A DNA stretch of 64,000 nt, taken from positions 62,001-126,000 of the forward strand of contig CACGWW010000002.1 of the NCBI GenBank assembly GCA_902576905.1. Direction: 5' to 3'. Numbering within the stretch: position 1 is the first letter of the stretch; each line of letters begins with the position of its first letter. The notes under the pieces were generated by a model. That model was given only the letters and a program-made list of their open reading frames with translations, made no database searches and was not told where the DNA came from. Shown here piece by piece: positions 1-64,000 of the stretch. Source of the stretch: an uncultured Alphaproteobacteria bacterium (GTDB lineage: Bacteria > Pseudomonadota > Alphaproteobacteria > Rhodobacterales > Rhodobacteraceae). The translations under genes and the position numbers were made by a program.

Positions 1-383
1 GGACGGCTTTTATTCTTCACTTTCTTGATAGAAAAAATTGTTCCAATTGAAACATTACAGTCTATGTTGGAGGATCCGTCTAGTGGGTCGATAGCTACTC
101 CTAAATCATCGTTATTATTAAGCATTTCTATGGCTTCACGTTCTTCGGACACATAAAAGCCTACTCCAGCAGCCTCTAATGAACTGCAAAAAATATCATC
201 AGCAATTACATCAAGCTGTTTTTGACTATCTCCATCGGAGTTTAAGCCAACTGAAAGTCTATGACCTCCCCCAGTGTCACTTAATGAAATTTCTTTATTG
301 AGACGAATAGCACCGTAGCATAGAGCTGTAAGAGTTTTTTCAACCCTCGTATCATTAACGAAATCTTTTAAATCTATAATCAC
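1..383 (-). CDS. fbp: Class I fructose-1,6-bisphosphatase, 3' end outside window
   Basis: This is the first ~127 residues of a minus-strand gene that runs off the left edge. It hydrolyses fructose 1,6-bisphosphate to fructose 6-phosphate in cytosolic gluconeogenesis. The translated segment contains DPLDGSSNID, the metal/phosphate motif of class I FBPases, followed by VSIGTIFSI, also typical of the class. The start is a GTG at 383. An in-frame TGA lies five codons upstream and no ATG or TTG lies between, so GTG is the only normal choice. Family assignment is firm from the motif; the C-terminal half cannot be judged here. Confidence 0.9.
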   Translation of the reverse strand, partial: MIIDLKDFVNDTRVEKTLTALCYGAIRLNKEISLSDTGGGHRLSVGLNSDGDSQKQLDVIADDIFCSSLEAAGVGFYVSEEREAIEMLNNNDDLGVAIDPLDGSSNIDCNVSIGTIFSIKKVKNKSR

Positions 384-413
384 TTTTATCCACTTTCAAT
401 TTTTATAAAATCC

Positions 414-689
414 TTACGAGTTTTCAGCCTCCTCCATTGCAGCCCTCGCTAGTTCTTCTTCATACCTCTTTTTATTTACATAACTTCTCACCTTTAAGTA
501 GAAAAGCAAAAGTAATATTGCACCAATAGTTATTCCGATGTACCTATGCCAACCCGCCGAAAAATTATTCGTCGGTGCAAAAAATATTAGCACAATGTAA
601 ACTAACCCGAAGGGAGCAAAATAAGCGAATATAGAACGTTCTATATTAATAAAGGGCCTGATAAAAAGAGTCACTACCAAGGCAACCAA
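414..689 (-). CDS. Small membrane protein of unknown function
   Basis: I do not recognise this 91-residue protein. It has two strongly hydrophobic stretches (roughly residues 25-40 and 50-66) that look like membrane helices, then a basic/acidic tail (VRSYVNKKRYEEEL) likely to be cytoplasmic. The start is uncertain. The listed start is a TTG at 689, but the frame stays open upstream to a CTG at 717-719, which has a GGAGG six bases before it and would add ten hydrophobic residues (LTIYALLGYA), giving a third membrane segment. It lies just upstream of fbp on the same strand, with no evidence of a shared function. Confidence 0.55.
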   Translation of the reverse strand: MVALVVTLFIRPFINIERSIFAYFAPFGLVYIVLIFFAPTNNFSAGWHRYIGITIGAILLLLFYLKVRSYVNKKRYEEELARAAMEEAENS

Positions 690-840
690 AGCGTATCCAA
701 GTAATGCGTAAATAGTCAGTAGAGACCTCCATTGTGATAATATTGTTTACAACAATGTCCCCCTTTATTTGTTGTAGAAAAATACTGTTAGCTTTTCAAC
801 ATATAATTTAAGAGATATTGTTTATCGATATCACTTATCA

Positions 841-2190
841 ATGATTTTCTGTATTATAAAAACTATGGCCGAAGAATATATATCAAAATATACTGAATCA
901 GGTGGACTCACCATTGCCTACCAGATTTGGGGCAACGCTGAAGATACCCTTATGTATGTTCCAGGCACAATTTCTCATTTAGAGGCAGCGCTTGAAGACA
1001 AGGAGTACCTTGCTTGGATAAGAGGATTAAGTAATTACTTCAGGGTCATAATATTTGATAAACGGGGGCAAGGGCTATCAGATAGAGACGCTACAGCACC
1101 TAATTTAGAGGAAAGAATGGATGATATTTCATCTATTGTTGAAACCGAAAAACTAGAAGAATTTTTTCTTTTAGGACTATCCGAAGGTGCATCAATCTCG
1201 TTAATATATGCAGCAACTTATCCCCAAAAAGTTAAATCTGTAGCAGTTTTTGGTGGAGCCGCTCGATTTACTAGGTCAGATGATTATCCATTTATGCCAG
1301 AGGCTGACACAATTAAGGAAAACCTATTAACTAATTGGGGCACTGGAAGCTCAGGCTACATATTTTGTCCTCAAAAAATGCCTGACAAAAAATTAGACTT
1401 TGCAAAATTGGAACGGATGGTCTGCAATCCAAAGACTCTAGAAAACATTCTAGAATTACTCACTAGAATAGATATACGTGCTAGTTTGCCCAATATAAAT
1501 TTGCCAGTTTTAGTATTACATTCTAGAGATGACGTTGCCGTCCTTAAATTAAATGGAAGATATTTAGCAGATAATATTAATGGTTCAAAATATATTGAGT
1601 ATCCAAGTGGGGGACACCTGCCCTGGCACGATGAAAGAGAAAACATTGTAAAGGACTTGGTCACATTTTTCTCCGCGACAGGTGACGGCATCAAATCGGC
1701 TGATAGAAATTTGGCAACGATTTTATTTACTGATATTGAGGACTCCACAAAGAAGATGACCCAGATGGGTGACAAGCAATGGTCAGAAAAAATGAATAAG
1801 CACGATGAAATTATGAGAAATACCATTGAGAGTTTTAATGGTAAGCTAGTAAAAAATACAGGTGACGGTGTGCTAGCAGTTTTTGATGGACCAGCAAGAT
1901 CAATCGAAAGTGCAATCTCTAGTATAGTGAAATTAAATGAAATTGATTTGAGAATTAGATGTAGCTTGCATGTTGGTGAAGTAATATGGAGAAATGATGA
2001 CATAACGGGAATAGCGGTAAATATTGCGGCTAGAGCGTTAGAAAAATGCCAGAGCAATGAAGTTATCATTACAAAAAATTTAAAGGATCTTCTAGGTCGA
2101 ACAAAATTTTCTGTTATGTCAATGGGAGACTTTACACTTAAAGGTCTTGAGGATAATTGGGAATTATTCAAAGTCGAAAATAATGAATAA
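841..2190 (+). CDS. Alpha/beta hydrolase fused to class III adenylate cyclase
   Basis: Two domains are visible. Residues ~15-275 are an alpha/beta hydrolase with nucleophile elbow GLSEG, a late Asp in HSRDD and the catalytic His in SGGH. Residues ~285-447 are a class III nucleotide cyclase domain: metal-binding Asp in LFTDIEDS, second metal Asp in NTGDG, the Asn/Arg pair in VNIAARAL and a substrate-binding Lys in TLKG, so all key residues for making cAMP are present. Such fusions are known in rhizobia and mycobacteria; the hydrolase part is presumed a sensor. The next gene, ten bases downstream, is a cyclic-nucleotide-binding protein, which suggests a source-and-receiver pair. ATG at 865 is an alternative start; neither start has a clear ribosome site. 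Confidence 0.85.
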   Translation: MIFCIIKTMAEEYISKYTESGGLTIAYQIWGNAEDTLMYVPGTISHLEAALEDKEYLAWIRGLSNYFRVIIFDKRGQGLSDRDATAPNLEERMDDISSIVETEKLEEFFLLGLSEGASISLIYAATYPQKVKSVAVFGGAARFTRSDDYPFMPEADTIKENLLTNWGTGSSGYIFCPQKMPDKKLDFAKLERMVCNPKTLENILELLTRIDIRASLPNINLPVLVLHSRDDVAVLKLNGRYLADNINGSKYIEYPSGGHLPWHDERENIVKDLVTFFSATGDGIKSADRNLATILFTDIEDSTKKMTQMGDKQWSEKMNKHDEIMRNTIESFNGKLVKNTGDGVLAVFDGPARSIESAISSIVKLNEIDLRIRCSLHVGEVIWRNDDITGIAVNIAARALEKCQSNEVIITKNLKDLLGRTKFSVMSMGDFTLKGLEDNWELFKVENNE

Positions 2191-2199
2191 GGAGAAAAT

Positions 2200-2589
2200 T
2201 TGTTACCTAAATTTAAACATAAACAGCTAAAATTTAATGAAGGAGACCTAATTTATTCTATCGGAGATGAAGCGAAAAACGTATATCTAATTCATAGTGG
2301 TCATATCAGTATAAGATCTAAACACGGACTAGAGCTTGGAAACCTTGGACCTGGAGAAATTTTTGGTGAAGTGGGTAGAGTAATTAATTCTCCTCGAACA
2401 GTAACAGCCAAGGCAAAAACTGACTGTGTTGTATATGAGATTGACTGGACTAATCTCCAAAAAAAACTAGATGAGGCCGACCCAGTCTTAGTTGCTATTA
2501 CGAGAGGCCTATCATTGAGAATTGGAGATGCAAATGAGCTTGCAGAAAAATTATGGCTTGAATTAAGTGTTTATAAATCACTCGAATAA
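2200..2589 (+). CDS. Stand-alone cyclic nucleotide-binding domain protein
   Basis: The 129 residues are almost entirely one cyclic-nucleotide-binding (Crp-type) beta-roll domain. Residues ~13-75 hold the glycine-rich turns (EGDLIYSIGDEA, SGHISI), and the phosphate-binding cassette reads FGEVGRVINSPRTVTA, with the Glu and Arg that contact cyclic nucleotide. No helix-turn-helix, kinase or channel domain follows, so it is a receiver without a visible output. It starts at TTG (2200) behind an AGGAG ten bases downstream of the cyclase stop, so the two genes are almost certainly co-transcribed. Binding of cAMP specifically is inferred from that neighbour. Confidence 0.85.
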   Translation: MLPKFKHKQLKFNEGDLIYSIGDEAKNVYLIHSGHISIRSKHGLELGNLGPGEIFGEVGRVINSPRTVTAKAKTDCVVYEIDWTNLQKKLDEADPVLVAITRGLSLRIGDANELAEKLWLELSVYKSLE

Positions 2590-2597
2590 TAAGAAAA

Positions 2598-3345
2598 TCA
2601 ATTTTTTTCAATAAGGTTCAGCCAGTTTTGGTAAATAAGCTTTGCTCCATTAATAAGTGATCGCCTATTTTTTTGTTGGTACTTAATTATCTCTTTAATA
2701 CCATTTGGGCCAATAGCGTCGTGAAAATCTTTTTTTATTTTTGGAATAGTTATCCAATTTTGAATAGTGTCATCAACAACTTCTGGGTGAAACTGGACAG
2801 AAAACGCATGATTTAAATAGGAAAGTGCTTGAATTGAACAGCTGTCAGAAGAAGCCAGCACTTTTATCTTTTCTTTAGAAAAATTGGATATTTCAGCCGA
2901 GTGACCCTGCAACACACGCATATCTTCAGAAAGGTTCCTAAATAAATTATTTGAATATACTTCCCGCTTCACAGAAATCTCCTTAAACCCGATCTCTGGA
3001 GTTTGTGATTTCACTACTAGAGCACCTAAGTCTTCACCAAGTAATTGATGTTCTAAACAAATCCCAAAAAATGGTTTTTCCAAATTCAAAACCCAATTCT
3101 TAATAAATAGCTTTTCTTTGACTAACCAAGGGTATCTATTTTCTTCCCAAACATTCATGGGACCTCCCATAACCCACAAAGCATCATATTTGTCGACAGA
3201 GGGTGGTTTTTTCAATGAAGAAAAATAAAATCGTTCAAAGGAGTGTCCATCAGATTTAAAAAATTTCTCATAGGATCCAAGATCGACCTCTGGGATATGG
3301 TTTATTACAAGAATCTTAATTTTTCTTACTTTCTTTATTTTTCAT
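2598..3345 (-). pseudogene. Class I glutamine amidotransferase (GMP-synthase-like), frameshifted near its start
   Basis: A class I glutamine amidotransferase of the small GMP-synthase-like type. The catalytic Cys is in GICLEHQ (usual GICLGHQ) and the His/Glu pair in QFHPEV. The longest open frame with a standard start begins at TTG 3215, but in-frame translation continues upstream with family-like sequence (KIKILVINHIPEVDLGSYE) and no ATG, GTG or TTG before a TGA. An ATG at 3345 is in the other frame and would join perfectly if one A were removed from the A5 run (plus-strand T5 at 3320-3324). The gene therefore looks like a ~248-residue protein split by one extra base. Its substrate is unknown. 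It converges with the cyclic-nucleotide-binding gene, eight bases apart. Confidence 0.75.
3320..3324 (-). other. Probable frameshift site (A5 in coding strand)
   Basis: Five T on the plus strand. Removing one puts the ATG at 3345 in frame with the conserved amidotransferase N-terminus. It is the first of three +1 homopolymer breaks in this window. Confidence 0.7.
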
Positions 3346-3495
3346 TCCATTTGATAATAAATAAATTATTAAAAATCAAAATTGGAGAAGTTTTATTCGT
3401 CCTAAACAACATTTTTTGAAACTCTATCGAATAGACCTAGACTATAACGACATAATATATAAAGTTATTTTAAATTTAACAGAAATTGTAAAACG

Positions 3496-4746
3496 ATGAA
3501 ATATTCTGGGTTTAAAGTATTATGGGAGGGATTAAAAGGTAACACCGGTTGGAAACCCTTGTGGAGAAACCCTGATCCCAAAAAGAATTATGACATAATA
3601 ATCGTTGGTGGAGGTGGGCACGGCTTGGCAACGGCTTATTATCTCGCAGAGAAATTTAAAATTACTAATATTGCAGTTGTTGAAAAAGGCTGGCTTGGAT
3701 CTGGAAACATAGGTAGGAACACTACAATTATAAGATCAAACTACTTATTGCCTCAAAACCAGCCTTTTTATGAATTCTCCCTAAAACTTTGGGAAAATTT
3801 AGAGCAAGAGTTAAACTACAATTCAATGGTAAGTCAAAGAGGTGTTTTAAATATTTTTCATTCAGATAGTCAACGTGATGCTTTTGTAAGGCGTGGAAAT
3901 GCGATGCTTATGTCAGGGGCCGATGCCTCACTATTAGGGGTAGACGCTCTAAAAAAGCTAGTCCCTTTTTTAGATTTTCAGAATTCAAGGTTTCCCATTA
4001 AGGGTGCTTTATGGCAGCCAAGAGGAGGAACGGTAAGGCATGATGCAGTGGCATGGGGTTATGCTAAAGAGGCAGATTCGCGTGGCGTTGATATAATAGA
4101 AAATTGTGAGACAACTAATTTTTTGATCAAAAATGGACGCTGCTATGGAGTTGAAACTACAAAAGGAGTAATTAAAAGCAAAAAGGTTGGGGTTTGTGTT
4201 GCTGGTTCATCTAGTCAAGTTATGGGAAAGATTGGAATAAACCTTCCTATAGAGAGTCATGTTTTGCAAGCATTTGTATCAGAAGGTTTGAAACCAGTAA
4301 TTCCTGGAGTAATTACTTTTGGAGCTGGACATTTTTATGTGAGCCAATCTAATAAGGGTGGATTAGTTTTTGGAGGTGACATTGATGGCTATAATTCCTA
4401 TGCACAACGCGGTAACCTACCCGTGATAGAGGATGTGTGTGAAGGCGGAGTGGCTCTAATGCCGATGATTGGGCGTGCTAGGCTGCTGAGAACTTGGGGA
4501 GGAATAATGGATATGTCTATGGACGGATCCCCAATTATTGATAAGACCAAAATAAGAAACCTATATTTCAACGGAGGATGGTGCTACGGGGGGTTCAAAG
4601 CGACTCCCGCAAGTGGTTTTTGCTATGCGCATCTTTTGGCTACGGACAAACCGTACAACGACGCCAAAGATTTTTTGTTCAATAGATTTGAAAGAGGTAG
4701 GTTAATAGACGAAAAAGGCCAAGGCAACCAACCTAACTTGCATTAA
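3496..4746 (+). CDS. soxB: Sarcosine oxidase, beta subunit
   Basis: SoxB is the flavoprotein subunit of heterotetrameric sarcosine oxidase, which oxidises the N-methyl group of sarcosine to give glycine, H2O2 and 5,10-methylene-THF. Seen here: an FAD-binding dinucleotide fold near residues 32-62 (IIIVGGGGHGLATAYYLAE), the segment GGTVRHDAVAWGYA near 177-190 whose His is the covalent FMN site in characterised enzymes, and the C-terminal FAD-binding strand (FNGGWCYGGFKATPASG). The 416-residue length is normal. The start ATG at 3496 has an N-terminus typical of the subunit. First gene of a long plus-strand operon; soxD follows 14 bases downstream. Confidence 0.95.
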   Translation: MKYSGFKVLWEGLKGNTGWKPLWRNPDPKKNYDIIIVGGGGHGLATAYYLAEKFKITNIAVVEKGWLGSGNIGRNTTIIRSNYLLPQNQPFYEFSLKLWENLEQELNYNSMVSQRGVLNIFHSDSQRDAFVRRGNAMLMSGADASLLGVDALKKLVPFLDFQNSRFPIKGALWQPRGGTVRHDAVAWGYAKEADSRGVDIIENCETTNFLIKNGRCYGVETTKGVIKSKKVGVCVAGSSSQVMGKIGINLPIESHVLQAFVSEGLKPVIPGVITFGAGHFYVSQSNKGGLVFGGDIDGYNSYAQRGNLPVIEDVCEGGVALMPMIGRARLLRTWGGIMDMSMDGSPIIDKTKIRNLYFNGGWCYGGFKATPASGFCYAHLLATDKPYNDAKDFLFNRFERGRLIDEKGQGNQPNLH

Positions 4747-4760
4747 AATGGGGGACAGAA

Positions 4761-5033
4761 ATGCTTATTGACCATCCATTACTAGGCCCTAGGGACGCAT
4801 CCGAATTCATTTATATGGGTGATGCAAAATTACTTAATAGACCAAATTGGAAGAGTCAAAATTCTAAGACTAAATTTTTAGATTATGGCTATTTACGAAA
4901 AAATCCCGCCGGGGTACATAAAGAACTTTGGTATCATGAACAAGGTGATAGATCTTGGCTTTTAGTCACAAGAAATACTGTAACACATGAAATTTTAAAA
5001 GTTGAACTTGCTCGAGACACTAAAGGAAAATAA
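4761..5033 (+). CDS. soxD: Sarcosine oxidase delta subunit, cysteine-less variant
   Basis: The position between soxB and soxA and the family pattern (NPAGVHKELWYHEQGDRSW, then TRNTVTHEIL) identify it as SoxD, the small structural subunit. Characterised SoxD binds a zinc ion through three cysteines and a histidine, beginning with a CPxCG at the N-terminus. Here the N-terminus is MLIDHPLLGPRDASEF, the later Cys position is Asp (QGDRSW), and the whole 90-residue protein has no cysteine. It is therefore a zinc-free version or belongs to a paralogous oxidase with another N-methyl substrate. A GGGGGA ribosome site precedes the ATG. Confidence 0.88.
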   Translation: MLIDHPLLGPRDASEFIYMGDAKLLNRPNWKSQNSKTKFLDYGYLRKNPAGVHKELWYHEQGDRSWLLVTRNTVTHEILKVELARDTKGK

Positions 5034-5039
5034 AAGTAA

Positions 5040-7976
5040 ATGCGAAATAGTTCACATCCAATAACAAATAAACAAAAACTATCTTTTACTTTTAATGGGA
5101 AAAAATATTTCGGCTATAGAGGTGATACGCTAGCTTCCGCACTTATTGCCAACAACGTTAAAATTGTTGGAAGATCTTTCAAATATCATCGTCCAAGAGG
5201 CATTTTTAGCGCTGGATCTGAGGAACCAAATGCATTGATAGAGCTTGGCGATGGCCCATATAAAGAACCGAATACCAGAGCTACTAACATCGAGCTATTC
5301 GATGGCCTTGAAGGCTCGAGCCAAAATTTTTTAGGGTCAGTTAATTTTGACTTCATGGCAATAAATGATTTGCTGAAAAATTTCATAGGTGCAGGTTTCT
5401 ATTACAAGACGTTTATGTGGCCTAGGAGATTTTGGGAGAAATTATATGAACCAATTATTAGAAGAGCCGCAGGGTTAGGGAAATTATCACTACAGGCGGA
5501 TCCTTCACAGTATGACAAGGGGTATCTCCATTGTGACTTTCTAATAATTGGATCTGGTATCTCGGGCTTAATGTCTGCCCTTCTATTGGCAGAAACTGGA
5601 GGTGAAGTTTTAATTGTCGAGGAAGATTTTGTTTTGGGTGGAAGACTCAATTCAGAAAGGTTAGTTATAAATGGTAATCAATCTTCAAATTGGATTCGTC
5701 AGGCAGTAAAAAAATTAAAAAGTTTAAAAAATGTTCAAATCTTAAATAGAACCACGGTCTTTGCTGCATTTGATCATGGTATATTCGCAGCCATTGAGAA
5801 AAAAACTGATCATATATTAGAAAAAAGTTCCAAACCAAGACAGATAAATTGGAAGATATATACCAAGCTCTGCATCTTAGCGTCTGGAGCTATTGAGCGC
5901 TCTATTGCATTTCCTCAAAACGATAGACCCGGTATAATGTTGGCAGGATCGGTAAGAACTTATGCGAATAGGTTTGGTGCCTACTACGGACAAAAAATTG
6001 CAATCTACACAAATAATGATGATGGTTGGAGGACAGCTGACGATCTAAAAAATATGGGACTTGAAATTAAGGCGGTAATTGACACTCGGAAAGGGATTGA
6101 AGCGCTGTCTTCAAGCATTCCATCTTACCTAGGACAAACAATTACAAAAACATATGGAAGAAAAGGTATCAAGGCAATTAAGTTAAGTTCGGGATCAAAA
6201 TTGAATGTTGATTGTCTTGCAGTATCAGGAGGATGGAGTTCTAACATTCATTTGACATGCCACAAGAGAGGCAAACCCGTTTGGGATAACAAGTTCAAGA
6301 ACTTTCTATCGGGGGGTAATGGGCAAAAAGATAAAATAATTCCTGTGGGAGCCGCGAGAGGAATATTTGAAATCCAAAATATCATTTCAGATACCAATAG
6401 AGTTATTTTATCTTTGATTAAAAAACTTAGTTTGAGCATGCCTAACCGCATAACACTAACTAGCTCGAAAGAGCAGTATAGCTGCTCACTTGATCTTGTT
6501 AGTAGTTCCGATCCCTCTAACTCCTTCATAGATCTGCAAAACGATGTTACCCAAAAAGATATAGAGTTAAGCTTCAAAGAGGGCTTTAAAAGTGTGGAAC
6601 ATTTAAAGCGATACTCCACGTTGGGTATGGCAACCGATCAGGGGAAAACATCTAATATCCTTGGGTTAGCGTCTATGGCTAAATTGAAGGGAACGAATAT
6701 TTCTGAAGCAGGCACTACTATTTTTAGACCACCATATGTACCTGTAGCTATATCGGCATTTGCAGGACGTTCTAGGGGAAAGGACTTTAGACCGACAAGG
6801 TTGACCCCATCACATAATGTAGCTTCCAAACGAAATGCAGTTTTTGTAGAGACAGGTAACTGGTTGCGAGCTCAATGGTTTCCAGAAAAGGGAGAGAAGT
6901 TTTGGCGGCAAAGTGTCGATAGAGAGGTCATACAGACGAGAAATTCAGTTGGAATTTGTGATGTAACTACACTTGGAAAAATCGATATTCAAGGAGAAGA
7001 CTGCTCAGAGTTTTTAAATTTTGTGTACACAAATGCCTTTGCTAAGTTACCTATCAATAGAGTACGTTACGGATTAATGTTAAGAGAAGATGGCGTTGCA
7101 TATGATGATGGGACTACTGCAAGGTTAGGCGAAAATCATTTTATAATGACGACTACGACTGCTAATGCCCCTTTAGTTCTTAGGAATTTAGAATTTGTTC
7201 GACAGTGCCTCCTTCCAAATCTAGATGTACATTTAATTTCTACTACAGATTCTTGGGCCCAGTATTCGGTCGCAGGACCAAACTCTCGCAGATTGTTGCA
7301 AAAGATTGTAGATAAACCAAAAGATATAACTAATGAAAATTTTCCATTCATGGCTTGTCGTGAGCTCACCATCTGTGGCGGTATTATGGCAAGACTTTTT
7401 CGAATTTCCTTCTCCGGAGAATTAGCTTATGAAATTGCAGTTCCTACACAATATGGAAATGCTTTATTTGACGCCCTTCTTTCGGAAGGCCAAGAGTTTA
7501 ATGCCATTCCTTATGGTACTGAAGCATTAGGAGTTATGCGAATAGAAAAAGGTCATGTAGCTGGTAATGAAATAAATGGTCAGACAACCGCACAGAACCT
7601 CGGCTTATCAAGGATGATATCAAAAAAAGCAGACAGCATAGGAAACATTCTATCAGAGAGAGAAGGCTTCAATAGATCTGATATCGCAACATTGTCAGGC
7701 TTTAAGCCTGTTCAACGCAACCAAAAGCTTGAAGCTGGATCACACCTGATTTCAGCAGGGAAAAAACCCACAATGGAAAATGATGAGGGTTGGTTATCTT
7801 CAGTAGCATTCTCTCCAACACTTGGTCACTACATAGCTTTAGGGTTTATTAAACGCGGTGAAACAAGAATTGGAGAAAAGGTGTGTGCTGTAAATCTACT
7901 TCAAAACAAAACTACGGAAGTAGAGATTGTTTCGCCTCACTTTATCGATCCGGAAGGGGATAAACAACGTGGCTAA
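5040..7976 (+). CDS. soxA: Sarcosine oxidase, alpha subunit
   Basis: The large subunit (978 residues, normal length) carries NAD+ and the tetrahydrofolate site. Order of parts: an N-terminal ferredoxin-like region (~15-95, with YRGDTLASALIANNV), an NAD(P)-binding fold (~165-200, IIGSGISGLMSALLLAETGG), a central pyridine-nucleotide oxidoreductase region, and a C-terminal GcvT-like aminomethyltransferase domain (~590-960, with RVRYGLMLREDGVAYDDG and SFSGELAYEIAVP) that moves the oxidised methyl to THF. It starts seven bases after soxD and its stop overlaps the start of soxG. The C1 product feeds the fhs and folD genes downstream. Confidence 0.95.
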   Translation: MRNSSHPITNKQKLSFTFNGKKYFGYRGDTLASALIANNVKIVGRSFKYHRPRGIFSAGSEEPNALIELGDGPYKEPNTRATNIELFDGLEGSSQNFLGSVNFDFMAINDLLKNFIGAGFYYKTFMWPRRFWEKLYEPIIRRAAGLGKLSLQADPSQYDKGYLHCDFLIIGSGISGLMSALLLAETGGEVLIVEEDFVLGGRLNSERLVINGNQSSNWIRQAVKKLKSLKNVQILNRTTVFAAFDHGIFAAIEKKTDHILEKSSKPRQINWKIYTKLCILASGAIERSIAFPQNDRPGIMLAGSVRTYANRFGAYYGQKIAIYTNNDDGWRTADDLKNMGLEIKAVIDTRKGIEALSSSIPSYLGQTITKTYGRKGIKAIKLSSGSKLNVDCLAVSGGWSSNIHLTCHKRGKPVWDNKFKNFLSGGNGQKDKIIPVGAARGIFEIQNIISDTNRVILSLIKKLSLSMPNRITLTSSKEQYSCSLDLVSSSDPSNSFIDLQNDVTQKDIELSFKEGFKSVEHLKRYSTLGMATDQGKTSNILGLASMAKLKGTNISEAGTTIFRPPYVPVAISAFAGRSRGKDFRPTRLTPSHNVASKRNAVFVETGNWLRAQWFPEKGEKFWRQSVDREVIQTRNSVGICDVTTLGKIDIQGEDCSEFLNFVYTNAFAKLPINRVRYGLMLREDGVAYDDGTTARLGENHFIMTTTTANAPLVLRNLEFVRQCLLPNLDVHLISTTDSWAQYSVAGPNSRRLLQKIVDKPKDITNENFPFMACRELTICGGIMARLFRISFSGELAYEIAVPTQYGNALFDALLSEGQEFNAIPYGTEALGVMRIEKGHVAGNEINGQTTAQNLGLSRMISKKADSIGNILSEREGFNRSDIATLSGFKPVQRNQKLEAGSHLISAGKKPTMENDEGWLSSVAFSPTLGHYIALGFIKRGETRIGEKVCAVNLLQNKTTEVEIVSPHFIDPEGDKQRG

Positions 7977-8529
7977 ACTAGATCTTAAAATAAAAAAGCC
8001 ACTAGATGGTTATTCCAAGGTCATAAACCAAATAAAAATTGCCGAGTATCAATTCGATAATCTCATATCACTTGCAATTCCGTTAAAAACCGAGCGAAAG
8101 TGTAAACTAAATTTCAAGAAATCCTTAGGGGAGCCAATGCCAAACATTGAAAAGTCAATAATTAATAAAAGTGGTATTCTAGGTTTTAGAATTGGCCTTG
8201 ACTTACTCTTGGTCTGTAATCCATCGCATTCGTCATTTGTAAAAAAAACTGTCCCGTCGTTAAAGCAAGCTTTTTACATAACTGACCAAACCGGAGGGTG
8301 GTGTGGGGTTAGAATTGATGGGGATAGAGTCATTGAGATGTTAGAACGAATTTGTCCTCTAAATTTATCTCAAAAAATTTTTGCTATCGGAGATGTTAAA
8401 AGAACTATTATGGATCACTTAAATGTGATTATATTTAGAGAGACAGAAAAAAAATTTATATTGTTCTCGCCAAGCTCTTCTTCTGGTTCCTTTCTTAAAT
8501 CCATTGAGATATCTTCGAGCAATATTTAA
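7969..8529 (+). CDS. soxG: Sarcosine oxidase, gamma subunit
   Basis: SoxG is recognised by FYITDQTGGWCGVRIDG followed by MLERICPLNL, the conserved core of the family, and by its place directly after soxA. I chose the GTG at 7969, which overlaps the soxA stop by eight bases and has GGAAGGGGA about nine bases upstream. The frame is open further upstream to 7927, but that would overlap soxA by 50 bases and has no ribosome site. The result is 186 residues, normal for the subunit. It is a structural partner of the SoxA folate domain; no catalytic residues are expected. Confidence 0.9.
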   Translation: MAKLDLKIKKPLDGYSKVINQIKIAEYQFDNLISLAIPLKTERKCKLNFKKSLGEPMPNIEKSIINKSGILGFRIGLDLLLVCNPSHSSFVKKTVPSLKQAFYITDQTGGWCGVRIDGDRVIEMLERICPLNLSQKIFAIGDVKRTIMDHLNVIIFRETEKKFILFSPSSSSGSFLKSIEISSSNI

Positions 8530-8545
8530 ATAAAAGGGAGATGAA

Positions 8546-10222
8546 ATGAAAGTCAAATCTGATATCGAAATTGCAAGAGAGGCACAGAAACTTCCTATAA
8601 AAGAAGTAGCAAAAAAATTAGGTATAGAAGACGAAGAATTAATCCCCTTTGGGCATGATAAAGCAAAAGTATCAGATCAATTTATTAGATCGGTAAAAAA
8701 TAATCAAAACGGTAAGCTCATTTTAGTAACAGCGGTAAATCCGACACCCGCCGGTGAAGGTAAGACTACGACTACGGTAGGCCTAGGTGATGGACTTTGT
8801 GCTTTGGGAAAGAGAGCGGCTATATGCATTCGCGAAGCATCTTTAGGACCTTGCTTTGGCATGAAAGGGGGAGCTGCTGGCGGTGGGTTAGCGCAAGTTG
8901 TGCCTATGGAAGAAATGAATTTACACTTCACTGGAGACTTTCACGCAATTACTAGCGCTCATAACCTTTTAGCAGCAATGATAGACAACCATATATATTG
9001 GGGTAACGAGCAAAATATTGACCTCCGAAGAGTTGTTTGGCGACGGGTAATGGATATGAATGATAGGGCACTTAGAGACGTAGTCACAAGCCTAGGAGGT
9101 GTCGCTAATGGATATCCAAAGCAATCAGGGTTTGATATCACTGTAGCTTCTGAAGTAATGGCAATTTTATGTTTAGCTAATGATCTTTCAGATCTCAGAA
9201 AAAGATTAGGTGAAATAATCGTTGCGTATAGAAAAGATCGAACTCCAGTTTTTTGCAAAGATATTAAAGCAGATGGCGCAATGACCGTACTCTTACAACA
9301 AGCTATGCAACCCAATATCGTTCAAACACTAGAAAATAATCCTGCATTTGTCCATGGAGGACCTTTTGCTAATATTGCCCATGGTTGCAATTCTGTTATC
9401 GCTACAAAAACCGCTCTAAAGATAGCTAACTATGTAGTAACCGAAGCGGGTTTTGGAGCCGACCTCGGTGCCGAAAAATTTGTTAATATAAAGTGTAGGA
9501 AAGCTGGGATAAAGCCCGACGCTGCTGTAATCGTTGCCACAGTTAGGTCGATGAAAATGAACGGTGGCATAGTTTCCAAAAATGATCTGAGTAGGGAAAA
9601 TATCGAAGCTGTGCAACGAGGTTGTGCAAACCTTGGAAGACATATTGAAAATGTAAAATCATTTGGAATACCAGTCGTTGTTGCAATAAACCACTTTGTT
9701 AGCGATACAAATGCTGAGATTGAGGCGCTCAGACGGTATGTAGCTGATAAGGGTACTGAAGCTTTTGTCTGTAAGCATTGGGCAGAAGGTTCTACCGGAA
9801 TCCTTCCTCTCGCGAATAAGGTTGTTGAGATTGCAGAAAACAAAAGTAAATTTGTTTACACATACAAAGACGATTTGTCTCTGATTAAAAAAATCGAAAG
9901 AGTCGCTAAAAAAATATATAGAGCTGATGAAGTTCTTGCGAACAAGTCAATTAGGGATCAGCTACAGTTATGGGAAAATGATGGTTATGGTGATCTCCCT
10001 ATTTGTATGGCGAAAACCCAATATAGCTTTACTACAGATCCTAACAGAAGGGGTGCACCAAACGGGCACTCAATACCAATAAGAGAAGTAAGACTGTCGG
10101 CAGGGGCTGGTTTCATTGTTGTTATTTGTGGAGAAGTTATGACTATGCCTGGACTTCCCAAAGTTCCAAGCGCGGAGGCCATAATGCTCAATAAAAAAGG
10201 CGACGTTGAGGGCTTATTTTAA
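8546..10222 (+). CDS. fhs: Formate-tetrahydrofolate ligase
   Basis: ATP-dependent ligase joining formate to THF, or run in reverse to release formate and ATP from 10-formyl-THF. The 558 residues include the P-loop region [14 protein letters not shown] (~residues 67-80), the glycine-rich [11 protein letters not shown], and the folate-site stretch [17 protein letters not shown]. An AAGGGAGA sits just before the ATG. It follows soxG by 16 bases and precedes folD by 16. In this setting it most likely completes disposal of the methylene-THF made by sarcosine oxidase (methylene to formyl through FolD, then formate plus ATP), though the direction is an inference. Confidence 0.97.
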
Positions 10223-10238
10223 AAGGTCGAGGAAAATA

Positions 10239-11132
10239 ATGAATGAAATTATTGACGGGAAAAAGTTTTCACAAACACTACGCGCCAAAGTAAAAAATTA
10301 TGTGGATGTCATAAAGGAAAAACATGGGGTAACTCCAGGTTTAGCAGTAATACTTGTTGGAGAGGACCCCGCGAGCCAGGTATATGTGAGAAATAAAGGA
10401 AAGCAAACCTTAGAAGTTGGCATGAATTCATATGAGCATAAGCTTGATGCATCGACTTCTTCCGATGTATTACTCAACCTCATAGAAAAATTAAATGACG
10501 ACGCGAATGTTCATGGGATTTTATGTCAACTACCTTTACCCGACCACTTGAATGAAAAAGAGGTGATTAATTCTATCGATCCAAAAAAAGATGTGGATGG
10601 ATTTCATATATCAAATGTTGGTCTTCTAAATACGGGTCAAAAGTCAATGATTCCCTGTACACCATTAGGGTGTTTATTATTACTTAAAGACAGGCTAGGA
10701 GACCTTTCAGGTAAAAATGCAGTGGTCGTAGGAAGATCAAATATAGTTGGTAAGCCGATGGCTAATTTACTTTTACAAGAAAATTGTACTGTAACCATAG
10801 CTCACTCTCGAACAGAGAATATAGAAACTATATGTGCGCAAGCTGATATTATCGTGGCTGCGGTAGGGAGGCCTGAGATGATTAAAAAAGAATGGGTAAA
10901 GCCTGGGGCTACAGTCATAGATGTTGGTATAAACCGAGTAACAAAAAATATTGATGGACACGAAAAAACTACTTTGGTGGGTGACGTTTGTTTTAATGAT
11001 ATGGCTGGTTTAGTAGCCGGCGTTACACCTGTACCCGGTGGAGTAGGACCAATGACTATAGCTTGTCTTTTAGCAAATACTGTTACTGCATGCTATAGAT
11101 CACAAGACCTTTATGACCCAGAGTTTACTTAA
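10239..11132 (+). CDS. folD: Methylene-THF dehydrogenase / methenyl-THF cyclohydrolase
   Basis: Bifunctional FolD interconverts 5,10-methylene-THF and 10-formyl-THF with NADP+. Motifs seen are the catalytic Lys region VYVRNKGKQ, the dinucleotide/THF signature [14 protein letters not shown] and the C-terminal [19 protein letters not shown] chose ATG 10239 (GAGGAAAATA upstream, MNEIIDGK start as in relatives) over the longer frame from 10206 that overlaps fhs. This gives 297 residues, normal length. Together with fhs it links the C1 unit from demethylation to formate or to purine and formyl donors. Confidence 0.96.
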
Positions 11133-11193
11133 CGATTATTTTTTGGAGTTTTTTTGTTAATTGTTACTTTCGTGATAACATTTAACGATTATT
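11129..11193. repeat. 12-base direct repeat flanking an inverted repeat upstream of nrtS
   Basis: TTAACGATTATT occurs at 11129-11140 (covering the folD stop) and again at 11182-11193. Between them an imperfect hairpin pairs 11156-11166 with 11176-11186 (10 of 11 pairs, nine-base loop). Its 3' arm runs into the second direct repeat. There is no T-run behind it, so it is not a standard terminator. It could be an operator for the genes that follow. Confidence 0.6.
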
Positions 11194-11209
11194 CGTATGA
11201 GCCCAACTT

Positions 11210-11464
11210 TTGAAAAACATAACAAACCACGATAGCTTTTTAAAGCTTGCCCTTCGAAAAAGTGTAATAAGAAGAGCTTTAAGGATTGCTCTAATCGTTG
11301 GTTGTATACTTGCTCTAATAAACCATGGTGACAGAATAATTTTTCAGGATATGAAATCAGTCGATTGGTTTAAAATTCTTTTAACTTTCTGCGTGCCGTA
11401 CTGTGTCTCCACTATTTCATCGGTTTTGGCAATCAAACGAGAAATTGAGATAAATGAGTCCTAA
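11210..11464 (+). CDS. nrtS: NrtS-like small nitrate/nitrite transporter
   Basis: An 84-residue membrane protein with two hydrophobic segments. The second contains KILLTFCVPYCVSTISSV, the hallmark of the NrtS family, preceded by RRALRIALIVGCILALINHGD. NrtS proteins have been described as small nitrate/nitrite transporters; I infer the role from family resemblance only. The start is weak: TTG at 11210 without a good ribosome site. An ATG at 11195 lies in another frame and would join this one (MSPT-LKNIT) if one T of the T4 run at 11207-11210 were absent, so the true N-terminus may differ. Its place between folD and the SDR gene is unexplained. Confidence 0.75.
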   Translation: MKNITNHDSFLKLALRKSVIRRALRIALIVGCILALINHGDRIIFQDMKSVDWFKILLTFCVPYCVSTISSVLAIKREIEINES

Positions 11465-11506
11465 AAAAAAAAGTTTTCTTTATAATTATTTCCTATAGAG
11501 GTTTTT

Positions 11507-12361
11507 ATGAAAAAAAAGATATTGCTTACAGGCGCAGGAGGTAGATTGGGTTCTTATCTTAGAGAGCCACTTTCAAACATCTGCAGTACACTTATTTCGA
11601 CTGACATAAAAAAAGATATTGGAAAACTCAATGAAAATGAAAAATATTTTTCAGCCGATTTATCAAATTTTGATCAGATATGTGACCTAACAAAAGACGT
11701 TTCGCTTATCTGCCATTTTGGAGCTTTAGTAGACGAAGTGCCATTTAACGATATGCTAGGTGCTAATTTTATTGGCTCCTATAACATTTGGGAAGCAGCT
11801 CGCCAAAATAAGTGTACTAGGGTAGTTTATGCAAGTTCTATTCATGCAGTCGGCATGTATAAAAGAACAAAAACATTAAGGCCAAAGACTGCACATCGAG
11901 CTGATGGTTTTTATGGGCTATCAAAGTGTTTCACTGAAAATTTGGCCCGGATGTATTACGATAAATGTGGTGTTGAAGCGGTGTGCTTAAGAATTGCTAC
12001 ATGTTCACCAGTAACAACGCAAAGAAGTTTATCGAGTTGGCTTTCTTATGGTGACTTGGTTCAATTGGTTATGAAAGCAATTGATACTTCACATACCGGT
12101 TATTCGGTTATTTATGGAGTGTCAGACAATGATCGTTCTAACTTGAGCAACATAGAAGCAGGGCATATCGGTTTCAAACCCAAAGATAATGCTGAGATTT
12201 ACGCAAATAAAATCTTCGCAGATGACTTAACAGACGAATTAGCAGACGAAGGGAACAAATTGCATGGTGGTCCTTTTGCATCCACTGATCTAGGAGTTAG
12301 CGCGATGGATAAAATGAAAATAGTTTATGCGCATAAAGGGGATTTACCAGATGAAAGATAA
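11507..12361 (+). CDS. NAD-dependent epimerase/dehydratase-type SDR, uronate dehydrogenase-like
   Basis: An extended short-chain dehydrogenase of 284 residues. The NAD-binding motif is TGAGGRLGSYL at residues 8-18, the active-site Ser is in ASSIHAVG and the Tyr/Lys pair in YGLSK (~residue 140). The HAVGMY segment and overall length resemble uronate (hexuronate) dehydrogenases, which oxidise galacturonate or glucuronate to the aldarolactone. The best reading is an NAD-dependent polyol or sugar-acid oxidoreductase. A GAGG precedes the ATG, and its stop overlaps the ThDP enzyme start, so the two are translationally coupled and probably act in one route. Confidence 0.8.
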   Translation: MKKKILLTGAGGRLGSYLREPLSNICSTLISTDIKKDIGKLNENEKYFSADLSNFDQICDLTKDVSLICHFGALVDEVPFNDMLGANFIGSYNIWEAARQNKCTRVVYASSIHAVGMYKRTKTLRPKTAHRADGFYGLSKCFTENLARMYYDKCGVEAVCLRIATCSPVTTQRSLSSWLSYGDLVQLVMKAIDTSHTGYSVIYGVSDNDRSNLSNIEAGHIGFKPKDNAEIYANKIFADDLTDELADEGNKLHGGPFASTDLGVSAMDKMKIVYAHKGDLPDER

Positions 12362-14096
12362 TAATATGCTTCGAGGAGGACAGCTTTTAGCGAAATCTTT
12401 TAAAGATAAAGGAATAGAACATGTGTTTACACTCGCAGGTGGGTTTTGTAACCCTGCACTTGAGGGTTTCATGAATCATCAAATACCGGTGATAAATTGC
12501 CCGCATGAACAAATTGCGGGCCATTTGGCAGACGGCCATACGAGACTTTCAAGGAAACCTTCTGTTTGTCTAGTTGGACCAGAGGGTTTTGCGAATGCGA
12601 TACCTGCCATGATGGAGGCTTGGGGGGAACGATCTCCTGTAATTTTTGTTACAGGCTCATCCACACTGAAAAAGCAAGGCGCTGGAGGATTTAAGGAAAT
12701 AGATGACGTTTCTATCGCAAGACCACTTACAAAATACAGTGCATCAATAACAGATGGAAATAGAATTCCTGAGTTCGTGGATAGAGCGTGGAGGATAGCG
12801 ACAAGCGGTTATCCAGGACCGGTTCATCTAAGTATGCCAGTAGACATAATGTTTTCTTCCTTTGATGAAAGTTGCTCAGATATGGAGCGTCCATTTACTA
12901 GAAAAGAACCAAAGACTTACAAAGCATGGCCTGAACCCTCAGCACTAAATGAGATAATTGACATTATAAAGTCTTCAAAAAAACCCATAATTATCGGTGG
13001 ACATGGGATATGGTGGTCAAAAAATGAAGACCTGTTAAAGCAAGTTGGTGATGAAATTAAAATTCCAATTTTTAATGTGCCATATCACCAAAAATTATTA
13101 AATGAAAATTGCAAGGCCTTTCTAGGGCTTGCCGATGTGCATCAGTACCATCCTTCAAAGTTTGCTTTCGATGAATCTGATTGCATAATAATGGTAGGAG
13201 GTCGCTTGGATAATCAAATGAATTTCGGCAATCCACCATTATTTCCTGCAAGTTCGAGGCTAATATGTGTCAACGGTTCGCACGAAGAAATAGAATTTAA
13301 TAGAGCGGCTGACCATTTGCTTTTGAGTGATCCTGGAGCTTTTTTTGAAGGTCTACTTAAGTCACATAACAGGGATAAATTCTCTTTGGAAAAAGATTGG
13401 TTAGCTAAAAATATTGGGGAAAGAAAAAAATGGGTGACTGCGTCGCTAAACAATCTTGTTGAAACAACGAATTATCCAGCATGGAGTGGCGGAAAAATTC
13501 ACCCTTTAGAGCTTTCTCTGTCGGTACAAAAGTGTATGACAGACGAAGATATCTTAGTTTTTGATGGAGGTAATACACACTTTTGGTCAGAAATTGCTGT
13601 TAATATAATGGCCTCTAATGGATTAGCTCTTTCCCAAATAATGCACCCTGGTTCCTATTCAATGCTGGGCGTTGGAGTGTCATTTGCACTGTCGGCAAAG
13701 CGGCTCAATAAGGAGAAGACGATTGTATTAATTTCTGGAGATGGTGCTTTCCTTAGTGGGGGTTTATCCATTGAGACAGCCTTTCAAGAAAACCTGCCGA
13801 TTGTTATAATTATCGATAACAATGGTGGTCTAGATTGTATATCGCAACAACAGGAAAGATTGTTCAAGGATGGTTCTCATTTTGCAACAGATTTCAGAGA
13901 TATACCATTTCATGGAATGTTTGAGGGAATGGGGGGTTATGGAGAGCTGGTAACTCACAAAGATGAGATTCAAGGAGCTGTAAGGCGAGCAATAGACAGC
14001 GGGAAACCTGCTTGTGTTAACGTAAAAACAAAAGGCGTTATCAGCCCAATTGTTGCGGCTACAAGCGATAAAAGGGATAAGGCTTCTATAGAATAA
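12351..14096 (+). CDS. ThDP-dependent enzyme of the acetolactate synthase-like superfamily
   Basis: A 581-residue thiamine diphosphate enzyme with the three-domain layout of acetolactate synthase and glyoxylate carboligase. The catalytic Glu is in CPHEQIAGHLADG (~residue 55) and the ThDP/Mg motif is GDGAFLSGG ... IIDNNGG (~465-495). The substrate cannot be read from sequence. It lacks an obvious regulatory-subunit partner nearby, which argues against a biosynthetic acetolactate synthase. I chose ATG 12351, overlapping the upstream SDR by 11 bases; ATG 12366 is possible. It sits two bases before the HIUase-like gene. Candidate activities are decarboxylation, carboligation or C-C cleavage of a small oxoacid. 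Confidence 0.82.
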   Translation: MKDNNMLRGGQLLAKSFKDKGIEHVFTLAGGFCNPALEGFMNHQIPVINCPHEQIAGHLADGHTRLSRKPSVCLVGPEGFANAIPAMMEAWGERSPVIFVTGSSTLKKQGAGGFKEIDDVSIARPLTKYSASITDGNRIPEFVDRAWRIATSGYPGPVHLSMPVDIMFSSFDESCSDMERPFTRKEPKTYKAWPEPSALNEIIDIIKSSKKPIIIGGHGIWWSKNEDLLKQVGDEIKIPIFNVPYHQKLLNENCKAFLGLADVHQYHPSKFAFDESDCIIMVGGRLDNQMNFGNPPLFPASSRLICVNGSHEEIEFNRAADHLLLSDPGAFFEGLLKSHNRDKFSLEKDWLAKNIGERKKWVTASLNNLVETTNYPAWSGGKIHPLELSLSVQKCMTDEDILVFDGGNTHFWSEIAVNIMASNGLALSQIMHPGSYSMLGVGVSFALSAKRLNKEKTIVLISGDGAFLSGGLSIETAFQENLPIVIIIDNNGGLDCISQQQERLFKDGSHFATDFRDIPFHGMFEGMGGYGELVTHKDEIQGAVRRAIDSGKPACVNVKTKGVISPIVAATSDKRDKASIE

Positions 14097-14098
14097 TA

Positions 14099-14441
14099 AT
14101 GCACTCAATAAGTACACATGTATTAAATTCCGAAAACGGTACTCATGTCGCTGGTCTAACAGTTACCCTTACACATATTGGTCCAGATGGGGCAAAAAAG
14201 ACAATGTTTTCAGAAAAAACTGATGCGGGGGGGACGCATTTTAGAGAACTTTGACTTTCCCCTTAAAAGCAATGAAATTTTTGAGATTGAATTTAAACTA
14301 TCAGATATTCATATGAAGAAAAAAGGTATATACTGTAGAGATATAATTTTCAGGGTATCTTTCAGTTCAGAAAATGAAAAATTCCATATTCCCATTATCG
14401 TATCTCAAAACGGCGCTTCTACTTGGTGGTCGGGAGAATAA
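14099..14441 (+). pseudogene. Hydroxyisourate hydrolase / transthyretin-like protein, +1 frameshift
   Basis: Two overlapping frames together give one ~113-residue transthyretin-like protein. The first frame from ATG 14099 reads STHVLNSENG, matching the THVLD start of 5-hydroxyisourate hydrolase, and runs to a stop at ~14270. The second frame carries the rest: GGRILENFDFP with the conserved Arg, the CRDIIFRVSF strand and FHIPIIVS with the second His. Dropping one G from the G7 run at 14227-14233 joins them. The C-terminus is STWWSGE where true hydrolases end in a YRGS-type tetrad, so it may not act on hydroxyisourate. Urate pathway genes are absent nearby. It lies two bases from genes on both sides. 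Confidence 0.72.
14227..14233 (+). other. Probable frameshift site (G7)
   Basis: A run of seven G. With six, the two halves of the transthyretin-like protein read through as TDAGGRIL. It is the second of three +1 homopolymer breaks. Confidence 0.75.
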
Positions 14442-14443
14442 AA

Positions 14444-15571
14444 ATGAATATTCAAAATAAGCTGAATTTCTCTAGAAGGATCAGAAGAACGCCTTTTACT
14501 ACCTCCGTCGAAAAGCATGGAGTAACGGGATTTTCCGTTGTGAACCATACACTACTTCCTAAGTCATTTCAAAACTCAATTGAAGATGATTATTTGCACC
14601 TACAAAAATATGCTCAAATTTGGGACGTTGGCTGTCAAAGGCAAGTTGAAATTAAAGGTAAAGACGCACTCAAACTAATTGAGTTAATGACGCCTAGATC
14701 AATATCAGAACTTCAACCAGGAAAATGTCTTTATATTCCCTTGACCGATGAAAATGGTGGTATAATCAATGATCCTATTCTTATCAAAATAAGTGCCGAT
14801 CATTTCTATCTATCCGTTGCAGACTCAGATGTGTTATTGTGGGCTAGAGGGCTAGCTATTGGTTTTGGCTTAAACGTAAGAATAAGGGAGCCTGATGTGT
14901 GGCCTTTGGCAGTACAAGGACCAAAAGCTGCCGATGTTTTGGCCAAAGTTTTTGGTGAGCGGATATATTCAATTAAAAAATTCAATTTCGACTATTTTTC
15001 ACTTGATGGCTCTTCTCAACTAATAGCCAAAACCGGTTACTCTAGAATTGGTGGTTTTGAAATATATCTGTCTCGACCAGAACTCGGTTCATCTCTATGG
15101 GAAACAATTTTGGAAGCTGGTAGATCAGAAAACATAAGGCCAGGATCTCCAAACATAATAGATAGAGTTGAAGCAGGATTATTATCCTTTGGCAATGAAA
15201 TGACCGTGGAGAACACACCACTGGAATGTAACATGGATAAGTTCTTGGATATAAATAAAAAAGCAGATTATATTGGGAAAAAAGTTCTCCAGCGGCAGAT
15301 TAGATATGGCATTAAAAGACGTATAAGAGGTGTTATTTATGAAGGGCCTAAACTTCCAACAATATCAAGACCTTTACAAGTTTTTGATATAGATAAAAGA
15401 ACTATAGTCGGAAGCTTAACTTCAGGGGCATTCTCGCCACATTTTAAGAGTAATATTGGGGTTGGGATGATCAAATATGGATACTGGAATAATAACAAAA
15501 AAATATTAGTTAATATCGCTGATCAGGAGTTTAGAGAAGGATTAATCAAAGACCTTCCTTTAGTTCAATGA
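14444..15571 (+). CDS. GcvT-family THF-dependent demethylase, DmdA-like
   Basis: A 375-residue GcvT-fold protein resembling DMSP demethylase DmdA along its length. Seen: RRTPFTTSVEKHG and VVNHTLLP near the start, YAQIWDVGCQRQVEIKG, SVADSDVLLWARGLA, PLAVQGPKA and RVEAGLLSFGNEMT. DmdA moves a methyl from DMSP to THF. As I recall the marine enzyme it reads GWSKQGGYE where this one reads GYSRIGGFE, so substrate contacts may differ, and I call it DmdA-like. In a carnitine/betaine/sarcosine operon a related onium substrate such as DMSP or glycine betaine is plausible. The start ATG 14444 follows GGGAGAA by a few bases; the frame upstream overlaps the preceding gene. Confidence 0.82.
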   Translation: MNIQNKLNFSRRIRRTPFTTSVEKHGVTGFSVVNHTLLPKSFQNSIEDDYLHLQKYAQIWDVGCQRQVEIKGKDALKLIELMTPRSISELQPGKCLYIPLTDENGGIINDPILIKISADHFYLSVADSDVLLWARGLAIGFGLNVRIREPDVWPLAVQGPKAADVLAKVFGERIYSIKKFNFDYFSLDGSSQLIAKTGYSRIGGFEIYLSRPELGSSLWETILEAGRSENIRPGSPNIIDRVEAGLLSFGNEMTVENTPLECNMDKFLDINKKADYIGKKVLQRQIRYGIKRRIRGVIYEGPKLPTISRPLQVFDIDKRTIVGSLTSGAFSPHFKSNIGVGMIKYGYWNNNKKILVNIADQEFREGLIKDLPLVQ

Positions 15572-15578
15572 GGTAAGA

Positions 15579-16484
15579 ATGGCTCTGGCTATTAATAAAA
15601 ATGTATTTATTACCTGTGCTGTGACTGGTTCTGGAAGTTCACAAGATAAAAGTCGAGAAGTACCAAGGTCGCCAAAAGAAATTGCAGATAGTGCAATTGA
15701 AGCCGCTAAAGCTGGAGCGGCTATTGTACATTGTCATGTAAGAGATCCCGATACCGGCAGACCAAGTCGTAGGGTTGATCTCTATGAAGAAGTAACAAAA
15801 AGGATTAGAGACTCCGAAACGGACGTCGTTTTGAACTTAACTACCGGAATGGGAGGCGATATTTATCTTGGTCTCAACGCTGAAAACCCACTGCCACTTA
15901 AAGAACCAGAAACAGATATGATAGGGGCGTCGGAAAGAATAATGCATCTTGTTACATGTAAGCCAGAAATCTGCACTTTAGATTGTGGTACAATGAATTT
16001 TGCTGAGGATAACTATGTAATGACCAACACGCCGGGAATGCTAATGGCAATGGCTTCAAAGATCACCAATTTAGGTATTCTTCCTGAGATTGAAGTTTTT
16101 GATACAGGACATCTGTGGCTGGCAAAAAAACTTGTGAACGAAGGTCTGATAAGAGATCCCGTTCTTTTACAGCTTTGTATGGGTATACCCTGGGGCGCAC
16201 CAAATGATATAAATACGTTCATGTCTTTAGTGAATAATATTCCAAAAGACTGGACTTGGTCTGCATTTTCCATAGGGCAATTTCAGATCCCTTATGTTGC
16301 AATGGCCACTCTGGCAGGAGGAAATGTCAGAGTGGGGTTGGAAGATAATATTTGGTTGGAAAAAGGACGGTTAGCAAAGAATTACCAATTGGTTGAAAAA
16401 GCTGTAAATGTCATCGAAAACTCTGGCAGTAAGGTCATGTCACCGAAAGAAGTTCGTGACAAGCTTCGTTTGAAAAAACAATAA
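15579..16484 (+). CDS. Beta-keto acid cleavage enzyme (BKACE), probable 3-dehydrocarnitine cleavage
   Basis: A 301-residue BKACE (DUF849) TIM-barrel enzyme. The zinc ligands are visible in VHCHVRDPDTG (~residues 49-59) and the late Glu in VGLEDN. Members condense a beta-keto acid with acetyl-CoA to give acetoacetate and a new CoA ester. The next gene is a carnitine dehydrogenase fused to a thioesterase, so the likely substrate is 3-dehydrocarnitine, giving betainyl-CoA plus acetoacetate, as described for the carnitine pathway of Sinorhizobium. Family is firm, substrate rests on context. It follows the DmdA-like gene by seven bases and precedes its partner by two. Confidence 0.9.
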   Translation: MALAINKNVFITCAVTGSGSSQDKSREVPRSPKEIADSAIEAAKAGAAIVHCHVRDPDTGRPSRRVDLYEEVTKRIRDSETDVVLNLTTGMGGDIYLGLNAENPLPLKEPETDMIGASERIMHLVTCKPEICTLDCGTMNFAEDNYVMTNTPGMLMAMASKITNLGILPEIEVFDTGHLWLAKKLVNEGLIRDPVLLQLCMGIPWGAPNDINTFMSLVNNIPKDWTWSAFSIGQFQIPYVAMATLAGGNVRVGLEDNIWLEKGRLAKNYQLVEKAVNVIENSGSKVMSPKEVRDKLRLKKQ

Positions 16485-16486
16485 TT

Positions 16487-17953
16487 ATGAAAAATTTAAG
16501 TGTGACATGTATAGGAGCTGGCGTAATAGGGTCTGGTTGGGCTGCCCGCTTATTAGTTAATGGAATAAATGTAAACGTTTTTGATAAGCGCCCAGAAAGC
16601 TACAATAGAACACGATTGTCCGTTGAAAGGGCTAAAAAATATTTCTCTCAATTAACAAAGGCCCCTTTAAGAGAAATGGGCAGTCTTACTTTTGACAAGT
16701 CTTTGGAAGATGCTCTGAAAACGTCCACTTATATAATTGAAAGTCTTCCGGAAAATTTACAATTGAAGCATGAGCTTTATAAAGAAATCGAGCACATTTC
16801 AAGTAATTCAATTATTTTGTCATCTACTTCAGGTTTCAAGCCCACTGACCTTCAAAAGTATATGAAAAATCCTCAAAGTTTGCTCGTTACACACCCTTTC
16901 AACCCAGTGTATCTGATGCCTTTGGTTGAGCTTGTTCCAGGCCAAGAAAGAGATCAGAAAATTGTTGATGATGTGCACCATTTATTGGAATACGTCGGAA
17001 TGGTACCGATAATAATTAAAAAAGAAATAGATGCCTTTGTCGCGGACAGAATGCTAGAGGCGATGTGGCGTGAAGCATTGTGGCTTATAAAAGATGATAT
17101 TTGCACTACTAAGGAGCTAGACGATATTATCACGTCTAGCTTTGGAATACGATTTGCTCAAATGGGAATGTTTGAAAGTTACCGTATTGCTGGAGGAGAT
17201 AAAGGCATGCGTCATTTCCTTGATCAATTTGGTCCTGCACTAAAATGGCCTTGGTCCAGATTGACAGATGTACCAGAGTTTAATTCTGATTTAATAGATA
17301 AAATTTGTTCTCAATCAGATGCTCAATCAGATATGTATAGCATCTCCGAGTTAGAAGATATTAGGGACAGAAACTTGGTTGAATTACAGAAAGCTCTTCG
17401 CAACAACCGTTGGGGATCTGGACGAACATTAGCGAGCTATGAAAAAGATCTTTTCGATGAACAGTCAAAAGAGGCAGAAAAAGCTAGTGGAAAAATAAGT
17501 AGTGACCTGCTAATTACCTATACAAAAACGATACCCCCTGAATGGGCAGATTATAATGGTCATATGACAGAATATCGCTATCTCAACTGTTTTGGCGATG
17601 CATCAGATGCTGTGATGCTCCATATAGGCTGTGATAAAGCCTATATCGAGGCTGGCAATTCCTATTTCACCGTTGAGACAAATATTAGGCACCTAAACGA
17701 GCTTAAGGTAGGGCAAGAAGTATATATAGAAACTAAAGTTTTAAAAGGAACTGAGAAAAAACTGCATGTTTTTCATATGTTGAGAAATAAAGAAGGAGAA
17801 CTTTTTGCTACCGGTGAACATCTTCTTCTACACGTTTCTTTAAAAACTAGAAAAACTTGTCCAGCAAGTAAACCTCTTATCGACAAATTGATAGAACTTC
17901 AAAAGCAGCATCAAGAAACAAGTGTTCCATCAGAGCCGAAAATAATTGTTTAA
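16487..17953 (+). CDS. lcdH: L-carnitine dehydrogenase fused to betainyl-CoA thioesterase
   Basis: Residues 1-~315 are a 3-hydroxyacyl-CoA dehydrogenase-type domain: NAD motif GAGVIGSGWAARLL, IESLPENLQLK, and HPFNPVYLMPLVELVPG with the catalytic His. Residues ~340-470 are a hot-dog thioesterase domain (PEWADYNGHMTEYRYL, then VETNIRHLNELKVGQEV). The pairing matches carnitine 3-dehydrogenase plus betainyl-CoA thioesterase, separate proteins in some bacteria. With the upstream BKACE it forms L-carnitine to 3-dehydrocarnitine to betainyl-CoA to glycine betaine. It is the last gene of the plus-strand operon and converges on the AhpD-like gene 28 bases away. Confidence 0.9.
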   Translation: MKNLSVTCIGAGVIGSGWAARLLVNGINVNVFDKRPESYNRTRLSVERAKKYFSQLTKAPLREMGSLTFDKSLEDALKTSTYIIESLPENLQLKHELYKEIEHISSNSIILSSTSGFKPTDLQKYMKNPQSLLVTHPFNPVYLMPLVELVPGQERDQKIVDDVHHLLEYVGMVPIIIKKEIDAFVADRMLEAMWREALWLIKDDICTTKELDDIITSSFGIRFAQMGMFESYRIAGGDKGMRHFLDQFGPALKWPWSRLTDVPEFNSDLIDKICSQSDAQSDMYSISELEDIRDRNLVELQKALRNNRWGSGRTLASYEKDLFDEQSKEAEKASGKISSDLLITYTKTIPPEWADYNGHMTEYRYLNCFGDASDAVMLHIGCDKAYIEAGNSYFTVETNIRHLNELKVGQEVYIETKVLKGTEKKLHVFHMLRNKEGELFATGEHLLLHVSLKTRKTCPASKPLIDKLIELQKQHQETSVPSEPKIIV

Positions 17954-17981
17954 TACTTTTATAAAATAGTTACTAAAGTTT

Positions 17982-18551
17982 TTATCGGCCCATGTTATAA
18001 AATTCCTCATTAGGTAACATTGAAAATGTGTTAGCTAGTCGATTACTCATAGCAAAGAAAGACGCAACTGAGGCTATTCGCCACGCGTCTTCAATATCAA
18101 AACCAAAACTTTCTAAAATTTTAAAATCAGAGTCATTTATGTTCTGCGACTCCTTTGCTACTTTCACGGCAAAATCAAGCATAGCACGTTGTCTCTCAGT
18201 TATTTTACTCTTTTTATAGTTTATAGCTATTTGGTCTGAAATATTTTTATCTTTGGATCTTATTCTCAAAACCGCTCCATGAGAAACTACACAATAAAGA
18301 CAATCATTTTGTGCGGAGGTAGCCACAACGATCATCTCCAATTCGGCTTTCGTTATATTACACTCTGTCTCCATAATAGCATCATAGTAAGTACAAAAAC
18401 CTCTAAACTCATCAGGTTTTCTTGCCATTATCATAAAGACATTTGGTACAAAGCCTGTCTTTTCTTGCACTGACTGAATCTTCGTTTTCACGTCCTCTGG
18501 TAAATCCTCCAAATTTGGTATCGACGATCTGCTAATAGGTCTATTGTCCAT
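17982..18551 (-). CDS. AhpD-like peroxidase-related protein (carboxymuconolactone decarboxylase family)
   Basis: The 189 residues form an all-helical CMD/AhpD fold. The redox motif is CLYCVVSHG (~residues 84-92), with the two Cys and the downstream His seen in peroxidase-related members. The N-terminal KTGFVPNVFMIMARKPD is typical of the uncharacterised peroxidase-related subfamily. Its start overlaps the liuC-like hydratase stop by 11 bases, so it is the last gene of the urea/hydratase transcript. A role in removing peroxides is inferred; the fold is also used by decarboxylases, but the CxxC favours redox chemistry. Confidence 0.85.
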   Translation of the reverse strand: MDNRPISRSSIPNLEDLPEDVKTKIQSVQEKTGFVPNVFMIMARKPDEFRGFCTYYDAIMETECNITKAELEMIVVATSAQNDCLYCVVSHGAVLRIRSKDKNISDQIAINYKKSKITERQRAMLDFAVKVAKESQNINDSDFKILESFGFDIEDAWRIASVASFFAMSNRLANTFSMLPNEEFYNMGR

Positions 18552-19356
18552 AACTCTCTCCTTTTTTTACCCAAGGCGCAGGTTTCTTTTCAAAAAAAGC
18601 CTTAATACCCTGTTTACCCTCCTCCGACTCCCAACTGCTCGCAAGAATATTTGTTGTTATCTCAAAAGAATCTTCTGCTTTCCTCTCTGTAAGACTCTTC
18701 AATAGCTCTTTTGATTTTTTAATTGCGTCCGGTGAACATTTTAATATGTTATTGATTTCCTGCAATTTTAATGACTGAATTTCTTTTTTATCCTTACAAA
18801 CATAATGGATAAGACCCATCTTATAGGCCAATTCAGCATCAAAAATCTTACCACTGAAAAATACGTTACGACCGTAACTTTCTCCTAATTTCTTAATTAC
18901 GAATGGTCCAATTGTCGCGGGGATCAACCCTAGCCTTGTTTCTGTAAGGCCAAACTTTGAAGCTTGCGAAACAATTACTGTGTCAGATGTGGAGATTAGT
19001 CCTAGGCCTCCGCCAAAAGCACTTCCATTGACGATGGAAATCAATGGCATTGGAAGACTATTCATTGTTGCCAACATTTTTGCCAGCGCTCTAGCCTCGA
19101 CCAATTTTCCCTCTTTAGATTTTTTTTCTTGCTCTTTCATCCAATTTAAATCTCCTCCAGCGCAAAATGTTTTCCCATTTGCTTGAAGAAAAACTACTCG
19201 AATACTGTCCTGCGATTTTAAATGCTGCCCAACTTCTTCCAACTCATCAATCATTTTTCTATTCATGGCGTTATGCTTATCGGGTCTATTCAAAGTAATC
19301 TCACATACGCCTTGAGCATTGATGTTTACTTCAATTTCTTTAAATTTATTTTTCAA
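18541..19356 (-). CDS. liuC: Enoyl-CoA hydratase/isomerase, probable methylglutaconyl-CoA hydratase
   Basis: A 271-residue crotonase-fold protein. The oxyanion-hole segments are FCAGGDLNWMKEQ (~64-76) and NGSAFGGGLGLI (~108-119), with TETRLGLIPATIGPF following. The CAGxDLNWM form is characteristic of methylglutaconyl-CoA hydratase in leucine breakdown, the one step missing from the ivd-mccB-mccA-hmgL set at 30443-36018. It overlaps ureG by four bases (ATGA) and so is translationally coupled to urease maturation, an odd partner. See the finding on the split leucine operon. The substrate is inferred from motif and locus. Confidence 0.85.
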   Translation of the reverse strand: MKNKFKEIEVNINAQGVCEITLNRPDKHNAMNRKMIDELEEVGQHLKSQDSIRVVFLQANGKTFCAGGDLNWMKEQEKKSKEGKLVEARALAKMLATMNSLPMPLISIVNGSAFGGGLGLISTSDTVIVSQASKFGLTETRLGLIPATIGPFVIKKLGESYGRNVFFSGKIFDAELAYKMGLIHYVCKDKKEIQSLKLQEINNILKCSPDAIKKSKELLKSLTERKAEDSFEITTNILASSWESEEGKQGIKAFFEKKPAPWVKKGESYGQ

Positions 19357-19961
19357 GCTTTAAGATTTCCCATTTTCATAATCTCACCTTTTACAGCGTC
19401 CACACCTTTTTCCTGCTTCAAATTTGTGAGCAAGACAGGTTTACCATTTCTTTTAGCAATAGCATCTTGAAGCATTTGGTCTACTGAAACATCCACATAT
19501 TCCGCTAAATCAATTTTATTAATTATTAAAAGGTCGGATCTTATTATTGCAGGCCCCCCCTTTCGTGGTATTTCTTCTCCCATACACACATCTATCATAA
19601 AGATCGTATAATCTACAAGTTCTGGACTGAAAGTTGCAGAGAGATTATCTCCTCCACTTTCCAATAAGATAAGATCGAGATCAGGAAATTTTTCGGACAG
19701 TTTATCTACTGCTTGTAGGTTAATAGACGCATCCTCTCTAATCGCTGTATGGGGACATCCACCCGTTTCTACTGCTAAAATCCTTTCCGAGTTGATCACT
19801 TGTTTTTTCATTAATATTTCAGCATCCTCTTTCGTGTATATGTCATTTGTAATGACAGCCATTGATAGAGACTCTGAAAAGACCTTACATAAACTAGCTG
19901 TAAGGCTAGTTTTACCAGCTCCAACTGGTCCACCGAGACCAACTCTAAAGGCATCTCCCAT
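19353..19961 (-). CDS. ureG: Urease accessory GTPase UreG
   Basis: UreG is the GTPase that drives nickel insertion into urease. The P-loop is GLGGPVGAGKTSL (~8-20), then TNDIYTKEDAE, the metal-binding VETGGCPHTAIREDAS with Cys and His, ESGGDNLSATFSPELVD, and the guanine-specificity NKID. The 202-residue length is normal. It lies 12 bases after ureF and overlaps the hydratase gene behind it. It acts in the cytosol with UreD, UreE and UreF. Confidence 0.97.
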   Translation of the reverse strand: MGDAFRVGLGGPVGAGKTSLTASLCKVFSESLSMAVITNDIYTKEDAEILMKKQVINSERILAVETGGCPHTAIREDASINLQAVDKLSEKFPDLDLILLESGGDNLSATFSPELVDYTIFMIDVCMGEEIPRKGGPAIIRSDLLIINKIDLAEYVDVSVDQMLQDAIAKRNGKPVLLTNLKQEKGVDAVKGEIMKMGNLKA

Positions 19962-19973
19962 TTCAAAACTCCT

Positions 19974-20600
19974 CTATGACTTAAATACTTTTCCTTGAAA
20001 TTCTTCATGCAATAGTGTGCACGTATCGGTCAAATAACAAGAAGAAAATAAATCCTTGTCCCCCGATACAAGCACTTTTCGTGATATCTCATTTATTTTT
20101 TCGAAAAGATTTTTCAAAATGTTTGTTGCTCTTTTATGGCCTAAAGGCAGGAGGCGCTGAGCAGCGGCGATCAAATTACTTATATTCGATTGCAAGAATA
20201 AAGGCACTAATTCCTCTATCTTTAATTTATGTTTTTTCGCTGCAGTGCCAAGGGCAATAGGATAGGGAAGACCCAAAGGTGTGTCGCTAGCTTTGGCAAA
20301 ATTATCTCCGGTCATAACTAGCTCATTAAGTTTTGAGGCAGAACAAGAAAAAGCCAAACATAGTTCCTTCAAATCACCTAAATCTTTATCTGTTGAGATT
20401 TGATAAGCCAGCTTTAAGAATATTGCGTCATTCCTTAAAAAACCATTTTCTAAATTATTTTCAATCCACATAACTAAATCAGCTTCATTTTTAACCATCG
20501 ATTGACTAACAGCATACTCAAGCCCCTGTGAGAAATTAAAGCTCCCTGTAGGAAAGCTTGGTGAGAGCCATTGAAACATTAATTGGTTTTTACTATACAT
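19974..20600 (-). CDS. ureF: Urease accessory protein UreF
   Basis: UreF is a helical scaffold and gating protein of the UreDFG nickel-insertion complex. Family features seen: the N-terminal WLSPSFPTGSFNFSQGLEYAV (start of residues 12-32), then RNDAIFLKLAYQ and a late LLPLGHKRATNIL. At 208 residues it is slightly short for the family. It begins 14 bases after ureE. No catalytic residues are expected. Sequence conservation is low in this family, so the call leans on the SPSFPxGSF start and on position. Confidence 0.92.
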   Translation of the reverse strand: MYSKNQLMFQWLSPSFPTGSFNFSQGLEYAVSQSMVKNEADLVMWIENNLENGFLRNDAIFLKLAYQISTDKDLGDLKELCLAFSCSASKLNELVMTGDNFAKASDTPLGLPYPIALGTAAKKHKLKIEELVPLFLQSNISNLIAAAQRLLPLGHKRATNILKNLFEKINEISRKVLVSGDKDLFSSCYLTDTCTLLHEEFQGKVFKS

Positions 20601-20614
20601 GATACTTCAGATAA

Positions 20615-21061
20615 TTAGTGGGTATGGGAAAAAGTTCGGCCTACCCCATATGCGCCTGAGAGAGGTGTAAAGCAATCTTTGAAATATGAAACTTTACAGT
20701 TTAGTTTTTCAAGCATATCTGCAATTACCTTATCTTCTCTTAAGATAACAGAGTCGTTACTGATAGCACAATTTAAATGCCGATTACCAATATGCCATAT
20801 AGCTTTCATTAGATCGATAGTGTTTTTGGTTTCTACACGCATAAGTGCCTCTTTAGCGGCTAATACTTTTATCTTTTTTTTACTTTTTAAAATCAATGTA
20901 CCATTAACAGGTAATTCAGTTGCTTTATCCAATGATAAAAAGAACTCATACCCACTATCTGAAACAAGCTTTATTTTTCGTTTAAATCGTGCATCAAAAT
21001 CTAAAGAAATAGTATCATCAAACCCCAAACTTTGATCTGTAACTTCTTCTACTGTATCCAT
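20615..21061 (-). CDS. ureE: Urease nickel chaperone UreE
   Basis: UreE binds nickel and hands it to the urease assembly complex. The core AIWHIGNRHLNCAI holds the conserved His of the dimer nickel site, followed by SVILREDKVIADMLEKLNC and a FTPLSGAYG tail. The histidine-rich C-terminus of many UreEs is reduced to HTH, so bulk nickel storage is unlikely. I chose ATG 21061 (MDTVEEV), one base after the ureC stop; the frame is open to 21112 inside ureC but those residues are not family-like. This gives 148 residues. Confidence 0.92.
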   Translation of the reverse strand: MDTVEEVTDQSLGFDDTISLDFDARFKRKIKLVSDSGYEFFLSLDKATELPVNGTLILKSKKKIKVLAAKEALMRVETKNTIDLMKAIWHIGNRHLNCAISNDSVILREDKVIADMLEKLNCKVSYFKDCFTPLSGAYGVGRTFSHTH

Positions 21062-21062
21062 A

Positions 21063-22773
21063 TTAATATAAAAAATATCTCTGTGCCATAGGCAATTCCC
21101 TGGCAGGCTCACAAGTTATTAATTCTCCATTTAACCGCACTTCATAAGTTTCAGGATCCACCTCAATCTCTGGACATAGATCGTTTAGCTTCATACTTTT
21201 TTTAGATATGTTTCTTGTATTCTCTATAGGAACAATTTTTTTCCTTAAGGTAAGCTCATCTAGGACTTTATTTTCACTTGCCGATTGAGAAACAAATATG
21301 ATTGAGTTTGTCTCCATTGACCTTCCATACGCACCAAACATCGGTCTGCTATATACTGGTTGAGGAGTTGGGATAGACGCATTGGGATCTCCCATTTGAG
21401 CACAGGTAATAACACCCCCTATCAGTACCATTTCAGGCTTTACACCAAAAAAAGCTGTATTCCATAAAACAAAGTCAGCTCTTTTTCCAATTTCTATACT
21501 GCCTATATGATTTGACATACCATGTGCTATCGCTGGATTAATAGTATATTTCGCTATATATCTTTTTATTCGTAAATTATCATTATCACCCTTCTCCTCC
21601 GATAACCTTCCTCGCTGCTTTTTCATTTTGTCAGCTGTTTGCCATGTTCGGATAATAACTTCTCCCACACGGCCCATTGCTTGGCTATCGGAAGCAATAA
21701 TAGACATAGCACCAACATCATGAAGTATATCTTCTGCTGCAATTGTTTCTTTTCTAATCCTGCTTTCTGCAAAAGCAACATCTTCAGGTATAGATTTATC
21801 AAGGTGATGACATACCATTAACATATCCAAATGCTCTTCAATAGTATTAATAGTGTACGGTCTTGTCGGATTAGTCGATGAGGGAATAACATTTTCTTCT
21901 CCAGCAAGCTTTATAATATCCGGCGCGTGTCCACCTCCAGCTCCCTCAGTATGGAACGCATGTATCGTTCGTCCACCAATTGCTTTAATAGTATTTTCCA
22001 CAAACCCACTCTCATTGAGAGTATCGGTATGAATCATTACTTGCACATCCAATTCGTCAGCTACATTTAAACAGCAATCGATAGCTCCCGGCGTCGTGCC
22101 CCAGTCTTCGTGGAGCTTTAAAGAAGAAGCGCCTGCCCTTACTTGTTCCCTTAGCGCCTCAGGTAGACTTGCGTTCCCTTTCCCTGCGAAAGATAAATTC
22201 ATTGGAAAGGCATCAGCTGATTGCAACATTTTTCCAATGTTCCAAGGACCCGGCGTGCATGTGGTTGCAAGCGTTCCATGCGCAGGACCAGTTCCCCCTC
22301 CTAACATTGTAGTGAGGCCCGAGTGAAGTGCGTCTTCAATTTGTTGGGGGGCAAATAAAATGAATATGAGCATCCATGCCACCGGCCGTCAAAATTTTTC
22401 CTTCCCCAGCGATGACCTCTGTTGCTGGACCCACTATTATATTCACGCCACTTTGAATGTCTGGATTTCCAGCTTTTCCTATAGAGTGGATCTTTCCATT
22501 TTTTACGCCGATATCTGCTTTGTATATTCCTAAATAATCGATTACTAATGCATTAGTTACAACTAAATCAACTGCTCCATCTGCTCTCGTCACTTGGCTC
22601 TGTCCCATTCCATCTCTTATGACTTTGCCACCACCGAACTTCACCTCCTCACCATATATAGTGTAGTCGTGTTCAACCTCTGCAAAAAGTTCAGTATCAG
22701 CCAATCTTACTCTGTCTCCAGTTGTTGGCCCAAAAATGCTTGCATACTTTTCTCTAGAAACTTTCTGCGCCAT
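21063..22773 (-). pseudogene. ureC: Urease alpha subunit, split by a +1 frameshift
   Basis: The catalytic urease subunit is read from two frames. Codons 1-~143 from 22773 end with [12 protein letters not shown] and then hit a stop; the other frame continues as [15 protein letters not shown] and runs to 21063. One extra C in the C6 run (plus-strand G6 at 22346-22351) explains the break; with C5 the protein is ~569 residues, normal length. All active-site parts after the break are intact: LKLHEDWG with the carbamylated Lys, [24 protein letters not shown], the flap MVCHHLD and [11 protein letters not shown]. That preservation argues for a recent or artefactual break. It overlaps the ureB stop by one base. 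Confidence 0.9.
22346..22351 (-). other. Probable frameshift site (C6 in coding strand)
   Basis: Six G on the plus strand inside ureC. Five would restore the reading TGCCCCCAACAA (Cys-Pro-Gln-Gln), the normal urease sequence. It is the third +1 homopolymer break of the window. Confidence 0.85.
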
Positions 22774-23078
22774 TATAAATCACCCATTATTTTTTTATTA
22801 AATCCGTATACTTTTCTATCCCCATGAAAAGAAATTAGATTTACAGTTTTAGTTTGGCCCGGTTCAAATCGTATCGCCGTTCCAGAGATAATATCAAGCC
22901 TCATCCCTCTTGATTTCTCTCTAGAAAATTTTAATGCTTCATTAGTCTCAAAAAAGTGATAATGACTTCCTACTTGAATAGGGCGGTCTCCTGTGTTGGA
23001 AACCTCCACTTCTATAGCTTCTGAGCCTGCATTAATCTCTAACTCTTCGTCCGATATAATTATTTCTCCTGGTATCAT
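22773..23078 (-). CDS. ureB: Urease beta subunit
   Basis: A 101-residue structural subunit of urease. The conserved opening [18 protein letters not shown], the [20 protein letters not shown] block and the [25 protein letters not shown] end are all present. It is separate from ureA, as usual in bacteria outside Helicobacter. It starts eight bases after ureA and shares one base with ureC. It assembles in the cytosol as part of the UreABC trimer of trimers. Confidence 0.97.
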
Positions 23079-23086
23079 TTTTTCCT

Positions 23087-23389
23087 CTATCTTATTGGGT
23101 GATGCACTGTCACTAATTTAGTCCCATCTGGGAACGTTGCTTCAACTTGAACCTCATGTATCATTTCAGCTACCCCCTCCATACAATCCTCTTTGGAAAT
23201 TATGGTTCCTCCAGCTGACATAAGATCCGCTACAGACCGACCGTCTCTTGCTCCCTCCATTACAAAATTTGTTATAAGAGCTATAGCTTCCGGATGGTTT
23301 AGTTTCACTCCCCTATTTTTACGGTCGGTTGCAACCATAGCTGCCACTGCTATCATTAGTTTATCTTTTTCACGAGGCGACAGATTCAT
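23087..23389 (-). CDS. ureA: Urease gamma subunit
   Basis: A 100-residue urease gamma subunit with [20 protein letters not shown] at the start, then [27 protein letters not shown] and the end [15 protein letters not shown], all hallmarks of the family. It follows ureD by 15 bases in the order ureDABCEFG. It is a structural subunit with no catalytic residues of its own. Confidence 0.98.
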
Positions 23390-23404
23390 TTATATCTCCC
23401 TTAT

Positions 23405-24214
23405 TTATACTTTCCACACGTTAGGTGTATCTACTTGCCAAATCTCCAATAGTAGATGTATAGCTCTATCTTTAATTGCTTTTGCATCTGATCCAAACAT
23501 TCGCACTAGCAAGCAATCATTTCTTAGACTGCTTCCAAAATATACATTTTCATTATCTTTTTTCATATTTTTTAATTTTTGTTCATAAGCCACTGCTTTA
23601 GCCCCTATGTAATAAAATGACGCGTAAGACTTTATACCCTTTAAACCGGCGCAGTGTAGTGGGACACTTTCTTTCCAACCTGACTGGTCAAAATATATCA
23701 GTTTATCTCCCTTATAAATTTTCCAGTTATCATAAAAATTGGATTTTTTAATATTTTCTCCCATCGCAGACCGACCAAGAACTATCTGATCAAAGGCAAG
23801 AAATTCTGAATTATCTTCGATATGTATCGTAATCTTTCTTGAGAGATCACTTTTTGAAAAAAGGATAGTGTCTTGGGGTAGCCAAAGTAATTTACTGTTT
23901 TTGCTTACGAAAAAAGTCGCTTTGACCTCAGCTGATCCATTGCTCGCTTTATAAACCTTTTCCGATGCCTGTGTTGTAACGACAATAGAACTTTCTTCAG
24001 CGGCTTCTATCGAGCACTCAAATTTATCACCTCCTGTGATACCGCCAGCTGTATTAATAACAACACATTCCTTAATTTTAGAAAAGTTTTTAGGGAAAAA
24101 AAGTCTTGATGAGCCTTCTTGATAAAGTTCGCCAATTCTATTCTGACTACCTCTTATTGTAGCTTTTAGTGTGCCTGTGGCTCTTTCAAGTGGCTGATAC
24201 ATATATCTCTTCAA
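23405..24214 (-). CDS. ureD: Urease accessory protein UreD
   Basis: UreD docks on the urease apoprotein and connects it to UreF and UreG for nickel delivery. The family patterns seen are EGSSRLFFPKN, VVINTAGGITGGDKFECSIEA (start of ~residues 51-71), TTQASEKVYKAS and LWLPQDTILFSKSDL. At 269 residues the length is normal. It starts 21 bases after urtE, joining the urea transporter and urease genes into one transcript. Confidence 0.94.
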   Translation of the reverse strand: MKRYMYQPLERATGTLKATIRGSQNRIGELYQEGSSRLFFPKNFSKIKECVVINTAGGITGGDKFECSIEAAEESSIVVTTQASEKVYKASNGSAEVKATFFVSKNSKLLWLPQDTILFSKSDLSRKITIHIEDNSEFLAFDQIVLGRSAMGENIKKSNFYDNWKIYKGDKLIYFDQSGWKESVPLHCAGLKGIKSYASFYYIGAKAVAYEQKLKNMKKDNENVYFGSSLRNDCLLVRMFGSDAKAIKDRAIHLLLEIWQVDTPNVWKV

Positions 24215-24235
24215 AAAAATATCTATAGTAGAATA

Positions 24236-24943
24236 CTATAAACTAACAGCTTCCAATAATTGTTTTTTTTCTAATTTATTTGTTTTTCCCTCAAGAACAA
24301 ATCTTCCTCGCTTCATCACATAAGTATAATCAGACAATTCATAAGCAAAATCAAAATACTGCTCTACCAGAACGATAGCTATTGAACCTTCCTCTCTTAG
24401 AGAACCGATAACTTTTCCAATCTGCATGATAATATTTGGCTGAATACCCTCTGTTGGTTCATCAAGTAGCAGTAGTCTTGGTCTAGTAACTAAAGCTCTT
24501 GCAATTGCCAATTGCTGTTGCTGACCACCAGATAAATCCCCCCCTCTTCTATTCAGCATATCGGAAAGGACTGGGAACATTTCAAATATCTGTCTTGGTA
24601 TAAATCTTTTTTCTTTTTCAAGGCAAGAAAAACCTATCTCTAAATTTTCTTTAACGGATAATAAAGGAAAAATTTCTCTTCCCTGAGGAACATAAGCAAT
24701 GCCATTTCTTGCCAAATTATACTGATTTAAGTTGTTCACATTACTATCTAATGCGTAGTAAGTTCCTTTTGAAATTGGATGCGAGCCTGACATTACTTTG
24801 AGTAGCGCCGTTTTCCCAACTCCGTTTGGCCCAATCACACTTGTTATCTTTCCAATTTCGGCTTTAAAATTAATATCAAATAAAATCTGTGAACCAGAAT
24901 AGTGCATATCGATATTCTCCAGAATGAAATGCTTAGCGTCCAA
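24236..24943 (-). CDS. urtE: Urea ABC transporter ATP-binding protein UrtE
   Basis: The second ATPase of the urea importer, LivF type, 235 residues. Walker A is GPNGVGKTALLK, the signature DLSGGQQQQLAIARAL and Walker B LLLLDEPTEGIQPN, whose EGIQPNI continuation is characteristic of UrtE. It overlaps urtD by 11 bases and is followed by ureD. It acts on the inner face of the membrane with UrtB, UrtC and UrtD. Confidence 0.95.
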   Translation of the reverse strand: MDAKHFILENIDMHYSGSQILFDINFKAEIGKITSVIGPNGVGKTALLKVMSGSHPISKGTYYALDSNVNNLNQYNLARNGIAYVPQGREIFPLLSVKENLEIGFSCLEKEKRFIPRQIFEMFPVLSDMLNRRGGDLSGGQQQQLAIARALVTRPRLLLLDEPTEGIQPNIIMQIGKVIGSLREEGSIAIVLVEQYFDFAYELSDYTYVMKRGRFVLEGKTNKLEKKQLLEAVSL

Positions 24944-25673
24944 GATAAACCTCTACAACTTCTTTATTTTTTGAGACATGGTCAATGCTACCTTCTGCTA
25001 GAACTGAGCCCTCGTGCAGTACTGTAACTCTACAACCCAAATTTCTTATGAAGTCCATATCATGTTCGACAACAATTATTGACTTCGTTTTTGATAAGTC
25101 ACGCAGCAATTGAACGGTCATATTCCGCTCCTTTGTGGTCATTCCTGCCGCTGGCTCATCAATAAGCAACAATTTCGGGTCTTGAGATAGTAACATCCCT
25201 ATTTCAAGCCATTGTTTCTGTCCATGACTAAGTTCACCTGCTTTTTTTGAAAGCAGACTTGTTAATTTTATTGTGCTTGCAATTTCGCCAACTCTAAATT
25301 TTTCTTGATCAGTATACTTGTAGGTCAGGGCGGCAAAGAAGCCCCTTTTGTTTTTTAGTGAAACAATTATATTTTCTTCCACAGATTGCTCTTCGAATAT
25401 AGTAGGGCGCTGAAATTTTCTTCCTATCCCCAATTTAGCAATTTGGTATTCACTCTTCTGGGTGAGTGGTATTGCCACCTCATCCCAGAGTACCTTACCG
25501 CTATCAGCCTTTGTTTTTCCTGATATTATATCCATAAGTGTGGTTTTCCCAGCACCATTAGGGCCAATAATTGCTCTTAGCTCAGGGTATCCTATCGACC
25601 AGCTTAAACTGTTGATTGCTTTGAACCCGTCAAAGGAAACAGATATGTTCCGAACTTCTAGCAAATCGTTCAT
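24933..25673 (-). CDS. urtD: Urea ABC transporter ATP-binding protein UrtD
   Basis: The first ATPase of the urea importer, LivG type, 246 residues. Walker A is GPNGAGKTTLMD, the signature LSHGQKQWLEIGMLL, which is the UrtD form, and Walker B LLLIDEPAAGMT. The switch His is in VVEHDMDFI. It overlaps urtC by four bases and urtE by eleven, so all three are translationally coupled. Confidence 0.95.
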   Translation of the reverse strand: MNDLLEVRNISVSFDGFKAINSLSWSIGYPELRAIIGPNGAGKTTLMDIISGKTKADSGKVLWDEVAIPLTQKSEYQIAKLGIGRKFQRPTIFEEQSVEENIIVSLKNKRGFFAALTYKYTDQEKFRVGEIASTIKLTSLLSKKAGELSHGQKQWLEIGMLLSQDPKLLLIDEPAAGMTTKERNMTVQLLRDLSKTKSIIVVEHDMDFIRNLGCRVTVLHEGSVLAEGSIDHVSKNKEVVEVYLGR

Positions 25674-26830
25674 TTGTTTATCACTCTTTCTTTTACTTTC
25701 TCTATCAAACCAAACAATCCATTTTGAGTAGTTAGAGTGATACTTACAAAACTAAGACCAAGTATAATAAGCCACCAGTCGACCCAGTTGATATTTATAA
25801 TCCAAAAATCAATATTAGGTATTTGACCACTTGTAAAAAAGCTAGATATTAAAGATACAAACGCAGCTCCCAAAACGGCACCAATTAACTTTCCTCTCCC
25901 TCCAATTGAGACCCAAACAGCTAGATATATTGACGCTATTGGTGCCAGTTCAGTTGGATTAACTATTCCTGCTTGGGGATAGTAAAGGCTTCCAGCAACT
26001 GCCGCCATTATCGCAGTAACAACAAATATAAGTAACTTATAAAGCTCGACATTATATCCTAGAAAACGAACTCTAGCTTCATCATCGCGAATACCCACTA
26101 GCAAGTTACCAAGCTTTGATTTGGTAATGATAGACGCTAAGTAAAACCCGCAACAGAGAGCAAATGTCGATAGCCAAAGAAATATGACTGAAATTACGTC
26201 TTGTGTAATGTTTCCATATCCAGGAATATTTTGTAGTCCGGAAAGCCCATTATTGCCTCTCAATCCGCTATCATTTTGGAATAAGTAGAGAGATAATGCT
26301 AAAGTCATGGCTTGAGTTAGAATTGACAAATATACGCCAGTGACTCTTGAGCGAAAGGCTAGCCAACCAAAAACCAATGCCAGTAGGCCTGGTATTATTA
26401 CAATTAGTAGAAGATGAATTATTAAAGAGTCCGCAAAAATCCAAATGATTGGAATATCAGACCCACCTACCACCCCAAATATCTGATTTCCAATAGCTTC
26501 TTTAGTCTCTTCTGGAGTTAACGGGATTAACTGCTCACTTGCAGCACTAATAACTATTTCTTTTGTCCTTTCATACATTAGCCACATGCCAATTAGATAA
26601 CCGCCTAATGCAAAAAACGCCATATGGCCTAGTGAAAGTATTCCACAGTATCCCCAGACTAAATCTAAGGCAATCGCAGCCAGACACAGCATCATGGTTT
26701 TTCCTAACACTTTTACAAAACTGGTAGAAAATAAGCCCATTGCAAGTTCGCTCGCTATCGTTACAACAAGAGAAAATAGAAAAAAAAATATCACAAAATT
26801 TAAACTTTGATTTCTTTTTATAAAATTCAT
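25670..26830 (-). CDS. urtC: Urea ABC transporter permease UrtC
   Basis: A LivM-type permease of 386 residues with many hydrophobic segments from residue ~10 on. Family signatures are LVWGYCGILSLGHMAFFALGGYLIGMW, here split by position (start ~58), and SIYLAVWVSIGGRGKLIGAVLGA near the end. A periplasmic insert around 90-130 is usual for UrtC. It starts two bases after urtB. With UrtB it forms the membrane channel for urea. Confidence 0.94.
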   Translation of the reverse strand: MNFIKRNQSLNFVIFFFLFSLVVTIASELAMGLFSTSFVKVLGKTMMLCLAAIALDLVWGYCGILSLGHMAFFALGGYLIGMWLMYERTKEIVISAASEQLIPLTPEETKEAIGNQIFGVVGGSDIPIIWIFADSLIIHLLLIVIIPGLLALVFGWLAFRSRVTGVYLSILTQAMTLALSLYLFQNDSGLRGNNGLSGLQNIPGYGNITQDVISVIFLWLSTFALCCGFYLASIITKSKLGNLLVGIRDDEARVRFLGYNVELYKLLIFVVTAIMAAVAGSLYYPQAGIVNPTELAPIASIYLAVWVSIGGRGKLIGAVLGAAFVSLISSFFTSGQIPNIDFWIININWVDWWLIILGLSFVSITLTTQNGLFGLIEKVKERVINK

Positions 26831-26832
26831 AC

Positions 26833-28836
26833 TTAGTCTCCCGCGGCTCTTCCTCGTAGAGCTACGATCCCTCGAGGTCTAAACTGTATAAAAATAATTA
26901 TGAAAATAATCATATATGTCTGGGCGGCCAACGTGTTTGAAGGATTAAACCACTCAATTAGTTTTTGTAAAAAGCCAATTAAAGTAGCTCCAGCCAATGT
27001 TCCCCATATACTACCCACACCTCCAACCACTACTGTCATGAAGCTTTGTACAATATAATCATTGCCAAGCTCAGAAGTAACTTTAGCATATAAACCAATA
27101 CCAACACCCGCGATGCCTGCTATCCCAGAACCTAAGCCAAAAGTAAACATGTTTATCTGATCAGGATTAACTCCCATACTAGCAGCCATGGAGGGATTTT
27201 GGGTAACGGCTCGCGTCTCCAGTCCAAAGCGAGTTCTGTTTAGAACGTAAATTAAAATAATTGTAAAGGCGATGCTTAAAACAAAAATAGCTACCCTAAT
27301 CCAACTTATTGAAATAATCTCATTGAATATCAACGCTCCGTCTAGCCATTCAGGTGATGTCAAAGGTCTAGCCTGGGTTCCAAATACAATTTTTGCTAGT
27401 TGCTGAAGTGCGATGCTTATTCCGAACGTAGCCAGTAAAGTTTCTAATGGTCTTTTATACAATTTTTTAATTACCAATCTTTCCATTACAATTCCCGCGA
27501 AAAAGGTAACGAGAAAAGCGACAGGAATAGCAATAACTATAGATAAAGTATAATTTGTTACGAAAAGTTGGACTACATATCCTGAATAAGCACCCATCAT
27601 GATAAATTCACCATGTGCCATATTAATTACTCGCATGACACCAAATGTTATTGCTAAGCCGATTGCAGCTAAAAAATAAATTGACGCAAGACTTAGACCC
27701 TCTAAGATCAAATCTACGAAGCTAAAGACTGATACCCGATTATTAATTAAATTGAGTGTCTCTGTTGCAGCATTTGTTACCTCTCTCGAACTTTCTGCGT
27801 ATTCTTCATAAAACACATATTGCGCGACAATATTCTTCATATCTTCTCTTGAAACCACGGGCTCCACTTTCCCATTTTCTATCAGTCGGTTAAGCACGCT
27901 ATTTCTTTTATAATAACTATCAAGTGAATGCGCCTCCTCTCTCTTGATATTTCCAATCTCGGCCTGTTGAGTGAGAATATCTTTCAGTTTTTTTTGTGTT
28001 AAAATTTCAGGCGCTTTTTCTTCTTTAACTAGCATTAAATATGCATCAAGGTCAGTAAATGAACCGTCAATCGTGCTAGAATGATTTGTCTCTAAAAAGT
28101 CGTATTGGTCAATCGCTCCTTTCTCCGGCTCCAATATCTGAGAAATATTAATGTTGTCTGGGATTACCTTCTCAGCTTTTAATGCAGTCCTTATAATTTG
28201 GTTTAAAACTCCTCTTACATCGATGCCTAGGTCATTTTTTAGAGATCGAATTACTTCAACTCTCTGTGAAATATTCTTCTCAAACCTTACTGTTAATAGC
28301 TTTTCCAATCTGATCATTCTATTTTTTATTTTCAGATTATTTTCTATTTCAATAGCCTTTCTCAATGGCACCCTAAATCTTTCATCTGGTTTTCTTGCGA
28401 TTGAGTCTAAGGTCTTCGATCGTATAGAGGGATCTGCATTCAAAAGTTGGAACTGTACTAAGGCCGAAGAAATAATTGCCCTTACACCACTGTTTGGCTT
28501 AATTTGCTTTATCTTCTTTTTGTCAATAACTTCAATCAGTTGTTCGTCAATTACATCAAATATCTTATAAGATTTCTTCTCTAGTTTCTTTGCCGTTACG
28601 ACTAATCCATCAGATTTCCTAAACCATAGTTCTTTATTAAGCCACCTTAATAAGAACTTCTCTGTACCGCCAGAATTTAGTTTCAAAAGGCTGTCAATTA
28701 CAGGACTTATCGTCTTTGAAGAACTCTTATGGAAACTAGCTTTATTCGTCCAAATAAACTCTCTTAGATCTTTGTCAGATGCAACTGACGCAGAGGCAAA
28801 CAACATTACTCCAACAAAAATAAAAAACCTTTTCAC
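26833..28836 (-). CDS. urtB: Urea ABC transporter permease UrtB with long periplasmic N-domain
   Basis: A 667-residue protein: signal peptide (~1-19, MKRFFIFVGVMLFASASVA), a soluble extracytoplasmic domain to ~residue 375 rich in Lys, Glu and Leu, then a LivH-type permease (IYFLAAIGLAITFGVMRVIN, NMAHGEFIMMGAYSG, TFGISIALQQL, VGGVGSIWGTLAGA). UrtB proteins normally carry an N-domain, but this one seems longer than the ~530 residues I recall as usual. The role of the N-domain is not known to me. A terminator-like hairpin separates it from urtA. Confidence 0.92.
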   Translation of the reverse strand: MKRFFIFVGVMLFASASVASDKDLREFIWTNKASFHKSSSKTISPVIDSLLKLNSGGTEKFLLRWLNKELWFRKSDGLVVTAKKLEKKSYKIFDVIDEQLIEVIDKKKIKQIKPNSGVRAIISSALVQFQLLNADPSIRSKTLDSIARKPDERFRVPLRKAIEIENNLKIKNRMIRLEKLLTVRFEKNISQRVEVIRSLKNDLGIDVRGVLNQIIRTALKAEKVIPDNINISQILEPEKGAIDQYDFLETNHSSTIDGSFTDLDAYLMLVKEEKAPEILTQKKLKDILTQQAEIGNIKREEAHSLDSYYKRNSVLNRLIENGKVEPVVSREDMKNIVAQYVFYEEYAESSREVTNAATETLNLINNRVSVFSFVDLILEGLSLASIYFLAAIGLAITFGVMRVINMAHGEFIMMGAYSGYVVQLFVTNYTLSIVIAIPVAFLVTFFAGIVMERLVIKKLYKRPLETLLATFGISIALQQLAKIVFGTQARPLTSPEWLDGALIFNEIISISWIRVAIFVLSIAFTIILIYVLNRTRFGLETRAVTQNPSMAASMGVNPDQINMFTFGLGSGIAGIAGVGIGLYAKVTSELGNDYIVQSFMTVVVGGVGSIWGTLAGATLIGFLQKLIEWFNPSNTLAAQTYMIIFIIIFIQFRPRGIVALRGRAAGD

Positions 28837-28855
28837 TTAACTAGTTCCAAAAAAG

Positions 28856-28880
28856 TTGTGGGGATAAAATATCCCCACAA
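28856..28880 (-). terminator. Terminator-like hairpin between urtA and urtB
   Basis: Perfect 11-base arms 28856-28866 and 28870-28880 with a three-base loop. On the minus strand the stem is followed by CTTTTTTGG, so it can act as a partial intrinsic terminator. It lies in the 60-base gap just behind urtA and would let the binding protein be made in excess over the membrane parts. Confidence 0.85.
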
Positions 28881-28896
28881 TAATCCAAAATCATGG

Positions 28897-30171
28897 TCAA
28901 TAATTGGACTTCATCTGCACACAGGTCTTAGTTTCAGTGTTATACATACCACAACCAATATCTTTCCAATCTGACATCAAAGGCTTGGACTCTGCCAAGT
29001 AATCTGTCCACGCATCTCCAGGTACCTCAGAGGTCTGACTGATAATATCGAACTGCCCATCCGCTTGTATTTCGCCAATCAATACAGGCTTCGCAAGATG
29101 GTGATTTGGAAGCATTTCAGCCATTCCACCAGTCAAATTTGGCACCTTTAAACCGTACATCGCTTTTCGAACTGCATCTACATCAGTCGTTCCAGCTTTT
29201 TCGACAGCCTTAACATACATCTCAAATCCGATTACATGTGCCTCCATTGGATCATTAGTAACGCGATTATCGCCCATGGTCGCTTTCCAGTCTTTAATAA
29301 AGGCATCATTCAAATCAGACTCTGCACTTTGAAAATAATTCCATGCCGCTAAGTGCCCTACTAAATTTGCTGTATCAAGCCCAGACAGCTCTTCTTCACC
29401 AACAGAAAACGCAACCACTGGAATATCATCCGCTGAAATACCTGCAGCGGCCAACTCCTTATAAAATCCAATATTAGCATCTCCATTAATTGTTGAAATT
29501 ACACCAACCTTTTTTCCATCTGCTCCCAAAGCGACTACGTCAGCAACAATTTTAGACCAGTCGGAGTGACCAAATGGTGTATAGTTAACAAAAATATCTG
29601 ATGCCGGTATTCCTTTATCGATAAGGTACTGATTGAGAATTTTATTGGTAGTTCTAGGATAAACATAGTCCGTACCCAACAATGCAAATTTCTCTACACC
29701 GAGTTCTTCCAAATAGTAATCTGTTGCCGGGATGGCCTGCTGGTTTGGTGCTGCTCCAGTGTAGAAGACATTTTTGGAACTTTCTTCCCCCTCGTACTGG
29801 ACAGGATAAAAAAGTAACCCATTAAGTTCTTCTATGACAGGTAATACGGACTTTCGGGAAACAGAGGTCCAGCATCCAAACATCACGTCCACTTCTTGAA
29901 CGGTTAATAACTCTCTAGCTTTTTCAGCAAAAAGTGGCCAGTCAGAAGCTGGGTCAACAACTACTGGAACTAGTTTCTCTCCATTTATACCACCCTTTGC
30001 ATTCTGCTTTTCTATAAGCATCAGCATTGTATCTTTTAGAGTTGTTTCGGATATAGCCATCGTACCAGATAATGAATGTAATATCCCTATTTTAATATCT
30101 GAAAACGAAGGCGCGGTTGATGTTAAAAGAACTATACTCGTTACTAAGCCATATAAATTTTTTCTTATCAT
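28897..30171 (-). CDS. urtA: Urea ABC transporter substrate-binding protein UrtA
   Basis: A 424-residue periplasmic binding protein. The signal peptide is residues 1-~24 (MIRKNLYGLVTSIVLLTSTA), followed by the UrtA-type opening IKIGILHSLSGTMAISET, the TVQEVDVMFGCWTSVSRKSVLP block and YPVQYEGEESSKNVFYTGAAPNQ. It is the first gene of the urtABCDE-ureDABCEFG-liuC run. The upstream 271 bases hold an inverted repeat and a palindrome listed separately. Substrate urea is inferred from the family and the adjoining urease genes. Confidence 0.95.
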   Translation of the reverse strand: MIRKNLYGLVTSIVLLTSTAPSFSDIKIGILHSLSGTMAISETTLKDTMLMLIEKQNAKGGINGEKLVPVVVDPASDWPLFAEKARELLTVQEVDVMFGCWTSVSRKSVLPVIEELNGLLFYPVQYEGEESSKNVFYTGAAPNQQAIPATDYYLEELGVEKFALLGTDYVYPRTTNKILNQYLIDKGIPASDIFVNYTPFGHSDWSKIVADVVALGADGKKVGVISTINGDANIGFYKELAAAGISADDIPVVAFSVGEEELSGLDTANLVGHLAAWNYFQSAESDLNDAFIKDWKATMGDNRVTNDPMEAHVIGFEMYVKAVEKAGTTDVDAVRKAMYGLKVPNLTGGMAEMLPNHHLAKPVLIGEIQADGQFDIISQTSEVPGDAWTDYLAESKPLMSDWKDIGCGMYNTETKTCVQMKSNY

Positions 30172-30267
30172 TATATTTTAACTCCAATAAGCGCACCAGC
30201 ACGAAGTAAATAAAAAGCTTGTTTATTTTTGCTTATCTATTAGCTTAGACCGGCACTATGTTGCATT

Positions 30268-30301
30268 TGCGTGCGGTCTTCCTAGCAGTCGGCTGCACGC
30301 A
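30268..30301. other. GC-rich inverted repeat in the urtA upstream region
   Basis: Arms 30268-30278 and 30291-30301 can pair over 11 bases as RNA (nine Watson-Crick pairs and two G-U) with a 12-base loop. The minus-strand sequence after it has no T-run, so it is not a plain terminator for hmgL. It may be a leader structure or regulator site for urtA. Around it TGCA-containing words recur. No riboswitch family was recognised. Confidence 0.5.
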
Positions 30302-30384
30302 TCTTTTGCACATGCACCCCCCCGATTCTTCTGTACGTTTCTAACGTATAACTTGAACATCAAAAGTGAAGCGACAACACATTA

Positions 30385-30397
30385 TTACGTAACGTAA
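30385..30397. promoter_or_regulatory. 13-base palindrome shared with the HxlR operator region
   Basis: TTACGTAACGTAA is a perfect odd-length palindrome about 215 bases upstream of urtA. Its reverse complement matches 12 of 13 positions of the element at 52727-52739, just behind the HxlR gene promoter. It is a candidate binding site for the same regulator. Confidence 0.5.
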
Positions 30398-30442
30398 GAT
30401 GCGATTATTATGCACATTTTTTAATCAGAATTCATCAATTGA

Positions 30443-31297
30443 TCAGTTTTTAAGCAAATTAAACAAATATTTTTCAGCACATAACAGCATTTCTAAGTCT
30501 GGAATACCCAAAAAATTCTCGATTCCAATAGCGTTTATCAGCTGTACCGTGCTTAAGTTCCCCTTTGCACCAGGGGCATAAGGGCAACCTCCAAGTCCAC
30601 CTATCGCGGTGTCAAATGTTCTTATTCCATATTTGAGACCGACTTCAACATTTTTAATTGCATAATCTGATGTATCGTGAAAATGTCCAGCAAGTTGCTC
30701 TGGATTTAAACTTTCACATATAACATTGAGTAGTTCATCAATTTTTTTTGGAGTTCCCTTTCCAATTGTGTCTCCCAAGGAGACTTCATAGCATCCCATG
30801 TCAAGAAGCTTTGAGGTGACCTCCAAAACACGTTTTGGAGCAACATAACCTTCATAAGGACACTCTACTACACATGACACATACCCTCTTACGGGTATCT
30901 TTTTTTGCCTAGCCTTTTCGAAAATATCTCGGAATCTTGCTAAACTTTCGTCTATTGAACAATTGACATTTTTTTGAGAAAAAGTCTCTGAAGCAGCAGC
31001 AAAGACTGCTACCTCATCTACCTTAGCGTGCAATGCATTTTCAAAACCCTTTAGATTTGGTGTCAAAGCGGTATATTTAACGCCATTCATTCTCACTATT
31101 TCTTGAAAAATTTGATCGGTACCCCTCATCTGAGGAACCCACTTTGCACTCACAAAACTGCCGCATTCTATTTTGCCTATTCCCGTAGTACTCAGGATAT
31201 TAATTAGTTCAATTTTCTTGTTTATTGGGATTTCATTTTTGATATTTTGCAGACCATCTCTGGGCCCTACCTCAAAAATACTTATTGTCTCAACCAT
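30443..31297 (-). CDS. hmgL: Hydroxymethylglutaryl-CoA lyase
   Basis: Splits HMG-CoA to acetoacetate and acetyl-CoA, the last step of leucine breakdown. The DRE-TIM barrel opens with FEVGPRDGLQN (metal/substrate Arg-Asp), has IECGSFVSAKWVPQM, SLGDTIGKGTP and HFHDTSDYAI with metal-ligand His, and the catalytic-Cys loop GGLGGCPYAPGAKGN. The 284-residue length is normal. It follows mccA by one base and is the last gene of the long transcript that begins at the CoA ligase near 46321. Confidence 0.95.
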   Translation of the reverse strand: MVETISIFEVGPRDGLQNIKNEIPINKKIELINILSTTGIGKIECGSFVSAKWVPQMRGTDQIFQEIVRMNGVKYTALTPNLKGFENALHAKVDEVAVFAAASETFSQKNVNCSIDESLARFRDIFEKARQKKIPVRGYVSCVVECPYEGYVAPKRVLEVTSKLLDMGCYEVSLGDTIGKGTPKKIDELLNVICESLNPEQLAGHFHDTSDYAIKNVEVGLKYGIRTFDTAIGGLGGCPYAPGAKGNLSTVQLINAIGIENFLGIPDLEMLLCAEKYLFNLLKN

Positions 31298-31298
31298 C

Positions 31299-33248
31299 TT
31301 ATTCTATTTCTAAAAGTGTCTCACCTTTTTCAATCAAGTCGCCTCTTTTATTTTTTAACCCTAAAACTTTTCCACTTTGAGGCGCAACCAACTTATACTC
31401 CATTTTCATTGCTTCTATGAATACGACCGCTTCATCTTTAGATACCATCTGCCCGTTTTTTACCAAAATTTTTGCGATACTTCCGGTTATAGGTGCAACA
31501 ATTTTTCTCTCTTGCACATCGCCTTCATTGCCTTGATATGTATTAGTGATATTTTCAAAAACAAATTTTAGTCCCTCTCTGTATAAACTTAGTGTTTTGT
31601 CTTCTGCTTTAAAATCAAAACTGAGCGATCTTTGGTTTACCTCAAATGAAATATTTTTTTTACTTGAAAAAACGTTTTCTACCACAAAAATCTCATCTCC
31701 AATATTTACTTGGAATTTTCTTCCATCGCTTGAATTGACCTTTATCGCATAGCTTTTTTCTTGCTGTCTCAACAAAATATTTGTAGAGCCAGTTCCCCAT
31801 AGCCTCCACATTTTATTTTTAAATTGTGCTTCTGCGTTTAGAATAATTAGAGTAGCCGCTATTATATCTGTTGGGCTTGGTAAAAGTTTTTTAAATTTTA
31901 AAGCCAGATCATCAAGGTCTGTAATCTGGATTATATCCTTCCTAAATATTTCGCTATTCAAAATGTAGCTAAGAAAATCTGTATTTGTTTTAATTCCCTG
32001 AATCTTTAATGCTTCTAAACAACCAATAAGCTTGGTCCTAGCTTCTTCTCTATCATTAGCATGCACTATAACTTTTCCTAACATTGGATCGTAAAATGTA
32101 CTTACGTAATCACCGGATCTGACACCAAAATCAAATCTCCCCTCCTTTGGAAGATTTAAAGCTTTAATTGACCCAGGGCTGGGTAAAAAGTCATTTTTAG
32201 GATCCTCTGCATATATTCTGGCTTCTATTGCATGTCCGCTGGGTATAACTTTATCATTATCCATATCTAGTTTTTTTCCTGCGGCAATGTTGATCTGTAA
32301 CTCAACAAGATCCATACCTAAAATTTCTTCAGTGACAGGATGCTCGACCTGTAGTCTTGTATTCATTTCAAGAAAGAAAAAAGGAAGCTCTTCCTTGTGA
32401 GATTGAACATCAACTATAAATTCTATGGTCCCCAAGCCTCGATAATCTATTTTGTTAGCAATATCTATTGCTGCCTTATACATTTCTATTTTTGTTGGTT
32501 CGGGAATTGATAAAGATGGAGCTTCTTCTAAAACTTTCTGGTATCTCCTTTGTGATGAGCAATCTCGTTCGAATAGATGTATGCAATTTCCATGATTATC
32601 TCTTGCAATTTGAATCTCAATATGTTTGCCGCCTTTGACATATTTTTCAATTATCACCTCATCGTCTTTGAAACTACTTTGCGCTTCTCTGGTAACTGCT
32701 TCAATAGAGTCTTGGAGATCACTTTCGCAATATACAACTCTCATTCCTTTACCTCCACCACCGGCCGCGGCTTTGGCAATGACTGGAAAACCTATTTCCT
32801 TCGCCTTCTTTTTATTCTCAACTGGTTTTTCCTTCTTTACTAAAAAACCACTTAACAACGGAATATTAGCCGACGATATAACTTCTTTCGCATTATTCTT
32901 ATTACCCATTGCCTTAATTGACTTCCAACTAGGGCCAATAAATCTAATTCCACTTGCCTCAACCTTTTTTGCAAAAAGATAGTTCTCTGAAAGGAAGCCA
33001 TAGCCAGGGTGTATTGCTTCGATCTTATATTCCCCCGCAACCTCAATGACCTTTTTTATATTTAAATAACTTTTTTTAGATTCTGCGGGGCCGATGCAAA
33101 CTGCAACGTCCGCCTCTTTTGTGTGCATAGAATTTTTATCCGCTTCTGAATAGACTGCATACGTTTTTATTCCAAGGCGCCTAGCGGACTTAATTAAACG
33201 GCGAGCAATTTCTCCTCGATTGGCAATCAAGATACTTTTGAACATCAT
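31299..33248 (-). CDS. mccA: Methylcrotonyl-CoA carboxylase, biotin-containing alpha subunit
   Basis: A 649-residue biotin carboxylase / biotin carrier fusion. N-terminal IANRGEIARRLIKSARRLGI, the ATP-grasp loop AAAGGGGKGMRVV, FFLEMNTRLQVEHPVTE with catalytic residues, and the biotinylation motif EAMKMEY (~residue 615) are present. Pairing with mccB, ivd and hmgL fixes the substrate as 3-methylcrotonyl-CoA rather than propionyl- or acetyl-CoA. Its start coincides with the mccB stop. Confidence 0.94.
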   Translation of the reverse strand: MMFKSILIANRGEIARRLIKSARRLGIKTYAVYSEADKNSMHTKEADVAVCIGPAESKKSYLNIKKVIEVAGEYKIEAIHPGYGFLSENYLFAKKVEASGIRFIGPSWKSIKAMGNKNNAKEVISSANIPLLSGFLVKKEKPVENKKKAKEIGFPVIAKAAAGGGGKGMRVVYCESDLQDSIEAVTREAQSSFKDDEVIIEKYVKGGKHIEIQIARDNHGNCIHLFERDCSSQRRYQKVLEEAPSLSIPEPTKIEMYKAAIDIANKIDYRGLGTIEFIVDVQSHKEELPFFFLEMNTRLQVEHPVTEEILGMDLVELQINIAAGKKLDMDNDKVIPSGHAIEARIYAEDPKNDFLPSPGSIKALNLPKEGRFDFGVRSGDYVSTFYDPMLGKVIVHANDREEARTKLIGCLEALKIQGIKTNTDFLSYILNSEIFRKDIIQITDLDDLALKFKKLLPSPTDIIAATLIILNAEAQFKNKMWRLWGTGSTNILLRQQEKSYAIKVNSSDGRKFQVNIGDEIFVVENVFSSKKNISFEVNQRSLSFDFKAEDKTLSLYREGLKFVFENITNTYQGNEGDVQERKIVAPITGSIAKILVKNGQMVSKDEAVVFIEAMKMEYKLVAPQSGKVLGLKNKRGDLIEKGETLLEIE

Positions 33249-34849
33249 TACATCCTAAAGACACCAAACTTTGTCTCTTGAACAGGTGCATTCATTGCAA
33301 TTTCAAGAGATAAAGCAACGACTTCCCTAGTTTTTCTTGGGTCGATAATTCCATCGTCCCATAAATGTGCTGATGCGAAAGTAGCTTCAGACTTACGCGC
33401 AAACATTTCCAAAATTGGTTTTTTAATGTTAATTATTTCTTTCTCTGAAAGTTTCTTACCCTTTGATTTCGCTGCAGCTTTATTTACTTCTGCCATTACC
33501 CCAGCAGCCTGCTCGCCTCCCATGACGGCGACCTTTGCATTAGGCCATGTCCACACAAATCGAGGTCCAAAAGCTCGACCACACATACCGTAGTTACCGG
33601 CGCCATATGAGCCTCCCACTATAACGGTTATTTTAGGAACATTGGCACAAGATACAGCATGAACAAGTTTGGCACCGTCGCTCGCAATACCAGTTTGCTC
33701 ATATTTTTTCCCAACCATAAATCCCGTAATATTTTGTAGAAAAAGTAAGGGTATTTTTCTTTGACAACAAAGTTCTATAAAGTGAGCCCCTTTTTTTGAA
33801 CTCTCAGAAAACAAAACTCCATTATTTCCTATAATACCAACCCTAACTCCACAAACCTTAGCAAAACCACATACAAGAGTTTCTCCATAAGTCGCTTTAA
33901 ATTCTGAAAATTTGGATCCATCAACAATGCGCCCAATCAAATTGAATATATCGAAGCCTTTCTTTGGATCAGAATTCACAAACCCAATTAAGTCATCCGG
34001 ATCAAGCATTGGTGGATTATAGTTTAAGCGTTTGTATTTCGGAATTGACGATAAATCACTTATAATCATTCTGGTTAAAGATATCGCATGCTCATCATTA
34101 TCTGCCAAATAATCAGCAACACCTGATAATTTGGCATGAGTGTCTCCACCACCAAGCGTTTCTGCATCGACAATTTCACCAGTCGCTTGCTTTAGAAGCG
34201 GTGGGCCAGCTAAAAATATTGTGCCCTGGTTCTTCACAATTATTGTTTGATCTGACATAGCAGGAAGATATGCCCCACCAGCAGTACACGACCCCATAAC
34301 AACCGCGATTTGTGGTATACCTCTCATGCTCATTTGCGCCTGGTTGTAAAATATTCGTCCAAAATGATTTTTGTCAGGAAACACGTCATCCCAAGACGGT
34401 AGATTTGCACCACCACTATCTACAAGATAAATACATGGGAGATTATTTTCAGCTGCAATTTCCTGTGCTCTTAGGTGTTTTTTTACTGTCAAAGGATAGT
34501 AACTTCCACCCTTCACTGTTGCATCATTACAAATAATCATACAAAGTCGCTTGGATATGAGCCCAACGCCTGCTATCGCACCAGCGGAAGGTACCTCATC
34601 TTTATACTCACCGTTGGCAGCAAAGAGCCCAACTTCCAAAAAAAATGATCCAGTGTCAAGTAGATTTGCTACTCTGTCTCTTGGCAGCATTTTACCTCTT
34701 TTTACATGGCGTGCTTTTGAATTTTCTGAGCCACCTGCTATCAGTCTTTTTGCCAAGCTATCTACTTTTTCAATGGCTTTCTCCATTGCAGAATAGTTTT
34801 CTGTGAATTCCTTAGAGTTAGTTGGTCTTTCAGACCCGACGCTTTTCAT
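33248..34849 (-). CDS. mccB: Methylcrotonyl-CoA carboxylase, carboxyltransferase beta subunit
   Basis: A 533-residue carboxyltransferase that moves CO2 from carboxybiotin to 3-methylcrotonyl-CoA. Seen: [18 protein letters not shown] and [18 protein letters not shown], both typical of the methylcrotonyl type, the oxyanion-hole segments [15 protein letters not shown] and [16 protein letters not shown], and the usual acyl-CoA carboxylase ending. It shares one base with the ivd stop. Confidence 0.95.
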
Positions 34850-36018
34850 TAGCTTAGCTTTGTTTCTTCAAATAACTCTCTTCCAATAAGCATGCGTCTA
34901 ATTTCTGAAGTACCCGCACCGATCTCATAGAGTTTTGCATCACGTAGAAGTCTGCCTGTGGGATAATCATTAATATACCCGTTGCCACCAAGACATTGGA
35001 TTGCATCTAGTGCTATTTGAGTTGCTTTCTCCGCCGCATAAAGTATGCACCCAGCTGAGTCCTTTCTTGTCGTTTGTCCTTCATCGCATGCTCTTGCTAC
35101 AGAATAGACATATGATCTGCATGCATTCATGGTAGTGTACATATCAGCGATCTTTCCCTGCATTAATTGGAAAGTACCAATAGGTTTACCAAATTGTTCT
35201 CTTTCGTGTATATAAGGCACTACCACGTCCATCGCACCAGCCATTATGCCGACCGGACCCGCTGCTAAAACTACTCTTTCATAATCAAGTCCGGACATAA
35301 GAACATTTACTCCCTTACCTTCCTCCCCAAGAACATTTTCATAGGGAACTTCACAATTTTTAAAAATTAACTCTGACGTATTCGATCCACGCATTCCAAG
35401 TTTATCTAGTTTCTTTCCCGTAGAAAAACCTTCCATACCTTTTTCTATCAGAAAAGCAGTTATTCCCTTAGGGCCTGCCGATACATCCGTTTTCGCATAC
35501 ACAACAAGGGTATCAGCATCAGGCCCATTGGTAATCCACATTTTTGATCCATTTAGTAAATAATAATCATTTCGTTTTTCTGCTTTAAGCTTCATTGAAA
35601 CAACATCAGAGCCAGCACTTGGCTCCGACATCGCAAGAGATCCTACATGCTCACCACTTATTAATTTTGGTAAATATTTATTTTTTTGTTGCTCGTTTCC
35701 CCATCTATAAATTTGGTTTATACACAAATTCGAGTGCGCTCCATATGACATTCCTATTGCGGCATTGGCTCTACTGATTTCCTCAACGGCCACACAATGG
35801 GCAAGATACCCCATATCAACACCGCCAAACTCTTCAGAGATTGTTATTCCATGCAAGCCCAAATTTCCCATCATCTCCCAAAGCTCCATGGGAAAGTCGT
35901 TGGACCTATCTACCTCTGCGGACTTTGGAGTAATTACTTCTAGCGCAAATTTCCTAACGGTTTCTCTGAGTGCATCTATATCTTCCCCTAAGCCGAAATC
36001 CATTGTTGCATTAAACAT
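34849..36018 (-). CDS. ivd: Isovaleryl-CoA dehydrogenase
   Basis: A 389-residue FAD acyl-CoA dehydrogenase. The family signatures are [16 protein letters not shown], the flavin-binding [11 protein letters not shown], and [20 protein letters not shown]. The catalytic Glu sits in [12 protein letters not shown] (~residue 247), the position particular to isovaleryl-CoA dehydrogenases, unlike the C-terminal Glu of most relatives. Its neighbours mccB, mccA and hmgL complete leucine breakdown. It starts 14 bases after the HSD10-like gene. Confidence 0.95.
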
Positions 36019-36032
36019 CTTTACACGAGCCT

Positions 36033-36803
36033 CTATTTTGGTGCCATACGGATCGCACCATCCAACCGAATTGTCTCTCCGTTGAGCATACTATTTTCTA
36101 CAATCTGGACACTTAAATCAGCAAATTCCGAGGGTGACCCCAGTCTCGGAGGAAAAGGTACCGATTTACCCAAGGCATCCTGAACATCCTCTGGTAAGCT
36201 TCGTAACATAGGCGTACTAAAGAGACCTGGCGCAATTGTAACTACCCTAATTCCATCCTGGGCTAAATCACGCGCCATTGGTAATGTCATTCCAACAACA
36301 CCCCCCTTAGAGGCTGAGTAAGCAATCTGTCCGATTTGACCATCGAAAGCAGCAACTGATGCTGTATTAATTATAACGCCTTTTTCTTGATCATCGCTTA
36401 ACACGGCATTCTGTTCTGACATCCCCAAAGCACTTTGAGACGCAACGTTAAAAGTACCAATTAGATTTATACGTATTGTTTTATCAAATAATTCAAATTG
36501 ATGGTTTCGACCCTTGGAAACTGTTTTTTGAGAAAAACCGATACCTGCGCAATTTACACAAACGCTTTCCTGCCCATTTCTCTCTCTTATTGAACTAAGG
36601 CCGTCCGCCACTGATTGAGGGTCAGATACATCTACCTTCTTAAAAGTAACTCCATGCTGACTTGCAACTTTTGACCCTTCATCTTCATTCATATCGAAGA
36701 CTGCAACTTTTGCTCCTAAAGAAACAAATTTTTCGACGACAGCTAAGCCCAGTCCAGATGCGCCTCCGGTAACTAGTACTGCTGTATTTTCCGAAATTTT
36801 CAT
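36033..36803 (-). CDS. SDR, 3-hydroxyacyl-CoA dehydrogenase type 2-like
   Basis: A 256-residue short-chain dehydrogenase. The NAD site is [16 protein letters not shown] (~11-26), the catalytic Ser/Tyr/Lys are in [24 protein letters not shown]. The AAFDGQIGQ and [13 protein letters not shown] pieces mark the type 2 3-hydroxyacyl-CoA dehydrogenase (HSD10) group, acting on branched hydroxyacyl-CoA such as 2-methyl-3-hydroxybutyryl-CoA in isoleucine breakdown. It overlaps the thiolase by four bases, which would take the next step. Confidence 0.9.
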
Positions 36804-37978
36804 GGCCTTTCTATAGCCATAGCTAGACCCTCACCACCGCCTAAACAAATAGCCGCGACACCTTTTTTCAAATTTCTTTTTTCTAATGCATTAAGTAAAG
36901 TTACTAAAATTCTAGCTCCCGACGCTCCTATCGGATGCCCCAAAGCGCATGCGCCACCATTAACATTTATCTTTTCTCTAGGAATGTTTAATTCCTTCAT
37001 AAAACCCATAGGGACAACCGCAAAAGCCTCATTTACTTCCCATAAATCAACTTCATCTGTTGACCATCCTACTTTTTCCAACAACTTCTTAGCGGCTGGG
37101 ATAGGTGCTGTGGTAAACATACCAGGCTTGTGGGCGTGGACAGTATGCCCCAAAATAGTAGCTCGTACAGGAAGCGAAAGCTCGTTAGCTCTTTCTTCCG
37201 AGCTAATTAATAGTGCGGCTGCTCCATCTGAAATTGAAGAAGAGTTAGCCGCAGTAACGGTTCCATCTTTTTTGAATGCAGGTTTTAAGTTTGGAATTTT
37301 TTCTGGTTGTGCATTCTTAGGTTGTTCGTCTTCTTTAATGGTAATATCACCTTTTCTTGTTTTAATCGTCACCGGTGAAATTTCTTTATCAAAAGCATTT
37401 TCTTTTTGAGCACTTAGAGCATTATTTAACGAACCAATGGCATACTCATCTTGCTGGTCTCTCGTAAATTGAAATAACTCAGCTGTATCCTCTGCGTATG
37501 TGCCCATCAATCTTCCAGGCTCGTAAGCATCTTCCAATCCGTCTAGGAACATGTGGTCATACATTTGTTGATGACCGACACGCGCGCCAACTCTCATTTT
37601 TGGAGAAAGATAAGGAGCATTTGTCATGCTCTCCATTCCCCCCGCTGCCACCAATTCATTTGTTCCAGCTTTAATTTGGTCATGCGCGTATATAATAGAC
37701 TTTAAACCGGATCCACACATTTTATTCAATGTCACAGCAGGAACGTTTTCGGAGAGGCCCGCTTTAAACGATGCCTGTCTAGCTGGAGCTTGCCCTTGAC
37801 CGGCAGACAAAACATTGCCCATGATAACTTCGTCTATACTTTCTTTTTTAACACCAGCATTTTCTATTGCGCCTTTTATCGCAGCGCCACCTAACTCGGG
37901 CGCTGTTGCTTGGCTCATTTCTCCATGAAAGCCTCCCATTGGTGTTCTTGAAGCCCCAACAATAACTACTTTTTTCAT
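36800..37978 (-). CDS. Acetyl-CoA acetyltransferase (thiolase)
   Basis: A 392-residue thiolase. The nucleophilic Cys is in NKMCGSGLKS (~residue 88), the His in GACALGHPIGASGARI and the second Cys in AICLGGGEG. The N-terminal ASRTPMGGFHGEM fits biosynthetic-type acetoacetyl-CoA thiolases. Paired with the HSD10-like gene by a four-base overlap, it can cleave 2-methylacetoacetyl-CoA or acetoacetyl-CoA. Acetoacetate is also made by HMG-CoA lyase and by the carnitine BKACE, so it may serve those routes after activation. Confidence 0.93.
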   Translation of the reverse strand: MKKVVIVGASRTPMGGFHGEMSQATAPELGGAAIKGAIENAGVKKESIDEVIMGNVLSAGQGQAPARQASFKAGLSENVPAVTLNKMCGSGLKSIIYAHDQIKAGTNELVAAGGMESMTNAPYLSPKMRVGARVGHQQMYDHMFLDGLEDAYEPGRLMGTYAEDTAELFQFTRDQQDEYAIGSLNNALSAQKENAFDKEISPVTIKTRKGDITIKEDEQPKNAQPEKIPNLKPAFKKDGTVTAANSSSISDGAAALLISSEERANELSLPVRATILGHTVHAHKPGMFTTAPIPAAKKLLEKVGWSTDEVDLWEVNEAFAVVPMGFMKELNIPREKINVNGGACALGHPIGASGARILVTLLNALEKRNLKKGVAAICLGGGEGLAMAIERP

Positions 37979-37991
37979 GTAATCCCCCTAT

Positions 37992-39218
37992 CTAATCAAA
38001 TGTTCTTTGGTCGTCTATTACCTTTCCATCATTGGGAAGAGTGCCTGGCGACACAATTTGCACTTCACCTTTGAGTTTAAGTATCTCTTTTATAATAGGA
38101 TCATAGTCCTTATTTGTTTCTCCTTCAATCTCTAAAAGAACTGACATAACGTCATTATTATCACTCCGGTTTACATTGACCCTGGCCTTTTTAATTTCAG
38201 GAGATCTTGCCACTAAATCAGCTACTTGTTCAGGTCTCACAAACATCCCTTTAATTTTTGTTGTTTGATCGGCTCTTCCGCGCCAACCAACTATTCGAAC
38301 ATTTGTACGACCACATTCACTTTTTCCAGGGGCTACAGCCGACAAGTCCCCTGTTGCAAACCTAATCAATGGATAATCCGGGTTCAATGAGGTAACTAGG
38401 ACCTCCCCAATTTCACCGTCTGAAACAGGATCACCTGTACCTGGTGTAACTATTTCAACAATTACACCTTCATCAACAACCATTGGAGCGTCTGGTAACG
38501 TCTCATATGCAACATTACCTAGATCTGCAGTTCCATAGTTTTGCAAACATATAATATCCCTATCCTTATAATTTTGCCTTGTTTTTGGGAAAAGAGGCCC
38601 TCCCCCTACTAATGCTTTTTTAATTTTGGAAAGGTCCAATCCCAGCTCATCTCCCTTATCTAAAATTATTTGCAAAAAATCAGGTACACCAATGTATGCC
38701 GTCACACCGATCTCGCTTGCAGCCCGAGCTTGTAATTCCGTTTGCCCAGTTCCTGCGGGAAAGACCGTTGCCCCCACTGCCAAGATACCTTGCTCACTCA
38801 ACATGCCAGCTGGCGTGAAATGATAGGAGAAACAGTTTTGTACAATGTCACCTTTTCCTATTCCAGCTGCATTCAGTGCTCTCGCGGATCGCCACCAATC
38901 TTTTTTTACCATGCCGGGCTCATAAATTGGTCCAGGTGATTGAAAAATTTGATTCAAATCATGCACAGTTCCAGAAATCAAACCGCCCAATGGAGGATTT
39001 TCAGCCTGTAACCGCACAAGTTCGCTTTTCCTTAAAACAGGTAATGTTCTTAGATTGTCTATTGATGTAACTTCTTGGTGATTTACATCGTTCAATATTT
39101 TGCTAAACGCCTCGGAGTTCTCTTTGGCATTTTGTATTTGTAATGGCAGTTGCTTGGATAAATCAGTCGACCTTTCGTCATGGGATCGCGTTTCTAAATT
39201 ATCGTAATACTTAGTCAT
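37992..39218 (-). CDS. Phenylacetate-CoA ligase (PaaK)-like adenylate-forming enzyme
   Basis: A 408-residue AMP-forming CoA ligase of the PaaK type. Seen: LPVLRKSELVRLQ in the N-terminal region, the CoA/AMP region NYGTADLGNVAYE (~235-247), GEIGEVLVTSLNPDYPLIRFATGDLSA and VGWRGRADQTTKIKGMFVRP near the C-terminal domain. The acid it activates is not known; PaaK relatives act on aromatic or short carboxylic acids. It lies between livF and the thiolase in one operon, so it may activate an acid brought in by the adjoining importer. Confidence 0.85.
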   Translation of the reverse strand: MTKYYDNLETRSHDERSTDLSKQLPLQIQNAKENSEAFSKILNDVNHQEVTSIDNLRTLPVLRKSELVRLQAENPPLGGLISGTVHDLNQIFQSPGPIYEPGMVKKDWWRSARALNAAGIGKGDIVQNCFSYHFTPAGMLSEQGILAVGATVFPAGTGQTELQARAASEIGVTAYIGVPDFLQIILDKGDELGLDLSKIKKALVGGGPLFPKTRQNYKDRDIICLQNYGTADLGNVAYETLPDAPMVVDEGVIVEIVTPGTGDPVSDGEIGEVLVTSLNPDYPLIRFATGDLSAVAPGKSECGRTNVRIVGWRGRADQTTKIKGMFVRPEQVADLVARSPEIKKARVNVNRSDNNDVMSVLLEIEGETNKDYDPIIKEILKLKGEVQIVSPGTLPNDGKVIDDQRTFD

Positions 39219-39225
39219 AAAAGCT

Positions 39226-40044
39226 TTATAGCCACCTCTTTCTACGACGATATGAACGCGTTTCTTTAAATGAGCTTCGACCCTCTTCAGACATACCCAA
39301 ATAAAATTCTTTTACATCAGGATTTTCTCGCAGTTCTTTAGCAGGACCGTCCATGACAACCCTTCCGCTTTCTAAAATATAGCCTTTGTGCGCATATTTT
39401 AGCGCTACATTTGTATTCTGTTCTGCCAGCAGAAACGACACATTTTCTTTTTCGTTCAATTGCTTAACAATTTCAAAAATTTCTTCAACCAGCTGAGGTG
39501 CAAGCCCCATGCTTGGTTCATCTAATAAAATAGTTTCTGGGGTAGACATAAGTGCCCGTCCTATAGCACACATTTGCTGCTCACCACCCGAGGTGTATCC
39601 CGCCAGTGATTTTCTTCTCTCTCTCAAACGAGGAAAATAATTATACACAAGTTCAAGGCTGTCCTTTAGTTCGGACGAGTTTATTTTACGAGTGTAGGCC
39701 CCAGTAAGTAGATTTTCTTCTACCGTAAGATGTTCAAAGCAATGACGCCCTTCCATAACTTGAATAACGCCCATTTTTACCATATCAGCGGGATTAAATT
39801 CATTTATATTCTCGCCATTGTAGTTAATTGATCCTTTTGTAACCTCACCACGTTCAGACTTTAGTAAGTTGGATATTGATTTCAAAGTTGTGCTTTTACC
39901 TGCTCCATTACCTCCTAAGAGTGCCGTAATGCCACCTTTCTCGACCGACAGGCTAACCCCTCTTAAAACTAAAATAATGTTGTTATAGACTACCTCTATG
40001 TTACTTACATCTAGAACAGTTTCGGCGCTTTTTTCATCAAACAT
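39226..40044 (-). CDS. livF: Branched-chain amino acid-type ABC transporter ATPase LivF
   Basis: A 272-residue LivF-type ATPase. Walker A is GGNGAGKSTTLK, the signature YTSGGEQQMCAIGRAL and Walker B ILLDEPSMGLAP. The motif MEGRHCFEHLTVEENL is the LivF form of the Q-loop region, and the basic C-terminal tail (SYRRRKRW) is an extension. It is separated from livK by a hairpin. With LivG, LivH, LivM and LivK it forms an importer whose substrate need not be an amino acid. Confidence 0.9.
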   Translation of the reverse strand: MFDEKSAETVLDVSNIEVVYNNIILVLRGVSLSVEKGGITALLGGNGAGKSTTLKSISNLLKSERGEVTKGSINYNGENINEFNPADMVKMGVIQVMEGRHCFEHLTVEENLLTGAYTRKINSSELKDSLELVYNYFPRLRERRKSLAGYTSGGEQQMCAIGRALMSTPETILLDEPSMGLAPQLVEEIFEIVKQLNEKENVSFLLAEQNTNVALKYAHKGYILESGRVVMDGPAKELRENPDVKEFYLGMSEEGRSSFKETRSYRRRKRWL

Positions 40045-40064
40045 TTCTTAACCCTTTTTTTAAA

Positions 40065-40088
40065 GTCCTGGCTCAAATGAGCCAGGAC
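40065..40088 (-). terminator. Strong hairpin directly behind livK
   Basis: Perfect 11-base arms 40065-40075 and 40078-40088 with a two-base loop. On the minus strand only TTT follows before an A-run, so it is a weak terminator and more likely a 3'-end mRNA stabiliser or attenuator between livK and livF. Confidence 0.8.
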
Positions 40089-40102
40089 CAAGATACTAAT
40101 GC

Positions 40103-41392
40103 TTAGTTACAGGTCTGAGTAGTCCAACCAGCATTATTTGACGCGTACTGAGCTGCAGCTTTTGTCAACATTTCTTGAGCAATATCCTTCATCGGATCAA
40201 TCGCATCAGTGATTTTCACCCACTTTGATCCATCCCATTGCTGAATAAATGCTGCGCCAGCTCCTTCGTGGTCCTTACAAGATCCCACAATCGGAGCAAC
40301 CATTCCTGCGAAACCAAGTTCTTTTAGTCGTGCTTCATCAAGAACAAAGTTTTCAAGACCAATTCTCATGTCCTCACCAGTAATTTCCTTTTTACCGGTG
40401 ATATCTTGAGCAGTCTTTATGGCCTCCGCAATTAGAGCAGCGTTCCACAATGCTCTATTGTAAAGAACTGTGCCAGGACCTTCAGAACCTGTCTTTGTGA
40501 TACCTTTGCTGACGACGTACTTGATAACATCTTGAACGGCTGGAAAGTCAGTACCTGTGGCGTTGAAAGTTGCACCTTTGTAACCTTTTCCTGCTTCTCC
40601 AATTGGTCCAAGGTCAACGTCTCCTGCTGACCACCAGTTACCAACAAACCTGTCTAAGGGATATCTAGATTTAATCGCCGCTTTAACAGCAGTTGGATTC
40701 ATAACACCCCAACCCCACATGATCATCCAGTCAGGCTTCTCTTTTCTAACTGTCAACCAGTGTGATGATTGATTTTGTGCATCCTTACCAGCAACAGGTA
40801 GCAAAAAGTATTCAAACCCAAATTTTGGCGCTAGTTGTTCCAGAACGGGGATAGGCTCACGTCCATATCCACTTTCTAAGAATATAAAGCCAATTTTCTG
40901 ATCCTTTAAACCTGTCTGACTATCGATGTACTTCAAAATTGATGTCATCTGCGAAAAGTAAGATGTTGGGTAATTGAAAGCCCAAGGAAACGTCTCACCT
41001 TTTGCCGCTGCTGACAAACCGTATCCCATTGTCAAGATTGGTGTTTTGTCTTCAGGTGCCTTTGCCAAAATTTGAAGTGTAATCCCTGTGGAGTTCGGAG
41101 TATGCACTAAAGGATTTTTTCCTCGGTATGATTCATAGCACTCGACGCCTTTTTCAGCCTTGTAGCCAGTCTCACACTCTTCTACTTTTATCTTTACCCC
41201 ATTGATACCACCATCACGCTCATTAAGCATTGTTAAATAGTCTACAAAACCGTTAGCGTTTTGCGTACCGTTAGCCGCAAAAGGACCAACCCGGTAAGTC
41301 ATAACGGGCACTAGCAAATCTCCAAAGCTCATTCCCACTGTTGTAATTAAAGTACTTACAGCGACGAAAGCACTTATAATTGTTTTTTTCAT
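40103..41392 (-). CDS. LivK-type periplasmic substrate-binding protein
   Basis: A 429-residue type 1 periplasmic binding protein. The signal peptide is MKKTIISAFVAVSTLITTVG, then a mature part starting near LLVPVMTYRVGPFAANG. The N-terminal YRVGPFAANGTQNANGFVDYL differs from classical LivK and is the form I associate with clusters that also hold CoA ligases, so the ligand may be a carboxylic acid. I chose ATG 41392 behind GGGAGAA; the TTG at 41407 lies within that ribosome site. Hairpins flank the gene on both sides. Confidence 0.88.
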   Translation of the reverse strand: MKKTIISAFVAVSTLITTVGMSFGDLLVPVMTYRVGPFAANGTQNANGFVDYLTMLNERDGGINGVKIKVEECETGYKAEKGVECYESYRGKNPLVHTPNSTGITLQILAKAPEDKTPILTMGYGLSAAAKGETFPWAFNYPTSYFSQMTSILKYIDSQTGLKDQKIGFIFLESGYGREPIPVLEQLAPKFGFEYFLLPVAGKDAQNQSSHWLTVRKEKPDWMIMWGWGVMNPTAVKAAIKSRYPLDRFVGNWWSAGDVDLGPIGEAGKGYKGATFNATGTDFPAVQDVIKYVVSKGITKTGSEGPGTVLYNRALWNAALIAEAIKTAQDITGKKEITGEDMRIGLENFVLDEARLKELGFAGMVAPIVGSCKDHEGAGAAFIQQWDGSKWVKITDAIDPMKDIAQEMLTKAAAQYASNNAGWTTQTCN

Positions 41393-41411
41393 AACGTTTT
41401 CTCCCAAATAT

Positions 41412-41425
41412 TGTGGCGAGCCACA
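41412..41425 (-). other. Short perfect hairpin upstream of the livK ribosome site
   Basis: Six-base arms 41412-41417 and 41420-41425 with a two-base loop, seven bases upstream of the GGGAG that serves livK. It may mark an RNA processing site or influence translation of the binding protein. Confidence 0.5.
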
Positions 41426-41434
41426 TTTATTTAT

Positions 41435-41468
41435 GGGCCTTGTTTATTTACATAGAAAGGCAAGGCCC
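41435..41468 (-). other. Inverted repeat between livM and livK
   Basis: Perfect GGGCCTTG / CAAGGCCC arms at 41435-41442 and 41461-41468, loop of 18 bases, in the 104-base gap between the livM stop and livK. There is no T-run behind it. It probably shapes differential expression of livK within the operon. Confidence 0.55.
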
Positions 41469-41496
41469 AAAATGCCAATCTATGCTTCTCTAAATT

Positions 41497-42585
41497 TTAA
41501 TAGGGGAAGGGCCAGAGCCTTAACTTTTGTTTAGCAATTTGCCAAATTCGAGCTAAACCATGCGGTTCCACTATTAAAATAACGACCATCACTACACCTA
41601 AGAGTATTGTAGTGAAATTCTCCATCACAAATGCATCTATACCAAATACAGATTTCCCGTATTCCTTTAGAATTACTGGTATAACCCACACCAATATAGC
41701 TCCAAAATAGCAACCTGTTATAGACCCAAGCCCCCCAATTATGACCATAAATAAGTATGTAAAACTATGGTTGATATCGAAGCTTTCAACTTCGGCAGCC
41801 CCAAGCCAAAAGAATACCATCAGCGCACCAGAAATACCAATATAGAAGGACGAAAATGCAAAAGCCGATAATTTCGCCGTTAGAGGACGTACTCCAATTA
41901 GCTCGGCGGCAATATCCATGTCTCTTATCATCATCCAGGACCGCCCGATTCTTCCTCTGATAACGTTGGATGCTAACCAAGTCAAAACAACGAGGAACCC
42001 TAGACATACAAAATATCTTGTTAATGGTTCAGACTTCGCACCGGTTAGAACGATCCCGAACATTTCCTTGTAAGGGACTTCAATTGCACCGCTGATATTA
42101 TAGTTGTACAACCACGGTATTCTTATAAAAGCCCACTCTAAGAAAAACTGCGCAGCCAGAGTTGCCACCATAAGATAAAAGCCTTTAATCCTCAAAGAAG
42201 GAAGTCCAAATATCGTGCCTACAAACGCAGTCACGACCCCAGACAACACTACACATATCAACGCATTGAGGTCTGGGAAAATCGTCATTATCTTATAACA
42301 ACTATAGGCTCCTACCCCCATAAAAGCAGCGGTTCCCAAAGAAATTTGCCCAGCAAAGCCTAGTAAAATATTCAAACCCAAAGTTGTTATGGTAAAAATA
42401 ACCACCGGTATCATCACCGCGGACATAGTAAAATCCCAAGAAAGTCCGGGCAGTCCAAAAATAGGTATCAAAACAAAAGCTAAAAGTGCCGCAATTGCTA
42501 TACCTATTTTATCCTCAAATATCGGAAATGCCGCTAATTCTTCTTTATATTTTGATTTAAATTGACCTGTTTCTCTAAAATACAT
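41497..42585 (-). CDS. livM: LivM-type ABC transporter permease
   Basis: A 362-residue permease with roughly nine to ten hydrophobic segments. Signatures are LNILLGFAGQISLGTAAFMGVGAY (positions ~75-98) and YLFMVIIGGLGSITGCYFGA (~272-291), both typical of LivM. The N-terminal 30 residues are a soluble leader (FRETGQFKSKYKEELAAFP). It follows livH by three bases. It forms the channel with LivH. Confidence 0.92.
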   Translation of the reverse strand: MYFRETGQFKSKYKEELAAFPIFEDKIGIAIAALLAFVLIPIFGLPGLSWDFTMSAVMIPVVIFTITTLGLNILLGFAGQISLGTAAFMGVGAYSCYKIMTIFPDLNALICVVLSGVVTAFVGTIFGLPSLRIKGFYLMVATLAAQFFLEWAFIRIPWLYNYNISGAIEVPYKEMFGIVLTGAKSEPLTRYFVCLGFLVVLTWLASNVIRGRIGRSWMMIRDMDIAAELIGVRPLTAKLSAFAFSSFYIGISGALMVFFWLGAAEVESFDINHSFTYLFMVIIGGLGSITGCYFGAILVWVIPVILKEYGKSVFGIDAFVMENFTTILLGVVMVVILIVEPHGLARIWQIAKQKLRLWPFPY

Positions 42586-42588
42586 TGA

Positions 42589-43545
42589 TCAAACCCTCTC
42601 TATAATCTTGTCTCCAAACAAACCCTGTGGCTTGAACAAGAGAAATCCAAGTGCAATGAAATACGCGAACCAACCTTCTACACCACTGCCAAGCAGAGGC
42701 CCCCAGTAAATTTCAAATATCTTCTCGCCTATGCCTATCATTAGCCCACCGACAATGGCACCGGGAACAGACGTAAATCCCCCAATGATAAGAACTGGTA
42801 ATGCTTTGAATCCAATTATCTGTAGGGCAAAAGATACGTCGGACCTAGCACCCCAAAATATTCCAGTTACTAGAGCCACGACGCCAGCGACAAACCACAC
42901 TATGACCCATATTTGGTTCAAGGATATGCCAACGGAAAGTGCTGCTTGATGATCATCGGCTACCGCTCTTAACCCTCTACCAATCTTTGTGCGACTAAAA
43001 AAGAGCCCCAAGCAAACAATAAGTATAACTGCTACCACGGCTGCTGAAATATCCAGTAGGTCAAAATAAACTCCCCCTCCAAACATTGGCCATTCAAAAC
43101 TCCCAGTAGGTATCCCCAATTCTTTGTGTATCATTGAACTAGGACGTCCACCAAAAATCCACTGAGCGGCACCAATTATAATAAAACTTAACGCGACAGT
43201 GGACATGAAAAGAATGTTTCCATCCGTATTTACCAACTTTCGTAAGATTAATCGCTCAATTAGCCAGGCAAGCCCATAAAACATAATTAATACGAGCACT
43301 ACGCTTATCCAAGCGGGGACTCCCATTTTGTAAAAGCTGATCAAAGCTAGGGCTGCCAAAACTACCAATATTGGCTGCGCAAAGTTAAAAACGCCCGATG
43401 CTTTGAATATCAAAACAAATCCGAGTGCTATCAAACCGTATAAGGTTCCACTCACAAAGCCGTCCCATAGCGCCTGAAAAAACAAATCAGGTAGTCCAAT
43501 CATTTCGGCGAATGGTGTAATAAAAATTCCAGTTAATAGATCCAT
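42589..43545 (-). CDS. livH: LivH-type ABC transporter permease
   Basis: A 318-residue permease with repeated hydrophobic helices. LivH signatures are SGTLYGLIALGFVLIFKASGVFNFAQ, here starting near residue 33, GRGLRAVADDHQAALSVGI on the cytosolic loop, and IIGGFTSVPGAIVGGLMIG near the end. The start shares one base with the livG stop, so translation is coupled. Substrate as for LivK. Confidence 0.92.
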   Translation of the reverse strand: MDLLTGIFITPFAEMIGLPDLFFQALWDGFVSGTLYGLIALGFVLIFKASGVFNFAQPILVVLAALALISFYKMGVPAWISVVLVLIMFYGLAWLIERLILRKLVNTDGNILFMSTVALSFIIIGAAQWIFGGRPSSMIHKELGIPTGSFEWPMFGGGVYFDLLDISAAVVAVILIVCLGLFFSRTKIGRGLRAVADDHQAALSVGISLNQIWVIVWFVAGVVALVTGIFWGARSDVSFALQIIGFKALPVLIIGGFTSVPGAIVGGLMIGIGEKIFEIYWGPLLGSGVEGWFAYFIALGFLLFKPQGLFGDKIIERV

Positions 43546-44327
43546 CAGTGTGCTACTCCTAAATATGCGTCAATGACAGACTGGTTGGATTGAACCTCTT
43601 TTGGTGTACCATCGGCAAGCATCTTTCCATAATCTAGAACAACTACTCGGTCCGCAAGATCCATCACAACTGCCATATCGTGTTCTATCAGAGCTATTGT
43701 CGTTCCAAACTCTTCATTTACGTCAATAATAAAACGCGACATGTCTTGCTTTTCTTCAACATTCATCCCTGCCATTGGTTCATCTAAAAGAAGCAAATCA
43801 GGCTCCATTGCTAGTGCCCTTGCTAACTCAACCCTTTTTTGTAGACCGTAGGGAAGTGACCCAACTGGTGATTTTCTAATATGATTGATCTCTAGGAAAT
43901 CTATAATTTCCTCGCACCGTTTCCTATGCTTAACTTCTTCCTCAATTGCAGGACCGTACCTTAAAAGTTGCCAAAAGAAATTCTTACTCATTTGAAGCTG
44001 TCTCCCAGTCATAACATTTTCTATGGTCGTCATCCCCTTAAAAAGTGCAATGTTCTGGAAGGTTCTGGCGATACCCGTTTTTGCAACCTCATATGGTTCC
44101 ATCGAAGGTCTTTTTTCTCCCCTAAACCATATTTCTCCCTCTTGGGGATGATAAAAACCATTGATGACATTTAGCATCGACGACTTTCCTGCTCCATTTG
44201 GACCAATTATCGCTCTTATTTCTCCCTCTTGGATATCGAAAGAAACATCTTGAATAGCTATAACACCTCCAAACCTGAGGTTGATGTTTTTAACTTCCAT
44301 CATCACCTTTTTTTGTTCACTAGACAT
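43545..44327 (-). CDS. livG: LivG-type ABC transporter ATPase
   Basis: A 260-residue LivG-type ATPase. Walker A is GPNGAGKSSMLN, the Q-loop region RTFQNIALFKGMT, the signature SLPYGLQKRVELARAL, Walker B LLLLDEPMAGM and the switch His in LIEHDMAVV. It starts 29 bases after the CoA ligase gene and shares a base with livH. Confidence 0.93.
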   Translation of the reverse strand: MSSEQKKVMMEVKNINLRFGGVIAIQDVSFDIQEGEIRAIIGPNGAGKSSMLNVINGFYHPQEGEIWFRGEKRPSMEPYEVAKTGIARTFQNIALFKGMTTIENVMTGRQLQMSKNFFWQLLRYGPAIEEEVKHRKRCEEIIDFLEINHIRKSPVGSLPYGLQKRVELARALAMEPDLLLLDEPMAGMNVEEKQDMSRFIIDVNEEFGTTIALIEHDMAVVMDLADRVVVLDYGKMLADGTPKEVQSNQSVIDAYLGVAH

Positions 44328-44356
44328 GCTCTGTTAAATCCCTTTTTATTTAATTA

Positions 44357-46321
44357 CTAAGCAGCGTTTTCATTTTGCTTTTGAAGCTGATATAGCGTGG
44401 CATCGACAATACCAACTGTAGCCTCAAGATAGCCTTTACGGCCGTCTTCATAGGTAACCTCTGTCTTCGTAGCTATTGAGTCTTTATCTGAGTAGAGAGC
44501 AGAAACCAAATCAGCATATTTTTCGGCGACGAACGACCGCTTAACCTTTCTGGTCCTCGTAATTTCTCCATCATCAGGATCCAGTTCTTTATGAAGAACG
44601 AGGAAACGCTTTATTTGACACCCAGACATTGAAGTATCTTTTGCTAAATCCATGTTTACGGCTTCGACATGTTCTTTTAAGATTTTACCAACCTCAGTGT
44701 TAGCTGCAAGTTCCTGATAAGACGAATAAGAGATATTATTTTTCTCTGCCCAATTTCCCACTGCAGTGAGATCAATGTTAAGAAACGCTACGCAGGCTTC
44801 CTTTCCGTCTCCAAACAGCACGGCCTCTAAAATATTTGGATAAAATTTTAATTTGTTTTCCACATATTTCGGAGCGAATAAAGAGCCATTTTTAAGTTTC
44901 CCAACACTATTAGCCCTGTCTATTATTCTTAGCTGACCAGTGTCTTCATCTATATAACCCGCGTCACCTGTAGCAACCCATCCATCTTTATCCTTTGTTT
45001 CCCCTGTAGCTTTGGGGTTTTTATAATACTCTTTAAAAGCACCTACAGACTTATAGAGCACCTCTCCGGAGCCTGCTATTTTGAGTTCTACACCACTGAT
45101 CGGCTTTCCCACCGTGTCTGCATATACTTCATTGTTGTTCTGCATCGTAAGAAAAACGCAAGCCTCTGTCTGGCCATACAATTGCTTAAGATTTATCCCT
45201 AAGCTTCTATAAAAATCAAAAAGTTCAGAGCTTATTGCCTCACCTGCGGTATATGCTACTCTGACTTTAGACATGCCCAACATGTTTTTCAAAGGCCCAT
45301 AAATAATTATATCACCCACAAAATATATAAATCGGTCAATAAAACCTACCGACTTTCTTTCCAAAATATCTCTACCTACCCTATCTGCGTGCTTCATAAA
45401 GTAGTTGAATGCTTTTCTTTTAATAGAAGCCGCGTCTTCAATTCTTATGTTCACGGATGTTTTTATTCTTTCCCATAAAGATGGTGGCCCAAGAAAAAAA
45501 GTGGGACCGACTTCCCTCAGATCAACTTGAAAAGTATCGGCTCCTTCAGGACAATTTATACATGCGCCAGCAGCCATTCCTTGTCCGACAGAGATCATGT
45601 AATCTCCGACCCATGCCATAGGAAGGTAGCTTAACAAAAAGTCATCATTAGTCACTCCATCATGCCCGTTTGCACTCATAGAAGTTCCAATAACTGCTCC
45701 ATGAGTTTGTACGACACCCTTTGATTTACCAGTAGTTCCAGATGTATAAATTAGTACGCATGTGCTTTGACTAGTTATTTTGTCCATTCTGGTTTGTAAT
45801 TCTTTTTGTACATTGTCTCCACTTTTTTTTCCCGCTTCCAATATGCTTTCAAAACTGTGAAGGCGTGCCTTATCGTATTTTCTGAGACCTTTTGGATCCA
45901 CATACACAATGTCTTTCAAATTTGTTAGTTCATTGGATAAATCTTGGATCTTGTCCACTTGTTCCTGATCACCTACTACCGCATAAGCGGCGTTACAATG
46001 GGTCAGTATGTATTCCATCTCTTCGGCAACGGCATCTTGGTACAAGGGCACAGGTACAGCGCCAATGTGCTGAATAGCAAGTAGAGACCAATACAGATAT
46101 GGTCTATTCCGGCCAATAACAGCGACATGATCACCTTCTTTAACTCCTAGGTCTATAAGACCTTTAGCCAAATTCATAACCTCGGCACTTGCTTCTTTCC
46201 AAGTCCATGTCTGCCAGATTCCTAAATCTTTTTCTCTGTAGGCCGGTGAGTCGCCAAACTCGGCCACATTTCTCGCCAATAGTTTAGGCATGGTATCTAG
46301 AGCAACGTCACTAGATTGCAT
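44357..46321 (-). CDS. AMP-dependent long-chain-type acyl-CoA synthetase
   Basis: A 654-residue adenylate-forming CoA ligase. The AMP loop is LIYTSGTTGKSKGVVQTHG (~190-208), then YGQTEACVFLT and the hinge region GQLRIIDRANSVGKLKNG, with the usual glycine-rich GWVATGDAGYID. It resembles long-chain acyl-CoA synthetases of the FAA1 type more than short-chain ligases. ATG 46321 is preceded by GGGAGGA; the TTG 12 bases upstream lies in that ribosome site. It heads the ABC/leucine operon and, with the PaaK-like ligase at its other end, suggests that the importer's cargo is a carboxylic acid. Confidence 0.88.
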   Translation of the reverse strand: MQSSDVALDTMPKLLARNVAEFGDSPAYREKDLGIWQTWTWKEASAEVMNLAKGLIDLGVKEGDHVAVIGRNRPYLYWSLLAIQHIGAVPVPLYQDAVAEEMEYILTHCNAAYAVVGDQEQVDKIQDLSNELTNLKDIVYVDPKGLRKYDKARLHSFESILEAGKKSGDNVQKELQTRMDKITSQSTCVLIYTSGTTGKSKGVVQTHGAVIGTSMSANGHDGVTNDDFLLSYLPMAWVGDYMISVGQGMAAGACINCPEGADTFQVDLREVGPTFFLGPPSLWERIKTSVNIRIEDAASIKRKAFNYFMKHADRVGRDILERKSVGFIDRFIYFVGDIIIYGPLKNMLGMSKVRVAYTAGEAISSELFDFYRSLGINLKQLYGQTEACVFLTMQNNNEVYADTVGKPISGVELKIAGSGEVLYKSVGAFKEYYKNPKATGETKDKDGWVATGDAGYIDEDTGQLRIIDRANSVGKLKNGSLFAPKYVENKLKFYPNILEAVLFGDGKEACVAFLNIDLTAVGNWAEKNNISYSSYQELAANTEVGKILKEHVEAVNMDLAKDTSMSGCQIKRFLVLHKELDPDDGEITRTRKVKRSFVAEKYADLVSALYSDKDSIATKTEVTYEDGRKGYLEATVGIVDATLYQLQKQNENAA

Positions 46322-46437
46322 GATTCCTCCCAATTATATTTTTTTTTTAAGTTTAGGTAAATTTTTTTGATAAAACAACTATCTAATTTTTGTTGTGACA
46401 AAACTACGCAATTTTGTTTAAAGCGTTCGAAATGCTA

Positions 46438-47706
46438 TTATCTAACCAACGCCGCTCTAAAATCATTCAGGTTTATACCCGTTGGCCCAGTGCAAAACAA
46501 TGTATTTAATTTCCTATGAATATTAAAGGAGTCATAAAGCTCTAAGGGATCTTCGTTGGGGTAAAATTTTTGTGCTGAGCAATAAGTTGAGCCATCGATA
46601 ATCGCGCCCGCGTTATCTCCATTCCCATCAATTCCATCAGTATCAGCTGACAAAACGGTTACCCCCTTCATACCATCGATCTCTTTAGATAGCGCTAAAG
46701 AAAACTGTGAATTCCTGCCCCCCTTACCGTAATAAGCTGGAAGTTTTATTTCTACCTCACCTCCAGAGAGAATAACTACTGGCCTTTTAATTGAACTATC
46801 AGGATTGGAAACATCCATAATGGCATTCTTATAAAGTCTAGTTAGTGACTTTACATCTCCTTCGAATTCAGTAGAAAGCACAATAGTATTTAGTCCATGT
46901 ACTCGTTCAATATAGTTAGTGGCTTCTTCAAAAAGTATTTTGCTGGAACTTAAACAAAACGAATTATGAATGTTAACACATGTACTAACATCGATATTCG
47001 AACTTAATATTTTGTTTATATACTTTTCAATTTTGAAACCAAATTTTGGTGTTTTTGGGTTAAGTAATCTAGTGCTAGGTATAAGGGTTGGGCCACTTCC
47101 CACTAGGGTTATGTCATCTCCCGGAATATCAGAGACTACTAGGTTGATTATAGGACATGGGTAAGCCATTTGGGCTAGCTTTCCCGCTTTTATTTGAGAA
47201 AAAGCGCCTCTGTAAACATTCATGTCCTTGATTGAAAGTCCCGATTTTAATAATATTTTGTTGAGACGTATCTCGTCGTCGAGGTTGAATCCTTCTGGGG
47301 GATATGGGAGCAATGCCGAGGCCCCACCAGAAATACAGAAAATCATTAGGTCATCATTGCCGAGCCTTTTGGCTTCTTTTGATAAATATTTTGACGCCTC
47401 TAAACCAGAAATTGATGGAACCGGGTGAGAAGCTTTGAAGACCTTAAATCCTATATCGTCACACCACTCATTCTCTGGAAGTACTACCAATCCCTCAGAT
47501 GGGCCTGAATAATGTTCTAAAAATGCTTTTGCGTGTCTTCCAGCACCTTTACCAACGGCAACGAAAAACACCCTACCTATTGGTTTTTTAAATTCAATTT
47601 GTATTAATTTTGCCAAGGGGTCTGCATGTTGGAGGGAATTAAAAAAAATGTCTTTTAGAATTTCTCTATCATTAAGATTATTTTTTTCTCCAACCACCGG
47701 AACCAA
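46438..47706 (-). CDS. gckA: Glycerate 2-kinase (MOFRL family)
   Basis: A 422-residue glycerate kinase of the GckA/MOFRL type, producing 2-phosphoglycerate from D-glycerate with ATP. Seen: FVAVGKGAGRHAKAF, SHPVPSISGLEA, the characteristic CISGGASALLPYPPEG, and the C-terminal MOFRL part with LSGGEVEIKLP, GRNSQFSLALS and SADTDGIDGNGDNAGA. It follows an SDR and an aminotransferase on the same strand. With serine made from betaine-derived glycine, an aminotransferase and a reductase, it could close a serine-to-glycerate route. That link is inferred. Confidence 0.92.
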   Translation of the reverse strand: MVPVVGEKNNLNDREILKDIFFNSLQHADPLAKLIQIEFKKPIGRVFFVAVGKGAGRHAKAFLEHYSGPSEGLVVLPENEWCDDIGFKVFKASHPVPSISGLEASKYLSKEAKRLGNDDLMIFCISGGASALLPYPPEGFNLDDEIRLNKILLKSGLSIKDMNVYRGAFSQIKAGKLAQMAYPCPIINLVVSDIPGDDITLVGSGPTLIPSTRLLNPKTPKFGFKIEKYINKILSSNIDVSTCVNIHNSFCLSSSKILFEEATNYIERVHGLNTIVLSTEFEGDVKSLTRLYKNAIMDVSNPDSSIKRPVVILSGGEVEIKLPAYYGKGGRNSQFSLALSKEIDGMKGVTVLSADTDGIDGNGDNAGAIIDGSTYCSAQKFYPNEDPLELYDSFNIHRKLNTLFCTGPTGINLNDFRAALVR

Positions 47707-47740
47707 TTATTTTTTTCTTAATATTTTGGTAATAGATTTT

Positions 47741-48481
47741 TTAAACATGTTGGCCACCATTAATTTCTATTTCTGCCCCCGAAACGTAACTTGATTCTTT
47801 TGAGCATAGATAAAAAATAGTGTCGGCTACTTCTTCTGGTAAGCCAAGACGTTTCATGGGAATATCTGCAACTATTTTTTCTGTGCCTTCACTCAAAATA
47901 GCAGTCTTTACCTCCCCAGGCGCGATGGCATTTACACGAACACCTAACGGGCCAAAATCTTTTGACATTTCTCGCGTTAACGCTCCCAACGCTGCTTTAG
48001 ATGTCGCGTAGGCAGCTCCAGCAAAAGGGTGAACCCTACTCCCCGCAATTGATGTCACATTGACAATCGCCCCTTTCGCCCGTAATAATTCTTCCTTCAA
48101 TCCTCTTGCTAAAATTACTGAGGCAAAAAAGTTAACATGAAAAACCTTTCCCCATATACTAAGGTCCGTATCTAGAGTGTCTAACCTTTCTCCGTTCTCG
48201 CCTTTGGGGGATATTCCAGCATTGTTTACGAGCGCATGCAATTTACCATTTAGTCGTTTTTTGACTTCATCTATAGCCTCGAGCGTGTTGTTTGGATTCG
48301 ATAGATCGACTTGAACATGGTTCGCCTCACCCCCAGGCCAGGGACATTTTGTGTCAAAAGCCTGCCTGGAACACGTAATTACGCGCCACTTCGCTTCAGA
48401 AAACTTTCGAACGGTGGCGTGGCCTATTCCTCTACTCGCACCCGTCAACAATATTATTTTTTGTTCTGGATCACCAACCAT
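47741..48481 (-). CDS. Short-chain dehydrogenase/reductase
   Basis: A classical SDR of 246 residues: NAD(P) motif LTGASRGIGHATV (~13-25), VNNAGIS, catalytic Ser in VTSIAGS, YATSK with the Tyr and Lys, and the C-terminal SSYVSGAEIEINGGQHV of FabG-like enzymes. The substrate is unknown. It sits 34 bases upstream of the glycerate kinase gene and 82 bases behind the aminotransferase, so a shared pathway handling a 2-oxo or hydroxy acid is possible. Fatty-acid synthesis is unlikely, since no acyl-carrier genes are near. Confidence 0.88.
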   Translation of the reverse strand: MVGDPEQKIILLTGASRGIGHATVRKFSEAKWRVITCSRQAFDTKCPWPGGEANHVQVDLSNPNNTLEAIDEVKKRLNGKLHALVNNAGISPKGENGERLDTLDTDLSIWGKVFHVNFFASVILARGLKEELLRAKGAIVNVTSIAGSRVHPFAGAAYATSKAALGALTREMSKDFGPLGVRVNAIAPGEVKTAILSEGTEKIVADIPMKRLGLPEEVADTIFYLCSKESSYVSGAEIEINGGQHV

Positions 48482-48563
48482 CCTTTAATAGCCTCAAAAA
48501 GTTATGTCAATTCCGATCAATTTAGTCAGATTTTAGCATTTTCAGTTTGTCGTTTCAAGAATA

Positions 48564-49934
48564 TCATAAAATTTGAAAATCAATTCTTGCTAAAACACTG
48601 TCAATTTTATCGAACATTTCATGAATTTGACTTTCTTCAATAATTAAAGGTGGACAGAACGCTAAACTATCACCTGGAAGTGACCTTAAAATAACACCTG
48701 CTTCTTGAATTTTTTGCTGTATCTTTGCAGCAACTTTTCTACTGGGGTCAGGTTTATTATTTGAGTGTGGCTCGGAGACAAATTCTATTGCACCAATTAA
48801 ACCAATAGCCCTTGCATCTCCAACAAAGTCATATTTTTTAAAGCTTTTCACTCTTTCGATAAAACTTTTTTCCATATTCCTCACATGTTCCACAATTTTT
48901 TTCTCTTCATAAATTTCAAGTGTTCTAAGAGCCACTGCAGCCGACATAGGGTGCGCAGAATATGTAAACCCGTGCCCAAAAATACCGAGTTCGTTTGCCT
49001 GATTTTCAATTTTAGTAACAATAGTCTCGTTAATGAGCAAGGCTGATATTGGCGCATAAGCACCTGATAAAGCTTTGGCACAAGTTAATATATCAGGTTT
49101 TAAATCAAATGTTTCTGAGCCCCACATATTACCCGTTCTACCGAATCCACAGATCACTTCATCTGCAATAAAAAGCACATCATATTTTTTCAGCAATGCC
49201 TGTACCTTAGTAAAATAAGTTTGAGGAGGAATAATAACACCACCGGCTCCCATGACAGGCTCTGCGATAAACGCCCCAATAGTATCAGGACCTTCTTCAA
49301 GGATGAGTTCCTCTAGATTATTTACCATTCTGTCTACAAAATTTTGCTCAGACTCGCCTTGAAGCTTTTCTATGAAATAATGCGGACATGAGGTGTGCCT
49401 AACAAAGTCTAAGGGTAAACCAAACCCGTCTTGAGCATAAGGTAGTCCTGTTAAACTTCCTGCAACCATAGTTACTCCATGATAACCCCTTTTTCGACTA
49501 ATGATTTTTCTCTTTTCAGGTCGGCCTATAGCGTTTTGATAGTACCAGACAACTTTGATCGCAGTATCATTAGCTTCAGAGCCTGAATTACAAAAGAAGA
49601 CTTTATCTAATCCTTCTGGAGCTATTCCAACAAGTTTTTCAGCCAAGTTAGCAGCGACTTCCGGCACTTTACCCGCGAAACTATGATAAAAAGGGAGCTT
49701 TTCCATTTGCTTAGTTGCGGCTTCAACTAAGTCTTTATTATTAAACCCAAGTGACGCACACCACAAACCACTCATGCCTTCTATAAATTTAGTATTGGAA
49801 TTATCGTAAACATATATACCCTCTCCCCTGCAAATCACATGTGGACCAGACTCTTTTAGTGTTTGGGGGTTAGTATACGGATGAAAATGGTTTTCAATGT
49901 CTTTGGCCTCAATTGAATTAACTATTCTGTTCAT
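48564..49934 (-). CDS. Class III (omega) aminotransferase, PLP-dependent
   Basis: A 456-residue class III aminotransferase. Seen: LWCASLGFNNKDLVEAATKQM, the phosphate-binding FFCNSGSEANDTAIK (~112-126), RGYHG, IAEPVMGAGGVI, FIADEVICGFGRTG and the PLP lysine in CAKALSGAYAP (~285). This subgroup uses omega-amino acids, amines or taurine with pyruvate as acceptor. The donor cannot be told from sequence. It is divergent from mepA, with 174 bases between, where both promoters must lie. Confidence 0.92.
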   Translation of the reverse strand: MNRIVNSIEAKDIENHFHPYTNPQTLKESGPHVICRGEGIYVYDNSNTKFIEGMSGLWCASLGFNNKDLVEAATKQMEKLPFYHSFAGKVPEVAANLAEKLVGIAPEGLDKVFFCNSGSEANDTAIKVVWYYQNAIGRPEKRKIISRKRGYHGVTMVAGSLTGLPYAQDGFGLPLDFVRHTSCPHYFIEKLQGESEQNFVDRMVNNLEELILEEGPDTIGAFIAEPVMGAGGVIIPPQTYFTKVQALLKKYDVLFIADEVICGFGRTGNMWGSETFDLKPDILTCAKALSGAYAPISALLINETIVTKIENQANELGIFGHGFTYSAHPMSAAVALRTLEIYEEKKIVEHVRNMEKSFIERVKSFKKYDFVGDARAIGLIGAIEFVSEPHSNNKPDPSRKVAAKIQQKIQEAGVILRSLPGDSLAFCPPLIIEESQIHEMFDKIDSVLARIDFQIL

Positions 49935-50108
49935 AGTATTTCCTCCAGCAACAGATGATTTAAATGTGAGCTACATCAATAGCTTAACAGAACATTTCTG
50001 TTCTTAAAGATTTTATATTGAACTTCCAAAAATTAGAGTCTAAAGCTTTACTGAAGCTAGGCTTAGTATTATATCAAACCTTTATGCTCACAGGAGGACT
50101 CACGAAAA

Positions 50109-51056
50109 ATGATTCTATTGAAAGGATTTCTTTTTTTTAAACTATTTTGCATCTCGGTCCTTTTCAGTGTAGCCATTGCCCATGATGCTTCAGATAAAGT
50201 CTTGGCAAAAAAAATTTTTGGCAACTTTATAACCCCGACAAATTTAACGTCAGAAAGCGTTGGAAAGTATAATAAGGGATGTCTAAATGGCGGCGTTGAA
50301 TTACCCGTTAAGGGAGAAACATGGCAACACATCAACTCAAAAAGGGGACGCAATTGGGGACATCCACGGCTAATCAATTTCACTAAGGACCTTTCTCAAA
50401 AAGTTGCCGACTTTGGATGGATAGGACTTTATATAGGGGATCTTGGTAACCCAAGGGGTGGACCTACTCCTTATGGCCATGCCGCTCACCAAGTAGGGTT
50501 AGAAGTAGATATAAAATTTAGAAAACCAGCAACGCTAGACCTTTCGGTGGAAGACAGTCATAATGACCACAGATACGGAAAACCTTCTTTTAAAGAACTG
50601 AATGTAGTGTCAAAAAATCAAAAAAATGTTAACTCTAATTGGACTAAAGAACATATGAATATTCTGAAAGCTGCGTCGCAAGATGAAAGAGTTAATAAAA
50701 TTTTTGTTAACGCAGCAATAAAAGTTTGGATGTGTAAAAACGCTGGATCGACAGATAGGTCTTGGCTGATGAAGATACGGCCTGAGAGAGGTCATAGCGA
50801 GCATTTTCATGTTAGGCTAAAGTGTCCGGAGGGATCGCCAGATTGCATCAACACACCACTTTGGAATAAGTATAAAAATGTAGATGGTTGTGATAAACAA
50901 TTGGCTTGGTGGGTCACAGATAGGCTTAAGCCGAAGAAGAAAGTTATAAAAAAGACTGTTAAAATCAAGAAAGAATATAAATGTGCTCACGCAAGATGCT
51001 TCTTGCCTGAAGATCTGCCAAAGGCTTGCCTTAAAACTATGCATATCGAAAATTAA
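50109..51056 (+). CDS. mepA: Penicillin-insensitive murein endopeptidase MepA
   Basis: A 315-residue secreted M74 peptidase that cuts D,D cross-links in peptidoglycan. The signal peptide is residues ~1-24 (LLKGFLFFKLFCISVLFSVA). The zinc site is GHAAHQVGLEVDI (~residues 118-130), with the His and final Asp kept and Glu in place of the usual Asp between, and SEHFHVRLKC (~230) with the third ligand. The tail after ~275 is basic and cysteine-containing. It converges with a small secreted protein, next to a bactofilin gene. Confidence 0.92.
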   Translation: MILLKGFLFFKLFCISVLFSVAIAHDASDKVLAKKIFGNFITPTNLTSESVGKYNKGCLNGGVELPVKGETWQHINSKRGRNWGHPRLINFTKDLSQKVADFGWIGLYIGDLGNPRGGPTPYGHAAHQVGLEVDIKFRKPATLDLSVEDSHNDHRYGKPSFKELNVVSKNQKNVNSNWTKEHMNILKAASQDERVNKIFVNAAIKVWMCKNAGSTDRSWLMKIRPERGHSEHFHVRLKCPEGSPDCINTPLWNKYKNVDGCDKQLAWWVTDRLKPKKKVIKKTVKIKKEYKCAHARCFLPEDLPKACLKTMHIEN

Positions 51057-51064
51057 AGCTAAAG

Positions 51065-51403
51065 CTAGTTACTACAAAGGTATTGTAGACCCTTTTCTCT
51101 TAATAAAGTAGCTGGAGAAAAACTTTTGTTTATTTCTTGCTGATAAAGGGTATCAACTATTTCTACGAGATCTGAAACCCTAGTAATACGATCGTCACTA
51201 CAGTTAGCACTATATTTTTCTTCAAGTTCCTTTCCAAAAAAAACTATATAACCGTCCCATATACCGGTAACGTAAGCTGATTTAGAAGCAACACTTAGTG
51301 TTTTCCAGTTCCCATAATTCTCAACAACAAGATAGGGTCCAGCATTAAAGCAGAAAAAAAACGTTAGGATGAAAAGCTGAAAAACTGATGATTTATTTCG
51401 CAA
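51065..51403 (-). CDS. Small secreted protein of unknown function
   Basis: I do not recognise this 112-residue protein. Residues ~8-22 (FQLFILTFFFCFNAG) look like a signal peptide. The mature part contains LSVASKSAYVTGIWDGYIVF and two cysteines (~residues 69 and 110) that could form a disulfide. The pattern faintly recalls Rap1a/Tai-type small secreted proteins, but I would not assign it. Its start overlaps the bactofilin stop by 11 bases on the same strand, so the two are coupled. Confidence 0.65.
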   Translation of the reverse strand: MRNKSSVFQLFILTFFFCFNAGPYLVVENYGNWKTLSVASKSAYVTGIWDGYIVFFGKELEEKYSANCSDDRITRVSDLVEIVDTLYQQEINKSFSPATLLREKGLQYLCSN

Positions 51404-51797
51404 CTGCCTTATCAGTCAAAGGGTATATTGAATTATCTTCTCTGCTTTCGCTCTCATCAGCTTTCCTTTGCGGCTTAGACATTCTTATCACCTTACCATT
51501 AAAGTTTGCGCCAGTCTCAATTGAAATCTCACTATGTTCGATGTCCCCTTTAACAGTAGATCCAGCATCCAACTTAACGGTATCAGATCGAATAAATCCT
51601 GTGAAATTACCCTGAACGGTAATCGCTTTTACAATAATTTTACCGTCCACCTTTGCACTTGGGCCTAAGGTTAAGTTATCCCCCAATATGTCGCCAGAAG
51701 CTTTGCCCTCAATCAAAAGCTCACCCTTGAAGTCAATTTTTCCTTTAATGACGGTATCTGAAGAGATGACTGAGCTAGAGTTTGTAAAATTATTCAT
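51393..51797 (-). CDS. Bactofilin (polymer-forming cytoskeletal protein)
   Basis: A 134-residue bactofilin. After a short polar N-terminus (NNFTNSSSVISSDTVIKGKI) the regular beta-helix repeats follow: FKGELLIEGKASGDI, LGPSAKVDGKIIVKAI, GNFTGFIRSDTVKLDAGSTV, IEHSEISIETGANFNGKV. Bactofilins form filaments at the inner membrane and often position cell-wall enzymes. I chose ATG 51797; the longer frame to 51833 adds residues unlike the family. Neighbours are a coupled secreted protein and the convergent mepA. Confidence 0.88.
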   Translation of the reverse strand: MNNFTNSSSVISSDTVIKGKIDFKGELLIEGKASGDILGDNLTLGPSAKVDGKIIVKAITVQGNFTGFIRSDTVKLDAGSTVKGDIEHSEISIETGANFNGKVIRMSKPQRKADESESREDNSIYPLTDKAVAK

Positions 51798-51885
51798 AGT
51801 TTCATACCTAATGGTTCTCAAGCAAAAATACACTAAAACTATTTTAAATCAAGGCAAATAGGAGAGAAAGGAATGCTAGTTGCAA

Positions 51886-52557
51886 TTACAATTTTTCGGT
51901 CCTCCGTCTCTTCGGGCTAAATTCGTAAGCCCTATGGACCTGTTTAGTAATTTCGTTAATTTCCTTTATTGTGACTTTCATAGCTGGGACACCCAATTTT
52001 TTAGCGGCCAATCTTCTAAACGCGCCATAACTATCGTAGATCTGTATAAGTTTTTCAAACTCGTCTATTAGGTCATTTGCTTCAAGATCATTTTTTGCTA
52101 ACCCTTTTATATTAGAATCCTCGCTCTTTTGTCGTTTTCCGTCTGATCCCGGTGAAGATATTTTCATCATTTCTTGGATGTGAGATACATATTTTTGGGA
52201 CCTAACAGCGTTCCAGACAGCTTTTTCGCCGTTTCCGGAGTTTAGGGCAGTAATTGCTGTCATTGCATAAATTTGAGCTCTCTGAGCATAGCTAAGCACC
52301 TTCCTAGTCTGTTCATCATAGTCAACATTTTCTGAGTTTGAGTTGTTATAAACCATAGAACTTAAATTAGGGGTATACTCCTTTCTTGACCATTCTTTTA
52401 GGTTTGGTGAGATTGGATTTTCTTTAACAGCACAACAAAATTTAATTATGTCATAGAGATCCTTGGACCCCTCCTCCAGAAATTCCTTTTCAAGTTTAAC
52501 GTCCTTATTAAACAACAAATCGCTTTTTGACGTATTTTGATAAACAAATTCGTTCAT
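51886..52557 (-). CDS. Protein of unknown function
   Basis: I do not recognise this 223-residue protein. It has no signal peptide or membrane segment. Two helical blocks are suggested (YAQRAQIYAMTAITALNSG and, near the end, EANDLIDEFEKLIQIYDSYG), and the last ~45 residues are basic (RRLAAKKLGVPAMKVTIKEI, ending in KRRRTEKL), which could bind nucleic acid. It lies 88 bases upstream of the bactofilin gene on the same strand and is divergent from the HxlR regulator. No function can be given. Confidence 0.6.
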   Translation of the reverse strand: MNEFVYQNTSKSDLLFNKDVKLEKEFLEEGSKDLYDIIKFCCAVKENPISPNLKEWSRKEYTPNLSSMVYNNSNSENVDYDEQTRKVLSYAQRAQIYAMTAITALNSGNGEKAVWNAVRSQKYVSHIQEMMKISSPGSDGKRQKSEDSNIKGLAKNDLEANDLIDEFEKLIQIYDSYGAFRRLAAKKLGVPAMKVTIKEINEITKQVHRAYEFSPKRRRTEKL

Positions 52558-52689
52558 TATGTCTTTCTTTGGCAGCCACTGATTCTACTAATTAATATAA
52601 ATTTCTGCAATCTGTATACCATTTCAAGTTTTTTTATCATTTGCCACAAGATATTTTTTTGTGTACTTGAAATACATGAAATAAAAGTG

Positions 52690-52718
52690 TTGACTTTCTC
52701 TTCACTGTTTATGATACA
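52690..52718 (+). promoter_or_regulatory. Sigma-70-type promoter for the HxlR regulator gene
   Basis: TTGACT at 52690-52695 and GATACA at 52713-52718 are separated by 17 bases. Predicted transcription start is near 52725, about 36 bases before the ATG at 52761. Confidence 0.65.
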
Positions 52719-52726
52719 ATCCGATG

Positions 52727-52739
52727 TGACGTTACGTAA
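52727..52739. promoter_or_regulatory. Candidate operator at the HxlR gene start site
   Basis: TGACGTTACGTAA lies at the predicted transcription start, an ideal place for repression. It is near-palindromic and matches 12 of 13 bases of the palindrome at 30385-30397 read on the minus strand. Autoregulation is inferred. Confidence 0.55.
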
Positions 52740-52760
52740 ACTAAAACTGGGAAAATTTAT

Positions 52761-53201
52761 ATGTTAATTAGAGGCGGCCACCAAAATAAATGTAGTATTG
52801 CAACAGCCCTATCAATTTTAGGGGACAAATGGACTCTATTGATTGCTAGGGATATAATGTTGGGCAATCAAAACTTCGAATCTATTCAAACTAATCTCAA
52901 TATCTCAAGAAACCTATTGACAGAGCGACTAAAGTCTATGGTAAACGAGAAGCTGATCACGCGTTATGTGCCGGATAACAAAAAGAGGGCTAAGTACGTC
53001 CCCACAGAAAGATGCAAAGATCTTCTCAAAGTTTTTCTTTCTCTATCTTTATGGGCAGATCGATGGGTTCCTGATACCAGACGTCCAAAAATGGTGGGAG
53101 TGATCAATGATAAGGTTACAGAGATCGGTCTTCAAGTTATCCCGTTTGATAAAGCAGAAGAGAACAAGAATATAAAATTGTCTAAAATACTTGCTAATTA
53201 G
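52761..53201 (+). CDS. HxlR-family transcriptional regulator
   Basis: A 146-residue winged-helix regulator of the HxlR (MarR-like) family. The hallmark is CSIATALSILGDKWTLLIAR (residues 11-30), with the N-terminal Cys that senses electrophiles or thiol stress in some relatives, followed by RNLLTERLKSMVNEKLITR. Residues after ~105 are a variable tail. It has its own promoter and probable operator. Downstream, after 164 bases, begins the ABC-FtsX-AttH operon, a possible target; the effector is unknown. Confidence 0.9.
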   Translation: MLIRGGHQNKCSIATALSILGDKWTLLIARDIMLGNQNFESIQTNLNISRNLLTERLKSMVNEKLITRYVPDNKKRAKYVPTERCKDLLKVFLSLSLWADRWVPDTRRPKMVGVINDKVTEIGLQVIPFDKAEENKNIKLSKILAN

Positions 53202-53365
53202 CATAACTCCAATTTTTACAACAATTTACAATTACGTTCTGTTAACAAGCTCAAAGATAGATAGTGTATCAATGACTTAAGATAGTCTCAGCATTGAAAG
53301 ATGTAAAAGCTCTACTATTTCATTCAAAGCAACATATCTCTTAAATCAGGAAGAAGTTAGAGGCG

Positions 53366-54037
53366 ATGAAAGATCATATTGTAGAAATAAAGGATGTTTC
53401 AAAAATCTTTTTCACAAAATCAGGATCCCTTGAGCTTTTTAACGATGTAAATATCAACTTTTGCGCTTCCACTAGCTACGCTCTTATAGGTGAGAGCGGC
53501 GTTGGAAAGTCAACACTTTTGCATATCGCTTCGGGGCTCGAGAAACCGTCTACCGGTGACGTTTTTGTTGGCAAGCAAAACTTTTGGGATCTTAAAGCAT
53601 CTGCTCAAGCTTTATTGAGACTGAACGAGACAGCGATTATATTCCAACAATATAATTTGATTCCATGTCTCTCAGTTAAAGAGAATATTGAATTCCAATC
53701 TAGGGTTAATAAGAAGCATAATAACGAATATATCAACGCAATCATTGACGATCTCCAAATTGCCAGATTACTGGGGGAGTGGCCGGAAAATCTTTCTGGA
53801 GGAGAACAGCAAAGGGTAGCTATAGCAAGAGCATTAGCTGCTCAACCAAAAATTTTATTTGCGGATGAACCAACTGGTAGCTTGGATGAAAAGAATTCAA
53901 AAATAGTTTTAGACATGCTCTTAAACATAAATCGAAGTTATAATACCAGCCTAGTAGTAATAACGCACTCACTTGCAATCGCCTCCAAATTAGAAGTATG
54001 CCTAGAGCTTAAATCAGGAAAAATATCAAAGAAATGA
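53366..54037 (+). CDS. ABC transporter ATPase, LolD/MacB type
   Basis: A 223-residue ATPase of the type that works with FtsX-like permeases. Walker A is GESGVGKSTLLHIASG, the signature NLSGGEQQRVAIARAL and Walker B ILFADEPTGSLDEKN. A TTAGAGG lies before the ATG. Its stop overlaps the permease start by four bases, so the two are coupled. Such pairs export or extract lipids, peptides or lipoproteins; the true LolD partners (lolC/E) are absent here, so this is a separate system. Confidence 0.93.
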   Translation: MKDHIVEIKDVSKIFFTKSGSLELFNDVNINFCASTSYALIGESGVGKSTLLHIASGLEKPSTGDVFVGKQNFWDLKASAQALLRLNETAIIFQQYNLIPCLSVKENIEFQSRVNKKHNNEYINAIIDDLQIARLLGEWPENLSGGEQQRVAIARALAAQPKILFADEPTGSLDEKNSKIVLDMLLNINRSYNTSLVVITHSLAIASKLEVCLELKSGKISKK

Positions 54038-56457
54038 ACCAATTTTTTCTAGTACTTAGAGTAATTGTCGCCAATTGGAAAAAAGCAAAAGGGCAACTTC
54101 TTTTCACAATATTAGGTATAGCGATAGCTTCAACTCTTTGGTCGAGCGTAGACATTGTGAACAACCAAACCATTAAAGCACAAAAACGATCGATCGATCT
54201 CTTACAAACAGCTTTCACGCCTATAATTATTGATAGGGAATTACCTTTTGTGAGTCAGAACGATTATGTTCAGTTGCGCCTCAATGGATGGCTTGTAAAC
54301 CCTGTGATACGAGCACCCTTAAAAAATACAAATGTTATCATTGTGGGCGTCGATCTTTTAGCGGATGGAAAAAAAATACTGCCTAGTGGAAAAAATCTCG
54401 CTGATAGCAATTTTTTAGAAATGCTCGCAAACGGTGAAACCCTACTATTTGGCTCTGGTAAGACTTTTGAAAAGATAACAAATCACCTTTCTAATTTTAC
54501 TAGGATAGAACTCGCACATTTACCCGAAAATACTTTGATAGGTGATATTACTTCGGTCCAAAGTCTACTAAATATGGAAGGAAAATTTACATACTTTGAG
54601 TATCAAAATAGAAGCTTGAACACTCTTGATAAGCTCCCACTTAAAAATTTAATGTTGATTGACGATAATAGCGCTGGAGAATTCAGGTTTATGTCCGAAA
54701 GCTTCACATTTAACATTAGAGCATTCGGATTTCTCTCCTTTTTTGTCGGAATGTTTATTGTATATACCAGCGTAGGTATGGCATATGACCAAAGAAGACC
54801 CACCGTAAAAATTTTAAAGACGATAGGGATTGAGAGAGCTCTGATCAATTTAACTCTCGCGACAGAGTTGCTTTTAATTTCATTATTTTCTGGTTCGATT
54901 GGAGCATTTGGCGGTTTTCTGTTAGCCCGAGAACTTCTTCCGGATATAAACAACACAGTTTCAAATATTTATAATAGTCCAGTAGATGGAAAAATTGACT
55001 TATCGATAAGTTGGTACTTTTACAGTGTGTTGATCGCAGGGCTAGGCACTTTGTTAGCTTGCTCAAGGGCGCTGTTTAGGCTTCATAATTTAAGGCCAGT
55101 AGAGCAGACTAGTCATAAGAAGTTCTACTTGAGAAAAAGGCTTACTATCATTGTTTACGCAATGCTTTTACCTTTAATCTTCACTTTTTACTATTTATCA
55201 ATAACTTCCAACATAAAAATTGCCAACTTCCTATTTTTGGGATCAGTAATTGTCATTGGTTGTACTTTACTACCTTTGCTAATTAAACTGTTATTGTTTT
55301 TCACCGCCAAAAAACTACCGGAACGATTTGCACTATCTTTTTGGCTGCTCAGAGATACTCAAAAATTTGGCACACTTCTTTTTGCAGGCTATATCGCTTT
55401 CTTCCTAGCTTTATCAATAAATGTTGGGGTTCACGGAATGGTAACAAGCTTTAAATCAACTTTTGTCGAATGGCTAGAGAATAGGATCTTCGCTGAATAT
55501 TATATAAATATAGCGAATGAGCGCCAGCTCAATAAAATACAAGATTTGGTTAAAAAATATGATGGGGAGGCTTATCCTATTATAAAAAATAAAGGTAGAT
55601 ATAATGATAAGGCTGTAGAGATCTATGGGTTCAATCCCTCCTCAGTTTATGAGGAAAATTGGCCTTTATTGGACAAAAAAAGAAATGCCTGGGATAGGAT
55701 AAGAAATGGAGAGATCATTTTTGTCAGCGAACAGTTATCTATCCGAGAAAAAATAAAATTAGATGATGTCTTGGAATTAGAGATTAATAACAAAAAGATT
55801 CGCATTCAGGTTGGTGGCATTTACGCAGATTATGGCAACCCACATAATCAGTTAATGATGCAACTTAAACTTTTCAAAACATTTTTTTCGTTTCAAATTC
55901 CGAGCACTATTGCAGTAAAACTTGACGAAACCAATCGTTTAAATTTTTTCAATGAATTATCATCAACGATTGTAATTAATTCAGAAACAATTATAAATCC
56001 GCAGCAAGTTCGAAAAATTTCTCTGGGGATCTTTGATAATACTTTCAAGATCAGTTTTCAACTCGCCTTAATAACTTTATTTGTGGCGGCATTCACGCTT
56101 TACACCAATCTAATTAGTATAAATAAATTGAGAAAAAAAGATCTCCTTCCGATCTATTTGATTGGCTTTTCTGTAAATCAAGTTATACGTTTGGAGCTAT
56201 TGAAAATTTTTATTTTGACTAATATGGTCTGTTTTCTCTCGATAGGGATGGGTGTAATAATAGCTTTCATTCTGTCGGAGGTTATAAACCCAAATTTTTT
56301 TGGATGGAGAATTCCAATACAAGTTTTTCCAAAATATTGGGTGCAAATCTGGATTATTGCCACTTTGGCTTCAGTTTTCTCGACCATTTTGTCTTTTAGA
56401 ATGTCTAATGTGAACACGTGGACAAATTTTGATAGAAAGATATTTAGACCATCATGA
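54034..56457 (+). CDS. FtsX-like ABC transporter permease
   Basis: An 807-residue permease with the duplicated FtsX layout: one membrane helix near the N-terminus (residues ~18-38), a large extracytoplasmic domain, membrane segments around 230-340 (FLSFFVGMFIVYTSVGMAY, ELLLISLFSGSIGAFGGFLL), central segments at ~370-450, a second soluble domain and three C-terminal segments (~675-800). RRPTVKILKTIGIERALI is the typical loop after the first FtsX helix. It overlaps both neighbours by four bases. Confidence 0.9.
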   Translation: MNQFFLVLRVIVANWKKAKGQLLFTILGIAIASTLWSSVDIVNNQTIKAQKRSIDLLQTAFTPIIIDRELPFVSQNDYVQLRLNGWLVNPVIRAPLKNTNVIIVGVDLLADGKKILPSGKNLADSNFLEMLANGETLLFGSGKTFEKITNHLSNFTRIELAHLPENTLIGDITSVQSLLNMEGKFTYFEYQNRSLNTLDKLPLKNLMLIDDNSAGEFRFMSESFTFNIRAFGFLSFFVGMFIVYTSVGMAYDQRRPTVKILKTIGIERALINLTLATELLLISLFSGSIGAFGGFLLARELLPDINNTVSNIYNSPVDGKIDLSISWYFYSVLIAGLGTLLACSRALFRLHNLRPVEQTSHKKFYLRKRLTIIVYAMLLPLIFTFYYLSITSNIKIANFLFLGSVIVIGCTLLPLLIKLLLFFTAKKLPERFALSFWLLRDTQKFGTLLFAGYIAFFLALSINVGVHGMVTSFKSTFVEWLENRIFAEYYINIANERQLNKIQDLVKKYDGEAYPIIKNKGRYNDKAVEIYGFNPSSVYEENWPLLDKKRNAWDRIRNGEIIFVSEQLSIREKIKLDDVLELEINNKKIRIQVGGIYADYGNPHNQLMMQLKLFKTFFSFQIPSTIAVKLDETNRLNFFNELSSTIVINSETIINPQQVRKISLGIFDNTFKISFQLALITLFVAAFTLYTNLISINKLRKKDLLPIYLIGFSVNQVIRLELLKIFILTNMVCFLSIGMGVIIAFILSEVINPNFFGWRIPIQVFPKYWVQIWIIATLASVFSTILSFRMSNVNTWTNFDRKIFRPS

Positions 56458-57491
56458 ACCGCAAGATATTAGTATTTCTTTTTTGTTTTTGGCTGTTTGG
56501 TTATAACTCATGGGCTGACGAACATAGTAATGAATTTAATTTAGCAGATCCAAACTATCAGATTACTTTCCCAAAAGATCATGGGCCACACAAAAACTTT
56601 CGAATTGAATGGTGGTATTTGACTTCAAATCTAAAGTCTGAGTCCATAGAAAATTTGGGTATACAATGGACCTTGTTCAGGAGTAATCTTACACCAATAT
56701 CGAGCAAAAAGCCTAACAACCTGAATGGCTTTTGGATGGCCCACAGTGCCATAACTACAGATACACTACATTATTTTGAAGAACGTTTTGCACGAGAAGA
56801 AAGTAATCAAGCAGGTGTGAAACTAGATCCTTTTAGAGCCTGGATAGATAATTGGAGCATTACAGGAGACGATCAGCTAGAAACTATACAATTAGAAACT
56901 AGCGCCGTAGACTTCGCCTTATCATTAAAATTTTCTACTAAAATTAAACCAGTTCTACAAGGTAATGCAGGTTACAGCAAAAAATCTGAAACAAGCGCGG
57001 CGTCTCACTATTATAGTCAACCCTTTTATAATGTAGAGGGGTGGGTCACGTTGAATGGAGAACGGCATGTTGTAGAGGGAGTAGGTTGGCTAGATCGTGA
57101 GTGGTCAAGTGATCTGCTAGACAAAAGCCAGCTCGGTTGGGATTGGTTTTCTTTACATCTCAATGATGGAAGAAAAGTGATGCTTTTCAGAGTGCGGCAT
57201 GCTTCTGGCAATGATTTTCTATCTGGATCATGGATTGACCAAGATGGAACCAAAAAGCCGCTTAATACTTCTGATATCGAACTTGAAGAAACGGCTTATT
57301 CAACTGTTAAAGTTAGACAAATTCCAACCAAATGGAAAATCTCCTTTCCTGGTAGAAACAGCCTAACTTTAAATATTAATGCTCTAAATACTCACTCTTG
57401 GATGGACACCAGCTTCCCTTACTGGGAGGGACCAATTTCAGTTAGTGGTGATTTATCAGGCGTCGGTTATTTAGAAATGACGGGTTATTGA
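56454..57491 (+). CDS. AttH/CrtC-like secreted lipocalin-domain hydrolase
   Basis: A 345-residue exported protein: signal peptide ~1-21 (RKILVFLFCFWLFGYNSWA), then the AttH-like domain with FPKDHGPHKNFRIEWWYLTS (residues ~40-59), GVGWLDREWSSDLL and GWDWFSLHLNDGRKVMLFRV. The WWY and DREW motifs define the family, which includes CrtC hydratase and AttH from Agrobacterium. Ligands are thought to be lipid-like. Its coupling to an FtsX-type transporter suggests a periplasmic partner receiving or modifying a lipophilic substrate. Confidence 0.88.
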   Translation: MNRKILVFLFCFWLFGYNSWADEHSNEFNLADPNYQITFPKDHGPHKNFRIEWWYLTSNLKSESIENLGIQWTLFRSNLTPISSKKPNNLNGFWMAHSAITTDTLHYFEERFAREESNQAGVKLDPFRAWIDNWSITGDDQLETIQLETSAVDFALSLKFSTKIKPVLQGNAGYSKKSETSAASHYYSQPFYNVEGWVTLNGERHVVEGVGWLDREWSSDLLDKSQLGWDWFSLHLNDGRKVMLFRVRHASGNDFLSGSWIDQDGTKKPLNTSDIELEETAYSTVKVRQIPTKWKISFPGRNSLTLNINALNTHSWMDTSFPYWEGPISVSGDLSGVGYLEMTGY

Positions 57492-57496
57492 AGATA

Positions 57497-58009
57497 CTAC
57501 GCTGCTTTACCATCTAAAACCTTGTCCACCTTCTCTTGAGCCTTTTTTTCTCCGACACCATCTACAGCGGCGATCTCCCTTGTTAATCGTTCTAAAGCAG
57601 CTTCGTAGAGTTGCCTTTCCGAATAAGATTGCTCTCTTTGCTCATCGTTTCGATGAAGGTCCCTAACTACTTCTGCAATTTGGATGAGCTCTCCAGAATT
57701 TATTTTCTGTTCGTAATCTTGCGCACGTCGAGACCACATTGCACGTTTGACCTTTGCTTTACCACTAATTACCTGTAACGCTTTCCCAATGGTGTTTGGA
57801 CTTGACAACTTTCGCATGCCTGTAGATTCTATTTTATTTTTGGGAACCTTTAGAGTCATTTTATCCTTTTCAAAAGTAATGACATACATTTTAAGCTCAA
57901 AGCCCGCAATATTCTGGACTTCCTCGTCAACTATCTGCCCTACCCCATGTGAGGGATAGACCACAAAATCATTAATTTTAAAGTCTACATCCGATACGTT
58001 ACTATCCAT
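57497..58009 (-). CDS. carD: CarD-family transcriptional regulator
   Basis: A 170-residue CarD protein. The N-terminal RNA-polymerase-binding Tudor-like domain has FVVYPSHGVGQIVDEE and MYVITFEKDKMTLKVPKNK; the C-terminal helical DNA-binding domain has MWSRRAQDYEQKINSG with the conserved Trp and LIQIAEVVRDLHRN. The Lys/Ala-rich tail is usual. CarD stabilises open promoter complexes at housekeeping promoters. It is divergent from nothing: fdxA and the S4/helicase genes lie upstream on the same strand. Confidence 0.95.
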   Translation of the reverse strand: MDSNVSDVDFKINDFVVYPSHGVGQIVDEEVQNIAGFELKMYVITFEKDKMTLKVPKNKIESTGMRKLSSPNTIGKALQVISGKAKVKRAMWSRRAQDYEQKINSGELIQIAEVVRDLHRNDEQREQSYSERQLYEAALERLTREIAAVDGVGEKKAQEKVDKVLDGKAA

Positions 58010-58075
58010 AAAAAGCCACCACTAATTAGAAAAAAACCGGTGTACCATAGTTAAACAAAAATAGCTACTTAAAAG

Positions 58076-58414
58076 TTAATCTCCTTCTCCAGCTTTATCG
58101 GAGAAGAATTTTTCAAATTTGTCTGGCTCACCTTCCATTTTATCTGCATCTGGTAATGGATCTCTTCTAATCGTAATGTTTGGCCACTGCTCGGAGTATT
58201 TTCTATTGAATTCTACCCATTCAGCAGCGTCAGGTTCCGTGTCAGGCTTGATTGCATCTACTGGACACTCAGGTTCACAAACGCCACAATCAATGCATTC
58301 ATCGGGGTGAATTACCAGCATATTTTCACCCTCATAAAAGCAATCGACTGGGCAAACATCGACGCAGTCGGTATATTTACAACCAATACACTTATCGTTG
58401 ACTATGTAGGTCAA
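58076..58414 (-). CDS. fdxA: Seven-iron ferredoxin FdxA
   Basis: A 112-residue 3Fe-4S/4Fe-4S ferredoxin. The first cluster ligands lie in [18 protein letters not shown] (residues 9-26), the second in [16 protein letters not shown] (~40-55), then the usual FdxA extension ([16 protein letters not shown]). It is a low-potential electron carrier in the cytosol. The order helicase, S4 protein, fdxA, carD on one strand is a familiar alphaproteobacterial arrangement. Confidence 0.96.
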
Positions 58415-58451
58415 TCGGTTCTCCTGATAAAATCTACTATTATAATAGGAT

Positions 58452-58850
58452 TTAATTATCGGAAAGGAAGTGTAATTTTTCTTTGAGCGCCTTTAAATTT
58501 CTTCTTGTCTTTTTATCAGGTTTATATTTTGCTCTGGCTTGAAAAAATTTTGCGCCTTCCTGGCTATCTTCGAATATAATTTTATAAAAACTTTTAGCTT
58601 TTGCAGACGAAACTCTTTTTACAGCTATCTCTTCGACCAAGACCGTTTTTTTAACAAAGTTTTGTTCAATAACCAGTTGACTATATAGATTTATCAAAGA
58701 CGCTGGCTTTGTTTTGTTTTTCCCAGATAGACGCACCAGACCTTTTTTAATATTTAATGCTGCTATATTTCGTGTTTTGTAAAACCTTGCCGCCCACAGC
58801 CATAAATCCAAACGACACTGGGATAAATGTGGTTTTTCAGATAGGCTCAA
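58452..58850 (-). CDS. S4 RNA-binding domain protein (HslR-like)
   Basis: A 132-residue protein whose first ~70 residues are an S4 domain: [20 protein letters not shown], then [20 protein letters not shown]. HslR-type proteins bind ribosomal RNA on stalled 50S subunits in heat shock. The C-terminal ~55 residues are basic ([20 protein letters not shown]). It overlaps the helicase stop by four bases, so the pair is coupled, and a joint RNA or ribosome role is likely. Confidence 0.9.
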
Positions 58851-61453
58851 TTTTTTATTAAGACCTTTAATAAAGAAAAAGGGGAGTCATTTGTTGGCAA
58901 TTGTTTTTTTGTCCTATTCATTTTTCTATTTTGCTTCGTCTTTTTAAATGTTGCAGCAGCTGACATTAATTTTTCTCTTTTGTTTATTAACTGTTTTTTA
59001 AACAAAACTTTATAGTACTCATCATTCTTCTCAAAAGTTATAACCTCATTACCTTTCTCGATCTTCTCATGTTTGATGTCAAATCGAAGGCTTCTAATAA
59101 GCTCTGTAAATTTTTCTAACCCTAATCCAGTAATCGATAACATATCTGGTTGAATTACTATCCACTCATCTTTGGAGTACTCTTTGATCATAAAAAACAG
59201 TCTTTCAAGCATGTCTATTCTTATAGCTCTATTGCCAGCCACAAAAAAGCCTGCAACCAAATATTGTCTCTTGGATATATGTTTGTCGTATTCAACTGTA
59301 ACCAGACCAGCTGGGGGGTCAAATAATGCGAGCTCAGGGATAGCACAGAAAACATTAAATAGAGCAATTCTTAACATTGAGGCTTCTGGCTTAAGAAGCG
59401 TTTTATCATATATTGTCTTATACCCAAACCTTATGCCAAAATTCTTTAGTTTAGCTTTGCTCTCGTTATCGATGCTATTGAATTGCTCCATAACCTCAGA
59501 TTTCATAAGAACACCCAAATTATTAACAAAAATATGTGCAAACCCAGCTGCACCTCCCCTCAATTTATTATCGTTGGCAAGAGACAAAAGATTAGGCATC
59601 AGTGTCTTGATCCTATTTTCAATAAAAATGTCGAGTTTTCTTTGAATTTTTTCCAGGCTACTTTTATCAAGTTCATCTGACTTAATCAGTTTAACTTTTG
59701 GATTCAATATTTTTTGACTTTTCTCTAGATGACCAACTTTGCTATTTCGCCAAATCACTTGCCCATTTACACGAAGCAAAATTTCACTCTCTGGTGCCTC
59801 ATAAAAACTCGTTACTAAGCGAGTAAGATGTTGACGTAAAAAAGGTCTCACCACCTGCATCAATTTTTTATTCTCTGATACAGAATCTGCCCTAGAAAGA
59901 TTAAATACAAACCCATCCATTTCACCAAAGAGATGTCCCTTGATATAAACACCGTTATCATCTCTTAACTCGAAATCTTTCTCATCAAAATATTCTTCCA
60001 TTCCCTTTTTTATCAATACAGACCTCCTAAGGTCAACAAATCGTTGTGTAAGTTTTAGATGCAAGGCATCTGATAGCTTGTCTTCAATATTTCTGGTAAT
60101 TCCGATAAAATATTCATTATCCAGTAGCCATTTGCTAATGTTGGCAACAAATGACCACGTTCTAATGAAAGATAGTCTCTTAGATAATACGTCTATATCA
60201 CCGTGAACACTATCTAGACGAGCAATCTCCATATCCAACCAATCTGAAGGAATGAATCCTTTTGTTCTAACAAAGTCAAATATTTTCATAACTAGACCTG
60301 CATGGTCTTGATTAGAGATCTTCCTGAAATCTGGTATCTGGCATACTTTCCATAACAGCTGAACGTCATCTTTTTTCAAATTCTTTAAACGTTCACAATA
60401 GTTTGCCATGATAAATTTTAAAATATTAACGTCAGATCCGTCTTGAGAGCGTTCTAGATAATTGTCACTTGCTATCATATCCAGAGACTGTATAAGTAAT
60501 CCAACATCATTAAATTCAAGCTCAGTGTTACGCCATTTTAACTTTTTAAGCATTGGAAAGACGCTATTCTCAACATCATTAATAACAATTTCTTGCATTT
60601 GCTTAAGGCTTCCAGTTTCGCCAAAAAAACCGTCGGAGGTGTAACGCCCTGCGCGACCAGCAATCTGCGCAACTTCTAAAGTGTTGAGCGGTCTTAATCG
60701 ACGTCCATCAAATTTTTGCATAGCTGCAAAATAAACGTTATTAATTGGTAAGTTTAATCCCATGCCTATTGCATCTGTGGCTACTATGTAATCAACGTCT
60801 CCATTCTGGTATAACTCAACCTGCGCGTTTCTAGTCTTTGGAGAAAGTGCTCCTAGCACTACCGCTGCCCCACCCTTAGATGTTCTAATGTGTTCAGCCA
60901 TCTCGTAAACTCTATCAACTGAAAAATCTACAACTGCTGATCTAGGACCCAATTTAGAAATATTTTTCTTTCCAGAATAACTCAATTTTGAAAGCCTATC
61001 TCTACTAACTAATTCTATATCTGGTATTATGATTTTTATTAGATGCTCTATAACTGTGGATCCCAAGAAAAGTGTTTCAAATTGTCCACGCGCATTTATT
61101 AACCTATCTGTAAATATGTGCCCCCTTTCTGAATCAGAACATAATTGGATTTCATCTACTGCTACAAATTCAAATGTTTTTTCAACAGGCATCGCTTCAG
61201 TCGTACAGACCCAATATCGCTCAAACTTTCCACGTATTTTCTCTTCACCTGTATTTAGCACTACGTTTTCAATCCCCTTCAATAAAACAAGTCGTTCGTA
61301 TATTTCACGTGCGAGAAGCCTTAAGGGGACCCCTATTACTCCATTTTTGTAGGAAAGCATCCTTTCTAATGCGTAATATGTCTTGCCAGTGTTAGTCGGC
61401 CCTAAAATTGCCCGACAAATGGAGGTATTTTTATTGCTTCGTTTGAAATTCAT
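58847..61453 (-). CDS. Superfamily 2 helicase, MgpS/Suv3-like
   Basis: An 868-residue helicase. Motif I is AILGPTNTGKTYYALERM, motif II is VAVDEIQLCSD (a DEIQ box as in Suv3 RNA helicases), and the C-terminal helicase part has YIVATDAIGMGLNLPI and LEVAQIAGRAGRY. The last ~45 residues are basic. ATG 61453 starts with MNFKRSNKN; a TTG at 61492 would add 13 residues and has no better ribosome site. Its coupling to an S4 RNA-binding protein suggests RNA rather than DNA unwinding. Confidence 0.9.
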   Translation of the reverse strand: MNFKRSNKNTSICRAILGPTNTGKTYYALERMLSYKNGVIGVPLRLLAREIYERLVLLKGIENVVLNTGEEKIRGKFERYWVCTTEAMPVEKTFEFVAVDEIQLCSDSERGHIFTDRLINARGQFETLFLGSTVIEHLIKIIIPDIELVSRDRLSKLSYSGKKNISKLGPRSAVVDFSVDRVYEMAEHIRTSKGGAAVVLGALSPKTRNAQVELYQNGDVDYIVATDAIGMGLNLPINNVYFAAMQKFDGRRLRPLNTLEVAQIAGRAGRYTSDGFFGETGSLKQMQEIVINDVENSVFPMLKKLKWRNTELEFNDVGLLIQSLDMIASDNYLERSQDGSDVNILKFIMANYCERLKNLKKDDVQLLWKVCQIPDFRKISNQDHAGLVMKIFDFVRTKGFIPSDWLDMEIARLDSVHGDIDVLSKRLSFIRTWSFVANISKWLLDNEYFIGITRNIEDKLSDALHLKLTQRFVDLRRSVLIKKGMEEYFDEKDFELRDDNGVYIKGHLFGEMDGFVFNLSRADSVSENKKLMQVVRPFLRQHLTRLVTSFYEAPESEILLRVNGQVIWRNSKVGHLEKSQKILNPKVKLIKSDELDKSSLEKIQRKLDIFIENRIKTLMPNLLSLANDNKLRGGAAGFAHIFVNNLGVLMKSEVMEQFNSIDNESKAKLKNFGIRFGYKTIYDKTLLKPEASMLRIALFNVFCAIPELALFDPPAGLVTVEYDKHISKRQYLVAGFFVAGNRAIRIDMLERLFFMIKEYSKDEWIVIQPDMLSITGLGLEKFTELIRSLRFDIKHEKIEKGNEVITFEKNDEYYKVLFKKQLINKREKLMSAAATFKKTKQNRKMNRTKKQLPTNDSPFSLLKVLIKN

Positions 61454-61580
61454 AGAAAAGTATTTTATAATTGAGCGATATGAGGTTTTCAAGCATAGGT
61501 TAAATTACATTTCCTACATAGTTAAGTCATAGGAAACCTCTAAGCAAATAAAAATAGAATTTTAGAAAAGAAAGTATATT

Positions 61581-61871
61581 ATGAGTGAAGTATTAGAGAA
61601 GGCTGTTGCAGCTATAAATGATAAAATGGCCGGGGCAACTTTTGACTCAAGCGTTAAGTTTAAAATTGAAGATGAGGGCTCAATAGTAGTTGATAGCGAT
61701 GGCGTAAGAGTATCAGACGAAGAGACTGATTGTACATTGATCGCTTCTCTGGATGTTTTTACAAAAATTCTTGATGGTGATATGAACGCAACAGAGGCCT
61801 ATATGACGGGATCATTAAAAGTGGAAGGCTCAATGAGTGCTGCGATGGAGTTAAGTAGCCTTTTAGCCTAA
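61581..61871 (+). CDS. SCP2 sterol-binding domain protein
   Basis: A 96-residue protein that is one SCP-2 domain: FDSSVKFKIEDEGSIVVDSD, DCTLIASLDVFTKILDGDMN, AYMTGSLKVEGSMSAAMELS. The family binds lipids or acyl-CoA in a hydrophobic pocket. The GDMNATEAYMTGSLKVEG segment is typical of small bacterial members. It lies seven bases upstream of an alpha/beta hydrolase gene on the same strand, so a lipid-related pair is likely. Confidence 0.93.
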   Translation: MSEVLEKAVAAINDKMAGATFDSSVKFKIEDEGSIVVDSDGVRVSDEETDCTLIASLDVFTKILDGDMNATEAYMTGSLKVEGSMSAAMELSSLLA

Positions 61872-61878
61872 GGTTCCT

Positions 61879-62817
61879 ATGGATAAAAATCTCGAGAGAT
61901 TTATGCTTGAGAATGGGGAGACTATATTTAGAAAAGCTAAAGATGGTCGAAAGCTTCGGATAGCAATTTGGAAAAACCAAAAAGAAAGAGTTTGTGGAAC
62001 AATTTTTTTTTTGAATGGTCATCGTGAATTTATTGAAAAATACTCAGAAACATTTGCACTTTTCATAAAAAAAGGGTTCAACGTTATAACACTTGATTGG
62101 AGAGGCTGGGGACTTTCTGAGCGACCCTTTCCTTCCCAACCCAAAATTCAACATATTTCAAGTGCTGCTGAATATCAATTGGACTTAGATGAATTGATAA
62201 GTTTGGCAAAACAGAAAAACTTGTCACCTCCGTGGCATTTAATCGCTCACTCCTTAGGTTGTCTTATAGGGTTAAGAAGACTTACGACAGAGCCACAATC
62301 TTTCAATAAATATATTTTTCTATCCCCACTCTGGGGTAATTTACCTTTCATAGCAAGGCCAATTCAAAGATTAGTTATCAAATTTGAAAAAGCATTGCGA
62401 CTTTTGGGATTATTATTGCTTACCCAACAAAATCCAGAAAAGTATCAGCCATATTCTCTGACAGTAGATTTCGAAACAAACACACTTACGTCCGACAAAA
62501 AGCAGTTTAAGCGTTTGCAGAAAATATTAGAAAACAACAATAAATTACACAGTGGCGTGCCAACCCTTGGTTATTTGATTGCAATATTGAAGGAGATTGA
62601 CAGCCTAAATAGAGTTGATTTTCCCAATAGAAATATCTTGGTATTGCTTGCCGAGAAGGAAAGAATAACTGATAACAAAGCTGTGCTGCGATTAATTAGA
62701 AGTTATGATTTCATCAATGTAGTAAAAATCAAAAAAGCTCAGCATGAAATTTTGATTGAAAAAGAAACAATTAGAAAAGAGGCAATGTATGTGATAAAAG
62801 AGTTCCTTGATTCATAA
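61879..62817 (+). CDS. Alpha/beta hydrolase, lysophospholipase-like
   Basis: A 312-residue alpha/beta hydrolase. Features: FFLNGHREFIEKY near the oxyanion hole, VITLDWRGWGLSERP, the nucleophile elbow IAHSLGCLIG (Ser ~134, with Ala in place of the first Gly of GxSxG), a late acidic residue in LLAEKERITD and the His in KAQHEIL. The pattern matches PldB-like lysophospholipases/monoglyceride lipases of Alphaproteobacteria. It has no signal peptide. Its end overlaps the convergent HisN-like gene by six bases. Confidence 0.88.
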   Translation: MDKNLERFMLENGETIFRKAKDGRKLRIAIWKNQKERVCGTIFFLNGHREFIEKYSETFALFIKKGFNVITLDWRGWGLSERPFPSQPKIQHISSAAEYQLDLDELISLAKQKNLSPPWHLIAHSLGCLIGLRRLTTEPQSFNKYIFLSPLWGNLPFIARPIQRLVIKFEKALRLLGLLLLTQQNPEKYQPYSLTVDFETNTLTSDKKQFKRLQKILENNNKLHSGVPTLGYLIAILKEIDSLNRVDFPNRNILVLLAEKERITDNKAVLRLIRSYDFINVVKIKKAQHEILIEKETIRKEAMYVIKEFLDS

Positions 62818-63639
62818 TTGTTGAAAGTTATTGCTGAAAATTTTGATTATTTGTTCATGAACGCGGGGGTCACCTGAGGCAATTACATCGCCCCCTGTTA
62901 ATGGATAAGACCCGTCAAGATTACTTATAATGCCGCCAGCAGACAAAACAATAGCTTCAGGCGCTCTAATATCATATTCTTGAAGACCAAATTCAATCAC
63001 CGCATCAATACATCCGTCTGCTAGCATAGCATATGCATAACAATCTAAGCCGTACCTATCTAACTTTGAAAGTCTCATTACTTCATCTAAACTGGTTTGA
63101 AATAGTTGGTTTGGAATCGTAGGTGATGACGTTGCAACAACTGCATTAGCTAAACTTCTACATTTTCTGACGATTAAAGACTGTGGATCATCGCTTTTAA
63201 GGTTTCCTTTCTTGAAAGCTTTTCCAAAACCTCCCCAAAAAAGCTCGCCAGTAAATGGCTGATAAATAACGCCCATTATTGGTTTACTGTTTTCGACCAG
63301 AGATAAAAGTATCCCCCATGTTGGAATTCCCGAAATAAAGGCTTTTGTTCCATCAATAGGGTCAATTATCCACGTGAAGTCAGTTGAACCACTTTTCCTT
63401 CCATATTCTTCACCAAGTATGGAGTCATTTGGATAAAGCTTTTCAATCATTTCTCTGATTTTTTTTTCTGCTGATCTATCTGCAACTGTAACTGGATTGA
63501 AAAAGTTCTCGTCTTTATTCTCAATAACCAGATTTTGTTTAAAATAGCCAATTGTTATTTTTCCAGCCTCATGGACAATATCTATCGCGTTCAGAAGAAG
63601 GCTTTGTTTCTCTCGCTCGGTAAAGATTTTTGACCCCAT
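62812..63639 (-). CDS. hisN: Inositol-monophosphatase-family enzyme, histidinol-phosphatase (HisN)-like
   Basis: A 275-residue Mg-dependent phosphatase. Metal ligands are visible in GEEYG (~77-81), WIIDPIDGTKAFISG (~90-104) and the late YDIRAPEAIVLSAGG (Asp at ~220). The KAFISGIPTWG continuation and length fit the HisN type of histidinol-phosphatase better than inositol monophosphatase or CysQ. No his genes are in the window to confirm. It lies convergent to the hydrolase gene. Confidence 0.88.
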   Translation of the reverse strand: MGSKIFTEREKQSLLLNAIDIVHEAGKITIGYFKQNLVIENKDENFFNPVTVADRSAEKKIREMIEKLYPNDSILGEEYGRKSGSTDFTWIIDPIDGTKAFISGIPTWGILLSLVENSKPIMGVIYQPFTGELFWGGFGKAFKKGNLKSDDPQSLIVRKCRSLANAVVATSSPTIPNQLFQTSLDEVMRLSKLDRYGLDCYAYAMLADGCIDAVIEFGLQEYDIRAPEAIVLSAGGIISNLDGSYPLTGGDVIASGDPRVHEQIIKIFSNNFQQL

Positions 63640-63786
63640 GTTTGCTAAATTGGCGTTTTACTTCGTCTTTTCTACCATTTTATTTGATATTTTTTAATCA
63701 AATATTCATTGAATACTTGAAAAAATAGCTTACTTAAACGATATTAAGGATATCATTAACTCAATAATTAATTAGGGGTCAGTAAA

Positions 63787-64000
63787 ATGGCAGAATATCA
63801 AACTGCAAAATCATATGTAGATTCATCTCAGACCATAGATGTAGGTCTTAGAGCCCATATGAACAAGGTATATGGACTTATGTCGTTAGCGATGTTGATA
63901 ACAGGGGCTGTAGCTTACGCAGTGGGCACAACGCCTGCGCTGGTTATGGCAATATTTGGAACATGGCTACAGTGGGTTGTAATGTTAGCGCCACTCGGCG
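63787..64000 (+). CDS. Bax inhibitor-1 family membrane protein, 3' end outside window
   Basis: The first ~71 residues of a BI-1/YccA-type protein. After a polar N-terminus (AEYQTAKSYVDSSQTIDVG) comes LRAHMNKVYGLMSLAMLITG, the family's entry into helix 1, and a second hydrophobic segment (WLQWVVMLAPLG) at the edge. AGGGG lies ten bases before the ATG. Members are inner-membrane proteins, some linked to FtsH or to ion leak. The gene continues beyond the right edge. Confidence 0.9.
   Translation, partial: MAEYQTAKSYVDSSQTIDVGLRAHMNKVYGLMSLAMLITGAVAYAVGTTPALVMAIFGTWLQWVVMLAPLG

Follow-up and report, generated by a model that had tools for sequence, protein, structure and literature searches.

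A tpp-hiuH-dmdL cassette between C1 and carnitine genes of an uncultured Rhodobacteraceae bacterium

Gene layout and the flanking C1 and carnitine modules

The window is the whole 64,000-nucleotide stretch of DNA analyzed here, and the run of genes described occupies positions 3496 to 17953, all on the plus strand. Three modules lie head to tail: soxBDAG-fhs-folD, tpp-hiuH-dmdL, and a BKACE gene with a gene for a carnitine dehydrogenase-thioesterase fusion. When all genes are counted, junctions across the run range from −35 to +77 bp, and none of 15 terminator-like sites falls in a gap on the plus strand; a single transcript for the whole run is possible. The original prediction had read the run as one operon, with mostly overlapping or near-zero gaps, leading from carnitine through betaine and sarcosine to glycine and formate. 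All of the genes that it listed were found on the plus strand and the tight spacing holds, but four genes between folD and dmdL had been omitted, namely, an 84-aa open reading frame (ORF), an SDR gene, tpp, and hiuH. A class I glutamine amidotransferase gene (2598..3215, minus strand; PF00117) precedes the run, urease accessory genes are found from 19353 on, and PADLOC returned no matches.

The C1 module opens with soxB, of the sarcosine oxidase beta type (3496..4746; TIGR01373, 654.5 bits, cut-off 529.45), followed by soxD (4761..5033; PF04267; TIGR01374, 80.3 bits, cut-off 116.5), soxA with a folate-binding GCV_T domain (5040..7976; TIGR01372, 1222.7 bits, cut-off 1164), and a soxG-like gene without a Pfam match (about 7978..8529; TIGR01375, 42 bits, cut-off 143.95). 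SoxA and SoxB are above their subfamily cut-offs, while SoxD and SoxG are below. The formate-tetrahydrofolate (THF) ligase gene fhs (8546..10222; PF01268; NF010030, 904.1 bits, cut-off 652) and folD (10206..11132; NF010785, 475.7 bits, cut-off 396) complete the module. Family membership supports a predicted role in THF-linked, sarcosine-type C1 oxidation, as had been proposed, with SoxD and SoxG falling short of their models. Methylene-THF reductase (MTHFR; PF02219) was over cut-off in 0 of 22 genus genomes, most of them incomplete, and gave weak matches in 2, which makes oxidation of methyl-THF to formate no more than a tentative prediction.

SoxBDAG here could instead be an N-methylglutamate dehydrogenase, with the C1 module serving methylamine use and not betaine, a reading that we consider somewhat unlikely. 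The same ambiguity is stated in the passage of the SAR11 report on its two soxBDAG sets (PMC3160333), and this genome likewise has a second set elsewhere. Against this, the window SoxA exceeds the sarcosine oxidase alpha cut-off, with the C3 copy just under it at 1157.7 bits, and no N-methylglutamate synthase genes were recognized among the window genes scanned. The dehydrogenase reading is compatible with the explanation that we prefer for the carnitine module and the cassette.

The carnitine module begins 7 bp after dmdL with bkace (15579..16484; PF05853, 321.6 bits) and continues after 2 bp with cdhTE (16487..17953), which encodes a carnitine 3-dehydrogenase fused to a 4HBT thioesterase (3HCDH and 4HBT domains) and scores above the carnitine 3-dehydrogenase equivalog cut-off (NF005716, 644.6 bits, cut-off 592). 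BKACE combines family membership with adjacency to cdhTE and is 63 to 68% identical to the BKACEs of G022, G024, G025, and L102, each encoded near a CDH-thioesterase gene. The predicted conversion of carnitine to betaine, also part of the original prediction, is supported by these families. A DJ-1/PfpI-AraC (CdhR-like) regulator lies near the bkace/cdhTE relatives in 4/4 loci examined; in L102, from a Paracoccaceae metagenome-assembled genome (MAG), it sits between dmdL and bkace on the opposite strand. G023 carries a CDH-thioesterase gene (L076) without a close BKACE beside it, and a second CDH-BKACE locus in the present genome encodes a CDH that passes neither cut-off.

The tpp-hiuH-dmdL cassette

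Between folD and bkace, the 84-aa ORF (11210..11464) has no Pfam match, is kept in congener loci, and is perhaps NrtS-like. An SDR/epimerase family gene (11507..12361; PF01370) has Azf as its nearest NCBIfam model, below cut-off at 111.3 of 400 bits. The cassette follows, consisting of tpp, its core gene, for a ThDP enzyme (12327..14096; PF02776/PF00205/PF02775), hiuH, for an HIUase/transthyretin-like protein (about 14099..14441), and dmdL, for a DmdA-like GcvT-family protein (14423/14444..15571). The PDB chains nearest to Tpp are HACL/HACS and benzaldehyde lyase, and no NCBIfam model among the matches listed came near its cut-off.

For comparison across lineages, 80 loci were taken as the best among 147 peptide-pattern hits, a choice that favors close relatives. 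Among 16 congener loci (L031 to L044, L047, and L048), bkace and cdhTE directly follow dmdL in 15; L048 breaks off within dmdL, and the cassette and carnitine module adjoin in 15/15 loci reaching that far. In L044, sox-fhs-folD and sdr-tpp-hiuH-dmdL-bkace-cdhTE lie about 7.7 kb apart. A search for the same gene set in related genomes had been suggested as a check. In the 64 loci outside the genus among the 80, bkace is near dmdL in 1/56 testable loci and soxA, fhs, and folD in 0/64, whereas tpp adjoins dmdL in 55/57 and hiuH in 56/57. An FMN dehydrogenase gene is near dmdL in 43/53 testable loci of this outside set; this FMN 2-hydroxyacid dehydrogenase usually leads the cassette, and family-5 ABC transporter and MttB genes are sometimes present. 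Departures include G185 (L166), with tpp-hiuH and no dmdL, L149, with hiuH-dmdL and no adjacent tpp, and L137, where tpp is further off. Among 244 genomes sampled evenly across the order, 4 carry tpp (E ≤ 1e-150) and 3 have a dmdL match scoring above 420 bits, in each case adjoining tpp. Tpp-hiuH-dmdL is a cassette conserved on its own, and a literature search by cassette terms found no published description of it. Since the cassette and carnitine genes also stand side by side in the congeners and in L102, a working link between DmdL and carnitine or betaine is possible.

In this assembly, the window hiuH carries a disrupting frameshift close to a stretch of seven G, while the gene is open, at 113 aa, in all 15 congener loci holding both tpp and dmdL. 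Intact relatives match PF00576; two intact relatives, scored against the HIUase equivalog in place of the broken window copy, reached 52.9 and 63.8 bits, below the 87.45 cut-off. Like 5-hydroxyisourate hydrolase, the protein belongs to the transthyretin fold family and keeps His14, Arg49, and His105 of PucM in 57/57 rows (L105 lies on the same contig as L045 of G022, and this one locus is counted twice here and among the 82 DmdL rows). HIUases end in the motif YRGS. Unlike them, all 57 aligned rows have Trp for the C-terminal Tyr118. A part in purine breakdown for the HIUase-like protein and the ThDP enzyme, considered in view of the nearby urease accessory genes, was provisionally set aside; queries with ureE, ureF, and ureG found 0/64 in the outside loci.

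DmdL passes the NCBIfam DMSP demethylase model PRK12486 (467.4 bits, cut-off 410), which makes it liable to misannotation, and its nearest solved structure is DmdA 3TFH. In the tree, however, a branch with 99/93 support splits 56 DmdL rows from 20 DmdA rows, 3TFH included, with 5 other rows ungrouped, and the split recurs in 100% of 200 bootstrap trees; this places DmdL as a sister group of DmdA, not inside it. The final tree was built without the GcvT, L179_A, and L190_A rows, which are distant or in the wrong frame. A tree built before it, in which a GcvT outgroup and two rows in the wrong frame were still present, had split DmdL (three changes; 0% of bootstrap trees), and another was spoiled by the distant or wrong-frame rows L025, L029, and L030. 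The alignment omitted L019, L021, and L026 (stops) and L101 (partial), and 27 near-duplicates were left out of the tree with the GcvT outgroup.

DmdL keeps the THF-site residues and has Val in place of Tyr32 of 3TFH in 82/82 rows. By numbering offset, we take W197 of 3TFH to be the tryptophan published as W171; here DmdL has Tyr in 81/82 rows and Phe in 1/82, and Tyr is also found in 16/25 usable DmdA-like rows. W171 is the Trp at the DMSP position of DmdA (PMC7487153). The contrast at W197 had seemed convincing in comparison with 3TFH and with the C6 copy. Trp-to-Tyr replacement was not accepted as demonstrating that DMSP is no substrate of DmdL, as Tyr is present in 15/18 usable Rhodobacteraceae-family rows too.

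Proposed roles and alternative routes

Probably, the run comprises three modules that are perhaps cotranscribed: one converting carnitine to betaine, one for sarcosine-type C1 oxidation, and a separate DmdL cassette, with betaine demethylated elsewhere. Every substrate, and the order of the cassette steps, is what we infer from the observed gene content, gene order, conservation, tree, and family scores. The CDH-thioesterase and BKACE would take carnitine via 3-dehydrocarnitine to betainyl-CoA plus acetoacetate and then to glycine betaine. SoxBDAG would oxidize an N-methyl amino acid, of which sarcosine is the likeliest, and so yield methylene-THF, which FolD and Fhs would convert to formate plus ATP. 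In the cassette, a carboxylic acid may be converted by the ThDP enzyme and the HIUase-like hydrolase together with an entry oxidoreductase, which in most other lineages is the FMN 2-hydroxyacid dehydrogenase and here may be the SDR; DmdL would then move a methyl group from an onium product to THF.

Betaine would more likely reach dimethylglycine (DMG) and sarcosine through MttB/corrinoid and DMGDH-type proteins encoded elsewhere. Although the DmdA-like protein had been called the only demethylase candidate in the window, a statement checked for the window genes scanned, the rest of the genome encodes further candidates: four MttB-family proteins (4 PF06253 matches over cut-off) and a corrinoid protein (1 PF02607 match, B12-binding domains) for the step from betaine to DMG, and two DMGDH-like proteins for that from DMG to sarcosine. 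The notion that the genome has no other candidate for betaine demethylation was accordingly dropped.

More tentatively, and with less than even confidence, the cassette may be an undescribed catabolic pathway for a marine methylated onium osmolyte, in which DmdL acts on a compound other than DMSP or glycine betaine; within this genus, a different entry enzyme would have taken over and 3-hydroxyacid enzymes of the carnitine type would have been added. DmdL would then be a new THF-dependent demethylase so far counted as a DMSP demethylase. An example of such an osmolyte is a 2-hydroxy sulfonium or ammonium acid, e.g., 4-dimethylsulfonio-2-hydroxybutyrate.

The original prediction was a single pathway taking carnitine to glycine and formate; with DmdL as a THF-dependent glycine betaine demethylase, such a pathway now appears unlikely. 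It would account for the adjacency kept in 15/16 congener loci and in L102, and it fits GcvT-family chemistry with conserved THF-site residues, but it gives Tpp and HiuH, the conserved partners of DmdL, no role. The near absence of bkace from outside loci in the 80-locus set, the other demethylase candidates, and the lack of MTHFR above cut-off in the 22 genus genomes also speak against it. That DmdL is a second DMSP demethylase, in a cassette making DMSP from a longer precursor, would agree with its PRK12486 score and its nearest structure, yet we judge this decidedly unlikely given its place as sister to DmdA, the Val at Tyr32, and the higher score (499.6 bits) of a DmdA-side copy at C6.

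Gonyol (5-dimethylsulfonio-3-hydroxypentanoate) is a sulfonium analogue of carnitine, and by this analogy, CDH, BKACE, and thioesterase could turn it into DMSP for demethylation by DmdL, with the second CDH-BKACE locus left to serve carnitine. Gonyol is consumed by bacteria, some of which give off methanethiol from it, according to one account (PMC7221440), and its catabolism is stated as unknown in a passage of another (PMC12911362). We regard this reading as very improbable: the window CDH passes the carnitine cut-off and that of the second locus passes neither, DmdL lies outside DmdA, and the bkace/cdhTE relatives carry a CdhR-like regulator.

Comparison with known systems

The route from carnitine to glycine betaine proceeds through CDH, BKACE, and betainyl-CoA thioesterase, as known from enzymology in S. 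meliloti and Pseudomonas. The window is similar in that CDH is fused to a thioesterase beside BKACE and relatives lie near a CdhR-like regulator; it differs in that no such regulator was recognized beside the window genes, which start 7 bp after dmdL, and in the second CDH-BKACE locus. An Arctic SAR11 carnitine/betaine island, also from a marine alphaproteobacterium, likewise holds CDH, BKACE, and thioesterase genes together, but its description in the passages concerned names no DmdA-like or ThDP gene, unlike the window (PMC12421898).

A published SAR11 cluster, soxB2D2A2G2-fhs-amidotransferase, parallels the C1 module, with soxBDAG followed by fhs and a glutamine amidotransferase gene nearby (PMC3160333); in the window, folD is joined, then the cassette and carnitine genes, and whereas SAR11 is described as having metF, no MTHFR was above cut-off in the 22 genus genomes. 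As in the outlined MtgBCD system of glycine betaine demethylation (PMC12478193), MttB-family and corrinoid proteins are encoded in this genome, but none of these matches lies within the window, and MTHFR is not found above cut-off in the 22 genus genomes, which weakens an Mtg route too.

Like DmdA (3TFH), DmdL is of the GcvT family and above the NCBIfam DmdA cut-off. Unlike DmdA, it falls in a sister group (99/93), has Val at Tyr32, and is partnered by a ThDP enzyme and an HIUase-like protein.

Gene run at 3496-17953

By ORF calling and family scans, a single strand at 3496-17953 carries soxBDAG, fhs and folD together with a DmdA-like GcvT-family gene (dmdL), a BKACE gene (bkace) and a carnitine 3-dehydrogenase-thioesterase fusion (cdhTE). 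The original prediction described one operon running from carnitine through betaine to glycine and formate. Its strand assignment holds, but its list jumps from folD to dmdL over four genes: an 84-aa ORF (11210-11464), an SDR gene (sdr, 11507-12361), a ThDP enzyme gene (tpp, 12327-14096) and a HIUase/transthyretin-like gene (hiuH, about 14099-14441; taken as 14101-14442 for the junction lengths). Once these are counted, junctions range from -35 to +77 bp, and no terminator-like site is predicted on the + strand within a gap of the run. A frameshift close to a stretch of seven G disrupts the window hiuH; as the gene is open, at 113 aa, in all 15 congener loci holding both tpp and dmdL, this is possibly a sequencing or assembly error.

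Several other genes flank the run. The stretch 841-2589 encodes an alpha/beta hydrolase with a fused nucleotide cyclase domain and, after it, a cyclic-nucleotide-binding protein. The window spans positions 62001-126000 of G000:C2, and just upstream of it (L084:7502-11375) lie genes for both Rubisco subunits, large and small, for phosphoribulokinase and for a class II fructose-bisphosphate aldolase. On the - strand at 17982-21112, convergent with cdhTE and retained in congener loci, carboxymuconolactone decarboxylase and enoyl-CoA hydratase family genes are found with ureG, ureF and ureE.

A dmdL match of at least 73% identity is present in 17 of 22 genus genomes, counting the source assembly itself (G000; 1.69 Mb, 77% complete); the five genomes lacking one are 62-77% complete. 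The search for the same gene set in relatives, suggested at the outset, shows the arrangement kept in congener loci, with dmdL followed by bkace and cdhTE in 15/16; locus L048 stops inside dmdL. At L044 (genome G008), sox-fhs-folD with the 84-aa ORF lies about 7.7 kb away from sdr-tpp-hiuH-dmdL-bkace-cdhTE; the insert contains a CoA-transferase III gene and, on visual inspection alone, genes of ABC transporter and EamA-like type. The gene arrangement is real and conserved. It reads, however, as three modules rather than a single pathway: family membership supports the predicted conversion of carnitine to betaine and the predicted sarcosine-type oxidation that ends in formate, whereas the DmdA-like protein as the bridge between them is not supported, because dmdL belongs to a separate conserved cassette, tpp-hiuH-dmdL, which is the part worth following.

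The tpp-hiuH-dmdL cassette

Genome contigs were searched with a profile from an alignment of six DmdL sequences, and the best 80 of 147 relatives were retained; L086-L101 (72-99% identity) were treated as the genus and the remaining 64 loci as outside it. For tpp, >50% identity, the same strand and an end no more than 700 bp upstream of dmdL were required, in loci with >2.5 kb upstream. Among the outside loci of these best 80 of 147, tpp lies beside dmdL in 55 of 57 testable cases and hiuH in 56 of 57 with >2.5 kb upstream, while an FMN-dependent 2-hydroxyacid dehydrogenase gene starts within 3.8 kb in 43/53. Within the same set, bkace is found within 2.5 kb downstream of dmdL in 1/56 (L102), and soxA, fhs and folD in 0/64; MttB occurs in 21/64, a family-5 solute-binding protein in 22/64 and a PanE-like protein in 17/64. 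De novo ORF clustering recovers the same core. Of 244 genomes drawn evenly across the order, four contain tpp (E <= 1e-150) and three a dmdL match >420 bits, each adjoining tpp; the fourth tpp genome, G185, has tpp-hiuH, with dmdL absent from the 20 kb read (L166). DmdA-like matches (E <= 1e-60) occur in 165/244.

Two contigs with dmdL loci (L088 and L144) are labelled as Flavobacteriales MAGs, which likely reflects binning contamination, since L088 shares 98% identity with the window. In four loci, among them L120 (11141-12316), the gene immediately downstream of dmdL belongs to a Cys/Met-metabolism PLP enzyme family, which may point to sulfur chemistry.

Once distant and wrong-frame rows were taken out, a branch supported at 99/93 and found in 100% of 200 bootstrap trees separated 56 DmdL rows from 20 DmdA rows (the solved DMSP demethylase structure 3TFH, the genome's own G000:C6 copy, a congener copy, the second copy of G022 and 16 family members); an earlier tree keeping those rows gave no DmdL/DmdA separation. 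By this sequence-based placement, DmdL is not inside DmdA. The 3TFH Tyr32 position is Val in 82/82 DmdL and Tyr in 25/25 usable DmdA-like rows. PMC7487153 names Trp W171 as key for DMSP, equivalent by our own offset to 3TFH W197. This position is Tyr in 81/82 DmdL; because Tyr also occupies it in 16/25 usable DmdA-like rows, it decides nothing, and Trp-to-Tyr was dropped as a discriminator. Both the window DmdL (467.4 bits) and the G000:C6 copy (499.6) exceed the NCBIfam DmdA cut-off of 410.

The ThDP enzyme attains the cut-off of none of the 25 NCBIfam models listed (of 51), its best score being 248.2 bits versus 587; among solved structures, 2-hydroxyacyl-CoA lyase/synthase and benzaldehyde lyase chains come closest to it. 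The HIUase-like proteins retain His14, Arg49 and His105 of PucM (2h0e) in 57/57 aligned rows, with Trp replacing Tyr118 in all 57; these are positions of catalytic significance. For two intact relatives the match reaches 52.9 and 63.8 bits, below the HIUase cut-off of 87.45.

Carnitine, demethylation and C1 genes

The window CDH-TE scores above the carnitine 3-dehydrogenase equivalog cut-off, and its BKACE neighbor shares 68%, 65% and 63% identity with BKACEs of genomes G022, G024 and G025, and 68% with that of L102. A DJ-1/PfpI-AraC regulator, an architecture known from CdhR, lies near bkace/cdhTE in 4/4 loci examined (L074, L075, L077 and L102); a fifth CDH-TE locus, in G023 (L076), has no close BKACE adjoining. 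As the regulator of L102 sits between dmdL and bkace on the opposite strand, the dmdL and bkace/cdhTE sets there look like separate units. A second CDH and BKACE locus lies elsewhere in the genome (L071, G000:C27) and is also seen in two other genomes (L072, G019:C8; L073, G014:C8); its CDH falls below both carnitine cut-offs, and genes for an acyl-CoA dehydrogenase and a CoA ligase of the ADP-forming type are among its neighbors.

Outside the window the genome also encodes candidates for the betaine step (four MttB-family proteins and one corrinoid protein) and for the dimethylglycine step (two DMGDH-like proteins, adjoining one of the MttB proteins), together with one homocysteine S-methyltransferase and a second soxBDAG set. 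Betaine demethylation by MtgBCD has been shown in Ruegeria, with mtgC homologues reported in SAR116, SAR324 and SUP05 (PMC12478193). MTHFR (PF02219) exceeds its cut-off in 0/22 genus genomes, most of them incomplete, with two weak matches, which counts against an MtgBCD-type betaine route here.

For the C1 module there is a described counterpart in SAR11, for which PMC3160333 lists soxB2D2A2G2 (SAR11_1281-1284), fhs (1285) and, at 1286, a putative gene for a glutamine amidotransferase; the paper does not assign the SAR11 sox sets to sarcosine oxidase or to N-methylglutamate dehydrogenase. As described there, the SAR11_1281-1286 cluster is much like 2598-10222 of the window.
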